53,385 bases of DNA, from NCBI RefSeq assembly GCF_015163655.1, contig NZ_JADEUF010000010.1, forward strand, positions 1 to 53,385. The letters run 5' to 3'. Origin of the DNA: Xenorhabdus griffiniae (GTDB lineage Bacteria; Pseudomonadota; Gammaproteobacteria; Enterobacterales; Enterobacteriaceae). A program made the position numbers and the translations under genes. Positions 1 to 53,385 of this stretch are shown here, piece after piece. Position 1 is the stretch's first letter, and every line of letters begins with the position of its first letter. The notes under the pieces are model-generated. The model had not been told where the DNA came from. It did no database searches and worked only from the letters and a program-made list of their open reading frames with translations.

Positions 1-107
1 CCGGATGATAATTTCAGAATGGACGATTGACGCGTCGTTTAGCCGACGCGTATCCGGACTTTCAGTCCGTTAATCACTAACCCACCGACTTTAGTCGGTG
101 GTTGTTC
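1..107 (+). mobile_element. Probable right end / omegaRNA-like region of an IS200/IS605-type element (partial)
   Basis: Three hairpins follow one another: 30-37 pairs with 44-51 (ACGCGTCG/CGACGCGT), 55-59 with 65-69 (CGGAC/GTCCG), and 82-89 with 94-101 (CCACCGAC, TTTA loop, GTCGGTGG), then TTGTTCA. A terminal CCACCGAC-type hairpin preceded by structured RNA is typical of IS200/IS605 elements carrying tnpB, whose 3' end and right end encode the guide RNA scaffold. The transposase or tnpB gene would lie left of the window and cannot be seen. Alternatively the last hairpin is only a terminator serving the neighbouring genes. Confidence 0.45.
82..104. terminator. Hairpin downstream of the polyamine fusion gene
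   Basis: An 8-bp perfect stem, CCACCGAC (82-89) with GTCGGTGG (94-101) and a TTTA loop, followed on the plus strand by TTGTT. It lies 13 bp beyond the stop codon of the minus-strand gene ending at 117, so it could stop transcription from either side. The T-run is short. The hairpin is also the presumed end of the IS200/IS605-like element, and both roles are possible. Confidence 0.35.
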
Positions 108-116
108 AGTTTAAAA

Positions 117-1622
117 TTAAAAACCCCGCTGTAGTATCTTATATTCATATTCCTGAGCATTAAGCTGCGTTTGTAGTTGCAGCATAAATATTTCTTGATG
201 TTTAAATTCATTGCAAACGCATAAATCAAGAGCAGCATATTGATATTCAGGCCATGTGTGAATAGTAAAATGTGACTCTGCTAATATTAGTACACCACTG
301 ACACCCCATGGTTGGAGTTGATGGAAATTATAAGTAACAACACTCAGTTCACATTGCTGGGCAATATCCAGCATAATTTTTTCAATGGCTGATACAGACT
401 TCAGCACCTCTGCATCACAATCTTTCATATCTATGATAATGTGAGTGCCAAGTTGCCGTGTATTATCCGATAAATTGACTTTTTCCTGACCACGATATTG
501 AAATTTAGTACCGTGACACTGATTACAAGTTGCCTCTATGAGCTGTTCTATCGTTAATATATTTTTTCCGTGTCCAATGGTTATCATGTTATTACATGAT
601 TTACATTGGTAAAATTTTATACGAGGATTAATTTCTCCAGTATAGAGTTTATCTGAATAATCATTTCCCCCTGAGATTATTGAGTATGTTTGAGGTGTAA
701 CAGAAAGGATATAGAGATCACTGACATTACTGATAATACTTCCGCCATGATATTTATTGAATTGTGGATAAATATTTTTGATAAAAAGATTCTGGTTATT
801 GAATAATCTTTGAACTTCTTGGTTTTCCATTGGTTTTTTTTGACCAAAGGAGAGTAATATCTCACTATTATCATTTTTAGTGAAACTAATAGCACGTGAT
901 AAAAATAGTTTTAATCCGTTCAATGTATAAGGTGGATCTGTCAAGACGATGTCAAAATTTTTAGCGTATGAATTAGCAAGTTTTAGATCTAAGTATTCAG
1001 TATTAATGACAAAATCATTTTGCTCTGCGACATCTTGAATAAAGGTTAGTAGATCTTGATCGATATCCTTGACAAAAATATTTTTTGAACAATTGTAGCC
1101 GAGCTTTTTAAATGCCATCATCAGAGCTAAGGATGTCAAATCATCATCCCCCAAAAATAAAATATTCTGTTTAAATACTCTTGGGTTATTAAGTAATAGC
1201 ATCACTCTTCGTATTGAAGTCTCTAATGTTGCATGTGCTTGATCTAACAAAACATTGACTTTAGGTCTGTTGTTATATATAGGCTCCAATAAAACAGCAA
1301 GCTCTTTCTCAAATTCTCCCCGTTTCTCCTCTAATGACAGCAAGTTATATTGATTTATATCAACTGATCGGTATTCCAGTTCATCTTGTACATATTTTAT
1401 ACCCATAGAGCGTAATTTAAAAACACCTTTGTTTTCAGCGTAGTCATATTTTATTAATTCTTTTTTAAATGCGGAGATGATAGGAATAGGTAAACCGCTT
1501 TTTAATGAAATATTTTTATTTGATGCACAGTTATATAAATACAAACGTATTAATAATGTCTCTAGCACTTCAACTGGGTGTGACAACTCCATATTATTTT
1601 TTATAACATTTAGTGTATTCAT
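117..1622 (-). CDS. Fusion of BpsA-type aminopropyltransferase with S-adenosylmethionine decarboxylase
   Basis: Seen: an N-terminal winged-helix-like part (about residues 15-85), a Rossmann-type part with GDDD at 158-161 and DPPYT at 229-233, a zinc-ribbon pair C340/C343 and C366/C369, then a C-terminal domain (391-501). Family knowledge: GDDD and DPPYT are hallmarks of BpsA (DUF43), which adds aminopropyl groups to spermidine to make branched polyamines. The C-terminal domain is a SpeH-type AdoMet decarboxylase with the self-cleavage pair E449-S450, proton-donor H455 and processing C470. These keep the S, +5 His, +20 Cys spacing of the Thermotoga enzyme, so it should self-process to a pyruvoyl enzyme. 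Inference: one chain makes decarboxylated AdoMet and uses it. Cleavage at S450 would separate the transferase-containing chain from a small alpha chain. The gene is much more AT-rich than the NRPS genes. The acceptor polyamine is unknown. An AAAGAGA motif upstream of ATG at 1622 is a weak ribosome site. Confidence 0.85.
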   Translation of the reverse strand: MNTLNVIKNNMELSHPVEVLETLLIRLYLYNCASNKNISLKSGLPIPIISAFKKELIKYDYAENKGVFKLRSMGIKYVQDELEYRSVDINQYNLLSLEEKRGEFEKELAVLLEPIYNNRPKVNVLLDQAHATLETSIRRVMLLLNNPRVFKQNILFLGDDDLTSLALMMAFKKLGYNCSKNIFVKDIDQDLLTFIQDVAEQNDFVINTEYLDLKLANSYAKNFDIVLTDPPYTLNGLKLFLSRAISFTKNDNSEILLSFGQKKPMENQEVQRLFNNQNLFIKNIYPQFNKYHGGSIISNVSDLYILSVTPQTYSIISGGNDYSDKLYTGEINPRIKFYQCKSCNNMITIGHGKNILTIEQLIEATCNQCHGTKFQYRGQEKVNLSDNTRQLGTHIIIDMKDCDAEVLKSVSAIEKIMLDIAQQCELSVVTYNFHQLQPWGVSGVLILAESHFTIHTWPEYQYAALDLCVCNEFKHQEIFMLQLQTQLNAQEYEYKILQRGF

Positions 1623-1684
1623 GGTAGTCTCTTTTTACGTGATTTATTAATTTTACAGCGTAATTAAAACTCAGAATTATTAAC

Positions 1685-1741
1685 CTAAGTGTTTAAATCC
1701 CACTTGAATCTGCTAGCGTTGTTTTTTTCTGACGTATGCAA
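1685..1741 (-). CDS. Possible 18-residue leader peptide upstream of the polyamine fusion gene
   Basis: On the minus strand a strong ribosome-binding sequence GAGAGGAGG (1747-1755) is followed after 5 nt by TTG at 1741, opening a short frame MHTSEKNNASRFKWDLNT that ends in TAG at 1685. The stop lies 62 bp before the start of the fusion gene. No long gene uses this ribosome site, which is why it deserves notice; polyamine genes are sometimes controlled by upstream leader ORFs. The TTG start, short length and lack of a recognisable motif make this uncertain. The sequence could equally be a fortuitous purine run. Confidence 0.25.
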   Translation of the reverse strand: MHTSEKNNASRFKWDLNT

Positions 1742-1800
1742 TTTATCCTCCTCTCATAGAGTTGGGGAATTCACTTATACTTTTTATAAATCTATCCATA

Positions 1801-1824
1801 GGAAATAATAACGTGATTATTTCC
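1801..1824. promoter_or_regulatory. Perfect 9-bp inverted repeat, possible operator
   Basis: GGAAATAAT, a 6-nt AACGTG spacer, then ATTATTTCC. The repeat is perfect and AT-rich, and lies upstream of the polyamine fusion gene (start 1622). No T-run follows on the minus strand, so a terminator for frmB is less likely than a dimeric regulator site. No regulator is identified. Confidence 0.3.
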
Positions 1825-1935
1825 TTGTCGCACAGCATGTTGAAAGTGAATTTTCCCCAATGGATCGTGCTATAGCGTCTGCCTTTGTTTCAACGTCTGA
1901 AACTCATGTGATACATGTGCCTACGGAAATTGAAG

Positions 1936-2802
1936 CTAATCCATTGTATGTTGGCACCACTGAGACAAATGTAATCCTTGCATTGCTTTGGCATGATAAG
2001 CGATATGATCTTCAATAAAGCTGGCGATAAAGTAATAGCTATGATCATATCCTGGCCGAAGATTTATCGTCACGGGATAACCGATTTTATCGCAAAGATC
2101 CTGCAATAAATGAGGGCGTAATTGCTCATCCAAAAAGTCATCATTGAGTCCCTGATCAATCAAAATAGGAAGCGGTTCTTTCGCATTCTTGATCAGTTCC
2201 ACCGTATCATATTGTTCCCAATCTGATATATCTTCACCAAGATAGGCTGAAAATGCTTTTATTCCCCATGGAACCTGGCCAGGGGCTACAATGGGTGAAA
2301 ATGCTGACACACTGCAATAACGTTCTGGATTTTTCAATGCAATGGTCATTGCGCCGTGACCTCCCATTGAATGTCCACTGATTGCTCGTATATTCGTTAC
2401 TTCGAAGTGGGTTTCAATCAGGTTGGGGAGTTCTGAAACAACATAATCATACATACGATAGTGGGAAGCCCAAGGATATTTCGATGCATTGAGATAAAAG
2501 CCAGCACCTTTGCCAAGATCATAGGCGGGATCGTCAGCAACGTCATCACCTCGTGGGCTGGTATCTGGGGCCACAATAACGATACCCTGTTCAGCAGCAT
2601 AACGTTGAGCACCTGATTTTGTAATAAAATTTTGCTCGGTGCAGGTCAAACCAGAAAGCCAGTAAAGTACAGGTAATTTTCTTTCTTTGATCTGAGGGGG
2701 TAAGAAAATTGCAAAACGCATCTGGCAACCCAAAACGTTTGATTCATGTTGATAGACATCCTGCCATCCACCAAAACAGGCGTGATGTTCGATTCTTTCC
2801 AT
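1936..2802 (-). CDS. frmB: S-formylglutathione hydrolase
   Basis: A 288-residue alpha/beta-hydrolase of the esterase D / FrmB family that hydrolyses S-formylglutathione to formate and glutathione, the second step of glutathione-dependent formaldehyde detoxification in the cytoplasm. The nucleophile is S145 in GHSMGG; D222 and H254 (YDHSY) fit the Asp and His of the triad, with spacing close to human esterase D. The frame is open 46 codons further upstream to 2940, but that extension would overlap frmA and has no family counterpart. ATG at 2802 follows AGAGGAAG at good distance and gives the normal family length. It lies 100 bp downstream of frmA on the same strand and is presumably cotranscribed. 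No frmR repressor gene is present in the window. Confidence 0.93.
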
Positions 2803-2902
2803 GACTTCCTCTCTAAAATCATTTGTTACAGTGATTATTTTATTACTTGTCAGATACCGTGTTGGCTGGCAACACGGTTTTCTGTCAACGATCCAAACTG
2901 AA

Positions 2903-4712
<1,810 letters not shown>

Positions 4713-5795
4713 ATGGCTGAATTCAATTCTCAACCCATTAAATTTGCTTATTGGGTACCAAATGTCTCAGGTGGATTGGTTATAAGTAAAATCCAGCAAC
4801 GTACCAACTGGGATCATACTTATAATCGCAGTCTGGCTCAAATCGCCGAAAGTGTAGGTTTTGACTACGCATTGACCCAAATTAGATTTACTGCTGGATA
4901 TGGTGCTGAAAACCAGCATGAATCGATGACTTTTTCGCAAGATCTGCTTTCGGTAACCAATAAATTGAAAATCATTGCTGCCCTTTTACCTGGGCCCTGG
5001 AAACCGGTGTTGGCCGCTAAACAGATAGCGACAATCAGTCAGCTTTATGGCGCCCGTATTGCGGTTAATATTGTTAGTGGTTGGTTTCGCGGTGAATTTA
5101 AAGCGATTGGTGAACCGTGGTTGGATCATGAGGAACGCTATTTGCGTTCTGAAGAATTTATCCGTTGCTTGAAAGGGATCTGGTCACAACCTGCGTTCAG
5201 TTTTTCTGGTGATTTTTATCGTTTTCATGATTATATTTTAAGCCCCAAGCCACAGACACCATTACCGGAAATTTTTCAAGGAGGGAGTTCCAGGGCTGCC
5301 AGAGACATGGCTGCGCGCGTTTCTGATTGGTATTTTACTAATGGCGGCAGTGTGGAATATATTCAAAAACAAATCGACGATATCAGAGCTAAAGCGTTAT
5401 TGAATCATCATCAGGTAAAAATAGGCGTTAATGGTTTTGCTATTGCCCGTGATAATGAGAAAGAAGCTCGCGCAGTATTACAGGATATTTTAGATAAAAG
5501 TGATTTTGACGCGGTGAAAAGTTTCCATCATGAAGTTCAAAATGCGGGAAATGCATCACCAGAAAAAGAAGGAAACTGGGCAAAATCAACTTTTGAAGAT
5601 CTTGTGCAGTATAATGACGGCTTTAAAACCAACCTTATTGGCACGCCATTACAAATAGCCCAACGAATTATTGAATATAAAAAAGTTGGCGTAAACCTGA
5701 TGTTGCTTGGATTTTTGCATATGCAGGAAGAGCTAGAGTATTTTGGCAAAAATGTTATCCCACTTGTTAGAGAATTGGAACAACAAGCCGATTGA
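4713..5795 (+). CDS. sfnG: FMNH2-dependent dimethyl sulfone monooxygenase
   Basis: A 360-residue luciferase-like (LLM class) flavin monooxygenase. It matches SfnG as I know it from Pseudomonas along the whole length: KFAYWVPNVSGGL at the N-terminus, TQIRFTAGYGAE, NIVSGWFRGEF, EIFQGGSSRAARDMAARVSD and VQYNDGFKTNLIGTP. SfnG oxidises dimethyl sulfone with reduced FMN and oxygen to methanesulfinate plus formaldehyde, a step in organosulfur scavenging. GGAGG at 4704-4708 precedes ATG. The reductase that supplies FMNH2 (SfnF/MsuE type) and an sfnR regulator are absent from the window. It is divergent from frmA-frmB and convergent with the NRPS operon, from which it is separated by a hairpin repeat. 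Confidence 0.92.
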   Translation: MAEFNSQPIKFAYWVPNVSGGLVISKIQQRTNWDHTYNRSLAQIAESVGFDYALTQIRFTAGYGAENQHESMTFSQDLLSVTNKLKIIAALLPGPWKPVLAAKQIATISQLYGARIAVNIVSGWFRGEFKAIGEPWLDHEERYLRSEEFIRCLKGIWSQPAFSFSGDFYRFHDYILSPKPQTPLPEIFQGGSSRAARDMAARVSDWYFTNGGSVEYIQKQIDDIRAKALLNHHQVKIGVNGFAIARDNEKEARAVLQDILDKSDFDAVKSFHHEVQNAGNASPEKEGNWAKSTFEDLVQYNDGFKTNLIGTPLQIAQRIIEYKKVGVNLMLLGFLHMQEELEYFGKNVIPLVRELEQQAD

Positions 5796-5808
5796 AATCT
5801 ATTGGTTA

Positions 5809-5902
5809 TATATCAATTTAACTTCAGGATGCGTGTGATTTCTCCCCCGCGAAGCGGGGGAGAAACAATATGTATCTTGAAGCTTGAAGTGAGATCGAGA
5901 TA
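5809..5902. repeat. Short palindromic repeat element, compact copy
   Basis: A 94-bp copy of the repeat family. The left end TATATCAATTTAACTTCAGG resembles the 4385 copy, and the right end CTTGAAGTGAGATCGAGATA resembles its inverse. The centre is a perfect 12-bp stem, TTTCTCCCCCGC (5839-5850) with GCGGGGGAGAAA (5854-5865), loop GAA. It fills nearly the whole gap between the convergent sfnG and NRPS stop codons. Confidence 0.7.
5839..5865. terminator. Hairpin between convergent genes, likely bidirectional terminator
   Basis: A perfect 12-bp GC-rich stem with a GAA loop and A/T-rich bases on both sides of the stem, placed between the stops of sfnG (5795, plus) and the NRPS gene (5908, minus). 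The location and strength suggest transcription stop in both directions. The T-runs are only three bases long, so efficiency cannot be judged. Confidence 0.45.
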
Positions 5903-5907
5903 TCAGA

Positions 5908-7570
5908 TCATCCATTCAATTGACTAAGCTTCTCAATATTCTGCCATAAGCGGGTTACCCATTGCTCGACATGGGGGGCAGACAATAGGGTCATATGATT
6001 GCCGGGCACAACCATCGTATCGAGTTCTGCCACCAGAAGACGCCATTGGGTTTCACGAGTTCTCCTTTCATCCTTATCACCTTCCTCGGCGTTAACCAGA
6101 TGGACACGCCCCTCATAACGATCACGAGGAATATAACTGGTGTTCAGATTAGCCTGCATAACACTAACAATCCCTTGCAACAGCGATATTGGTGTTTTGG
6201 CCGGGAAAAGACCTGCTTTGATCAGGGCACTGTGCAGATATTGAATTTGTTCGTCCGTGGTTAGGTTAGCAAAATCTTGCCGGGCGAGCGGAAGCGGCTG
6301 ATTTAATATCATATTATAGATATCGATTAACTCCATGATTGTCTCAATACGGTTGACTGACTTGAGGGCACTCCCTTGCTGGTCAGGCTCATCGGTATCG
6401 ATAAGAATCAGCTCGGATACCTGTTCTCCTTCCGCTTGCAATTGCAAGGCGATTTCAAAGGCAATCCAGCCGCCAAAAGAGTGGCCTAGCAGGTGATAAG
6501 GGCCATGAGGTTGGATTTGTCGGATATTTTGGATATAGGCACGGGCCGCGCCTTCAACACTGCGGTAAGGGGAATGATGTTCAATCATGAACCCACGTGC
6601 CTGTAAAGCATATACCGGAAGTTGCGCTGGGAACGACAGGGCCAGTTCGAGCAAACTGGATGGGCTGGCACCGGCACCCGGCAGGCAAAAGAGTGGCGAT
6701 ATGGATGGCGTGCCCTGCTGGATCATAACCAGTGGATCGAAGGAAGGTATATCCGGTAAATTTTCAGTGATTGAATCCACGATTTGGTTGAGCAGAGGCG
6801 GGTGCATAATGGAAAAATGCGTTCCGCCGATAGGGTGGAGCACTGAATCGTGACCGACAATGTCATGCCAGCCGTGCCAACTGTCACTGTTAACTAACTC
6901 CTCCGCCGTATAGAGGTGGACAGGTAAGGCGGATTTTTGCGCGATGTACCCCTGATCAAGCTGTGTAATCATATCGGCGGTATAGACACGCAGAAGAATA
7001 TCTTCGCGCGTGATACCTGCCGACAGCCACTGGCGTTCAATACAGTGATCAAGCACTTGCTCCAGATTACTGAGGCTGTGCAGCTCTGCCAATGCTTCCT
7101 CATCGCCAATCATTTTTTGAGTATGCAGTGCGCTAATGATTAATTCTATTCGCCTTGCTTCCTCGTCTACAGAGGGGTTATCACTGTTTTTATGGGTGTG
7201 ATAATAGGAATCGATCATACCAAGAAACGTGACTGTTTCACCGTCACGGGTTAATTGTTGGGCTATTTCATAGGCAATCAACCCGCCAATCGACCAGCCC
7301 ATCAGACGATAAGGTCCTTGGGGTTGGAGGCGGCGAATGGCCTGAATATGGCAGGCGGCAAGTGCTTCAATCGACTCTGGAGGATGTTCCAATGTATGAA
7401 TACCAAGCGCCTGTAAGGCATAGACCGGAAGTTCAGGTGGTAACAGGGTAGCCAAAGGAGAATATACCAGGGGATCGCCGGAAGTTTCGTGCACTAAGAA
7501 TAAAGGCCGCAAAGTGCCTGTCGGACTGAGTGGGACAGGATTTGCATCAAATGGGGATACGGGCATGACG
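5908..7570 (-). other. Tandem thioesterase region TE1-TE2 of the central assembly line
   Basis: Two alpha/beta-hydrolase thioesterases in series. TE1 starts with PLFLVHETSG and has nucleophile GWSIGG (Ser codon 7291-7293) and a late GGTHFS histidine. TE2 starts with PLFCLPGAG and has GHSFGG (Ser codon 6478-6480) and a late GNHMTL histidine. Tandem TEs are known from lipopeptide synthetases such as arthrofactin and lysobactin, where they release and cyclise the chain. Both look intact. The block is nearly duplicated at 48555-50230. Confidence 0.9.
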
Positions 7571-10500
7571 AATTGTTTCTTAACAGTCAAAGCCAGATCA
7601 CATAAGGTTGGATGGGCGAACAGGGTGGTCAGTGAAACCTGCATATTTTGTTCGCGCATGCGATTCAACAACTGTATGGCGAGCAGAGAATGGCCGCCAA
7701 GCTCAAAGAAATGGTCATGACGGCTAATCCTCTCCAGTCCTAGTAAATCTTGCCAGATCTGGGCCAAAGTGATTTCTGTCTTATCGATGGGAGATTCATA
7801 GCCCCGCACTGCGAAAGCGGACTGATCGGGAACAGGGAACGCCTGCCGGTCGAGTTTACCGTTAGGGGTGAGCGGGAACGAGTCTAACGTAACAAAGGCA
7901 CTGGGCAGCATATAGTCGGCAAGATATTGGGCGAGTTGCTGGCGCAGTTCTGTAGGCACTAATTCACTCCCTTCTTGCGGTAACAGGTAAGCGACCAGTC
8001 GTTTTTGGCCGGGTTCATCTTCGCGAGCAATCACCACTGCCTCACGTACACCGTCACATTGCGTGAGTCTGGCTTCGATTTCTCCCAGTTCAATGCGGAA
8101 CCCGCGTAACTTGACCTGAAAATCATTGCGTTCTAAATATTCAATCGCGCCATCGGGTAGCCAACGCCCCAGATCACCGGTCTTGTACATACGGGCATCA
8201 GGCTGGTTGCTAAACGGGTCCGCCACAAATTTTTCTGCGGTTAAATCGGGGCGATTGAGATAACCACGGGCTACGCCTGCGCCACCGATATGAATTTCAC
8301 CACTGACGCCGATAGGAACCGGACGGCCGTGCGTATCCAGAATATAAATACGGGTATTCGGCAATGGATAGCCAATCGGGATGTTATTGGTAATATCAGT
8401 CGATAGCGTGCTCGTTCCATCCACTTTTAATGTGGTCGCAATGACCGTGGTTTCGGTAGGACCATAAGAGTTAATCCAACGGCAGGATTGCGTTTCAGGT
8501 ATAGATTGCCAACTGATTAAATGGCGCAGTTCCGCTTTCTCGCCACCGACGATAACGGTGCGCAGATATTGGCCGAAACCACTGCGTCCTGCCATCATCT
8601 CCTGTACCCATTGATGCCAGAAGGCGGTCGGCATATCCATGATAGTGATTTTCTGCTTATTTAACAGATCGACAAATTCTGCATCCGGTACACGGATATG
8701 AGCAGGGCGCAGTATCAGTGTTGCTCCCGATGCGAGGGTAGGGAAAATATCGGATACCGAGGTATCAAAGGCGATAGTCGCAAATTGCAGGATACGATCC
8801 CCTGATTGTGGCTCGCTGGTCTGGTGTTGCGCATGGATAAAGTTCACCACATTGCGGTGCTCCAGCATCACGCCTTTGGGCTGGCCGGTGGAGCCGGAAG
8901 TATAGATAATATAAGCCAGATGATGGGGTTGAAGTTGAATATCCGGATTATGGATCGGCTGTTTTGCTACGTTATTGCGGTGGCTTTCATCGTCCAGCAA
9001 CCAGACGGGGATATCTGATATTGGCAACAGTCCCTGTAAAGGGTGCTGTGTCAGCAATAACACCGGTTTGCTGTCCGACAGTTGATACGCCAGACGTTCG
9101 GCCGGGTATTCGGGATCGAGCGGAACATAGCCGGCTCCCGCCTTAAGAATGGCGTACAAACCAATAATCAAATCCAGACTGCGGTCAACACAGATTGCCA
9201 CGCGATCATCGGGGCGTACACCCGCCTCAATCAATTGGTGTGCCAGCTGGTTAGCCTGGCGGTTTAGTGCCGCATAACTCAGTTCGTTTTCGCCAAAGAC
9301 CAATGCAATTGCATCCGGTGTGCGTACTGCCTGCTGTTCAAACAGTTGATGAATTAAGGCGTCTTGCGGATAAGAGACGACGTTATCGTTAAATGTTTCC
9401 AGTAGTTGGGTACGTTCGGCCCGTGGCAAGATATCGATAGCATGGATAGGCTGCTCAGGTGCATATTGCAGCGCAGCCACAATGCCTTCCAGTGCCGTCT
9501 TCATATAGGCAGTAATGCGTACCGGATTAATTTGCTGGCTGCATTGTGCGGTCAGTACAAATCCGTCATCAAAATCGTCCACATCCAGGGATAAGGGGTA
9601 GTTACTGCGCTCTTCACTGTCCAACACCTGAATACCGTTCCAAACCGATGAATGCGCCGCTTCCTCATCACGCGGGCTATGACGGAAATTCAGCAGGCTG
9701 TTAAACAGTGGCAATGAGGCCGGTACACCGCTGCACCGCTGGGCAATCGCCAGGGGGGTTTGTTCATGATCCAGTAATTCACTCAGGCGTTGGTAGGTTT
9801 CCTGTACCGCCTGTTTTACGGTACGGGCCTGTAACTGGATACGGACTGGCAGGGTATTGATAAACATCCCCAGTATGCGGTCAGCCCCAGCGCCACCTTG
9901 CAGTCGGCCCAGTAGCACGGAGCCAAATACGACATCATCGCGGCCGCTGGTTTGTGCCAGCACTTGCCCCCAGGCTACATGGAACAACACACTGGGACTC
10001 ACACCTATATGACGAACTTGAGAGCGGATTGTCTTCGCCAACGTGGGATCAAGCAGAAGACGGTGCTCGTCGATAACACTATTATCGTTGGGTACGTCGA
10101 GTATCCCAAAGGGTGCCGTAGGTTCATCAATATCAGCGAGCTGGCTACGGAAATAGGTTTCATGCTCTGCCGCTGGCACACGTAATGTTTGGGCAATAAA
10201 GTTGCGGTAGGGCAGCATAGTAGGCAGTGTTTTTGCATTGCCCTGGAGTATCTGGGCAATTTCCGCAAAAATCAGCTCCAGTGTCATATGGTCACTGACC
10301 AGATGGTGGAAACGCAAAGCCAGAATCCATTCATTTTGTACCGGATCATGGGCGATATCGATAGCAAAGAGGGGCGCTTGATTTAAATTAATTTGATGCT
10401 GGCGCGGATCAGTATAAGCCTGTAATTGTGCTGGAATATCAACCGTTGTGGTGGGGATGAACTCATGGATAGTCAGCGGAGCCTGACGCCAGACCACTTG

Positions 10501-13500
10501 AACCGGCTGCTCCAGTCCTTGCCAATAAACTGCCGTACGCAGGATATCATGGCGGTTGATAACCTGTTGCAAGGCATCCAGAAAGTTATCGAGACGAGTA
10601 CGGGTATCAAAAGCGAGTAAACTTCGCAGCAGATAAATATCCCCTTGTGACTGTAACAGATGGTGGAACAGGATACCTTCCTGTAACGGCGCCAGCGGAT
10701 AGATATCCTGCACATTCATTGCGCCGCCGGGGATCTGCTCAACGAGGGTATCAATCTCAGCCTGGGAGAGAGAAACCAAAGGCAGCATATCGGGCGTAAT
10801 GGCGGTACAATTTTCGGGGATACGGTTAGGTGGCACGACAAAGGTGTGGCTCTCATGCTGGATTGCTTGCGCCATATCGGTGAGAACAGGTGAGGAAAAT
10901 ACACTGCGAATCTCAAGTTGCCAGCCCAGATTACGCAGTTCTTCGACCAGGCTAACAATAATCAGCGAGTGGCCGCCGAGTTTAAAGAAATGGTCATGGC
11001 GACTGATCTGCTCTAAGCCCAAGAGTTTTTGCCAAATCTGCGCCAGAGCGATTTCTCTCTCACCGACGGGAGCTTCGTAGTTGCAGGTCACGGCCGCCGA
11101 TAAATCGGGCGCCGGCAGAGCCTGGCGGTCGAGTTTACCGTTAGGGGTGAGCGGGAACGTGTCTAACGTAACAAAGGCACTGGGCAGCATATAGTCGGCA
11201 AGATATTGGGTGAGTTGCTGGCGCAATTCCGCAGGCACCAATTCAACACCTTCCTGCGGTAACAAGTAGGCGACCAGTCGTTTCTGACCAGGTTTATCTT
11301 CACGAACAATCACCGCCGCCTCACGTACCCCGTCACATTGCGTCAGTTTGGCTTCGATTTCTCCCAGTTCAATGCGGAACCCGCGTAGCTTGACCTGAAA
11401 ATCATTGCGGCCAAGGTATTCAATATTGCCATCGGGCAACCAACGGCCGAGATCGCCGGTTTTGTACATGCGAGCATCGGGCTGCGAAGAGAACGGATCG
11501 GCCAGGAAGCGTTCAGCCGTGAGTTCAGGGCGGTTAAGATAGCCGCGAGCCACACCGGTGCCACCAATATAAATTTCACCGGCAACACCAAGAGGCAGCA
11601 ACTGGCATTGTGTATCCAGAATATAGATCTGGGTGTTAGCAATTGGCCGACCAATGCTAGGCTGAGACAATGCTGAACTCACCGGACAGAGGGTGGCATC
11701 TACCGTACATTCTGTTGGCCCATAAACATTGATAAAGCGAGTCGTTTCTATTTCTTGCAGTCTGGACCATGTTGAAGGAGGAATACTGTCACCACCGATT
11801 AGCGCCAGCTTAGGTTGATAGCCGGCACGGGTTCCCAGTCCGGCCTCTAACAGCCATTGTAATTGAATGGGCGTACAGTCGAACATGTCCACAAGGTGGC
11901 GTGCAAAATAGCGCCAGAGTTGCTGGCTGTCGGCACGGATCTCTTCAGGCACGATGATCAATGTATGACCTGAAAGTAACTGAAGCCAGATTTTCACCGA
12001 GGCATCGAACACAATACTGGCATTCATAGCGATGCGACATGGCGGGTTAAGGGCAAGCGCTGCATTCAATCCGGTATGAAGATTGATGACATTCCGGTGT
12101 GCCACCATCACCCCTTTAGGCTGTCCTGTCGAACCGGAAGTGTAAATCACGTAGGCCAGATGGTGTGGCGTGAGTTCCAATGTTTGAGCATCGGGATTGT
12201 TTTCAGTTCCTTTATCAAAGAGAGCGGGGGACTGAATATCGAGTAAAATGTCAGGCAGGGCGCAGTCCAGCATGTCAATGAATGCAGATTGGGTAAGCAG
12301 GGCTACCGGTGCAGCATCATCGATCATGTAAGCCAGACGTTCAGCCGGATAGGTTGGGTCCAGTGGTACATAGGCTCCGCCGGCTTTGAGGATAGCCAGT
12401 AATCCCACCATCATCTCCAGGCCACGTTCAACACAGATAGCGATTCGATCATCAGGACGTACCCCCACGGTAATCAGATGATGCGCCAGACAATTGGCAC
12501 GGCGGTTCAATTCATGGTAGCTGAAAGAAAAATCGCCGAAGACAACGGCGGTGGCGTCAGGTGTGCGGGCTGCTTGCTGCTCAAACAGTTCATGGATCAG
12601 GATGCCTTGTGGGAAATCAGTCCTGGTGGTGTTGAACTCGGTCAGTAACTGTTGATATTCAGCGTCAGGCAAGATTGACAGACCCAAAACAGGCCGCTGG
12701 GGTTCGTTCATTAGGGCTTCGACCAGATTGCTGATGGTAGTGACCAAATAATCCGCTATCCGGGCAGGGTCAATTGTGGTGACGGACTTGATTGATATGC
12801 TGAACGCTTCCCCAAGGTCATCCACGGAGAGGGTCAATGGGTAGTTAGTTCGTTCCTCAGAAAGCAACAGGCGGATGCCATCCCAGACAGTATCATTCGT
12901 GTTTGGTTGGCTATGGCGATAATTCAGTAAGGTACTGAACAGCGGCATTGGCTGTGCTACACCACTGCACCGTTGTGCCAGTGCTAACGGGGCTTGCTCA
13001 TGCTCCAATAAGGCGGTCAGATTATGGTAGGTATCTTGCACGATGTCTCGTGCCGTGCGTCCGCCCAAAGTGATACGCAGGGGCAGCGTGTTGATAAACA
13101 TTCCCAATATGTGGTCAGCTCCAGCACCACCTTGCAGACGACCTAAAAGTACGGAGCCAAATACGACATCATCGCGGCCACTGGTTCGTGCCAGCACTTG
13201 CCCCCAGGCCACATGGAACAACACACTGGGACTCACACCTATATGACGCGCTTGAGAGCGGATTGTCTTCGCCAACGTGGGATCAAGCAGAAGACGATGT
13301 TCGTTAATAACACTATTATCGTTGGGTACATTGAGTATCCCAAAGGGTGCCGTAGGTTCATCAATATCAGCGAGTTGGCTACGGAAATAAGTTTCATGCT
13401 CTGCCGCGGGTACATGTAATGTTTGGGCAATAAAGTTGCGGTAGGGCAGCATCGTGGGCAGTGTTTTTGCATTGCCCTGGAGTATCTGGGCAATTTCCGC

Positions 13501-16500
13501 AAAAATCAGCTCCAGTGTCATATGGTCACTGACCAGATGGTGGAAACGCAAAGCCAGCAGCCATTCATTTTGTACTGGATCATGGGCGATATCGGTAGCA
13601 AAGAGGGGCGCCCGGTTCAAATCAATTTGATGCTGGCGAGGATCAGTGTAATCCTGTAACTGCGCTGGAATATCAACCGTTGTGGTGGGGATGAACTCAT
13701 GGATAGTCAGCGGAGCCTGACGCCAGACCACTTGAACCGGCTGCTCCAGTCCTTGCCAATAAACTGCCGTACGCAGGATATCATGGCGGTTGATAACCTG
13801 TTGCAAGGCATCCAGAAAGTTATCGAGACGAGTACGGGTATCAAAAGCGAGTAAACTTCGCAGCAGATAACTATCCCCCTGTGACTGTAACAGATGATGG
13901 AACAGTATCCCTTCCTGTAAGGGAGACAGTGGATAGATATCCTGCACATTCATTGCGCCGCCTGAGATCTGTTCAACGATAGCATCAATTTCGGTCTGGG
14001 AGAGAGAAACCAAAGGCAGCATATCGGGCGTAATATCCGTACAATTTTGGGGGATACGATTGGGTGGCACGACAAAGGTGTGGCTACCATACTGGATTGC
14101 TTGCGCCATATCGGTGAGAACAGGTGAGGAGAATACACTACGAACCTCGAGCTGCCAGCCCAGATTACGCAGTTCTTCGACCAGGCTAACAATAATCAGC
14201 GAGTGGCCGCCAAGTTTAAAGAAATGGTCATGGCGACTGATCTGCTCTAAGCCTAAGAGTTTTTGCCAAATCTGCGCCAGAATGATTTCTCTCTCACCGA
14301 CAGGGGCTTCGTAGTTACGGGTCACGACCGCCGATAAATCGGGAGCAGGCAGAGCCTGACGGTCGAGTTTACCGTTAGGGGTGAGCGGGAACGTGTCTAA
14401 CGTAACAAAGGCACTCGGCAGCATATAGTCGGCAAGATATTGGGCGAGTTGCTGGTGCAGTTCCGCAGGCACTAATCCACTTCCTTCTTGCGGTAACAGG
14501 TAAGCGACCAGTCGTTTTTGGCCGGGTTCATCTTCGCGAGCAATCACCACCGCTTCACGTACCCCGTCACATTGCGTCAGTTTGGCTTCGATTTCCCCCA
14601 ACTCAATGCGGAAGCCACGTAATTTAACCTGAGCATCGTTGCGGCCGAGGTATTCGATATTGCCATCGGGCAGCCAGCGGCCGAGATCACCGGTTTTGTA
14701 CATACGGGCGTCGGGCTGCGAAACGAAGGGATCAGTCAGGAAGCGCTCGGCGGTGAGTTCAGGTCGGTTCAGATAACCGCGCGCCACACCGGCACCGGCA
14801 ATATAAATTTCTCCTGTTACACCGTGCGGAACGGGCTGATCGTGTGCATCCAGAATATAAATCCGGGTATTGGCGATCGGACGACCAATCGGCGGTGGAT
14901 TATCCGCTGCGGTGGCAACACAGGGATAGAGTGTGGCACAGACCGTGATTTCCGTTGGTCCATAGGCATTAAGCATTTGCCGCCCGGGTGACCAGCGTTT
15001 GACCAAGGTTGACGGACAGGCCTCTCCTCCCACCAGCAAAGTTTGCAAGGTATCGGGCAGGGAATCCATCGCGGCTAACGCAGTGGGTGACAAGAGAACA
15101 TGGCTGATAGCCTGCTCGGTTAAGTAGCGAGACAGTATGGTTCCGGGCAAGAGATCAGCCCGCTTGGCGAGATAGAGACGCCCACCTGCCATTAAGGCCA
15201 TGCAAGATTCCCAAATACAGGCATCGAAACTGTTTGAGGCAAACTGTAAAACGCGACTGTTGGCGGTGAGTGCCAACGTATGTTGCTGGGTGGTGATTAA
15301 GTTGCACAGGCTTTGGTGTTCAATCATCACCCCTTTGGGTTGCCCGGTTGAACCGGAAGTATAAATAACATAAGCCAGATGGTGTGATGCTAAACCCAAT
15401 GCCTGCGCGTCTGGATTGCTGGTGGGTTGGGTTGACAGACACGGTTCAGGGTTATCCAGCAAGACGGTGGGTAGGGTGTTAAACTGAACGAGCCACTCTG
15501 ACTGGACTAACCCTGATTGGGTCAGTAAAGCCACCGGAGCGGCATCTTCCAGCATATAGGCCAGTCGTTCGGACGGATAGGCCGGATCAAGTGGCACATA
15601 AGCTCCGCCCGCTTTAAGGATAGCCAGCAAGCCGACCACCATCTCCAGGCTGCGCTCGGCACAAAGGGCGACGCGATCATCCGGATGCACGCCTAATGCA
15701 ATCAGATAATGGGCCAACTGATTGGCGCGGTGGTTTAACTCACCATAGCTCAGTGTCTGGTCTTCATAGACAACGGCAATCGCTTCAGGATGCTGGGCGG
15801 TTTGCATCTCAAACAATTGGTGGATCAACGCCTCTTGGGGGAAATCGGTTTGAGTCGTGTTGAAATCTGCCAGCACTTGTTGCCGCTCTGCCGCCGGTAA
15901 GATAGGGATATCATGTATCGTTTGTTGTGGGTTGTGAATTAAGGCATCAACCAAACCGCTGATGGCAGTTGCCAGATAGGTGGTGATCCGTTCCGGTGCA
16001 ATTTCACTGACAGTCAGCGCCGTGAGTTGGAAGCCGTTCCCCAAGTCATCCACTGACAGGGTGATGGGATAGTTAGTGCTTTCCTTTGCGGTCAAAATAC
16101 GTATGCCTGCCCAAGCAGTGTCAACTGCCTCGGTTTCACCCTCTGCCGTTTCATTCGAAGGGCCATGACGATAATTGAACAACGTGCTGAACAGCGGCAT
16201 AGGTAACTCTACGCCACTGCACTGTTGTGCCAGCACCAATGGAGACTGCTCATGCTCCAGCAAGGTGGTCAGGTTGTGATAGGTATCTTGCACGATGTCT
16301 TGTACCGTGCGTCCAGTCAGAGAGATACGCAGGGGCAAGGTATTGATAAACATTCCCAGTATTTGGTCAGATCCCGCGCCACCTTGCAAACGTCCCAGAA
16401 GTACGGAGCCAAATACCACATCATCACGGCCGCTGGTATGGGCCAATACCTGCGCCCACGCGACATGAAACAACACACTGGGGCTGACACCGAAGCGACG

Positions 16501-19500
16501 CGCCTGAGTACGGATGGCTTTGGCCAAATCCGGTGCGATAGAGAGATGGGCTTCAGTAATCAGGTCGTTGTCAGTTTGTACCTTAAGTATCCCAAAGGGG
16601 GCGGTGGGTTCATTAATATCCGCCAGTTGGGCGCGGAAATAAGCCTCGTGGTCGGTGATCGGTACGCTTAAGATTTGGGCGATAAAATTACGGTAAGGCA
16701 GTACCGTTGGCAGTTTCTCCGTCTTGCCTTGCAAGATAAGCGTAATTTCCGCCAAAATCAGTTCCATTGTCAAATGGTCGCTGACCAAATGATGAAAGCG
16801 CAGCGCCAGCAGCCATTCATCTTGGGCCGGATTCGGGGCGATATCCGCGGTAAAGAGAGGAGCCTGGTTCAAATTGATACGGTGCTGGCGTGGATCGGTG
16901 TGAGCCAGTAACTGCGCTGGAATGTCACCCACCGAAGCAGGGATGAATTCACGGACAATCAGTGATGCCTGACGCCAGACCACTTGCACCGGTTGTGCCA
17001 GATCTTGCCAGTAAGCGGCGGTGCGCAGGATATCATGCCGGTCGATGACGTGTTGCAGCGCCGCTAAAAAGGCATCCAGGCGCTCACGGGTATCAAAAGC
17101 AAGTAAACTTTGCAGCAGATAATTATCCCCTTGTGCCTGTAACAAATGATGGAACAGGATACCTTCCTGCAAGGGAGCCAGTGGATAGATATCCTGTACA
17201 TTGCCTGCGCCACCGGGGATCTGCTCAACGAGGGTATCGATCTCAGCCTGAGAAAGAGAGACTAAAGGCAGCATATCGGGCGTGATAGCCGTACAATCTT
17301 CGGGGATACGGTTGGGTGGCACGGCAAAGGCGCAGACCTCACGCTGGATAGCCTGAGCCATATCGGTAAGGACGGGTGAGGAGAATACGCTGCGAATATC
17401 AAGTTGCCAGCCCAGCTTACGTAGTTCTTCGGTTAGGCTGACAATCATCAGTGAATGGCCGCCGAGTTCAAAGAAATGGTCATGGCGGCTGACTTGTTTC
17501 AATCCCAGAAGTTTTTGCCAGATTTGAGCTAAGGCGATTTCTGTCTCACCGACAGGGGCTTCATAGCCGCGAGCAACAACCGCCGATAAATCGGGAGCAG
17601 GCAGAGCCTGGCGGTCGAGTTTACCGTTAGGGGTGAGCGGGAAAGTCTCTAAAGTGACAAAGGCACTGGGCAGCATATAGTCAGCGAGGTGCTGAGTGAG
17701 TTGCTGACGCAGTTTAGCAGGGATCAGTTCAGCCCCCTCTAACGGACGCAAATAGGCCACCAGCCGTTTCTGACCGGGCTCATCTTCACGGGCTAATACC
17801 ACGGCTTCGCGCACGCCGTCACATTGTTCCAGTTTTGCCTCGATTTCCCCCAATTCAATGCGGAAGCCACGCAGTTTGACCTGAAAATCATTGCGGCCCA
17901 GGTATTCGATATTGCCATCGGGTAGCCAGCGACCGAGATCGCCAGTCTTGTACATACGGGCATCAGGTTGCGAAGAGAACGGATCGGTCAGGAAACGTTC
18001 GGCAGTGAGTTCAGGCCGGTTCAGATAGCCTCTGGTGACACCGTCACCGACGATATAGATTTCACCTGCCACGCCGAGTGGAGCCGGTTGACCGTGGGGG
18101 TCAAGAATATAGATCCGCAGATCAGCCAGTGGCTGACCAATCAAACTGCCCCGTCCTGAATAAATATCGGCTTCGGTCAGTTCGTGATAGGTAGCATGAA
18201 CAGTAATTTCGGTGATGCCATACATATTGACCAGACGGGTTTGCGCGGTCGGATTGCGGGCCACCCACGGGACAAGGGTATGTAATTCCAGCGCCTCACC
18301 GCCAAAAATAATGCACCGCAGGGCGTGTTCAGCCACACCCTCCACACCCTGAGCGGCAATCAGTGAACGGAAAGCACTGGGTGTCTGGTTTAAGATCGTG
18401 ACGTGTTCACGGCACAATAGCGAATAGAATAGCTGCGGTGAACGGGCACATTCGGCTGAAATAACGACCAACCGACCGCCGTAAGCTAAAGCCCCCCACA
18501 ATTCCCAGACGGAGAAATCGAAAGCAAATGAGTGGAACAGCGTCCAGACGTCTTTATCATCAAACTGGAAACGGGTTTGCGTTGCGGCTAACAGGCGGAT
18601 GACATTGGCGTGTTCAACCATCACCCCTTTCGGCATTCCGGTCGATCCCGACGTGTAAATCACGTAGGCCAGATGGCGGGATGTCAGCCCCAGCGCCTGC
18701 GCGTCTGGATTATCAGCCGGTTGGGCGGCCAAAAACGATTCAGGGTTATTAAGGATATTATCCAGCAAGATCACCGGCACGGTGCTGTCAAGTTTATCGC
18801 ATAATGTGGCCTGCGTCAGTAAAACCACCGGTGCCGCATCATCCAGCATATAGGTCAAACGCTCGGCGGGATAAGCGGGATCGAGCGGGACATAAGCACC
18901 ACCTGCTTTGAGTATGGCCAGTAGCCCCACCACCATCTCCAGACTGCGTTCGACACAAATGGCTACTCGGTCGTCATGGTGGACACCCAGCTCAATCAGG
19001 TGATGGGCCAGACGATTAGCATGACGGTTCAATGCCTCATAGCTGAGAGACTGATTGCCATAAACGACGGCAGTTGCATTGGGTGTTTTTGCCACTTGTG
19101 CTTCGATTAATTGATGGAGCAGTGTCTCTTGCGGGAAATCAACTTGAGTGGCGTTAAAACCGGTGAGCAGTTGTTGCCGTTCTGCTGCTGGTAAGATAGG
19201 AATATCCCGGATCCGCTGTTGTGGATTGTGAACCAGGGCATCGATCAAACCGCTGATGGCGGTCGCCAGATAGGTATTAATTCGTTCTGGTGCAATTTCG
19301 CTGATAGTCTGCGTCGTGAGCTGAAAGCCGTTCCCTAAATCATCCACTGACAGGGTGATGGGATAGTTAGTGCGTTCCTCTGCGGACAAAGTCCGTATGC
19401 CTGTCCAAATGGTATCAACCGCCTCTGTTTCGCCAGAGGAACTATGACGATAATTGAGCAAGGAGCTGAACAGCGGCATGGGTTGTTCCACGCCACTGCA

Positions 19501-22500
19501 CCGTTGTGCCAACACTAACGGTGTCTGTTCATGTTCCAGCAAGGTGATCAGATTGTGATAGGTATCCTGCACGATGTCTTGTACTGAGCACCCGTCCAGA
19601 GAGATACGCAGGGGCAGGGTGTTGATAAACATACCCAGTATGCGATCAGCCCCCGCGCCGCCTTGCAGGCGACCCAGTAGCACGGAGCCAAACACCACAT
19701 CATCGCGGCCGCTGGTGTGGGCTAATACCTGCGCCCAGGCGACATGGAACAGCACACTGGGACTGATTCCCAGCCGACGCGCTTGAGAGCGAATTGCCTT
19801 CGCTAACGTAGGGTTAAGCGGGAGACGATGTGTGTTGATGGCACTATTATCGCTGGGTACGTTGAGTATGCCGAAGGGGGTGGTGGGTTCATCAATATCC
19901 GCCAGTTGATCACGGAAATAGGCTTCATGCTCTGCTACTGGCACACTTAATGTTTGGGCAATAAAGTTGCGGTAGGGCAGCATGGTGGGTAGTGTTTTTG
20001 CATTGCCCCGTAGGATTTGGGCAATTTCCGTTAAAATAAGCTCCAGGGTCAGATGGTCACTGACCAGATGATGGAAACGCAAGGCCAACAGCCATTCATC
20101 CTGTATCGGATCATGGGCGATATTGGCGATAAACAGTGGGGCGTGATTCAGATTGATACGGTGCTGACGCGGATCGGTGTAAGCCTGCAACTGTGCTGAA
20201 ATATCATCTTGCGCAGCAGTTGGGGTAAAAATCTTGATATCCAGTTGTGCCTGACGCCAAACTACTTGAACCGGTTGCTCCAATCCTTGCCAGAAGATAG
20301 CGGTGCGCAGGATATCATGGCGGTTGATAACCTGTTGCAAGGCCGTCAGAAAGTTATCGAGGCGATCACGGGTATCGAAAGCGAGTAAGCTTTGCAGCAG
20401 ATAATTATCTCCCTGTGTTTGTAACAGATGATGGAACAGGATCCCTTCCTGCAACGGAGATAATGGATAAATATCCTGTACATTACGGGCTCCACCGGAA
20501 ACGGTATCAACGATGGCGTCGATCTCGGCTTGAGAAAGCGAAACCAGTGGCAACATATCGGGGGTAATGGCCGAACAGTCTTCCGGAATAAGGTTAGGAG
20601 GCACCACGAAAGCCTGAGTGTCATGCTGGATAGTCTGGGCCATATCGGTGAGGATCGGCGAGGCGAACACGCTGCGGACATCAAGCCGCCAGCCCAAATT
20701 GCGCAGCTCTTCGATCAGACTGACAATCATCAGCGAATGGCCGCCGAGTTCGAAGAAATGGTCGTGGCGACTGACACGCTCCAGTCCTAGCAGGTCTTGC
20801 CAGATTTGGGCCAACGCGGTTTCTATCCTGCCATGTGGGGGTTCATAACCCTGGGTTACCACGGCAGATGAATCCGGCGCAGGCAGGGCCTGACGGTCAA
20901 GTTTGCCATTGGGGGTCAGGGGAAAATCCGTGAGCGTGACAAAGGCACTGGGCAACATATAGTCAGCGAGATGTTGGGAGAGTTGCTGGCGCAGTTTAGC
21001 TGGTACCAACTCAACCCCCTCCTGCGGTAACAGGTAAGCGACCAGTCGTTTCTGGCCGGGTTCATCTTCGCGCGCCAACACAATTGCTTCGCGCACACCA
21101 TCACATTGGCTGAGTTGGGTTTCGATTTCCTCCAGTTCGATACGAAAGCCCCGCAATTTGACCTGAAAATCATTGCGGCCAAGGTATTCAATATTGCCCT
21201 CGGGCAGCCAGCGGCCGAGATCGCCGGTTTTGTACATGCGGGCATCAGGTTGCGAAGAGAACGGATCGGTCAGGAAACGCTCAGTAGTGAGTTCAGGGCG
21301 ATTCAGATAACCACGCGCCACACCGGCACCGGCAATATAAATTTCCCCTGCCACACCACGAGGAACGGGCTGGCCGTGTGCATCCAGAATATAAATTCGG
21401 GTATTGGCGATCGGGCGGCCAATTGGTGGCGGATTATCTGTTGCACTCTCATCGGAAGAGATACAGGGGTAGAGTGTGGCACAGACCGTGGTTTCCGTTG
21501 GTCCATAGGCATTAAGCATTTGCCGCCCGGGTGACCAGCGTTTGACCAGGGTTGGCGGACAAGCTTCTCCCCCTACCAGTAGGGTTTGCAAGGTATCGGG
21601 CAGGGAATCCATCGCAGCCAACGCAGTCGGTGACAAGAGAATATGGCTGATAGCCTGATCGGTTAAGTAGCGAGACAGTATGGCTCCCGGCAACAAATGA
21701 GTTCGTTTGGCCAGATAGAGACGAGCACCCGCTATTAAAGCCATACAACATTCCCAGATACTGGCATCGAAGCTGTTTGAAGCAAACTGTAAGACGCGAC
21801 TGTCGGTGGTGAGTGACAGGGTATGTTGCTGGGTGGCTATCAAATTGCACAGGCTTTGATGTTCGACCATTACCCCTTTCGGTTGCCCGGTTGAACCGGA
21901 AGTATAAATAACATAGGCCAGATGATGAGGCATTAACTCCAAAGCTTGAGGATTTGGGTTATCAGTGGGTTGGTTTGCCAGGCACGGTTCAGGGTTATCC
22001 AGTAAGACGGTGGGGAGGGTGTTAAACTGAACGAACCATTCTGACTGGGTCAGCCCTGATTGGGTCAGTAAAGCCACCGGAGCGGCATCATCCAGCATAT
22101 AGGCCAGTCGTTCGGACGGGTAGGCCGGATCAAGCGGCACGTAAGCCCCGCCCGCTTTAAGGATAGCCAGAAAACCGACTATCATTTCCAGACTGCGTTC
22201 GGCACAAATAGCGACACGATCATCCGGATGCACACCCAACGCAATCAGATAATGGGCCAACTGATTGGCGCGGTGGTTTAATTCACCATAGCTCAGTGTC
22301 TGGTCTTCGTAGATGACAGCAAGGGTATCGGAATGCTGTGCGGCCCGTGCCTCAATGAGTTGGTGAATCAATGCTGCTTGTGGGAAATCAATTTGGGTGG
22401 CATTGAAGTCAACCAGCAGTTGTTGCCGTTCTGATGCGGGCAGCATCGGTAACGTGGCAATAAGTTGGGTGTCATCCGTCACCATGGCGGTTAGCACATT

Positions 22501-23886
22501 GTTGAAATAACCGGCTATCCGCTCAACGGTGGCGGCATCAAATAAATCGGTAGCATATTCCAGCTCACCGACCAGACCGGCCTCGGTTTCACTCAGTGAT
22601 AAGGTTAAGTCAAAATGAGTACTGTGATGTTCCTGAGCAATCGTTGTCAGTTGTAACCCCGGCAGGCTCAACTCTTGGGCTGGGGTGTTGTTTAAGGCCA
22701 GCATCACCTGAAAGAGCGGGTTGTAGCTTAAACTGCGTTCCGGCTGGAGCGCTTCCACCACCTGCTCGAAAGGCAGATCCTGATGACTATAGGCGGCCAG
22801 CGCACGCTCCCGCACCTGGGCCAGCAAATCTGTCACACGGAAGTTATCATGGCAGGAGATACGCAAGGCCAGCGTATTAACAAAGAACCCCATCAACCCT
22901 TCCAGTTCCTGGTGTGGGCGGTTAGCGACGGGGGTGCCAATAACAATATCATTCTGCCCACTGAGCCGGGCCAGTACCAGACCCCAGGCACTGAGCACTG
23001 TCATAAACAAGGTAGTATGATGACGTTGCCCAAGTTCTTTCAGTGAAGCCAATAAGTCGGCATCAATGTGCACTGGCACTTGGTTGCCCGCATAGGTTTG
23101 TACTGCCGGACGTGGCCGGTCGGTTGGGAGGGTGAGTAAGGCCGGCGCATCAGCAAGCTGGGAGCACCAGAAATCACGTTGTTCTGTGAAGGCGGTGCCT
23201 TGTAACTGCTCCTGTTGCCAGACCGCATAATCAGCATACTGGATCGGCAGGGGCGGCAAAGGATCAGGCTGGCCGTCAAGGGCCGCACGGTAAAAGGTGA
23301 CCAGTTCTTGCACCAGTACACCGATGGACCAGCCGTCAGTGATAATGTGATGCAGGGTCAGCAACAGCACATGTTCGTCGTCGGCCAGTTGCAGCAGTTG
23401 AGCACGGATCAGCGGTCCCTGGGTAAAATCGAAGGGTGCCTGTGCCTCGCTATCGGCCAGTTCGGCAACACGCTGGGTGTGCAAAGCGGGATCGAGCAGG
23501 CGCAGGTCGTGGCAGGACAGGGCAAAACCAATGTCAGCCGGATCGATATGCTGGCGGGGCTGGCCTTCTACCAGAACAAAACGGGTACGCAGGCTTTCAT
23601 GACGGGCAATCAGGCGATCCAGTGATGCTTTCAGCGCAGGGTAGTCGAGCTGGCCAGTGAGGCGTAATGACACTGGCAGATGATAAGCCTGACTGGCTGC
23701 CGGATCGAGCTGGCTGATAAACCATAGCCGCTGCTGAGCAAAAGAAAGCGGCAGGGGCTGATGCCTGTTCGCGGGTTTAATGAATGCCGGTTGCTGTTGT
23801 CCCTCGCGAGCTTTCAGTTGTTCTTCAAGTCTTTTCTCCAAAACCGCACGTTTCAACTCATCGATATTCATATTGATCTTCGTCAT
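5908..23886 (-). CDS. Five-module nonribosomal peptide synthetase with tandem thioesterases
   Basis: 5992 residues, modules 8-12 of the central assembly line. Order: N-terminal docking-like helix (1-30), C-A-T, C/E-A-T, C/E-A-T, C/E-A-T, C/E-A-T, TE, TE. Carrier serines in GGHSL lie near residues 1050, 2142, 3226, 4305 and 5399; TE serines are S5532 (GWSIGG) and about S5803 (GHSFGG). The first condensation domain has HHIITDG (LCL type). The other four carry both HHLLxxxGD and FHHLVSDH, the signature of dual epimerisation/condensation domains. Hand-read pockets: DAWLLGAVCK, DFWNIGMVHK (Thr), DAWLLGAVCK, DAKDLGVVDK (Glu), DTSDIGSVIK. ATG overlaps the stop of the upstream NRPS gene as ATGA, with GGAGGC ahead of it, implying translational coupling. 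The last gene of its operon. The product is a D-rich peptide chain released, probably cyclised, by TE-TE. Confidence 0.95.
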   Translation of the reverse strand: MTKINMNIDELKRAVLEKRLEEQLKAREGQQQPAFIKPANRHQPLPLSFAQQRLWFISQLDPAASQAYHLPVSLRLTGQLDYPALKASLDRLIARHESLRTRFVLVEGQPRQHIDPADIGFALSCHDLRLLDPALHTQRVAELADSEAQAPFDFTQGPLIRAQLLQLADDEHVLLLTLHHIITDGWSIGVLVQELVTFYRAALDGQPDPLPPLPIQYADYAVWQQEQLQGTAFTEQRDFWCSQLADAPALLTLPTDRPRPAVQTYAGNQVPVHIDADLLASLKELGQRHHTTLFMTVLSAWGLVLARLSGQNDIVIGTPVANRPHQELEGLMGFFVNTLALRISCHDNFRVTDLLAQVRERALAAYSHQDLPFEQVVEALQPERSLSYNPLFQVMLALNNTPAQELSLPGLQLTTIAQEHHSTHFDLTLSLSETEAGLVGELEYATDLFDAATVERIAGYFNNVLTAMVTDDTQLIATLPMLPASERQQLLVDFNATQIDFPQAALIHQLIEARAAQHSDTLAVIYEDQTLSYGELNHRANQLAHYLIALGVHPDDRVAICAERSLEMIVGFLAILKAGGAYVPLDPAYPSERLAYMLDDAAPVALLTQSGLTQSEWFVQFNTLPTVLLDNPEPCLANQPTDNPNPQALELMPHHLAYVIYTSGSTGQPKGVMVEHQSLCNLIATQQHTLSLTTDSRVLQFASNSFDASIWECCMALIAGARLYLAKRTHLLPGAILSRYLTDQAISHILLSPTALAAMDSLPDTLQTLLVGGEACPPTLVKRWSPGRQMLNAYGPTETTVCATLYPCISSDESATDNPPPIGRPIANTRIYILDAHGQPVPRGVAGEIYIAGAGVARGYLNRPELTTERFLTDPFSSQPDARMYKTGDLGRWLPEGNIEYLGRNDFQVKLRGFRIELEEIETQLSQCDGVREAIVLAREDEPGQKRLVAYLLPQEGVELVPAKLRQQLSQHLADYMLPSAFVTLTDFPLTPNGKLDRQALPAPDSSAVVTQGYEPPHGRIETALAQIWQDLLGLERVSRHDHFFELGGHSLMIVSLIEELRNLGWRLDVRSVFASPILTDMAQTIQHDTQAFVVPPNLIPEDCSAITPDMLPLVSLSQAEIDAIVDTVSGGARNVQDIYPLSPLQEGILFHHLLQTQGDNYLLQSLLAFDTRDRLDNFLTALQQVINRHDILRTAIFWQGLEQPVQVVWRQAQLDIKIFTPTAAQDDISAQLQAYTDPRQHRINLNHAPLFIANIAHDPIQDEWLLALRFHHLVSDHLTLELILTEIAQILRGNAKTLPTMLPYRNFIAQTLSVPVAEHEAYFRDQLADIDEPTTPFGILNVPSDNSAINTHRLPLNPTLAKAIRSQARRLGISPSVLFHVAWAQVLAHTSGRDDVVFGSVLLGRLQGGAGADRILGMFINTLPLRISLDGCSVQDIVQDTYHNLITLLEHEQTPLVLAQRCSGVEQPMPLFSSLLNYRHSSSGETEAVDTIWTGIRTLSAEERTNYPITLSVDDLGNGFQLTTQTISEIAPERINTYLATAISGLIDALVHNPQQRIRDIPILPAAERQQLLTGFNATQVDFPQETLLHQLIEAQVAKTPNATAVVYGNQSLSYEALNRHANRLAHHLIELGVHHDDRVAICVERSLEMVVGLLAILKAGGAYVPLDPAYPAERLTYMLDDAAPVVLLTQATLCDKLDSTVPVILLDNILNNPESFLAAQPADNPDAQALGLTSRHLAYVIYTSGSTGMPKGVMVEHANVIRLLAATQTRFQFDDKDVWTLFHSFAFDFSVWELWGALAYGGRLVVISAECARSPQLFYSLLCREHVTILNQTPSAFRSLIAAQGVEGVAEHALRCIIFGGEALELHTLVPWVARNPTAQTRLVNMYGITEITVHATYHELTEADIYSGRGSLIGQPLADLRIYILDPHGQPAPLGVAGEIYIVGDGVTRGYLNRPELTAERFLTDPFSSQPDARMYKTGDLGRWLPDGNIEYLGRNDFQVKLRGFRIELGEIEAKLEQCDGVREAVVLAREDEPGQKRLVAYLRPLEGAELIPAKLRQQLTQHLADYMLPSAFVTLETFPLTPNGKLDRQALPAPDLSAVVARGYEAPVGETEIALAQIWQKLLGLKQVSRHDHFFELGGHSLMIVSLTEELRKLGWQLDIRSVFSSPVLTDMAQAIQREVCAFAVPPNRIPEDCTAITPDMLPLVSLSQAEIDTLVEQIPGGAGNVQDIYPLAPLQEGILFHHLLQAQGDNYLLQSLLAFDTRERLDAFLAALQHVIDRHDILRTAAYWQDLAQPVQVVWRQASLIVREFIPASVGDIPAQLLAHTDPRQHRINLNQAPLFTADIAPNPAQDEWLLALRFHHLVSDHLTMELILAEITLILQGKTEKLPTVLPYRNFIAQILSVPITDHEAYFRAQLADINEPTAPFGILKVQTDNDLITEAHLSIAPDLAKAIRTQARRFGVSPSVLFHVAWAQVLAHTSGRDDVVFGSVLLGRLQGGAGSDQILGMFINTLPLRISLTGRTVQDIVQDTYHNLTTLLEHEQSPLVLAQQCSGVELPMPLFSTLFNYRHGPSNETAEGETEAVDTAWAGIRILTAKESTNYPITLSVDDLGNGFQLTALTVSEIAPERITTYLATAISGLVDALIHNPQQTIHDIPILPAAERQQVLADFNTTQTDFPQEALIHQLFEMQTAQHPEAIAVVYEDQTLSYGELNHRANQLAHYLIALGVHPDDRVALCAERSLEMVVGLLAILKAGGAYVPLDPAYPSERLAYMLEDAAPVALLTQSGLVQSEWLVQFNTLPTVLLDNPEPCLSTQPTSNPDAQALGLASHHLAYVIYTSGSTGQPKGVMIEHQSLCNLITTQQHTLALTANSRVLQFASNSFDACIWESCMALMAGGRLYLAKRADLLPGTILSRYLTEQAISHVLLSPTALAAMDSLPDTLQTLLVGGEACPSTLVKRWSPGRQMLNAYGPTEITVCATLYPCVATAADNPPPIGRPIANTRIYILDAHDQPVPHGVTGEIYIAGAGVARGYLNRPELTAERFLTDPFVSQPDARMYKTGDLGRWLPDGNIEYLGRNDAQVKLRGFRIELGEIEAKLTQCDGVREAVVIAREDEPGQKRLVAYLLPQEGSGLVPAELHQQLAQYLADYMLPSAFVTLDTFPLTPNGKLDRQALPAPDLSAVVTRNYEAPVGEREIILAQIWQKLLGLEQISRHDHFFKLGGHSLIIVSLVEELRNLGWQLEVRSVFSSPVLTDMAQAIQYGSHTFVVPPNRIPQNCTDITPDMLPLVSLSQTEIDAIVEQISGGAMNVQDIYPLSPLQEGILFHHLLQSQGDSYLLRSLLAFDTRTRLDNFLDALQQVINRHDILRTAVYWQGLEQPVQVVWRQAPLTIHEFIPTTTVDIPAQLQDYTDPRQHQIDLNRAPLFATDIAHDPVQNEWLLALRFHHLVSDHMTLELIFAEIAQILQGNAKTLPTMLPYRNFIAQTLHVPAAEHETYFRSQLADIDEPTAPFGILNVPNDNSVINEHRLLLDPTLAKTIRSQARHIGVSPSVLFHVAWGQVLARTSGRDDVVFGSVLLGRLQGGAGADHILGMFINTLPLRITLGGRTARDIVQDTYHNLTALLEHEQAPLALAQRCSGVAQPMPLFSTLLNYRHSQPNTNDTVWDGIRLLLSEERTNYPLTLSVDDLGEAFSISIKSVTTIDPARIADYLVTTISNLVEALMNEPQRPVLGLSILPDAEYQQLLTEFNTTRTDFPQGILIHELFEQQAARTPDATAVVFGDFSFSYHELNRRANCLAHHLITVGVRPDDRIAICVERGLEMMVGLLAILKAGGAYVPLDPTYPAERLAYMIDDAAPVALLTQSAFIDMLDCALPDILLDIQSPALFDKGTENNPDAQTLELTPHHLAYVIYTSGSTGQPKGVMVAHRNVINLHTGLNAALALNPPCRIAMNASIVFDASVKIWLQLLSGHTLIIVPEEIRADSQQLWRYFARHLVDMFDCTPIQLQWLLEAGLGTRAGYQPKLALIGGDSIPPSTWSRLQEIETTRFINVYGPTECTVDATLCPVSSALSQPSIGRPIANTQIYILDTQCQLLPLGVAGEIYIGGTGVARGYLNRPELTAERFLADPFSSQPDARMYKTGDLGRWLPDGNIEYLGRNDFQVKLRGFRIELGEIEAKLTQCDGVREAAVIVREDKPGQKRLVAYLLPQEGVELVPAELRQQLTQYLADYMLPSAFVTLDTFPLTPNGKLDRQALPAPDLSAAVTCNYEAPVGEREIALAQIWQKLLGLEQISRHDHFFKLGGHSLIIVSLVEELRNLGWQLEIRSVFSSPVLTDMAQAIQHESHTFVVPPNRIPENCTAITPDMLPLVSLSQAEIDTLVEQIPGGAMNVQDIYPLAPLQEGILFHHLLQSQGDIYLLRSLLAFDTRTRLDNFLDALQQVINRHDILRTAVYWQGLEQPVQVVWRQAPLTIHEFIPTTTVDIPAQLQAYTDPRQHQINLNQAPLFAIDIAHDPVQNEWILALRFHHLVSDHMTLELIFAEIAQILQGNAKTLPTMLPYRNFIAQTLRVPAAEHETYFRSQLADIDEPTAPFGILDVPNDNSVIDEHRLLLDPTLAKTIRSQVRHIGVSPSVLFHVAWGQVLAQTSGRDDVVFGSVLLGRLQGGAGADRILGMFINTLPVRIQLQARTVKQAVQETYQRLSELLDHEQTPLAIAQRCSGVPASLPLFNSLLNFRHSPRDEEAAHSSVWNGIQVLDSEERSNYPLSLDVDDFDDGFVLTAQCSQQINPVRITAYMKTALEGIVAALQYAPEQPIHAIDILPRAERTQLLETFNDNVVSYPQDALIHQLFEQQAVRTPDAIALVFGENELSYAALNRQANQLAHQLIEAGVRPDDRVAICVDRSLDLIIGLYAILKAGAGYVPLDPEYPAERLAYQLSDSKPVLLLTQHPLQGLLPISDIPVWLLDDESHRNNVAKQPIHNPDIQLQPHHLAYIIYTSGSTGQPKGVMLEHRNVVNFIHAQHQTSEPQSGDRILQFATIAFDTSVSDIFPTLASGATLILRPAHIRVPDAEFVDLLNKQKITIMDMPTAFWHQWVQEMMAGRSGFGQYLRTVIVGGEKAELRHLISWQSIPETQSCRWINSYGPTETTVIATTLKVDGTSTLSTDITNNIPIGYPLPNTRIYILDTHGRPVPIGVSGEIHIGGAGVARGYLNRPDLTAEKFVADPFSNQPDARMYKTGDLGRWLPDGAIEYLERNDFQVKLRGFRIELGEIEARLTQCDGVREAVVIAREDEPGQKRLVAYLLPQEGSELVPTELRQQLAQYLADYMLPSAFVTLDSFPLTPNGKLDRQAFPVPDQSAFAVRGYESPIDKTEITLAQIWQDLLGLERISRHDHFFELGGHSLLAIQLLNRMREQNMQVSLTTLFAHPTLCDLALTVKKQFVMPVSPFDANPVPLSPTGTLRPLFLVHETSGDPLVYSPLATLLPPELPVYALQALGIHTLEHPPESIEALAACHIQAIRRLQPQGPYRLMGWSIGGLIAYEIAQQLTRDGETVTFLGMIDSYYHTHKNSDNPSVDEEARRIELIISALHTQKMIGDEEALAELHSLSNLEQVLDHCIERQWLSAGITREDILLRVYTADMITQLDQGYIAQKSALPVHLYTAEELVNSDSWHGWHDIVGHDSVLHPIGGTHFSIMHPPLLNQIVDSITENLPDIPSFDPLVMIQQGTPSISPLFCLPGAGASPSSLLELALSFPAQLPVYALQARGFMIEHHSPYRSVEGAARAYIQNIRQIQPHGPYHLLGHSFGGWIAFEIALQLQAEGEQVSELILIDTDEPDQQGSALKSVNRIETIMELIDIYNMILNQPLPLARQDFANLTTDEQIQYLHSALIKAGLFPAKTPISLLQGIVSVMQANLNTSYIPRDRYEGRVHLVNAEEGDKDERRTRETQWRLLVAELDTMVVPGNHMTLLSAPHVEQWVTRLWQNIEKLSQLNG
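5941..7850 (-). repeat. T-TE-TE direct repeat, copy 1
   Basis: Matches 48561-50470 at a constant offset of 42,620 bp in the same orientation, with only scattered base changes. It covers the last carrier domain and both thioesterases; similarity weakens toward the A domain. Confidence 0.85.
7571..10849 (-). other. NRPS module 12: C/E-A-T, polar or basic residue predicted
   Basis: The C/E domain (HHLLQSQGD and FHHLVSDH) would epimerise residue 11 (Glu). The A-domain pocket reads D235 T236 S239 D278 I299 G301 S322 V330 I331 K. I know no exact match. The acidic D278 with S239/S322 suggests a basic or polar side chain, at low confidence. Carrier serine is near 7690. No epimerisation follows, so the last residue should be L. 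Confidence 0.7.
9917..11240 (-). repeat. Intragenic direct repeat, copy 1 (T and C/E block)
   Basis: A near-identical block to 13151-14474 with constant offset 3234 bp and no gaps seen. It covers the 3' part of the A domain and T of module 11 plus the N-terminal two thirds of the module 12 C/E domain. Differences are scattered single bases. Confidence 0.75.
10850..14086 (-). other. NRPS module 11: C/E-A-T, glutamate predicted
   Basis: Pocket D A K D L G V V D K equals the glutamate code of surfactin synthetase module 1. K239 is the Glu-versus-Gln determinant (Gln variants have Q). The next module begins with C/E, so D-Glu is expected. The C/E domain epimerises residue 10. Its T-C/E block is almost a copy of the neighbouring module's. 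Confidence 0.8.
13151..14474 (-). repeat. Intragenic direct repeat, copy 2 (T and C/E block)
   Basis: Partner of 9917-11240. It covers the end of module 10 A, its T, and most of the module 11 C/E domain. Outside the block the two modules diverge clearly (Leu-like versus Glu A domains), which marks a recombination or gene-conversion tract. Confidence 0.75.
14087..17339 (-). other. NRPS module 10: C/E-A-T, hydrophobic residue predicted
   Basis: Pocket D A W L L G A V C K, the same as module 8. It indicates a large hydrophobic residue, Leu-like at best guess, with no exact match I can vouch for. The C/E domain (HHLLQAQGD, FHHLVSDHLTMEL) would epimerise Thr9. A following C/E domain makes residue 10 D. 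Confidence 0.7.
17340..20614 (-). other. NRPS module 9: C/E-A-T, threonine predicted
   Basis: Pocket D F W N I G M V H K is the classical threonine code, complete at all ten positions. The following C/E domain implies D-allo-Thr. Its hydroxyl is the best candidate nucleophile for lactone formation by the TE pair, as in many cyclic lipopeptides; that last point is inference. Confidence 0.85.
20615..23886 (-). other. NRPS module 8: docking-C-A-T, hydrophobic residue predicted
   Basis: The N-terminal charged helix (NIDELKRAVLEKRLEEQLK) probably receives the C-terminal tail of the preceding synthetase. The condensation domain has HHIITDG and lacks the dual-domain HHLLxxxGD, so it accepts an L-configured residue 7. 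Pocket D A W L L G A V C K. The following C/E domain makes the residue D. Confidence 0.75.
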
Positions 23887-26800
23887 TGTTTACTGCCTCC
23901 GCGGGTCTCTTTTCCGCTTAAAATGGTCATCAATTCTTCTGCTGACAGTGAGTCAAGATCGTTTTGAATTGACTCAAGTTCGTTTCCCCCTACGACATTC
24001 ATTTGTGCTGAGAGAATGACGTTGGCTTGCTCCACTAATGTGGTGGAAGTGAATAACGCCGTCAGAGGGATACTGACCAGAAATTTATCTTGTATGCGGG
24101 TTATCAATCTGACGACCATCAGCGAATGGCCGCCAATTTCGAAGAAATGGTCGTGGCGACTGACACGCTCCAGTCCTAGCAGGTCTTGCCAGATTTGGGC
24201 CAACACGGTTTCTATCCTGCCTTGTGGCGGTTCATAACCCTGGGTTACCACGGCAGACGAATCCGGCGCAGGCAGGGACTGACGGTCGAGTTTACCGTTA
24301 GGGGTGAGCGGGAACGTGTCTAACGTAACAAAGGCACTGGGCAGCATATAGTCAGCAAGATACTGAGCCAGTTGCTGACGCAGCTCCGCGGGCGCTAATT
24401 CAACCCCTTCCTGCGGTAACAGGTAAGCGACCAGCCGTTTCTGGCCGGGTTCATCTTCGCGAGCAATCACCACCGCTTCGCGTACCTCGTCACATTGGCT
24501 GAGTCGGGTTTCGATTTCTCCCAGTTCGATACGGAAGCCACGCAGCTTGACCTGAAAATCATTACGGCCAAGGTATTCAATATCACCCTCGGGTAGCCAG
24601 CGGCCGAGATCGCCGGTTTTGTACATGCGGGCATCGGGTTGCGAAGAGAACGGATCGGGCAGGAAACGCTCAGCAGTGAGTTCAGGGCGATTCAGATAAC
24701 CGCGCGCTACACCGGCACCGGCAATATAAATTTCCCCTGCCACGCCACGAGGAACGGGCTGGCCGTGTGCATCCAGAATATAAATTTGGGTATTGGCAAT
24801 CGGGCGGCCAATCGGTGGCGGATTATTCCCTGTATAGGAGGTGCAGAGATAGAGTGTGGCACAGACCGTGGTTTCCGTTGGTCCATAGGCATTAAGCATT
24901 TGTCGCCCAGATGACCAGCGTTTGACTAAGGTTGATGAACAGGCTTCTCCCCCCACCATCAAGGTTTGCAGAGTATCGGGCAGGAAATCCATCGCGGCCA
25001 ATGCGGTTGGTGACAAGATAACATGGCTGATGGCCTGGTCGGCTAAGTAACCGGACAGTATGGCTCCCGGCAACAAACTGGTTCGTTTGGCGAGATAGAG
25101 ACGCGCACCGGCCATTAAGGTCATACAATATTCCCAGATACTGGGATCGAAACTGTTTGCGGTAGACTGTAAGACGCGGCTGTTGGCGGTGAGAGCCAGG
25201 ACATGTTGCTGGGTGGTGACCAAGTTGCACAGGCTATGATGTTCGACCATTACCCCTTTTGGTTGCCCGGTTGAACCGGAAGTATAAATAACATAGGCCA
25301 GATGATGAGGCATTAACCCCAAAGCTTGAGGATTTGGGTTATCAGCGGGTTGGTTTGCCAGGCACGGTTCAGGGTTATCCAGCAAGACTGTGGGGAGGGT
25401 GTTAAACTGAACGAGCCATTCTGACTGGGCCAGCTCTGATTGAGTTAGTAAAGCCACCGGAGCGGCATCGTCCAGCATATAGGCCAGTCGTTCGGACGGG
25501 TAGGCCGGATCAAGCGGCACATAAGCCCCGCCCGCTTTGAGGATAGCCAGAAAACCGACTATCATCTCCAGACTGCGTTCGGCACAGATAGCGACACGAT
25601 CATCCGGATGCACACCCAATGCAATCAGATAATGGGCCAACTGATTGGCGCGGTGGTTTAATTCACTATAGCTCAGAGCCTGGTCTTCATAGATGACAGC
25701 CAGGGCATCGGAATGCAGTGCGGCCTGTGCCTCAATGAGTTGGTGAATCAACGCGGTTTGTGGGAAATCAACTTGGGTGGCGTTGAAATCGGTCAGCACT
25801 TGTTGCCGCTCTGCTGCCGGTAAGATGGAAATATCCCGGATCGCTTGTTGCGGATTGTTAATCAGGGCATCTATCAAGCCGCTTATGGCAGTCGCCAGAT
25901 AAGCGTTGATTTGTTCTGGTACAATTTCAGTTATGGTCAGAGCCGTTAATTGGAAATCCTCCCCTAAGTCATCGATTGATAAGGAGATAGGATAATTAGT
26001 GCGCTCTTCTGCCGCCAAAACACGTATACCTGCCCAAGTGTTCTCAACCGCCTCGATTTCCCCCTCTGCCGTTCCATTCGAAAAGCTGTGACGATAATTC
26101 AGTAAGGTGCTGAACAGCGGCATGGGTTGCTCCACGCCACTGCACTGTTGTGCCAACACTAATGGGGCTTGCTCATGCTCCAGCAAGGCGGTCAGGTTGT
26201 GATAAGTTTCCTGCACAATGTCTTGTACCGTGCGCCCGTCCAGAGAAATACGCAAGGGCAGGGTATTGATAAACATCCCCAGTATTTGATCCGCTCCCGC
26301 ACCGCCTTGCAACCGGCCCAGTAGCACGGAACCAAACACCACGTCATCGCGGCCGCTGGTCTGTGCCAGCACCTGTGCCCACGCAATATGGAACAACACA
26401 CTGGGGCTGACACCGAAACGACGCGCCTGCGTACGAATGGCTTTAGCCAGATCCGGTGCGATAGCGAGATGCGCTTTAGTGACAAGGTCGTTGCCAATGT
26501 TTACATTCAGTACCCCAAACGGCGCAGTGGGTTCGTCAATATCCGCCAGTTGGGCGCGGAAATAAGCTTCATGCTCGGCGGTTGGCGTATTCAAAGTTTG
26601 AGCGATAAAGTTGCGGTAAGGTGATATCGGTGGCAACTTCTCTGTTTTTGCCTGCAAGATAAGCGCAATTTCCGCAAAAATCAGCTCCAGTGTCAGATGG
26701 TCACTGACCAGATGATGGAAGCGCAGCGCCAGTAACCATTCATCTTGTGCCGGATCATGAGCGATATCGGTGGCAAAGAGAGGCGCCTGGTTCAAATTGA

Positions 26801-27259
26801 TGCGGTGCTGGCGGGGATCGGTGTGAGCCAGTAATTGTGCTGGAATATCGTCCGTCGTGGCAGCGGGGAATTCACGGATAGTCAGTTGTGCCTGGCGCCA
26901 GACCACCTGCACCGGCTGTTCCAGTCCTTGCCAATAAATTGCCGTGCGCAGGATGTCATGGCGGTTGATAACCTGCTGCAAGGCTTTCAGGAAGCTGTCG
27001 AGACGATCACGGGTATCGAAAGCGAGTAAGCTTTGTTGCAGATAATTATCCCCCTGGGTTTGTAGCAGATGGTGGAACAGGATGCCTTCCTGTAACGGCG
27101 CCAGTGGATAGATATCCTGTACATTGCCTGCGCCCCCGGGGATCTGCTCAACGAGGGTATCAATCTCAGTCTGGGAGAGCGCGATTAAAGGCAGCATATC
27201 GGGCGTGATAGCCGTACAATCTTCGGGAATACGGTTAGGTGGTACGACAAATATGCTGG
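23883..27259 (-). other. NRPS module 7: C/E-A-T, hydrophobic residue predicted
   Basis: The C/E domain (HHLLQTQGD, FHHLVSDHLTLEL) would epimerise Tyr6. Pocket D P W I M G A V C K carries an unusual proline at 236, shared with module 1, and points to a hydrophobic residue (Leu- or Phe-like, uncertain). The carrier domain has EIGGHSLMVV and is followed by a terminal docking tail. Confidence 0.7.
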
Positions 27260-30200
27260 CCTCCCGCTGAATAGCCTGAGCCATATCAACGAGGATCGGA
27301 GCAACAAAAACACTGCGAACATCAAGTTGCCAGCCCAGCTTGCGCAGTTCTTCGATCAGACTGACAATCATCAGCGAATGGCCACCGAGTTCAAAGAAGT
27401 GGTCATGGCGGCTGACCTGTTTCAACCCCAGGAGTTTTTGCCAGATTTGGGCTAAGGCGATTTCTGTCTCACCGATGGGGGCTTCATAGCTGCGTGTGGC
27501 AACCGCCGATAAATCAGGAGCAGGCAGGGCCTGACGGTCGAGTTTACCGTTAGGGGTGAGCGGGAAAGTCTCTAAAATGACAAAGGCGCTGGGCAGCATA
27601 TAGTCAGCGAGATATTGAGCGAGTTGCTGGCGCAGTTCAGTGGGGACTGGTTCAATCCCCTCCAGCGGCCGCAGATAAGCGACCAACCGTTTCTGGCCGG
27701 ACTCATCTTCGCGGGCCAGCACTACCGCCTCACGCACACCGTGACACTGCATGAGCCGTGCCTCGATTTCCCCCAGTTCGATACGGAAGCCGCGTAACTT
27801 GACCTGAAAATCATTGCGACCGAGGTATTCGATATTGCCGTCGGGCAGCCAACGGCCGAGATCGCCGGTTTTGTACATGCGGGCATCCGGCTGCGAAGAG
27901 AACGGATCGGCCAGGAAGCGTTCAGCAGTGAGTTCAGGGCGATTCAGATAACCGCGGGCGATACCCATCCCGCCAATATAAATTTCGCCCGTCACACCAA
28001 GCGGAACGGGTTGACCTCGTGTATCCAAAATATAAATTTGCGTATTCGCGATAGGTCGGCCTATCGGTGGGACTCTTTCACTCTGGGGATCACATGGGGT
28101 GAGAGTTGCACAGACAGTGGATTCCGTCGGCCCATAAGCATTGATAATGATCCGCTGGTCTGTTGTCCAACGTTTGATCAACGACGATGAGCAAGCCTCA
28201 CCGGCCAGCACCAGAATGGTCAGATTGGGTAATTCAGCATCCGGCGTTAAGGCACTGGCTGCCACGGGCGGTAGGGTGACATGCGTGATCGCCTGAGTTT
28301 TCAAGGTATTCATCAGAGCTTCACCGGGCAATAACGCTTCACGGGATGCCAGGACAAGACAGGCTCCTTGGCACAGTGTAGTAGCAATTTCAGAGATACA
28401 GGCATCAAAGCTGAAAGAAGCAAACTGTAATAAACGGCTATTAGCTGTGATATGGAATGCCTCAATTTGTGTCTGAGTGAGGTTGTATAGCCCACGATGC
28501 TCAACCATCACGCCTTTGGGCTGCCCCGTGGAGCCAGAGGTGTAGATAACATAGGCCAGATGGTGTGGAGTTAACCCCAGTGCATAGGCATCAGGATTAC
28601 TTATTGCGTAGGTATCGAGAGAGATGGTGTCAAGTAGCACGGTAGGCAGGTCACTGCTGAGTGTCTCAACTAACGACATTTGGGTAAGTAACGCCACGGG
28701 AGAGGCATCATCCAACATATAAGCCAGCCGTTCGACTGGATAGGCCGGATCGAGCGGCACATAAGCTGCCCCTGCCTTAAGAATACCCAGTAATCCCACC
28801 ACCATTTCCAAACTGCGTTCGACACAGATGGCGACTCGATCATCCGGCCGCACACCCAGCGCAATCAGGTAATGGGCTAATTGATTGGCGCGGTGGTTTA
28901 ACTCACCATAGCTAATTGTTTGTTCCCCAAAGACAACGGCGATCGCCTGAGGATACCGTGCTGCCTGTGCTTCAAACCGTTGGTGGATCAACGCGTCTTG
29001 TGGAAAGTCCACCTGAGTGGCATTGAAGTCCACCAGCAGTTGTTGCCGTTCTGATGCAGACAGCATTGGCAACGTGGCAATCTGTTGTGTTTCATCGGCC
29101 ACCATGGCGGTCAACACATTGTTGAAGTAACCGGCTATGCGTTCAACAGTTGCGGTGTCGAATAAATCGGTGACATATTCCAGTTCACCAATCAGACCAG
29201 TTTCGGTTTCGGTCAATGACAAGGTTAAATCAAAGTGGGCGCTGGGGTACATTTGTTCAATGGGTGCGCATTGGACATCAGGAAATGCCAGCGCTTGAGT
29301 AGGGGTATTATTTAAGGCCAGCATCACCTGGAAAATCGGGCTATAGCTAAGATTGCGTTCGGGTTGGAGCGCTTCCACTACCTGCTCAAAGGGTAAATCT
29401 TGGTGAGCATAAGCGGCCAGTGCCCGCTCCCGAACGTGGGCCAGCAGATCGGCCACACTGAGATCATCATTGAAGGTGATGCGTAAAGCCAGTGTATTAA
29501 CGAAGAAACCGATTAATCCTTCAAGTTCATGGTGAGGGCGATTAGCAACCGGTGTGCCGATCACGATATCATCTTGACCGCTGAGCCGGGCCAGTACCAG
29601 ACTCCAGGCACTGAGTACCGTCATAAACAACGTCGAGTGATGGCGTAATCCCAGTTTTTTCAGTGAGCCCAATAAATCAGCATCAACGTATACAGGAACT
29701 CGGCTGCCAACAAAGGATTGTACTGCCGGGCGTGGCCGGTCAGTCGGGAGCGTCAGTAAGGCAGGCGTTCCTGCCAGTTGGGTGCACCAGAAATCACGTT
29801 GTGTTGTGAGTACGGCCTCTTGCAGCCAGTGACGCTGCCAGACGGTATAATCAGCATACTGAATGGGTAGGGGTGGTAAAGGCGTATCTTGACTATCCAA
29901 GATGGCGCGATAAAGAACACTGAGTTCATGTACCAGCACACCGATGGACCAGCCATCAGAAATAATATGATGCTGCGTGAGCAACAAGACATGTTCTTCG
30001 TCTGCCAATTGCAGCAAGTGACCGCGGATCAGCTGTTCTTGGGTGAAGTCAAAAGGCGTCTGTGCTTCGAGTGCCGTTAATTCCGCAATGCGGCTATCTT
30101 GTGCTTGCGGTGCCCATAGGCGCAGATCCTGGTAAGGCAGGGTGAAGCCAATATCCGCCGGATCAATGTGCTGGCAAGGTTGACCGTCAACCAGCACAAA

Positions 30201-33200
30201 GCGGGTACGCAAGCTTTCATGGCGGGCGATTAATTGGTTGAATGCACCGGTTAAGGCCGAACGATGAAGCGGCCCCGTCAGGCGCAATGCCACAGGGATA
30301 TGATAGGCCAGGCTGGCCGCCGGATCGAGTTGGCCGAGGAACCAGAGCCTTTGCTGAGCAAAGGACAGGGGCAACGGCTGGCTGCGATCAGCAACTGGGA
30401 TCACGATCTGCGCCATTGTTGAAGCACCAGTGAGCGTTTGTGCCAAATGCATCAAAACGGGTTGATCAAAAAGTTGCTGTAGTGACAAATCCCGGGCCAA
30501 TTTTTGGTGTATCTGTGTGACGAGTTGGATAGCTAGCAGGGAATGTCCGCCGAGTTCAAAGAAATGATCATGACGCCCCACGCGTTCTAAGCCTAACAAT
30601 GCTTGCCAAATCTGGGCTAAGGTGATCTCTATTTCGCCCACAGGGGCGGCATAATCTTGCGCTACCACTGCTGATAAATCCGGTGCTGGCAGGGCCTTGC
30701 GATCCAGTTTGCCATTGGGTGTCAGGGGGAAAGAAGCCAGCGTGACAAAGGCACTGGGGAGCATGTATTCCATTAAACTGATACTCAATTGTTCGCGCAG
30801 CTCAGCGGGGTTGAGCGTAACGTCCGGTTCTGGAATAAGGTAAGCCACCAGACGCTTATCGCTGTTTTCCTCTTCGCGGGCGATCACTACTGCTTCCTGG
30901 ACGCCTTCACAGTCAACCAGCCGGTTTTCAATTTCGCCTAATTCAATGCGGAAACCGCGTATCTTGACCTGAAAATCATTGCGGCCCAGGTATTCGATAT
31001 TGCCATCGGGCAGCCAGCGACCGAGGTCACCGGTCTTGTACAGGCGGGCATTTGGCGCGGTTGAAAAAGGATCAGGAATAAAACGTTCTGCCGTCAGTTC
31101 CGGTCGGTTGAAGTAACCGCGGGACACACCCGCACCGCCAATGTAAATTTCACCGGCTACCCCAAGAGGCACCGGCTGTCCCTGGGCATCCAGGATATAA
31201 ATCTGGGTATTGGCGATCGGTTTTCCGATGGGAATGTTGTCAACGATACTTGCCTGATGACGGGTATCAAACGTGATGCAACCCACCACCGTTTCCGTGG
31301 GGCCATATTCGTTGATAATGCGTGATTCTGGTGACAGCTCACGCCAAAGTGCAACGACGGATTGGGGAAGTGCCTCCCCGCCGACGATGAAGCAACGGGC
31401 AGGACATGTCCGTTTTTCTGCCAGTAATCCCTTAACTATTGCCGCGAAATGGGTTGGGGTGATCTTAACCAGAGTGGTGGGCGCCATTGAGGGGGATAAC
31501 AATACAGGCACCAATTCAGTCAGCGTCTGTTCTTCACGGATAAGGTGCAGTTTGCCACCACACAGCAGGGGTAAATAAAGGCTGGAGACGGTGGCATCAA
31601 ACGCAAACGGGGATGACACGATACTGTCGGTCGGTCTGGTCGTGACATAATAGCTCAGCCCCCATTGCAGGTAATTTCTAAATCCGGCGTGTTCAACCAT
31701 GACGCCTTTGGGTTGACCCGTTGAGCCAGAGGTATAAATCACATAGGCCAGGTGATGTGAAGTCAGCCCCAGCGTTTGTGGATCAGGGTTATCTGCTGTA
31801 CCCTTGTCGAAAACCAGAGCATCAAGTAACACATGTGGCAGGCGGGTGCCTAGTCTGTCAACCAGTGACGTCTGGGTCAGTAAGACCACCGGTGCGGCAT
31901 CGTCCAGCACATAGGCCAACCGTTCGGGCGGATAAGTGGGGGAAAGCGGGACATAAGCCCCTCCCGCCTTAAGGACAGCCAACAGGCCAATCACCATTTC
32001 CGGGCTGCGTTCGACACAAATGGCGACCCGATCATCAGGACGTACCCCCAATCCAATCAGGTGATGGGCTAACTGATTGGCGCGGAGGTTTAACTCACCA
32101 TAGCTCAGCGTCTGGTCTTGATAGACGACAGCAATCGCATCGGGACATTGTGCGGCTTGCGCTTCAAACAGCTGGTGGATAAACACCTCCTGTGGTAAAT
32201 CCACTTGAGTGGCATTGAAGTCCACCAAAAGTTGTTGCCGCTCCGCCGCCGGTAAGATAGCGATATTCCGTATTGCTTGTTGCGGGTTGTGAACCAAGGC
32301 ATCGACCAAACCGCGGATAGCCGTCGCCAGATAGGCGTTGATTCGTTCTGGCGTAATTTCGGTTATGGTCTGGGTAGTGAGTAGGAAGTCGTCTCCTAAG
32401 TCATCGACTGATAAGGAGATAGGATAGTTAGTGCCCTCTTCTGCGGACAAAATACGAATGCCTGTCCAAGTGGAATCAACCGCTTCTGCTGCATTTAAAG
32501 CGCTATGACGATAATTCAGTAAGGTACTGAACAGCGGCATGGGTTGCTCCACGCCACTGCAACGTTGTGCCAGTACTAATGGGGCTTGTTCATGTTCCAG
32601 CAAGGCGATCAGATTGTGATAAGTATCCTGCACGATATCTTGTACCGTATGTCCGTCCAGCGAGATGCGCAGGGGCAAGGTGTTAATAAACATGCCCAGT
32701 ATTTGATCCGCCCCTGCACCACCTTGCAGACGTCCCGATAGCACGGAGCCAAATACCACGTCATCACGGCCACTGGTCTGAGCTAACACTTGCGCCCATG
32801 CCACATGGAATAGCACACTGGGGCTGACGCTTAAACGACGTGCCTGCGTGCGGATGGCTTTGGCCAGATCGGGGGCGATAGGGTGACGGGCCTCAGCCAC
32901 GCAGTCGTTGTCAGGATGTACCTTGAGTATTCCAAAGGGTGCCGTGGGTTCATCAATATCCGCCAGTTGGGTGCGGAAATAAGCCTCATGATCAGTGGTC
33001 GGGGTAGCCAGGGTTTGAGCGATAAAGTTGCGGTAAGGCAATACCGCTGGCAGCCTCTCCGTCTTGCCCTGCAAGATAAGTGTGATTTCCGCCAAAATCA
33101 GCTCTAAGGTCAAATGATCACTGACCAGATGATGGAAGCGTAGCGCCAGCAGCCATTCATCCTGTGCCGGATTCGGGGCGATATCAGCGGCAAACAGGGG

Positions 33201-36200
33201 CGCCTGATTTAAATTGATACGGTGCTGGCGTGGATCGGTATGACGCTTGAGTTGGGTGACAACGTCACCCGTTGTAGTGGGGGTGAAGGTGTTAACTTTC
33301 AGCGGTGCCTGACGCCAGACCACTTGCACCGGTTGTGCCAGTTCTCGCCAGCAAACGGCGGTACGCAGAATATCATGGCGGTCGATAACCCGTTGCAGCG
33401 CTGTTAAGAAGGCATTGAGGCGCTCACGGGTATCGAACGCGAGCACGCTTTGCAGCAGATAATTATCCCCCTGTGTTTGTAGCAGATGATGGAACAAAAT
33501 CCCTTCCTGTAACGGCGCGAGGGGATAGATATCCTGCACATTGGCACCGCCACCCGGAACAGTATTAACGATGGCATCAATTTCAGTCTGGGACAGGGAA
33601 ACCAAAGGCAGCATAGCGGGGGTAATGGTTGTGCAACCTTCAGCGATGAGATTGGGGGGTACGACAAAGGTGTTGGCATCACGCCGGACAGTCTGCGCCA
33701 TATCAATCAGGACAGGGGCGACGAAGACACTGCGAACGTCGAGCTGCCAGCCCAGATTGCGCAGTTCTTCGATCAGACTGACAATCATCAGTGAATGGCC
33801 ACCGAGTTCGAAGAAATGATCATGGCGCCCAACTCGCTCCAGCCCCAATAATTTTTGCCAAATCTGGGCGAGGGTAATTTCCATCTCACCGATAGGGCTT
33901 GCATAATGGCGTACCACAATGGCGGATGAATCTGGAGCAGGCAGGGCCTGACGGTCAAGTTTGCCATTGGGCGTTAAAGGGAAAGAGGCCAACGTGACAA
34001 AAGCGCTGGGTAACATATAGTCGGCAAGGTGTTGGGCGAGTTGCTGGCGCAGTTCAGCCGGCACCAACTCCACGCCCTCCCGTGGCCGCAGATAGGCCAC
34101 CAGCCGTTTCTGGCCGGGCTCATCTTCACGGGCTAATACCACGGCTTCGCGCACGCCATGACATTGTTCCAGTTTTGCCTCGATTTCCCCCAATTCAATG
34201 CGGAAGCCCCGCAGTTTGACCTGAAAATCATTGCGGCCCAGGTATTCGATATTGCCATCGGGCAACCAGCGACCGAGGTCACCGGTCTTGTACAGGCGGG
34301 CATTTGGCGCGGTTGAAAAAGGATCAGGAATAAAACGTTCTGCCGTCAGTTCCGGCAGGTTGAAGTAACCGCGGGACACACCCGCACCGCCAATGTAAAT
34401 CTCACCGGCTACCCCAAGAGGCACCGGCTGTCCCTGGGCATCCAGGATATAAATCTGGGTATTGGCGATCGGTTTTCCGATGGGAATGTTGTCAACGATA
34501 CTTGCCTGATGACGGGTATCAAACGTGATGCAACCCACCACCGTTTCCGTGGGGCCATATTCGTTGATAATGCGTGATTCTGGTGACAGTTCACGCCAAA
34601 GTGCAACAACGGATTGGGGAAGTGCCTCCCCGCCGACGATGAAGCAACGGGCAGGACATGTCCGTTTTTCTGCCAGTAATCCCTTACCTATTGCCGCGAA
34701 ATGGGTTGGGGTGACATTAACCAGAGTGGTGGGTGCCATTGAAGGGGATAACAATGCGGGCACCAATTCAGTCAGCGTCTGACCTTCACGGATAAGGTGG
34801 AGTTTGCCGCCACACAGCAGGGGTAAATAAAGGCTGGAGACGGTGGCATCAAACGCAAACGGGGATGACACGATACTGTCGGTCGGTCTGGTCGTGACAT
34901 AATAACTCAGCCCCCATTGCAGGTAATTTCTAAATCCGGCGTGTTCAACCATGACGCCTTTGGGTTGACCCGTTGAGCCAGAGGTATAAATCACATAGGC
35001 CAGGTGATGTGAAGTCAGCCCCAGCGTTTGTGGATCAGGGTTATCTGCTGTACCCTTGTCGAAAACCAGAGCATCAAGTAACACATGTGGCAGGCGGGTG
35101 CCTAGCCTGTCAACCAGTGACGTCTGGGTCAGTAAAACCACCGGTGCGGCATCGTCCAGCACATAGGCCAACCGTTCGGGCGGATAAGTGGGGGAAAGCG
35201 GAACATAAGCCCCTCCCGCCTTAAGGACAGCCAGCAAGCCAATCACCATTTCCGGGCTGCGTTCGACACAAATGGCGACCCGATCATCAGGACGTACCCC
35301 CAATCCAATCAGGTGATGGGCTAACTGGTTGGCACGGCGGTTTAACTCACCATAGCTGATCGTTTGTTCCTCAAATACAACGGCGATAGCTTCAGGATGT
35401 TGTGCGGCCTGCGCTTCAAATAGTTGGTGGATCAACGCGTCTTGTGGGAAGCTCTGTTGGGTGGCATTGAATTCCACCAACAGCTGCCGTCGCTCCGATT
35501 CTGGCAGCAGGGGCAGGGCACCAATAAGTTGTGTCTCATCCGCCACCATAGCGGTCAACACATTTGTCAGGTAACCCGCCAAACGCTCAATGGTCGTGGC
35601 GTCGAATAAATCCGTGGCGTAGGCCAGTTCACCGACCAGGCGGCCGTCCTCATTTTCGGCCAATGACAAGGTCAAATCAAAATGGGCACTGTAGTGTTCC
35701 TGCTCAATATGGGTGAGTTGTAGCTCAGGCAAGGCTAACGCTTGTCGTGATATATGTTGTGGTGTGTTGTTTAAGGCCAGCATCACCTGGAAGAGGGGGC
35801 TGTAACTCAGGTTGCGTTCGGGCTGGAGCGCTTCCACCACCTGTTCAAAGGGCAGATCCTGATGGGCATAGGCCGCGAAAGCGTGTTCCCGCACTTGGGC
35901 GAGCAAATCAGCAACACGACTGGAATTATCCAGCGTGATACGTAAGGCCAGTGTATTGACAAAGAACCCGATTAATCCTTCCAGTTCATGATGTGGGCGG
36001 TTAGCAACCGGGGTGCCGATGACAATATCCTCCTGTCCACTCAGCCGGGCCAATACGATACTCCAGGCACTGAGTACGGTCATAAATAAGGTGGTGCGAT
36101 GGCGCTGTCCAAGACGCTTAAGCGCAGTCAATAAGTCTGCATCAAAATTGACAGGGAGCCGGCTGCCAACATAGGACTGCACCGCTGGGCGGGGTCGGTC

Positions 36201-39200
36201 GGTTGGCAATGTCAATAAAGCCGGCGCACCTTCAAGCTGGGAACACCAGAAGTCGCGCTGTTTCGCAATGGCACTTTCTTGTAACCATTCTCGCTGCCAG
36301 ACGGCATAGTCGGCGTACTGAATCGGCAAGGGGGGTAAGGGAGCATCTTGGCTGTCGAGGGCGGCGCGGTAAAGGGCGCTGAATTCACGCAGCAATACGC
36401 CGATGGACCAGCCATCAGAGATAATATGATGTTGGGTAAGCAGCAAGATATGCTCATCATCAGTCAGTTGCAGCAAATGCCCCCGCAGCAGCGGGCCTTG
36501 AGTCAGGTCAAACGGTGTTTGGGCTTCGAGATCGGTTAATTCCGCGATACGGTTGCTATGGGCGTCTGGCGTTAATGTGCGTAGATCCTGATAAGACAGG
36601 GGAAAACCCCTATCAGCCGGATCGATTTGCTGGCAAGGTTGGCCGGAAACCAGCACAAAGCGGGTACGCAGGCTTTCATGGCGGGCGACCAGAAGATCAA
36701 GGGCGCGGATTAAAGCCGGGCGATGAAGCTGGCCGCTTAGGCGCAACGTCATCGGGATATGGTAGGCCAGGCTAGCCGCCGGATCGAGCTGAGCGAGGAA
36801 CCATAAACGTTGTTGAGCAAAGGACAAGGGCAGTGGTTGGTGACGGTCAGCGACAGGGATGGAGGCCTGTGTGGTGGTTGACGCATCAGCCAGCGAGTGA
36901 GCCAGATCGCGCAAAAGCGGTTGGTCAAAGAGTTGCTGTAACGGTAACTCACGGGCCAATTGTTGACGAATGCGGGCTGCCAATTGGACAGCCAGCAGGG
37001 AATGGCCGCCGAGTTCGAAGAAGTGATCGTAACGGCCGACATGTTCCAGTCCGAGCAGATCTTGCCAAATCTCAGCCAGGATGATTTCTGTTTCACCCTC
37101 GGGGGCTTCATAGCGGCGCGTGACCACCGCGGATAAATCCGGTGCCGGCAGAGCCCGGCGATCCAGCTTGCCGTTGGGGGTGAGCGGGAAGGCATCCAGC
37201 GTGATAAAGGCACTGGGTAACATATACTCAGCCAGATGCTGGGCGAGTTGCTGTCGTAACTCAGCCGGAACTAATTCAATTCCTTCTTGTGGTAGCAGAT
37301 AGGCCACCAGTCGCTTTTGTCCGGGTTCATCTTCGCGGGCTAATACCACGGCTTCACGCACGCCGTCACATTGGGTCAGTCTGGCTTCTATTTCGCCCAA
37401 CTCGATACGGAAGCCGCGCAGTTTGACCTGAAAATCATTGCGGCCGAGGTATTCGATATTGCCATCGGGCAGCCAGCGACCGAGGTCGCCGGTTTTGTAC
37501 ATGCGGGCATCGGGCTCTGAAGAGAACGGATCGGCAAGGAAGCGTTCGGCGGTCAGTTCAGGGTGATTCAGATAACCGCGGGCGACGCCGTCACCGGCGA
37601 TATGGATTTCTCCCGCCACACCGACAGGAACCGGTTGCCCCTGCGTATCCAGAATATAAATCTGGGTATTGGCAATCGGACGGCCGATAGGAATGGAATG
37701 GCTGACATCAACAGGGGAAGTAATCGTATAGGTGGTGGCAAATGTTGTGGTTTCTGTTGGCCCATACCCATTTATCAAGTAGGCGGGTTGGGACATCGCC
37801 AACTGCACCTGTTGTATCTTTCTCGGATCAAGGATATCCCCGCCGACAAGCAGGTAACGTAATTGCCCAAACAGGGGAGTGAGATTATCCAAATATTCGT
37901 TAAATAAGCCGACCGTTAACCAAAGTGCTGTGATCTGTCCTTTTACCAGTACATTGAAGAAATGTACCGGATTAAGCAGCACCGATTGTGGAACCACATG
38001 CAAGCGGGCCCCATTGAGTAAGGCAGACCAGATTTCCCAGGTTGAGGCATCAAAAGCGATATTGGCACAATTGGCGACGCAGTCATTCGGATCAATATCA
38101 GCAAATCCGCTATTAACGATAAGACGAAGGACATTGCGGTGCTCGACCATCACTCCCTTCGGTTGACCAGTCGATCCTGACGTGTAAATGACATAGGCCA
38201 AATGGTGTGATGTCAGTCCCAGTGCTTGTATGTCGGGATTATCCGTTGACTGTGATGCTAATATTGGCGCTTGATTGTCAAATAAACGGTCAAGTAAAAC
38301 GGTTGGCACTGTGTTGGGAAGCTTGTTGACTTGTGCTGTTTGGATTAGCGCTATTACGGGGATGGCATCTTCCAGCATATAGGCCAGCCGTTCAGTCGGG
38401 TAGTCTGGGTTGAGTGGGACATAGGCGCCACCGGCCTTAAGAATAGCCAGTAAGCCGATCACCATCTCCAGACTGCGTTCGACACAGAGGACGACCCGAT
38501 CATCTGGACGTACCCCCAATGTAATCAGGTAATGGGCTAACTGATTGGCACGACGGTTTAACTCACCATAGCTGAGCGTTTGCCCCTCAAAGACAACGGC
38601 AATCGCGTCGGGATGCTGGGCAGCCTGCATCTCAAACAGTTGGTGGATCATTGCATCCCGCGGGAAATCGGCTTGAGTGGCGTTGAAGTTTATCAGCACT
38701 TGTTGCCGTTCTGCTTTCGGTAAGATAGGGATAGTCCGAAGCGCTTGTTGCGGGTGATGAATCAAGGCATCGATCAAACCGCTAATGGCTGTGGTCAGGT
38801 AAGTATTGATACGTTCGGGAACAATGTCAGTGACGGTCAGGGCGGTCAGTTGGAAATTATCCCCAAAGTCATCGACTGACAGGGTAATAGGATAATTGGT
38901 CTGTTCCTCAGCCGAAACCAGGCGCAGGTGCATTGCTGTCCATATGGTATCATTGGTTTCCCCTTTATCAGCCTGGCTATGGCGATAATTGAGCAGGCTG
39001 CTGAACAGCGGCAATGGTGGAGCTACGCCACTGCACCGTTGGGCCAGCGCTAACGGGGCCTGCTCATGCTCCAGCAAAGTGGTTAGATTCTGATAGGTCT
39101 CCTGTACGCTTTCCTGTACCGTGCGCTCGCCCAGAGAAATACGCAGGGGAAGCGTATTGATAAACATCCCAAGTATGCGCTCAGCCCCTGCACCGCCTTG

Positions 39201-42200
39201 CAGACGACCTAACAGTACGGAGCCAAATACTACGTCATCGCGGCCGCTGGTGTGGGCCAATACCTGCGCCCAGGCCACATGGAACAGCACACTGGCACTG
39301 ACGCCCAGCCGACGCGCTTGAGTGCGGATTGCCTTTGCCAATGTGGGGTCAAGCAGAAGGCTATGTTCGTTGATGGCACTATTATCGTTGGGTACACCGA
39401 GTATCCCAAAGGGGGAGGTGGGTTCATCAATATCCGCCAGTTGGCTATGGAAATAGACTTCATGTTCTGCCGCTGGTGTGCTTAATGTTTGGGCAATAAA
39501 GTTGCGATAGGGCAGCGTGGGGGGCAATGTTTTAGCGTTACCCTGTAATATCTGGACAATCTCGGCGAAAATCAGATCTGAGGTCATATGGTCATTGACC
39601 AGATGATGGAAGCGCAGTGCCAGCAACCACTCATTTTGTGCGGGATCATGGGCGATATCGGCGGCAAAGAGCGGCGCCTGGTTCAAATTAATACGATGCT
39701 GGCGTGGATCAGTGTGAGCCAGTAACTGCGCTGGAATATCATCCGTCGAGAGCGGGGTGAATTCATCGACAGTCATTAATGCCTGACGCCAGACCACCTG
39801 CACCGGCTGCTCCAGTCCTTGCCAATAAATTGCGGTGCGCAGGATGTCATGACGATCAATAACTTGCTGTAAAGCTGCCAGAAAGGCATCAAGATGTTCG
39901 CGAGTATCACAGGCAAATACGATCCGTAATAAATAGGCGTCACCTTGTGTCTGTAACAGATGATGGAACAGGATCCCTTCCTGCAACGGGGCTAGTGGGT
40001 AAATATCCTGTACATTACGGGCTCCACCGGAAACGGTATCAACGATGGCATCGATCTCAGTTTGGGAAAGCGAAACCAATGGCAACATATCGGGGGTAAT
40101 GGCCGTACAGCTTTCAGGAATAAGGTTGGGTGGCACCACGAAAGCAGGAGTGTCATGCTGGATAGCCAGGGCCATATCGGTGAGGATCGGTGAGGCGAAC
40201 ACACTACGAACTTCGAGATGCCAGCCTAAATTGTGCAGTTCGTCCACCAGGCTGACAATCATCAGTGAATGGCCGCCGAGTTCAAAGAAATGGTCATGGC
40301 GGCTGACTTGTTTCAGATTTAAGAGTTTTTGCCAAATCTGTGCCAGGGCGATTTCTTTCTCACCGACGGGCGCGGCATAGCTGCGGGCGACGACGGCCGA
40401 TAAATCCGGGGCCGGCAGCGCCTGACGGTTAAGTTTGCCATTGGGGGTAAGCGGGAAAGTTTCTAACATAACAAACGCACTGGGTAACATGTATTCAGCA
40501 AGATGCTGAGTCAGTTGCTGACGCAATTCAGCCGGCACCAGTTCAATCCCCTCCAATGGACGCAGATAGGCCACCAGCCGTTTCTGGCCGGGCTCATCTT
40601 CGCGCGCCAGCACGACCGCTTCGCGTACGCCGTCACATTGCCTCAGTTTGGCTTCGATTTCCCCCAGTTCGATACGGAAGCCCCGTAACTTGACCTGAAA
40701 ATCATTGCGGTCTAGGTATTCAATATTGCCATCGGGCAGCCAGCGGGCCAGATCGCCAGTTTTGTACATGCGGGCGTCGGGTTGCGAAGAGAACGGATCG
40801 GGCAGGAAGCGTTCAGCGGTCAATTCAGGCCGGTTCAGGTAACCGCGAGCCACGCCGTCACCGGCAATATGGATTTCACCTGTTACCCCGATAGGAACGG
40901 GTTGACCCTGCGTATCCAGAATATAAATTTGGGTATTCGCAATGGGGTGCCCAATGGGGATTTTTCTGCTTTTACCTTCAACGCCCTCGTCTTCCATAAC
41001 AGGAAGTTCATAAGCAGTGGCAAATGTGGTTGTCTCGGTTGGCCCATACACATGCAGTAAGTGTTTGGGGGGGTGTTCAGTTCTGAGACGAATAGCCGGA
41101 CGGTTATCCGTCTGTTCACCGCCGAACAGGACATAGCGTAAGCCAGAGAGGGATGGCCCAATGAGATCCGCGTATTGGTTAAACAGGGCGGTGGTCAGGA
41201 ACAGGGCGCTGACACCTTCCGATGACAGACACTGACCAAACTGCGTGGGCTGGAGCAAGACTTTTTCCGGGATAAGCACAATACGCGCCCCATGCACCAG
41301 CCCCGCCCACACTTCCCAGGTGGTGGCGTCAAATGAAACATTGGCGCAATGGGCAATACAGTCGTCAGGGCCAATCTCAGCAAAGCCACTGTTAATGATA
41401 AGACGCAGGACATTGCGATGTTCGACCATCACGCCTTTAGGTTGCCCCGTCGAGCCGGAAGTGTAAATCACATAAGCCAGATGGCGTGATGTCAGCCCCA
41501 ATGTCTGGGCTTGCGGATTGTGCGTTGGCTGGGTTTCCAGTAACGCTTCCTGAGCATCAAGCACGATGACCGGCACCGTTACAGTGACGCTGTCACGCAA
41601 TCTGTCGTATTGTGCGGTCTGGGTGAGTAACACCACCGGGGCGGCATCGTCCAGCATATAAGCCAGCCGTTCGGTGGGATAAGCCGGATCGAGCGGCACA
41701 TAAGCGCCGCCCGCTTTAAGGATGCCCAGTAAGCCCACGATGGCGTCCAGACTGCGTTCAGCACAAATTGCTACCCGATCATCCGGCCGCACGCCGACAG
41801 TTATCAGGGCATGGGCCAGCTGATTAGCGCGATGATTTAACTCACCGTAGCTCAGGGTCTGGTTTTCATAGACGACCGCAATGCTCTCGGGATGCTGTGC
41901 GGCCTGGGCTTCAAACAGCGAGTGGATCAACGCGTTTTGCGGGAAATCGGCCTGAGTGGCATTAAAATCCACCAGCAGTTGTTGCCGTTCTGATACGGGC
42001 AGCATCGGTAACGTGGCAATGCGTTGGGTGTCATCCGCCGCCATGGCGGCCAGCACGTTGTTGAAATAATCCACTATCCGCTCAACGGTGGTGGCATCGA
42101 ATAAATCGCTGGCATATTCCAGCTCACCGACTAAACCCGCCTCGGTTTCGGTCAGTGACAAGGTCAGATCAAAGTGAGCACTGGGGTGCATTTGTTCAAT

Positions 42201-45200
42201 GGGCGTGCATTGGACCTCGGGCAATGCCAGTGTCTGGGCGGGAGTGTTATTTAAGGCCAGCATCACCTGAAAGATCGGGCTGTAGCTGAGATTACGTTCG
42301 GGCTGGATCGCTTCCACCACCTGCTCAAAGGGCAAATCTTGATGGGCATAGGCGGCTAGTGCTCGCTCCCGCACCTGGGCCAGCAGATCAGCCACACTGA
42401 GATCGTCATTGAAGGTAATGCGTAAGGCCAGTGTGTTAACAAAGAAACCGATTAACCCTTCCAGTTCCTGATGTGGACGGTTAGCAACCGGCGTACCGAT
42501 AACGATATCATCCTGCCCGCTAAGTCGGGCCAGTACCAGACTCCAGGCACTGAGTACCGTCATAAACAAGGTGGTGTGATGGCGCAATCCCAGTTTTTTC
42601 AGTGAGTCCAATAAGCCTGCTTCAATGTGCACAGGGACTCGGCTGCCAACAAAGGATTGTATTGCCGGACGCGGCCGGTCGGTTGGGAGGGAGAGTAAGG
42701 CCGGTGCGTCTTCAAGCTGGGTGCACCAGAAATCACGTTGTGCCGTGAACACGGCCTCTTCCTCTTGCAGCCAGTGGCGCTGCCAGACGGCATAGTCGGC
42801 ATACTGAATTGGCAGGGGCGGTAAGGGTGCGTCTTGACCATCAAGGATAGCGCGATAAAGCACATTGAGCTCATGCATCAGCACACCGACGGACCAGCCA
42901 TCAGTGATAATATGATGCTGGGTAAATAGCAATATATGCTCTTCATCGGTCAGTTGCAGTAAATGACCCCGTAGCAGCGGGCCTTGGGTAAAGTCAAAAG
43001 GCGTTTTGGCATCCAGTGTCGTTAATTCCGCAATACAATTGCTCTGTGCTTCAGCGGGTAATGAACGCAGATCCTGATAAGTCAGGGTAAAACCGATATC
43101 CGCCGAATCGATGTGCTGGCAAGGTTGGCCGGCAACCAGCGTAAAGCGGGTACGCAAGCTTTCATGGCGGGCGATTAATTGGTTGAATGCACCGGTTAAG
43201 GCCGAACGATGAAGCGGCCCTGTCAGGCGCAATGCCACAGGAATATGGTAAGCCAGGCTGGCTGCCGGATCGAGTTGACCCAGGAACCAGAGCCTTTGCT
43301 GAGCAAAGGACAGGGGCAACGGCTGGCTGCGCTCAGCGACCGGGATCACGATCTGTGCCATTGTCGAAGCACTTGTGAGCGTTTGAGCCAATTGCATTAA
43401 AACCGGTTGCTCAAAAAGTTGCTGTAACGGCAACTCGCGCGCTAATAATTGGCGGACCCGTGCCACTAATTGGGTAGCAAGCAGGGAATGACCACCGAGT
43501 TCGAAGAAATGATCGTGACGACCGACTTGCTCCAGGCTCAACAACTCTTGCCAAATTTGAACCAGAGCGATTTCTATTTCACCGATGGGCGCTTCATAGC
43601 TGCGAGCGACGACGGCTGATAAATCAGGCGCAGGCAGAGCCTGACGGTCGAGTTTGCCGTTGGGCGTCAATGGAAAAGTGTCCAAGGTAACAAAGGCACT
43701 GGGCAACATATAGTCAGCGAGGTGCTGAGCAAGTTGCTGGCGCAATGTAGCGGGCTCCAATTCAACGTTTTTCTGCGCTAACAGGTAGGCCACCAACCGT
43801 TTTTGCCCAGGTTCATCTTCGCGAGCAATAACCACCGCTTCGCGCACCCCCGCACATTGAGTAAGTCTGGCCTCGATTTCCCCCAACTCAATGCGGAAGC
43901 CCCGCAATTTGACCTGAAAATCATTGCGGCCGAGGTATTCAATATTGCCATCGGGCCGCCAGCGGCCGAGATCGCCGGTTTTGTACATGCGTGCATTAGG
44001 GTTGGAAGAGAATGGGTCAGCGAGGAAGCGCTCGGCAGTCAGTTCAGGGCGATTCAGATAACCGCGAGCCACACCAGCCCCCGCGATATAAATTTCCCCC
44101 ACTGCACCGCGGGGAACAAGCTGGCCGTGTGCATCCAGAATATAAATTCGGGTATTGGCGATCGGGCGGCCAATCGGTGGCGGATTATCCCCTGTATAGG
44201 AAGTGCAGGGATAGAGCGTGGCACAGATCGTGGTTTCCGTTGGCCCATAGGCATTAAGCATTTTCCGCCCGGGTGACCAGCGTTTGACTAAGGTTGATGA
44301 ACAGGCTTCTCCCCCCACCATCAAGGTTTGCAGAGTATCGGGCAGGAAATCCATCGCGGCCAATGCAGTCGGTGACAAGATAACATGGCTGATGGCTTGG
44401 TCTGTTAAGTAACTGGACAGTATGGTTCCCGGCAACAAATGGGTTCGTTTGGCGAGATAGAGACGCGCACCGGCCATTAAGGTCATACAATATTCCCAGA
44501 TACTGGGATCGAAACTGTTTGAGATGAACTGTAATACACGACTGTCGGCGGTGAGTGCCAGAACATGTTGCTGGGTGGTGACCAAGTTGCACAGGTTATG
44601 ATGTTCAATCATCACCCCTTTCGGTTGCCCGGTTGAACCGGATGTATAAATGACATAGGCCAGATGGCGGGACATCAACCCCAGGGCTTGAGGATTTGGG
44701 TTATCTTCTGGTTGATGTGCCAGACAGGGTTCGGGGTTATCCAGCAAGACGGTTGGCAAGGTATCAATCTGAGCGAGCCATTCTGACTGGGCTAGCCCTG
44801 ATTGGGTCAGTAAAGCTACGGGGGCGGCATCGTCCAGTATATAGACCAATCGTTCGGTCGGATAAGTGGGATCAAGCGGCACATAAGCCCCACCCGCTTT
44901 GAGGATAGCCAAAAAGCCGACCATCATTTCCAGACTGCGTTCGACACAGAGGGCGACCCGATCATCTGGACGCACGCCCAGCGCAATCAGATAATGGGCC
45001 AGTTGGTTGGCACGGCGATTAAGCTCGTCATAGCTCAGGGATTGCTCTGCAAACACGACGGCTGTTGCATTGGGTGTTTTGGCAATTTGTGCTTCGATCA
45101 ATTGATGGATCAGGGTTTCTTGCGGGAAATCCATCTGTGTGGCATTGAAATCCACCAGTAATTGTTGCCGCTCTGTTAGTGGTAATAGCGGTAAGCATCG

Positions 45201-46538
45201 GATCGGGGTTTCTGGAGACGTCAGGGCGGCTTCGATTAACACCATAAGACGTGACTGGAGGGCTGTTGCTTCAGCACGGCTCAGGTAATGGGGCGAAAAA
45301 TTAAACTCAAGTGTGACCGGTTTTTGGGCATCTTCACTGTTAGCGAATGCATATTGGTGAAGCGCAATAACAAGCGGGCATGGGGCGCCACGTTGTATTT
45401 TTGAGTATTTGAGTGTGGCATCGGGGATATCGGCGTTCACGTCTATCTGTTCAAATGCCAGCATGATATCGAATAACTGGGTACGTCCGGTCTGCTGCTG
45501 GATTTGTGTGAGCCGGTTGATTTCCGAGATTGGCAAACGTTGATGTTTGTAGCAACGCCTTAATTCTGTTGCCGTTTTCCCCATCACATCAAGGAAAGTA
45601 TCATGGGGTGAAACGGTGATCCCGACCGGGATCACCGATGAAAACATCCCTGCCGTGCGTTTTTGTTGGCTGTTTTTACGGTTATCTACGGGGATGCCAA
45701 TAACAATATCTTCATCTTCGGCACGGTTTGTCAGCGAGTAAGCCGTGCGTGAAAAATAGCAAGCCAGTGCGGCATACATAAAATGCAGGACAGACAATCC
45801 ATGTGCAGCGACGGTATCTTCTATTCGTTGGAAAAGCGTTTTATCCAGTGGCCAGGCTAGTGGTTCGACATATTCATTATCTGCTGTTTTCTCTAAAGTT
45901 GCGGGCTGAATTAAGGCAGGCGGTAAATTTTTATAGCGCTCTGACCAGAATTGTTGATCTTGCTGATAACGTTTTGAGTTTAAATAAGCGTTATCTTCAT
46001 GAATAAAGTCGAGATAAGAGGGCGCCGCTTTTGGCGATTTCTTTCCTCTGCTGAGCCGAGTATATGTATTGGCTATTTCTGTGGTAATCAGTCTTAACGT
46101 CGTCGTATCGCCAATAAGATGATGACAGCAAAACTGACAGTACCAACGGTTATCACTTACCCGTAACAGGGCAAAACGCCATAGTTCACTGTACAAATCA
46201 AACGGTCGTTTGAAGGCAGTACGGATATATTGTTCAGCTTGTTCTTCTGCGTTGTCATGATCTGAAAAATCGTGGATTGTTACGGATACAGGCAAAGCAT
46301 CGGTGAGTACTTGCTGTGGTAATTCCTCAGTCTTAACGAGTTGTAAACGCAATACATCATGGCGACAAACAACAGTCTCAATAGCGTGTACTAACAATGC
46401 GTCATCCAATTTTCCCTCAACAAGGAGCACTGAACCTAAGTTATAGCAGATACTATGAGGGCGGCTGAGCTGGTTGAGCCAGACGACTTGCTGGGAAGAA
46501 CTGAGTGGAAATTTAATATTATTGCGTGACATAGGCAT
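23883..46538 (-). CDS. Seven-module nonribosomal peptide synthetase with starter condensation domain
   Basis: 7551 residues, modules 1-7 of the central assembly line. Order: Cstart-A-T, C-A-T, C/E-A-T, C-A-T, C/E-A-T, C-A-T, C/E-A-T, then a 40-residue tail (SAEELMTILSGK) suited to docking with the next synthetase. Carrier serines lie near residues 1016, 2089, 3178, 4246, 5331, 6386 and 7470. The first condensation domain differs from all others and should load an acyl chain. Its active-site motif is HHLIGDT rather than HHxxxDG. Pockets: DPWIMGAICK, DAWFLGVTFK, DAWWLGGTFK (Val-like), DASNIGEVGK, DASKIGEVGK (Asn-like), DASTVAAVCK (Tyr), DPWIMGAVCK. No TE is present, so the chain passes to the downstream gene, whose start overlaps this stop by 4 bp. 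ATG at 46538 follows AGGAG with 7-nt spacing. The AT-rich 296 bp upstream presumably carries the operon promoter. Confidence 0.95.
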   Translation of the reverse strand: MPMSRNNIKFPLSSSQQVVWLNQLSRPHSICYNLGSVLLVEGKLDDALLVHAIETVVCRHDVLRLQLVKTEELPQQVLTDALPVSVTIHDFSDHDNAEEQAEQYIRTAFKRPFDLYSELWRFALLRVSDNRWYCQFCCHHLIGDTTTLRLITTEIANTYTRLSRGKKSPKAAPSYLDFIHEDNAYLNSKRYQQDQQFWSERYKNLPPALIQPATLEKTADNEYVEPLAWPLDKTLFQRIEDTVAAHGLSVLHFMYAALACYFSRTAYSLTNRAEDEDIVIGIPVDNRKNSQQKRTAGMFSSVIPVGITVSPHDTFLDVMGKTATELRRCYKHQRLPISEINRLTQIQQQTGRTQLFDIMLAFEQIDVNADIPDATLKYSKIQRGAPCPLVIALHQYAFANSEDAQKPVTLEFNFSPHYLSRAEATALQSRLMVLIEAALTSPETPIRCLPLLPLTERQQLLVDFNATQMDFPQETLIHQLIEAQIAKTPNATAVVFAEQSLSYDELNRRANQLAHYLIALGVRPDDRVALCVERSLEMMVGFLAILKAGGAYVPLDPTYPTERLVYILDDAAPVALLTQSGLAQSEWLAQIDTLPTVLLDNPEPCLAHQPEDNPNPQALGLMSRHLAYVIYTSGSTGQPKGVMIEHHNLCNLVTTQQHVLALTADSRVLQFISNSFDPSIWEYCMTLMAGARLYLAKRTHLLPGTILSSYLTDQAISHVILSPTALAAMDFLPDTLQTLMVGGEACSSTLVKRWSPGRKMLNAYGPTETTICATLYPCTSYTGDNPPPIGRPIANTRIYILDAHGQLVPRGAVGEIYIAGAGVARGYLNRPELTAERFLADPFSSNPNARMYKTGDLGRWRPDGNIEYLGRNDFQVKLRGFRIELGEIEARLTQCAGVREAVVIAREDEPGQKRLVAYLLAQKNVELEPATLRQQLAQHLADYMLPSAFVTLDTFPLTPNGKLDRQALPAPDLSAVVARSYEAPIGEIEIALVQIWQELLSLEQVGRHDHFFELGGHSLLATQLVARVRQLLARELPLQQLFEQPVLMQLAQTLTSASTMAQIVIPVAERSQPLPLSFAQQRLWFLGQLDPAASLAYHIPVALRLTGPLHRSALTGAFNQLIARHESLRTRFTLVAGQPCQHIDSADIGFTLTYQDLRSLPAEAQSNCIAELTTLDAKTPFDFTQGPLLRGHLLQLTDEEHILLFTQHHIITDGWSVGVLMHELNVLYRAILDGQDAPLPPLPIQYADYAVWQRHWLQEEEAVFTAQRDFWCTQLEDAPALLSLPTDRPRPAIQSFVGSRVPVHIEAGLLDSLKKLGLRHHTTLFMTVLSAWSLVLARLSGQDDIVIGTPVANRPHQELEGLIGFFVNTLALRITFNDDLSVADLLAQVRERALAAYAHQDLPFEQVVEAIQPERNLSYSPIFQVMLALNNTPAQTLALPEVQCTPIEQMHPSAHFDLTLSLTETEAGLVGELEYASDLFDATTVERIVDYFNNVLAAMAADDTQRIATLPMLPVSERQQLLVDFNATQADFPQNALIHSLFEAQAAQHPESIAVVYENQTLSYGELNHRANQLAHALITVGVRPDDRVAICAERSLDAIVGLLGILKAGGAYVPLDPAYPTERLAYMLDDAAPVVLLTQTAQYDRLRDSVTVTVPVIVLDAQEALLETQPTHNPQAQTLGLTSRHLAYVIYTSGSTGQPKGVMVEHRNVLRLIINSGFAEIGPDDCIAHCANVSFDATTWEVWAGLVHGARIVLIPEKVLLQPTQFGQCLSSEGVSALFLTTALFNQYADLIGPSLSGLRYVLFGGEQTDNRPAIRLRTEHPPKHLLHVYGPTETTTFATAYELPVMEDEGVEGKSRKIPIGHPIANTQIYILDTQGQPVPIGVTGEIHIAGDGVARGYLNRPELTAERFLPDPFSSQPDARMYKTGDLARWLPDGNIEYLDRNDFQVKLRGFRIELGEIEAKLRQCDGVREAVVLAREDEPGQKRLVAYLRPLEGIELVPAELRQQLTQHLAEYMLPSAFVMLETFPLTPNGKLNRQALPAPDLSAVVARSYAAPVGEKEIALAQIWQKLLNLKQVSRHDHFFELGGHSLMIVSLVDELHNLGWHLEVRSVFASPILTDMALAIQHDTPAFVVPPNLIPESCTAITPDMLPLVSLSQTEIDAIVDTVSGGARNVQDIYPLAPLQEGILFHHLLQTQGDAYLLRIVFACDTREHLDAFLAALQQVIDRHDILRTAIYWQGLEQPVQVVWRQALMTVDEFTPLSTDDIPAQLLAHTDPRQHRINLNQAPLFAADIAHDPAQNEWLLALRFHHLVNDHMTSDLIFAEIVQILQGNAKTLPPTLPYRNFIAQTLSTPAAEHEVYFHSQLADIDEPTSPFGILGVPNDNSAINEHSLLLDPTLAKAIRTQARRLGVSASVLFHVAWAQVLAHTSGRDDVVFGSVLLGRLQGGAGAERILGMFINTLPLRISLGERTVQESVQETYQNLTTLLEHEQAPLALAQRCSGVAPPLPLFSSLLNYRHSQADKGETNDTIWTAMHLRLVSAEEQTNYPITLSVDDFGDNFQLTALTVTDIVPERINTYLTTAISGLIDALIHHPQQALRTIPILPKAERQQVLINFNATQADFPRDAMIHQLFEMQAAQHPDAIAVVFEGQTLSYGELNRRANQLAHYLITLGVRPDDRVVLCVERSLEMVIGLLAILKAGGAYVPLNPDYPTERLAYMLEDAIPVIALIQTAQVNKLPNTVPTVLLDRLFDNQAPILASQSTDNPDIQALGLTSHHLAYVIYTSGSTGQPKGVMVEHRNVLRLIVNSGFADIDPNDCVANCANIAFDASTWEIWSALLNGARLHVVPQSVLLNPVHFFNVLVKGQITALWLTVGLFNEYLDNLTPLFGQLRYLLVGGDILDPRKIQQVQLAMSQPAYLINGYGPTETTTFATTYTITSPVDVSHSIPIGRPIANTQIYILDTQGQPVPVGVAGEIHIAGDGVARGYLNHPELTAERFLADPFSSEPDARMYKTGDLGRWLPDGNIEYLGRNDFQVKLRGFRIELGEIEARLTQCDGVREAVVLAREDEPGQKRLVAYLLPQEGIELVPAELRQQLAQHLAEYMLPSAFITLDAFPLTPNGKLDRRALPAPDLSAVVTRRYEAPEGETEIILAEIWQDLLGLEHVGRYDHFFELGGHSLLAVQLAARIRQQLARELPLQQLFDQPLLRDLAHSLADASTTTQASIPVADRHQPLPLSFAQQRLWFLAQLDPAASLAYHIPMTLRLSGQLHRPALIRALDLLVARHESLRTRFVLVSGQPCQQIDPADRGFPLSYQDLRTLTPDAHSNRIAELTDLEAQTPFDLTQGPLLRGHLLQLTDDEHILLLTQHHIISDGWSIGVLLREFSALYRAALDSQDAPLPPLPIQYADYAVWQREWLQESAIAKQRDFWCSQLEGAPALLTLPTDRPRPAVQSYVGSRLPVNFDADLLTALKRLGQRHRTTLFMTVLSAWSIVLARLSGQEDIVIGTPVANRPHHELEGLIGFFVNTLALRITLDNSSRVADLLAQVREHAFAAYAHQDLPFEQVVEALQPERNLSYSPLFQVMLALNNTPQHISRQALALPELQLTHIEQEHYSAHFDLTLSLAENEDGRLVGELAYATDLFDATTIERLAGYLTNVLTAMVADETQLIGALPLLPESERRQLLVEFNATQQSFPQDALIHQLFEAQAAQHPEAIAVVFEEQTISYGELNRRANQLAHHLIGLGVRPDDRVAICVERSPEMVIGLLAVLKAGGAYVPLSPTYPPERLAYVLDDAAPVVLLTQTSLVDRLGTRLPHVLLDALVFDKGTADNPDPQTLGLTSHHLAYVIYTSGSTGQPKGVMVEHAGFRNYLQWGLSYYVTTRPTDSIVSSPFAFDATVSSLYLPLLCGGKLHLIREGQTLTELVPALLSPSMAPTTLVNVTPTHFAAIGKGLLAEKRTCPARCFIVGGEALPQSVVALWRELSPESRIINEYGPTETVVGCITFDTRHQASIVDNIPIGKPIANTQIYILDAQGQPVPLGVAGEIYIGGAGVSRGYFNLPELTAERFIPDPFSTAPNARLYKTGDLGRWLPDGNIEYLGRNDFQVKLRGFRIELGEIEAKLEQCHGVREAVVLAREDEPGQKRLVAYLRPREGVELVPAELRQQLAQHLADYMLPSAFVTLASFPLTPNGKLDRQALPAPDSSAIVVRHYASPIGEMEITLAQIWQKLLGLERVGRHDHFFELGGHSLMIVSLIEELRNLGWQLDVRSVFVAPVLIDMAQTVRRDANTFVVPPNLIAEGCTTITPAMLPLVSLSQTEIDAIVNTVPGGGANVQDIYPLAPLQEGILFHHLLQTQGDNYLLQSVLAFDTRERLNAFLTALQRVIDRHDILRTAVCWRELAQPVQVVWRQAPLKVNTFTPTTTGDVVTQLKRHTDPRQHRINLNQAPLFAADIAPNPAQDEWLLALRFHHLVSDHLTLELILAEITLILQGKTERLPAVLPYRNFIAQTLATPTTDHEAYFRTQLADIDEPTAPFGILKVHPDNDCVAEARHPIAPDLAKAIRTQARRLSVSPSVLFHVAWAQVLAQTSGRDDVVFGSVLSGRLQGGAGADQILGMFINTLPLRISLDGHTVQDIVQDTYHNLIALLEHEQAPLVLAQRCSGVEQPMPLFSTLLNYRHSALNAAEAVDSTWTGIRILSAEEGTNYPISLSVDDLGDDFLLTTQTITEITPERINAYLATAIRGLVDALVHNPQQAIRNIAILPAAERQQLLVDFNATQVDLPQEVFIHQLFEAQAAQCPDAIAVVYQDQTLSYGELNLRANQLAHHLIGLGVRPDDRVAICVERSPEMVIGLLAVLKAGGAYVPLSPTYPPERLAYVLDDAAPVVLLTQTSLVDRLGTRLPHVLLDALVFDKGTADNPDPQTLGLTSHHLAYVIYTSGSTGQPKGVMVEHAGFRNYLQWGLSYYVTTRPTDSIVSSPFAFDATVSSLYLPLLCGGKLHLIREEQTLTELVPVLLSPSMAPTTLVKITPTHFAAIVKGLLAEKRTCPARCFIVGGEALPQSVVALWRELSPESRIINEYGPTETVVGCITFDTRHQASIVDNIPIGKPIANTQIYILDAQGQPVPLGVAGEIYIGGAGVSRGYFNRPELTAERFIPDPFSTAPNARLYKTGDLGRWLPDGNIEYLGRNDFQVKIRGFRIELGEIENRLVDCEGVQEAVVIAREEENSDKRLVAYLIPEPDVTLNPAELREQLSISLMEYMLPSAFVTLASFPLTPNGKLDRKALPAPDLSAVVAQDYAAPVGEIEITLAQIWQALLGLERVGRHDHFFELGGHSLLAIQLVTQIHQKLARDLSLQQLFDQPVLMHLAQTLTGASTMAQIVIPVADRSQPLPLSFAQQRLWFLGQLDPAASLAYHIPVALRLTGPLHRSALTGAFNQLIARHESLRTRFVLVDGQPCQHIDPADIGFTLPYQDLRLWAPQAQDSRIAELTALEAQTPFDFTQEQLIRGHLLQLADEEHVLLLTQHHIISDGWSIGVLVHELSVLYRAILDSQDTPLPPLPIQYADYTVWQRHWLQEAVLTTQRDFWCTQLAGTPALLTLPTDRPRPAVQSFVGSRVPVYVDADLLGSLKKLGLRHHSTLFMTVLSAWSLVLARLSGQDDIVIGTPVANRPHHELEGLIGFFVNTLALRITFNDDLSVADLLAHVRERALAAYAHQDLPFEQVVEALQPERNLSYSPIFQVMLALNNTPTQALAFPDVQCAPIEQMYPSAHFDLTLSLTETETGLIGELEYVTDLFDTATVERIAGYFNNVLTAMVADETQQIATLPMLSASERQQLLVDFNATQVDFPQDALIHQRFEAQAARYPQAIAVVFGEQTISYGELNHRANQLAHYLIALGVRPDDRVAICVERSLEMVVGLLGILKAGAAYVPLDPAYPVERLAYMLDDASPVALLTQMSLVETLSSDLPTVLLDTISLDTYAISNPDAYALGLTPHHLAYVIYTSGSTGQPKGVMVEHRGLYNLTQTQIEAFHITANSRLLQFASFSFDACISEIATTLCQGACLVLASREALLPGEALMNTLKTQAITHVTLPPVAASALTPDAELPNLTILVLAGEACSSSLIKRWTTDQRIIINAYGPTESTVCATLTPCDPQSERVPPIGRPIANTQIYILDTRGQPVPLGVTGEIYIGGMGIARGYLNRPELTAERFLADPFSSQPDARMYKTGDLGRWLPDGNIEYLGRNDFQVKLRGFRIELGEIEARLMQCHGVREAVVLAREDESGQKRLVAYLRPLEGIEPVPTELRQQLAQYLADYMLPSAFVILETFPLTPNGKLDRQALPAPDLSAVATRSYEAPIGETEIALAQIWQKLLGLKQVSRHDHFFELGGHSLMIVSLIEELRKLGWQLDVRSVFVAPILVDMAQAIQREASIFVVPPNRIPEDCTAITPDMLPLIALSQTEIDTLVEQIPGGAGNVQDIYPLAPLQEGILFHHLLQTQGDNYLQQSLLAFDTRDRLDSFLKALQQVINRHDILRTAIYWQGLEQPVQVVWRQAQLTIREFPAATTDDIPAQLLAHTDPRQHRINLNQAPLFATDIAHDPAQDEWLLALRFHHLVSDHLTLELIFAEIALILQAKTEKLPPISPYRNFIAQTLNTPTAEHEAYFRAQLADIDEPTAPFGVLNVNIGNDLVTKAHLAIAPDLAKAIRTQARRFGVSPSVLFHIAWAQVLAQTSGRDDVVFGSVLLGRLQGGAGADQILGMFINTLPLRISLDGRTVQDIVQETYHNLTALLEHEQAPLVLAQQCSGVEQPMPLFSTLLNYRHSFSNGTAEGEIEAVENTWAGIRVLAAEERTNYPISLSIDDLGEDFQLTALTITEIVPEQINAYLATAISGLIDALINNPQQAIRDISILPAAERQQVLTDFNATQVDFPQTALIHQLIEAQAALHSDALAVIYEDQALSYSELNHRANQLAHYLIALGVHPDDRVAICAERSLEMIVGFLAILKAGGAYVPLDPAYPSERLAYMLDDAAPVALLTQSELAQSEWLVQFNTLPTVLLDNPEPCLANQPADNPNPQALGLMPHHLAYVIYTSGSTGQPKGVMVEHHSLCNLVTTQQHVLALTANSRVLQSTANSFDPSIWEYCMTLMAGARLYLAKRTSLLPGAILSGYLADQAISHVILSPTALAAMDFLPDTLQTLMVGGEACSSTLVKRWSSGRQMLNAYGPTETTVCATLYLCTSYTGNNPPPIGRPIANTQIYILDAHGQPVPRGVAGEIYIAGAGVARGYLNRPELTAERFLPDPFSSQPDARMYKTGDLGRWLPEGDIEYLGRNDFQVKLRGFRIELGEIETRLSQCDEVREAVVIAREDEPGQKRLVAYLLPQEGVELAPAELRQQLAQYLADYMLPSAFVTLDTFPLTPNGKLDRQSLPAPDSSAVVTQGYEPPQGRIETVLAQIWQDLLGLERVSRHDHFFEIGGHSLMVVRLITRIQDKFLVSIPLTALFTSTTLVEQANVILSAQMNVVGGNELESIQNDLDSLSAEELMTILSGKETRGGSKQ
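27260..30424 (-). other. NRPS module 6: C-A-T, tyrosine predicted
   Basis: LCL-type condensation domain with HHIISDG. Pocket D A S T V A A V C K is a tyrosine code: relative to Phe codes DAWT-AAVCK, S239 makes room for the phenol. The next module starts with C/E, so D-Tyr is expected. Confidence 0.8.
30425..33679 (-). other. NRPS module 5: C/E-A-T, asparagine-like residue predicted
   Basis: Pocket D A S K I G E V G K keeps K278, E322, V330 and G331 of the asparagine code DLTKLGEVGK. The A-subdomain after the core (REEENSDKRLVAYLIPEPDV) is unlike the homogenised version in the other modules. The C/E domain would epimerise residue 4. The next C domain is LCL type, so this residue stays L. Confidence 0.75.
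30964..32101 (-). repeat. A-domain core direct repeat, copy in module 5
   Basis: Near-identical to 34216-35353 at a constant offset of 3252 bp. It spans most of the adenylation core from just after LNxRANQLA to the LRGFRIELGE segment. Sequences on both sides diverge. Confidence 0.8.
33680..36884 (-). other. NRPS module 4: C-A-T, Asn-related but altered pocket
   Basis: Pocket D A S N I G E V G K is identical to module 5 except N278 for K278. The A core is nearly a copy of module 5's. The change may shift the preference away from Asn, in a direction I cannot name. LCL-type C domain with HHIISDG. The following C/E domain makes residue 4 D. Confidence 0.7.
34216..35353 (-). repeat. A-domain core direct repeat, copy in module 4
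   Basis: Partner of 30964-32101. Only seven residue differences were seen between FDATVSS and ELGEIE, three of them within ten residues around pocket position 278. Confidence 0.8.
36885..40149 (-). other. NRPS module 3: C/E-A-T, valine predicted
   Basis: Pocket D A W W L G G T F K differs by one position from the valine code DAFWLGGTFK. The C/E domain has HHLLQTQGD, but its second motif reads FHHLVNDHMTSDL where all others read FHHLVSDHxTxEL. The next C domain is LCL type, so the residue stays L. Confidence 0.75.
40150..43369 (-). other. NRPS module 2: C-A-T, Ile/Val-like residue predicted
   Basis: LCL-type condensation domain with HHIITDG. Pocket D A W F L G V T F K ends in TFK, like Val and Ile codes, and a branched aliphatic residue is most likely. 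The next module starts with C/E, so the residue is expected to be D. Confidence 0.7.
43370..46538 (-). other. NRPS module 1: Cstart-A-T, N-acylating loading module
   Basis: The condensation domain (residues about 1-430) is divergent, opens the assembly line and has HHLIGDT in place of HHxxxDG. The usual role of such a starter is to join an acyl-CoA to residue 1. Pocket D P W I M G A I C K predicts a hydrophobic residue. Carrier motif LGGHSLLA is followed by an LCL condensation domain, so the residue stays L. Confidence 0.75.
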
Positions 46539-46834
46539 TGCTTAACTCCTGCTTGTGATACTAATTAGCTGGACTAATCAATTTAATTTGAGTTAGGTAA
46601 CAGAGCTGCACGCTAGAATATGATTGGTTAACTAACTCTTTTATAAACGGATGCTTTGTTTTTTTAATTTTTGTTATAAAAAGAAGGGATTTGTGTATTT
46701 TTGATTTTTTGTATAAAAAATATTGATATAAATATGGTGATAGGGCGTTTGCCATTTACAACACGATATGAAACCTGATATCTCCCCGCTTCGTGGGGAG
46801 ATATCACACGCATCTTGAAGTGAGATTGGTATAT
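46539..46834. other. Intergenic region upstream of the seven-module NRPS gene
   Basis: 296 bp between the decarboxylase stop and the NRPS start. The part next to the NRPS gene (about 46560-46750) is strongly AT-rich with many A/T runs and likely holds the promoter of the two-gene NRPS operon; no single -35/-10 pair could be chosen. The part next to the decarboxylase is a palindromic repeat. No gene is supported. Confidence 0.55.
46759..46833 (-). repeat. Palindromic repeat element, reversed partial copy
   Basis: Read on the minus strand it begins TATACCAATCTCACTTCAAG, then GATGCGTGTGAT and an 11-bp perfect stem (46777-46787 GATATCTCCCC with 46795-46805 GGGGAGATATC), then CAGGTTTCATA as in the 4385 copy. 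Its terminal end lies 1 bp from the decarboxylase stop codon. The opposite terminal repeat is missing. The hairpin could terminate decarboxylase transcription. Confidence 0.65.
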
Positions 46835-48508
46835 TCAACAGATTAAGTTGTGTAGCGTTTGCCAAAACGGGCTTTGTTGTGCTAGCTGACGCTGCTCTTC
46901 AAGCATATTTTCGAGTATTGCCAACGTGGTCAGAGGATTTGCCAGCACGACACGCAAAACGGTTGTGGGTTGTCGATCCCATTGCACGGGTTTGAGACTG
47001 GTATGTGAGACAAAAGATTTTCCGGCGGACCACTGCACCGCTTGGATATTCTGGTTCAGTGCATTAATTGCTTCATGCAATTGCTGTTTCATCTGGTCTG
47101 AACTCTCCCGTAGTGCCTGTAATACCTTTGGCGGCACGTATCGGTAGGTCAACAGGCAAAGCTGTGGTTCACTGATCAACTCGAAATCTTCTTGCTGGCG
47201 GATGAGATTGGCGAATTGTTGTGCTTTCTCGATGCTTGCATCGATCAGGCCAGCCAATCTTTGGCGGCCAAGCAAATGGAAGTTACTGTGTAACATCAAC
47301 GACATTGCACTGCGTGAACCTTCCAAAGTATGGCGCCCCAGATCCTTTGACCCCTTGCGTACAATATAATTAGCATGCTGGGCGATGGCGTTGGTCAGGG
47401 TAGGCTGACGGAACAACACCATACCTGCTCCCATAGGGACATACATTTGTTTATGTGCATCGATCGTGACGGTATCAGCACGTTCGATACCCGTAAATAA
47501 GTGTCGGTAGCGTTCGGACAGCAAACTCGCTCCGCCCCAGGCGGCATCGACATGAAAATGACACTGTTCTTGTTCAGCGATATCCGCCAGAAGATCCAGC
47601 GGGTCAATGGCACCGGTTTCTGTGGTGCCAGCTATTCCGACAATCGCCATAGGCTTGATATTGCGCTGGCGCAGTTTTTGCAATTGTGTGAGCAGAGCAT
47701 CAATGCTGATCCGCCCCTCTCTGTCGGCATCCACTTTTATCAGGGCATCCTGCCCTAATCCAAGAATATCCACCGCTTTTTTCAGCGAATAGTGTCCGAG
47801 TTCCGATACCAAAATAGCTAAGCCACTATAGCCATAATGCATCATCCCCCTGGCTAATCCCTCACGTGCAAGACCAGCAAACTCTCCGTCGGCGGGCATA
47901 AGCTTGTTTCGGCACGCCCACATGGCGGTTAAATTAGCCACGGTTCCACCAGAACAGAAGGTCGCCAGCGCATGATCACTGTTGTGCAGCCACTGTTTAT
48001 AGAAAGTTTCATCACCGCGATACACCAGCTTGTGCATCATACCCAGAACCTGCCGTTCCAGCGCAGTTAAAATATGCGATGTTTCCAGTTTGACCAGATT
48101 CTGATTCAGGGCTGTTACTATCTTGCCAAGAGCAGGCAAATGTCTGGGGAGAGCCGATGTCATGTGACCGACAAAGGCCGGTGATGATACAGGCACAACT
48201 TGATTGAGGATATTTTCGCTCAGATACTGGGTATATGCCCCAGCATCAACCGGAGATTCTGGGATAATCACGGAGGAGAACTGACTTTCAATTTCCGTTA
48301 GTTCGCGTATGGGTTTGTTTAATTCGCGCAGACAATAAGCGACAGGGTCACTAGCAATTTCCGTTTCCAGTCCGGCCAGATCTTCGTCACCGACAGCGGA
48401 AATAAACTGGTTGAGCAGTGCTTGCCATTCTTGCTCATCCAGACAGTGCGTGTTAAGCGTTTTTTTATCCGTTTCGTCGTGATCCAGGCTGTCAGGAAAA
48501 TACAGCAT
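46835..48508 (-). CDS. panP: PLP-dependent aspartate 1-decarboxylase (PanP-like)
   Basis: 557 residues, group II PLP decarboxylase resembling the putative pyridoxal-dependent aspartate 1-decarboxylase family (TIGR03799/PanP), which makes beta-alanine from L-aspartate in place of pyruvoyl PanD. The PLP lysine is K353 in IDAHKQMYVPMG, the cofactor aspartate is D321 in HVDAAWGG, and the ring-stacking histidine is H239. An upstream ATG at 48529 is in frame but has no ribosome site; ATG at 48508 follows AAAGAGG at good distance and is preferred. It begins 46 bp after the stop of the upstream NRPS gene, so both are probably one transcript. Inference: it supplies beta-alanine as a building block for that assembly line, as proposed for the decarboxylase of the xenoamicin cluster. 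Glutamate or diaminobutyrate as substrate cannot be excluded. Confidence 0.82.
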   Translation of the reverse strand: MLYFPDSLDHDETDKKTLNTHCLDEQEWQALLNQFISAVGDEDLAGLETEIASDPVAYCLRELNKPIRELTEIESQFSSVIIPESPVDAGAYTQYLSENILNQVVPVSSPAFVGHMTSALPRHLPALGKIVTALNQNLVKLETSHILTALERQVLGMMHKLVYRGDETFYKQWLHNSDHALATFCSGGTVANLTAMWACRNKLMPADGEFAGLAREGLARGMMHYGYSGLAILVSELGHYSLKKAVDILGLGQDALIKVDADREGRISIDALLTQLQKLRQRNIKPMAIVGIAGTTETGAIDPLDLLADIAEQEQCHFHVDAAWGGASLLSERYRHLFTGIERADTVTIDAHKQMYVPMGAGMVLFRQPTLTNAIAQHANYIVRKGSKDLGRHTLEGSRSAMSLMLHSNFHLLGRQRLAGLIDASIEKAQQFANLIRQQEDFELISEPQLCLLTYRYVPPKVLQALRESSDQMKQQLHEAINALNQNIQAVQWSAGKSFVSHTSLKPVQWDRQPTTVLRVVLANPLTTLAILENMLEEQRQLAQQSPFWQTLHNLIC

Positions 48509-48554
48509 AGTTTGCCTCTTTAGAGTCATTAATAATATCGGTCATGTTTTTCTC

Positions 48555-50230
48555 TCACTTCTGCCATAGGCGGGTTACCCATTGCCCGACATGGGGGGTG
48601 GATAACAGGGTCATATGATTGCCGGGCACAACTATCGTATTGAGTTCTGCCACCAGAAGACGCCATTGGGTTTCGCGACTCCTCCTTTCATTCTTATCGC
48701 CTTCCTCAGCGTTAACCAGATGGACAAGTCCCTTATAACGGGCACGAGGAATATAACTGGTGTTCAGATTAGCCTGCATAACGCGAATAATCCCTTGCAA
48801 CAGCGATATTGGTGTTTTGGCCGGGAAAAGGCCGGCCTTAACCAAGGCACTGTGCAGGTGCTGAATTTGTTCATCCGCGGCCAGGTTAGCAAAATCTTGC
48901 CGGGCGAGCGGAAGCGGCTGATTTAATATCATATTATAGATATCGATTAACTCCATGATTGTCTCAATACGGTTGACTGACTTGAGAGCTTTTCCTTGCT
49001 GGTCAGGTTCATCGGTATCGATAAGAATCAGCTTGGATACCTGTTCCCCTTCCGCTTGCAATTGCAAGGCGATTTCAAAGGCAATCCAGCCGCCAAAAGA
49101 GTGGCCTAGCAGGTGATAGGGACCATAAGGTTGGACTTGTCGGATTTTTTGGATATAAGCACGGGCTGCGCCTTCAACACTGCGGTAAGGGGAATGATGT
49201 TCAGTCGTGAACCCACGTGCCTGTAAAGCGTATACCGGAAGTTGTGCTGGGAACGATAGGGCCAGTTCGAGCAGACTGGACGGGCTGGCGCCGGCACCCG
49301 GTAGGCAAAAGAGCGGCGATACGGATGGCGTGCCCTGCTGGATCATAACCCGTGGGTCGAAGGAAGGCATATCCGGTAAATTTTCAGTGATTGAATCCAC
49401 GATTTGGTTGAGCAGAGGCGAATGCATAATGGAAAAGTGCGTCCCGCCGATAGGGTGGAGCACCGAATCGTGACCGACAATGCCATGCCAGCCGTGCCAA
49501 CTGTCGCCGTTAACTAACTCTTCCGCCGTATAGAGGTGGACAGGTAAGGTGGATTTTTGCGCGATATATCCCTGACCAAGCTGTGTAATCATCTCGGCGG
49601 TATAGAAACGCAGAAGAATATCTTCGCGCGTGATGCCCGCCGACAGCCATTGGCGTTCGATACAGTGATCAAGCACTTGCTCCAGATCACTGAGGCTGTG
49701 CAGCTCTGCTAACGCTTCCTCATCGCCAATCATTTTTTGAGTACGCAGTGCGTTAATGATTAATTCTATTCGCCTTGCTTCTTCGTCTATAGAGAAGTCA
49801 TCACTGTCTTTATGGGTGTGATAATAGGAATCGATCATACCAAGAAACGCGACTGTCTCACCCTCACAGGTTAATTGTTGGGCTATTTCATAGGCAATCA
49901 ACCCGCCAATCGACCAGCCCATCAGACGATAAGGTCCTTGGGGTTGGAGGCGGCGAATGGCCTGAATATGGCAGGCGGCAAGTGCTTCAATCGACATCGG
50001 AGGGTGTGCCAATGTATGGATGCCAAGCGCCTGTAAAGCATAGACGGGAAGTTCAGGGGGTAGTAAGGCAGCCAGGGGAGAATACACCAGGGGATCGCCG
50101 GAAGTTTCGTGCACTAAGAATAAAGGGAGCAAGGAACCTGCCGGGCTGAGTGGGACAGGGTTTGCATCAAATGGGGATACAGGCATGACGAAGTGCTCCT
50201 TAGTAGCCAGGGCCAGATCACATAAGGTTG
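48555..50230 (-). other. Tandem thioesterase region of the right-hand assembly line
   Basis: TE1 (PLFLVHETSG, GWSIGG, GGTHFS) and TE2 (PLFCLPGAG, GHSFGG, GNHMTL) both keep nucleophile and histidine. Compared with the left copy the C-terminus is shortened: it ends TRLWQK through an early TGA and lacks the final nine or so residues, which lie outside the fold core and are probably dispensable. Confidence 0.9.
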
Positions 50231-53200
50231 GATGGGCGAACAGGGTGGTCAGTGAAACCTGCATATTTTGTTCACGCATACGATTCAACAACTGTATAGC
50301 GAGCAGCGAGTGCCCGCCAAGCTCAAAGAAATGATTATGACGACTGATTTTTTCCAGTCCTAACAAATCCTGCCAGATTTGGGCCAGAGCGGTTTCTGTC
50401 TTGCCGATAGGCGATTCATAGCCACGCACCACGAAAGCGGACTGATCGGGAACAGGTAACGCCTGTCGGTCGAGTTTGCCGTTAGGGGTTAGCGGAAAAG
50501 TCGTTAACGAGACAAAGGCACTGGGCAGCATATAGTCGGCAAGATATTGGGCAAGTTGCTGGCGCAGTGTGGTTGGCAGCAACTCAATTCTTTCCTGCGG
50601 CCGTAAATAGGCGACCAGTCGTTTTTGACCGGGCGTATCTTCACGAACCAGCACCACCGCTTCGCGTACCCCGTCACATTGGCTGAGTCTGGCTTCGATT
50701 TCTTCCAGTTCAATGCGGAAGCCACGCAGCTTGATCTGAAAATCAGTGCGGCCGAGGTATTCAATATTGCCATCGGGCAGCCAGCGGCCGAGATCGCCGG
50801 TTTTGTACATGCGGGCGTCTGGCTCCGCAGAGAACGGATTAGTGAGAAAACGTTCGGCCGTCAGTTCAGGGCGATTCAAATAACCGCGGGCCACGCCAGC
50901 GCCTGCGATATGGATTTCACCAGTAACACCGATGGGAACGGGTTGACTATGTGCATCCAGAATATAAATCTGGGTATTGGCAATCGGGCGGCCTATAGGA
51001 ATAGAACGGGTTGCATCAATAAGAGCAGTCATTTCGTAGGTTGCAGCAAACGTCGTGGTTTCCGTTGGACCATAGCCATTAATGAAATGTACAGGTTGGG
51101 ACTTAGCCAATTGCACCTGCTGTATCCTCCTGGGATCGAGCACATCGCCGCCAATAAGCAGGTAGCGCAATTGCCCTAACAGGGGCTTGAGGCTATCGAA
51201 ATAGGCGTTGAACAAGCCCACCGTTAACCAAAGGGCGGTAACGTGCCCCTTCATTAGGGAAGTGCAGAAATGAGCCGGATCGAGTAGTACAGATTGTGGA
51301 ACGATGTACAGACATCCTCCATTGAGCAGGGCAGACCAGATTTCCCAGGTTGAGGCGTCAAAAGCGATATTGGCACAATGAGCGACACAGTCGTGCGCAC
51401 CGATATCTGCGTAAGCATTATTAATCACCAGCCGATTGATACTGCGGTGCTCGACCATCACTCCTTTCGGCTGGCCGGTTGAGCCAGACGTATAGATCAC
51501 ATAGGCCAGATGGCGTGACGTGAGTCCCAGTGTATGTGCTTGCGGGTTGTGGGTCGGTTGCGTTGCCAAACATGGATCTGGTGCATCAAGCAATACTTTG
51601 GGTATGGTGTTGTCCAGTCGGTTAACCTGTGTTGTTTGCGTTAGCAAGGCCACGGGTCTTGCATCCTCAAGCATATAGATCAGCCGCTCAGTCGGATAGT
51701 TTGGGTCGATAGGGACGTAAGCCCCGCCAGCCTTAAGGATACCCAGTAAGCCGACGATTGTGTCTAAACTGCGTTCAGCACAAATCGCTACCCGATCATC
51801 CGGGCGCACACCCAGCGTGATCAAATAATGGGCCAGCCGATTGGCGCGGCGGTTGAGTTCACCATAGCTCAGTGTCTGGCCTTCATAGACAATAGCAAGA
51901 GTATCAGGATGCTGTTCTGCATGAGTTTCAAACAGTTGGTGGATCAGGGCATCTTGCGGAAAATCCGTTTGAGTGGCGTTGAAATTTATCAATAGCTGTT
52001 GCTGTTCTGATTCCGGCAGCATCGGCAAGGCAGCAATGCGTTGTGTTTCATCTGCCACTATCGCCATCAGTATATTGGTTAAGTAACTGATCATACGCTC
52101 AACAGTTGCAGCATCGAACAGCGCGGTAGCATAGGACAAGGCGCCGGTTAAACCTGCTTCAGTTTCTGCCAGTGATAATGTCAAATCAAAATGAGTGGTG
52201 TGATACGTCTGTTCAAATGGTGTGAGCCGTAGTTCAGGCAAGATGAGAGTTTGGGCTGGCGTATTATTTAAGGCCAGCATCACCTGGAAGAGCGGGCTGT
52301 GGCCCAGACTACGTTCAGGTTGGAGGGCTTCTACCACCTGCTCGAAAGGCAGATCCTGATGGGCGTAGGCGGCCAGCGCCCGTTCGCGAACTTGTGCAAG
52401 CAGATCAGCCACACTGAGTTCATCATTGAATGTAACGCGCAAGGCTAGCGTATTGACGAAGAACCCTATCAACCCTTCAAGCTCATGATGCGGGCGGTTA
52501 GCGACTGGAGTACCAATAACGATATCATCTTGTCCACTGAGTCGGGCCAGCACGATACTCCAGGCACTCAATAGGGTCATAAACAGCGTAGTGTTATGGC
52601 GCTGTCCAAGTTCCTTCAGTGACGTCAATAAGGTGGTATCAAGCTGGAAAGAGATTTGGCCACCGATATAGGTTTGTATGGCTGGGCGTGGCCGATCGGT
52701 GGGTAACGTCAGTAAGGCCGGTACGCCTTCAAGCTGAGTACACCAGAAATCACGTTGTGCAGCGAGGGTGGTTGCTTTTAACTGTTCATGTTGCCAGACC
52801 GCATAATCAGCATATTGAATGGGTAGTGGTGGTAAAGGATCTTCATTGCCATCAAGTGCCGCACAGTAGAAAATCCCCAATTCTCGTACCAGCACGCCAA
52901 TAGACCAACCGTCGGTAATAATATGGTGTTGTGTGAGTAGCAACACGTGTTCCTTATCCGCCAGTTGCAGCAGTTGACCGCGGATCAGGGGGCCTTGAGC
53001 AAAATCGAAGGGAGTCTGGGCTTCAAGGGTCGCGAGTTCAGTTACCCGCTTGATATGCAAAGTGGGATCGAGCTGACGCAAGTCCTGACAGGACAGGGCA
53101 AAACCGATATCCGCCGGGGCGATTTGCTGGCTGGGTTGGCCTGCAACCAGCACGAAACGTGTCCGCAGACTTTCATGCCGAGCCACCAGACGATCAAACG

Positions 53201-53385
53201 CCGTCATCAGGGCATGGCGATTGAGTGAACCGGACAAGCGTAGCGCCGCAGGGAGATGGTAGGCTTGACTCGCTGCCGGATCGAGCTGACCGAGGAACCA
53301 TAACCGCTGTTGAGCAAAGGATAAAGGCAAGGGCTGGCTGCGATCAGCTGGGGAGATCACGGTTTGTGTGAGAGTGGCCGTTTCT
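48555..53385 (-). CDS. Nonribosomal peptide synthetase, terminal module C-A-T-TE-TE (5' end outside window)
   Basis: The frame is open to the window edge. The 25 bp beyond the GTG at 53360 encode ETATLTQT, continuing the T-to-C linker seen inside the other synthetase (ASTMAQIVIPVADRSQ), so the gene clearly begins further right. Seen part: LCL condensation domain with HHIITDG, A domain with pocket D A W W L G G T F K (Val-like, one position from DAFWLGGTFK), carrier GGHSLLA (serine near 50310), TE1 with GWSIGG (Ser codon 49911-49913) and TE2 with GHSFGG (Ser codon 49098-49100). A TE pair here means this gene ends its own assembly line and does not feed the NRPS genes to the left. It precedes the decarboxylase gene by 46 bp. 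Its T-TE-TE part is nearly identical to that of the other line. Confidence 0.93.
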   Translation of the reverse strand, partial: ETATLTQTVISPADRSQPLPLSFAQQRLWFLGQLDPAASQAYHLPAALRLSGSLNRHALMTAFDRLVARHESLRTRFVLVAGQPSQQIAPADIGFALSCQDLRQLDPTLHIKRVTELATLEAQTPFDFAQGPLIRGQLLQLADKEHVLLLTQHHIITDGWSIGVLVRELGIFYCAALDGNEDPLPPLPIQYADYAVWQHEQLKATTLAAQRDFWCTQLEGVPALLTLPTDRPRPAIQTYIGGQISFQLDTTLLTSLKELGQRHNTTLFMTLLSAWSIVLARLSGQDDIVIGTPVANRPHHELEGLIGFFVNTLALRVTFNDELSVADLLAQVRERALAAYAHQDLPFEQVVEALQPERSLGHSPLFQVMLALNNTPAQTLILPELRLTPFEQTYHTTHFDLTLSLAETEAGLTGALSYATALFDAATVERMISYLTNILMAIVADETQRIAALPMLPESEQQQLLINFNATQTDFPQDALIHQLFETHAEQHPDTLAIVYEGQTLSYGELNRRANRLAHYLITLGVRPDDRVAICAERSLDTIVGLLGILKAGGAYVPIDPNYPTERLIYMLEDARPVALLTQTTQVNRLDNTIPKVLLDAPDPCLATQPTHNPQAHTLGLTSRHLAYVIYTSGSTGQPKGVMVEHRSINRLVINNAYADIGAHDCVAHCANIAFDASTWEIWSALLNGGCLYIVPQSVLLDPAHFCTSLMKGHVTALWLTVGLFNAYFDSLKPLLGQLRYLLIGGDVLDPRRIQQVQLAKSQPVHFINGYGPTETTTFAATYEMTALIDATRSIPIGRPIANTQIYILDAHSQPVPIGVTGEIHIAGAGVARGYLNRPELTAERFLTNPFSAEPDARMYKTGDLGRWLPDGNIEYLGRTDFQIKLRGFRIELEEIEARLSQCDGVREAVVLVREDTPGQKRLVAYLRPQERIELLPTTLRQQLAQYLADYMLPSAFVSLTTFPLTPNGKLDRQALPVPDQSAFVVRGYESPIGKTETALAQIWQDLLGLEKISRHNHFFELGGHSLLAIQLLNRMREQNMQVSLTTLFAHPTLCDLALATKEHFVMPVSPFDANPVPLSPAGSLLPLFLVHETSGDPLVYSPLAALLPPELPVYALQALGIHTLAHPPMSIEALAACHIQAIRRLQPQGPYRLMGWSIGGLIAYEIAQQLTCEGETVAFLGMIDSYYHTHKDSDDFSIDEEARRIELIINALRTQKMIGDEEALAELHSLSDLEQVLDHCIERQWLSAGITREDILLRFYTAEMITQLGQGYIAQKSTLPVHLYTAEELVNGDSWHGWHGIVGHDSVLHPIGGTHFSIMHSPLLNQIVDSITENLPDMPSFDPRVMIQQGTPSVSPLFCLPGAGASPSSLLELALSFPAQLPVYALQARGFTTEHHSPYRSVEGAARAYIQKIRQVQPYGPYHLLGHSFGGWIAFEIALQLQAEGEQVSKLILIDTDEPDQQGKALKSVNRIETIMELIDIYNMILNQPLPLARQDFANLAADEQIQHLHSALVKAGLFPAKTPISLLQGIIRVMQANLNTSYIPRARYKGLVHLVNAEEGDKNERRSRETQWRLLVAELNTIVVPGNHMTLLSTPHVGQWVTRLWQK
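48561..50470 (-). repeat. T-TE-TE direct repeat, copy 2
   Basis: Partner of 5941-7850. The two copies end differently: this one stops at TRLWQK, the other continues nine residues further to LSQLNG. Confidence 0.85.

Follow-up and report, generated by a model that had tools for sequence, protein, structure and literature searches.

Two neighbouring modules of an NRPS gene in Xenorhabdus griffiniae carry nearly identical A-domain cores, and the core of module 4 is a graft from module 5 that has continued to exchange sequence with its donor in all parts but a short stretch around pocket residue 278. In the history that we consider best, an A core with Asn278 was copied within the assembly line from module 5 into module 4, where it would have replaced a core of another specificity while the A-subdomain and the downstream parts of module 4 stayed in place. 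The donor afterwards acquired Glu256, Lys278 and Ile279, which gives the code DASKIGEVG, while the graft stayed DASNIGEVG. The graft and the changes in the donor both precede the split of the two strains compared here, and since that split conversion has homogenised the 1.1 kb cores in each strain, sparing the stretch at residue 278. The edges, the donor, the polarity, the age and the homogenisation are shown by the data, whereas a role of selection in keeping the stretch apart is inferred; to this history as a whole, selection included, we give a probability of about 0.6.

The window, by which we mean the whole stretch of 53,385 nucleotides that was analysed, contains three NRPS genes, all on the minus strand, and it is in the middle one that modules 4 and 5 carry the two cores (Table 1). 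The thioesterase stretches of the other two genes are located at their ends. Also, modules 7 and 8, although encoded by separate genes (A3 motifs at 25283 and 21903) and with DPWIMGAVC and DAWLLGAVC, respectively, as their codes, have cores that are 90.9% identical. In a protein of 501 residues encoded at 117-1622, an S-adenosylmethionine decarboxylase is fused to a BpsA_C (branched-chain polyamine synthase) domain, a combination that we find unexpected in Xenorhabdus. At the other end of the window (46835-53385), a PLP-dependent decarboxylase and the C-A-T-TE-TE gene resemble the terminal portion of an adjacent xenoamicin-like cluster; in strain G060, the modules that adjoin the equivalent region have the codes DLYNNALTY, VDTVISFGD and DVQFIAHV. 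Among plasmid records there were 185 matches, none of them above 80% of the query, and the search of named records covered the best 80 matches. Because X. thuongxuanensis is strain 30TX1, protegomycin was a candidate for the product. It was rejected, as excerpts of PMC8163882 describe protegomycin clusters with five or six A domains and a peptide made up of Lys and aromatic residues.

Table 1. Coordinates of the NRPS genes, A-domain parts and pocket codons in the window.
Feature	Position	Strand	Description
NRPS gene	5908-23886	-	Five modules and two TE stretches
NRPS gene	23883-46538	-	Seven C-A-T modules
NRPS gene	48555-53360	-	C-A-T and two TE stretches
A-domain codes, modules 1-4	23883-46538	-	DPWIMGAIC, DAWFLGVTF, DAWWLGGTF, DASNIGEVG
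A-domain codes, modules 5-7	23883-46538	-	DASKIGEVG, DASTVAAVC, DPWIMGAVC
Module 4 A core	34215-35330	-	Graft at the recipient site; N278, ancestral pocket type
Module 5 A core	30963-32078	-	Donor locus; now K278/I279 and Glu at the equivalent of codon 34784
Module 4 A-subdomain	33936-34217	-	Residues 256-350 after A3; common type, not exchanged
Module 5 A-subdomain	30684-30965	-	Divergent, as in orthologous modules 5
Module 4 33-codon stretch	34686-34784	-	Module-specific differences persist in both strains
Module 5 33-codon stretch	31434-31532	-	Glu, Lys278 and Ile279 as in G060; two Val changes in the window strain only
Asn278 codon, module 4	34716-34718	-	AAT; ancestral
Lys278 codon, module 5	31464-31466	-	AAG; derived in the cluster, usual residue of the pocket class

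The initial annotation had described near-identical blocks at an offset of 3252 and interpreted them as the outcome of a core-only exchange. The observation holds and this part of the interpretation is supported: the cores are 97.8% identical and likeness drops sharply beyond both ends, with a 3' edge at 34215 and a 5' edge between approximately 35330 and 35361, the latter about 115 residues ahead of the A3 motif. The A-subdomains are only 73% identical, so that the graft comprises the core alone, with abrupt edges inside the A domain and a module 4 A-subdomain that stays of the common type. Over the 1116 bases from 34215 to 35330, the two cores differ at 25 bases; in a comparison of 371 codons, 22 differ, and the amino acid is altered in six of these. 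As annotated, residue 278 (located by alignment to a PheA fragment) is Asn in module 4 and Lys in module 5, and the adjacent base differences at 34715-34716 versus 31463-31464 were confirmed to affect residues 278 (Asn/Lys) and 279 (Val/Ile). A Gly/Val difference (codon starting at 34688) is also inside the same short stretch, as had been noted, but it is a later change found in the window strain only. Three further amino-acid differences were identified, Gly/Glu (34784), Ala/Val (34757) and Leu/Arg (34358); residue numbers outside the nine code positions were counted from 278 with gaps ignored.

An even spread of differences along the block was named in the annotation as evidence against its reading, and the spread is uneven, with 10 of the 22 differing codons located within 42 codons (P = 0.0024). 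All five amino-acid changes that were attributed to module 5 fall within 33 of the 371 codons (P = 0.00025 under a uniform distribution and 0.00035 when weighted by local variability). This stretch is no general hot spot for variation, as the fraction of residues that differ among module 4 and three relatives is 24% here, the same as in the rest of the core. With dN at 0.081 and dS at 0.139 in the 33 codons, we make no claim of positive selection from dN/dS. An assembly error was considered and rejected, since both cores and the Asn/Lys pair are also present in G060, a genome of the same species that consists of a single contig.

Modules orthologous to module 5 are present in X. kozodoii (L108), X. 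thuongxuanensis (L029 and L109, which overlap and represent one place, as do L034 and L113) and G014 (L110); seven candidates per genome were scored in this genus-wide search, and further copies may exist. The code of the orthologous module is DASNIGEVG, with N278, in all three relatives, and the next module has the code DASTVAAVC, like in the window. The preceding module has the code DFWNIGMVH in X. kozodoii and DLYNNALTY in X. thuongxuanensis and G014, which we take from code tables to be Thr and Ala types, and the recipient position thus holds a different core in each of the three. From 34455-34472 downward, the relatives align contiguously with the window at 81-83% identity. The A-subdomain of module 5 is 83-85% identical to those of the three orthologous modules, as compared to 73% to that of module 4, while 96 of 105 other A-subdomains are no closer to module 5 (overlapping loci counted). 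All ten DATK-type A-subdomains that were measured, two of which represent the same place and from which L033 dropped out, are nearer to module 4, which indicates that the divergent A-subdomain is a mark of module 5 rather than of the pocket class.

The suggestion in the annotation that module 5 is the donor, based on its divergent A-subdomain, is thereby supported. Since both the core and the A-subdomain of module 5 match the modules 5 of the relatives, and module 4 of the relatives has other codes, the comparison shows that the module 5 core was inserted into module 4. The C part of module 4 is 79% identical to module 4 of X. kozodoii, yet 79-80% identical to modules 2 and 6 of the window. 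Because the C and T parts fail to point specifically to module 4 of either X. kozodoii or X. thuongxuanensis, the identity of the ancestral recipient module is based on the contiguous alignment; the C domain of module 4 would be the original one. In G014, the reading frame of the orthologous NRPS is broken twice (coordinates of L110), once in the interval from the module 4 to the module 5 A domain (11878-11959) and once near 19437, about 350 bases past the A3 motif of module 7, and these breaks represent either decay or sequencing error.

With the three relatives as the outgroup, G256E, A265V, N278K, V279I and G288V were assigned to module 5 (five of the six amino-acid differences). The Leu/Arg difference at 34358 is a change in module 4, as Arg is present in all three relatives, although the script scored this codon as ambiguous because the codons differ. 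The search for the ancestral state that the annotation had proposed thus points to N278 in every orthologous module 5. The annotation had envisaged a copied core with a changed pocket, and the amino-acid changes do cluster at the pocket residue. However, with N278 as the ancestral state, the partner that changed is the donor and not the copy, so that the graft kept the old pocket and the donor acquired a new one.

Synonymous divergence is 0.063 between core 4 and core 5, as compared to 0.38-0.39 between these cores and X. kozodoii, and this value taken alone would suggest a recent copy, in line with the view in the annotation of an exchange caught early. This view is corrected by G060, the sole other genome of the species among the 30 genomes of the genus. 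G060 contains both cores, spaced by the same offset; its module 4 has N278/V279 and its module 5 K278/I279. The 3' edge and the 5' zone are identical in the two strains. Glu256, Lys278 and Ile279 of module 5 are common to both strains, while A265V and G288V are found in the window strain only. The shared edges and the shared Asn/Lys pair indicate that the graft and the pocket difference are older than the split of the two strains. In a comparison of 5908-46538 in the window with G060:C1:1955000-2011999 (L128-L130), core identity is 95-97% for modules 4-7, 10 and 11, while the codes of modules 1, 2, 3, 8 and 9 differ, for module 9 as DFWNIGMVH versus DVWHLSLID, and the last module, DTSDIGSVI, is absent from G060.

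After the split, gene conversion has homogenised the two cores in each strain. Over the 1116 bases, core 4 and core 5 differ at 25 positions in the window strain and at 27 in G060, whereas the module 4 alleles of the two strains differ at 31 and the module 5 alleles at 33, meaning that paralogs within a strain are closer than alleles between strains. Of 22 sites with a strict two-against-two pattern, 13 group by strain, 6 by module and 3 show the cross pattern. Judged by the agreement of all three outgroups, the window strain has derived strain-type changes at 35304, 35047, 34932 and 34326, and G060 has them at 35115, 35016 and 34512. Derived sites shared by the two cores in each of the strains show that the exchange of core sequence continued past the split. 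In AU tests, the module tree was rejected for the block without the 33-codon stretch (p = 0.006) and for the left part of the block alone (0.001), and it was unrejected for the right part (0.44). For the whole block, the strain tree was preferred, with the module tree at 0.078, i.e., unrejected at the 5% level.

For the 33-codon stretch itself, which was picked post hoc and compared in two strains only, it was the strain tree that was rejected (p = 0.02). Between the strain-type sites 34896 and 34548 lies an uninterrupted run of module-type sites, made up of the four bases that account for E256, K278 and I279. The run test gave P values of 0.054 with all six module sites, 0.023 without the edge site and 0.083-0.17 by codon, and the segment test gave 0.026. 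Amino-acid-changing bases account for four of the five module-type sites (four of six with the edge site), as compared to 3 of the 13 strain-type sites (Fisher's test, P = 0.047, rising to 0.095 when the edge site is included); the cross sites are omitted from the run, segment and Fisher tests. It is plausible, but unproven, that selection shields the pocket from conversion. The two modules would then select different residues, or one would be stricter than the other, so that selection purges conversions that erase the difference. That conversion keeps the neighbouring A cores interchangeable while selection holds a stretch of about 70 bases at residue 278 apart, and thereby splits specificity, is a tentative proposal to which we give somewhat less than even odds.

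The same history could also have unfolded with no conversion tract covering the 278 stretch by chance, N278 and K278 being neutral or nearly so. We consider this rather unlikely, since strain-type sites flank the stretch on both sides and most module-specific bases in the comparison above alter amino acids, although the statistics are weak (P from 0.023 to 0.17) and a silent module-specific site, 35234, sits within the homogenised left part. In addition, Lys is what position 278 usually carries in this pocket class, and both pockets may accept the same amino acid and thus do the same.

Alternatively, K278 and I279 of module 5 could derive from a very short conversion by a DATK-type core instead of from mutation. 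The joint change of two adjacent bases would fit such an event, AAGATC is present at codons 278-279 of two DATK cores, those of L030 and L114, and the Lys codon is AAG in 8 of 11 other DATK-type cores (L034 and L113 being the same place). None of the 11 cores contains the other amino-acid changes of the stretch (GAA 0, GTA 0, GTT 0), so that the tract would span only a few bases, and conversion of the whole stretch from any of these cores was rejected on the same grounds. A 241-base query spanning this tract matched just the two known places in the genome of the window strain (12 of 12 candidates scored), and the donor would therefore have to be external, which makes this origin improbable. 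Independent copying of the core in each strain, with K278 spread by allelic exchange, would explain why the two cores are alike within each strain, but the strains agree in the 3' edge at 34215, the 5' zone and the six module-specific sites, and we regard such a coincidence as very improbable. A single graft followed by changes in the donor is thus the history that we prefer.

The A-domain core selects and activates the amino acid. Relative to the code D-A/L-T-K-I/V-G-E-V-G, module 5 departs at 239, with S in place of T, and module 4 departs additionally at 278, with N in place of K. In 59 GEVG/AEVG codes from loci L029-L107, drawn from 267 A domains in loci that were picked by a similar core and are thus no random sample, the script reads residue 278 as K in 54, F in 3, L in 1 and N in 1. 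Since KITP can be read in the printed strings of the F and L cases, these look like alignment shifts, which would bring K to 58 of 59, and the lone N278 is the orthologous module of X. thuongxuanensis. We take DLTK/DATK codes with E322 to belong to Asn, and on this assignment module 5 most likely loads Asn; our guess is that the N278 pocket takes a related polar residue or is a looser Asn pocket. In a literature search, DATKIGEVG and DATKVGEVG were matched in one paper each and DASNIGEVG and DASKIGEVG were not, and a search for Lys278/K278 in A domains retrieved nothing relevant.

Both core swaps and the concerted evolution of NRPS domains have been described before, and what the present case offers is an unusually clear order of events. 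According to excerpts of Baunach et al. (2021; PMC8097286), the majority of the NRPS exchanges described there involve the A core alone, with the C-A linker, A-subdomain and T interface remaining native; here too, a core was exchanged and the native A-subdomain kept, but between neighbouring modules of one gene, and with cores still exchanging later. In the wollamide/desotamide system, excerpts of Booth et al. (2022; PMC9205934) describe an A domain whose pocket-bearing part was replaced by intragenomic recombination; the source is likewise intragenomic in the Xenorhabdus NRPS, whereas in wollamide/desotamide the donor is another locus and specificity was assayed. For microcystin McyA2, gene conversion and pocket substitutions each alter A-domain specificity, in different strains according to excerpts of PMC3640908, whereas here both act on the same module pair. 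Excerpts of the literature on gene conversion and concerted evolution of A domains contained no mention of a pocket stretch kept apart within a homogenised core.

The two cores represent a natural near-isogenic pair, 98% identical and in adjacent modules, for which the donor, the ancestral state and the order of events have been worked out, and the effect of N278 versus K278 in this pocket class is thereby directly testable. Excerpts of Medema et al. (2014; PMC4256081) outline a model in which internal recombination homogenises PKS/NRPS domains and lets them escape through functional divergence and stabilising selection. The evidence presented there is cluster-specific branching in domain trees, as compared to two strains, one 1.1 kb core and a short unhomogenised stretch here. 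The module 4/5 pair may thus be a strain-level case of how NRPS domains exit concerted evolution, a step that was proposed as a model, and if our reading is true, one pocket residue would divide the specificity of two otherwise identical cores.
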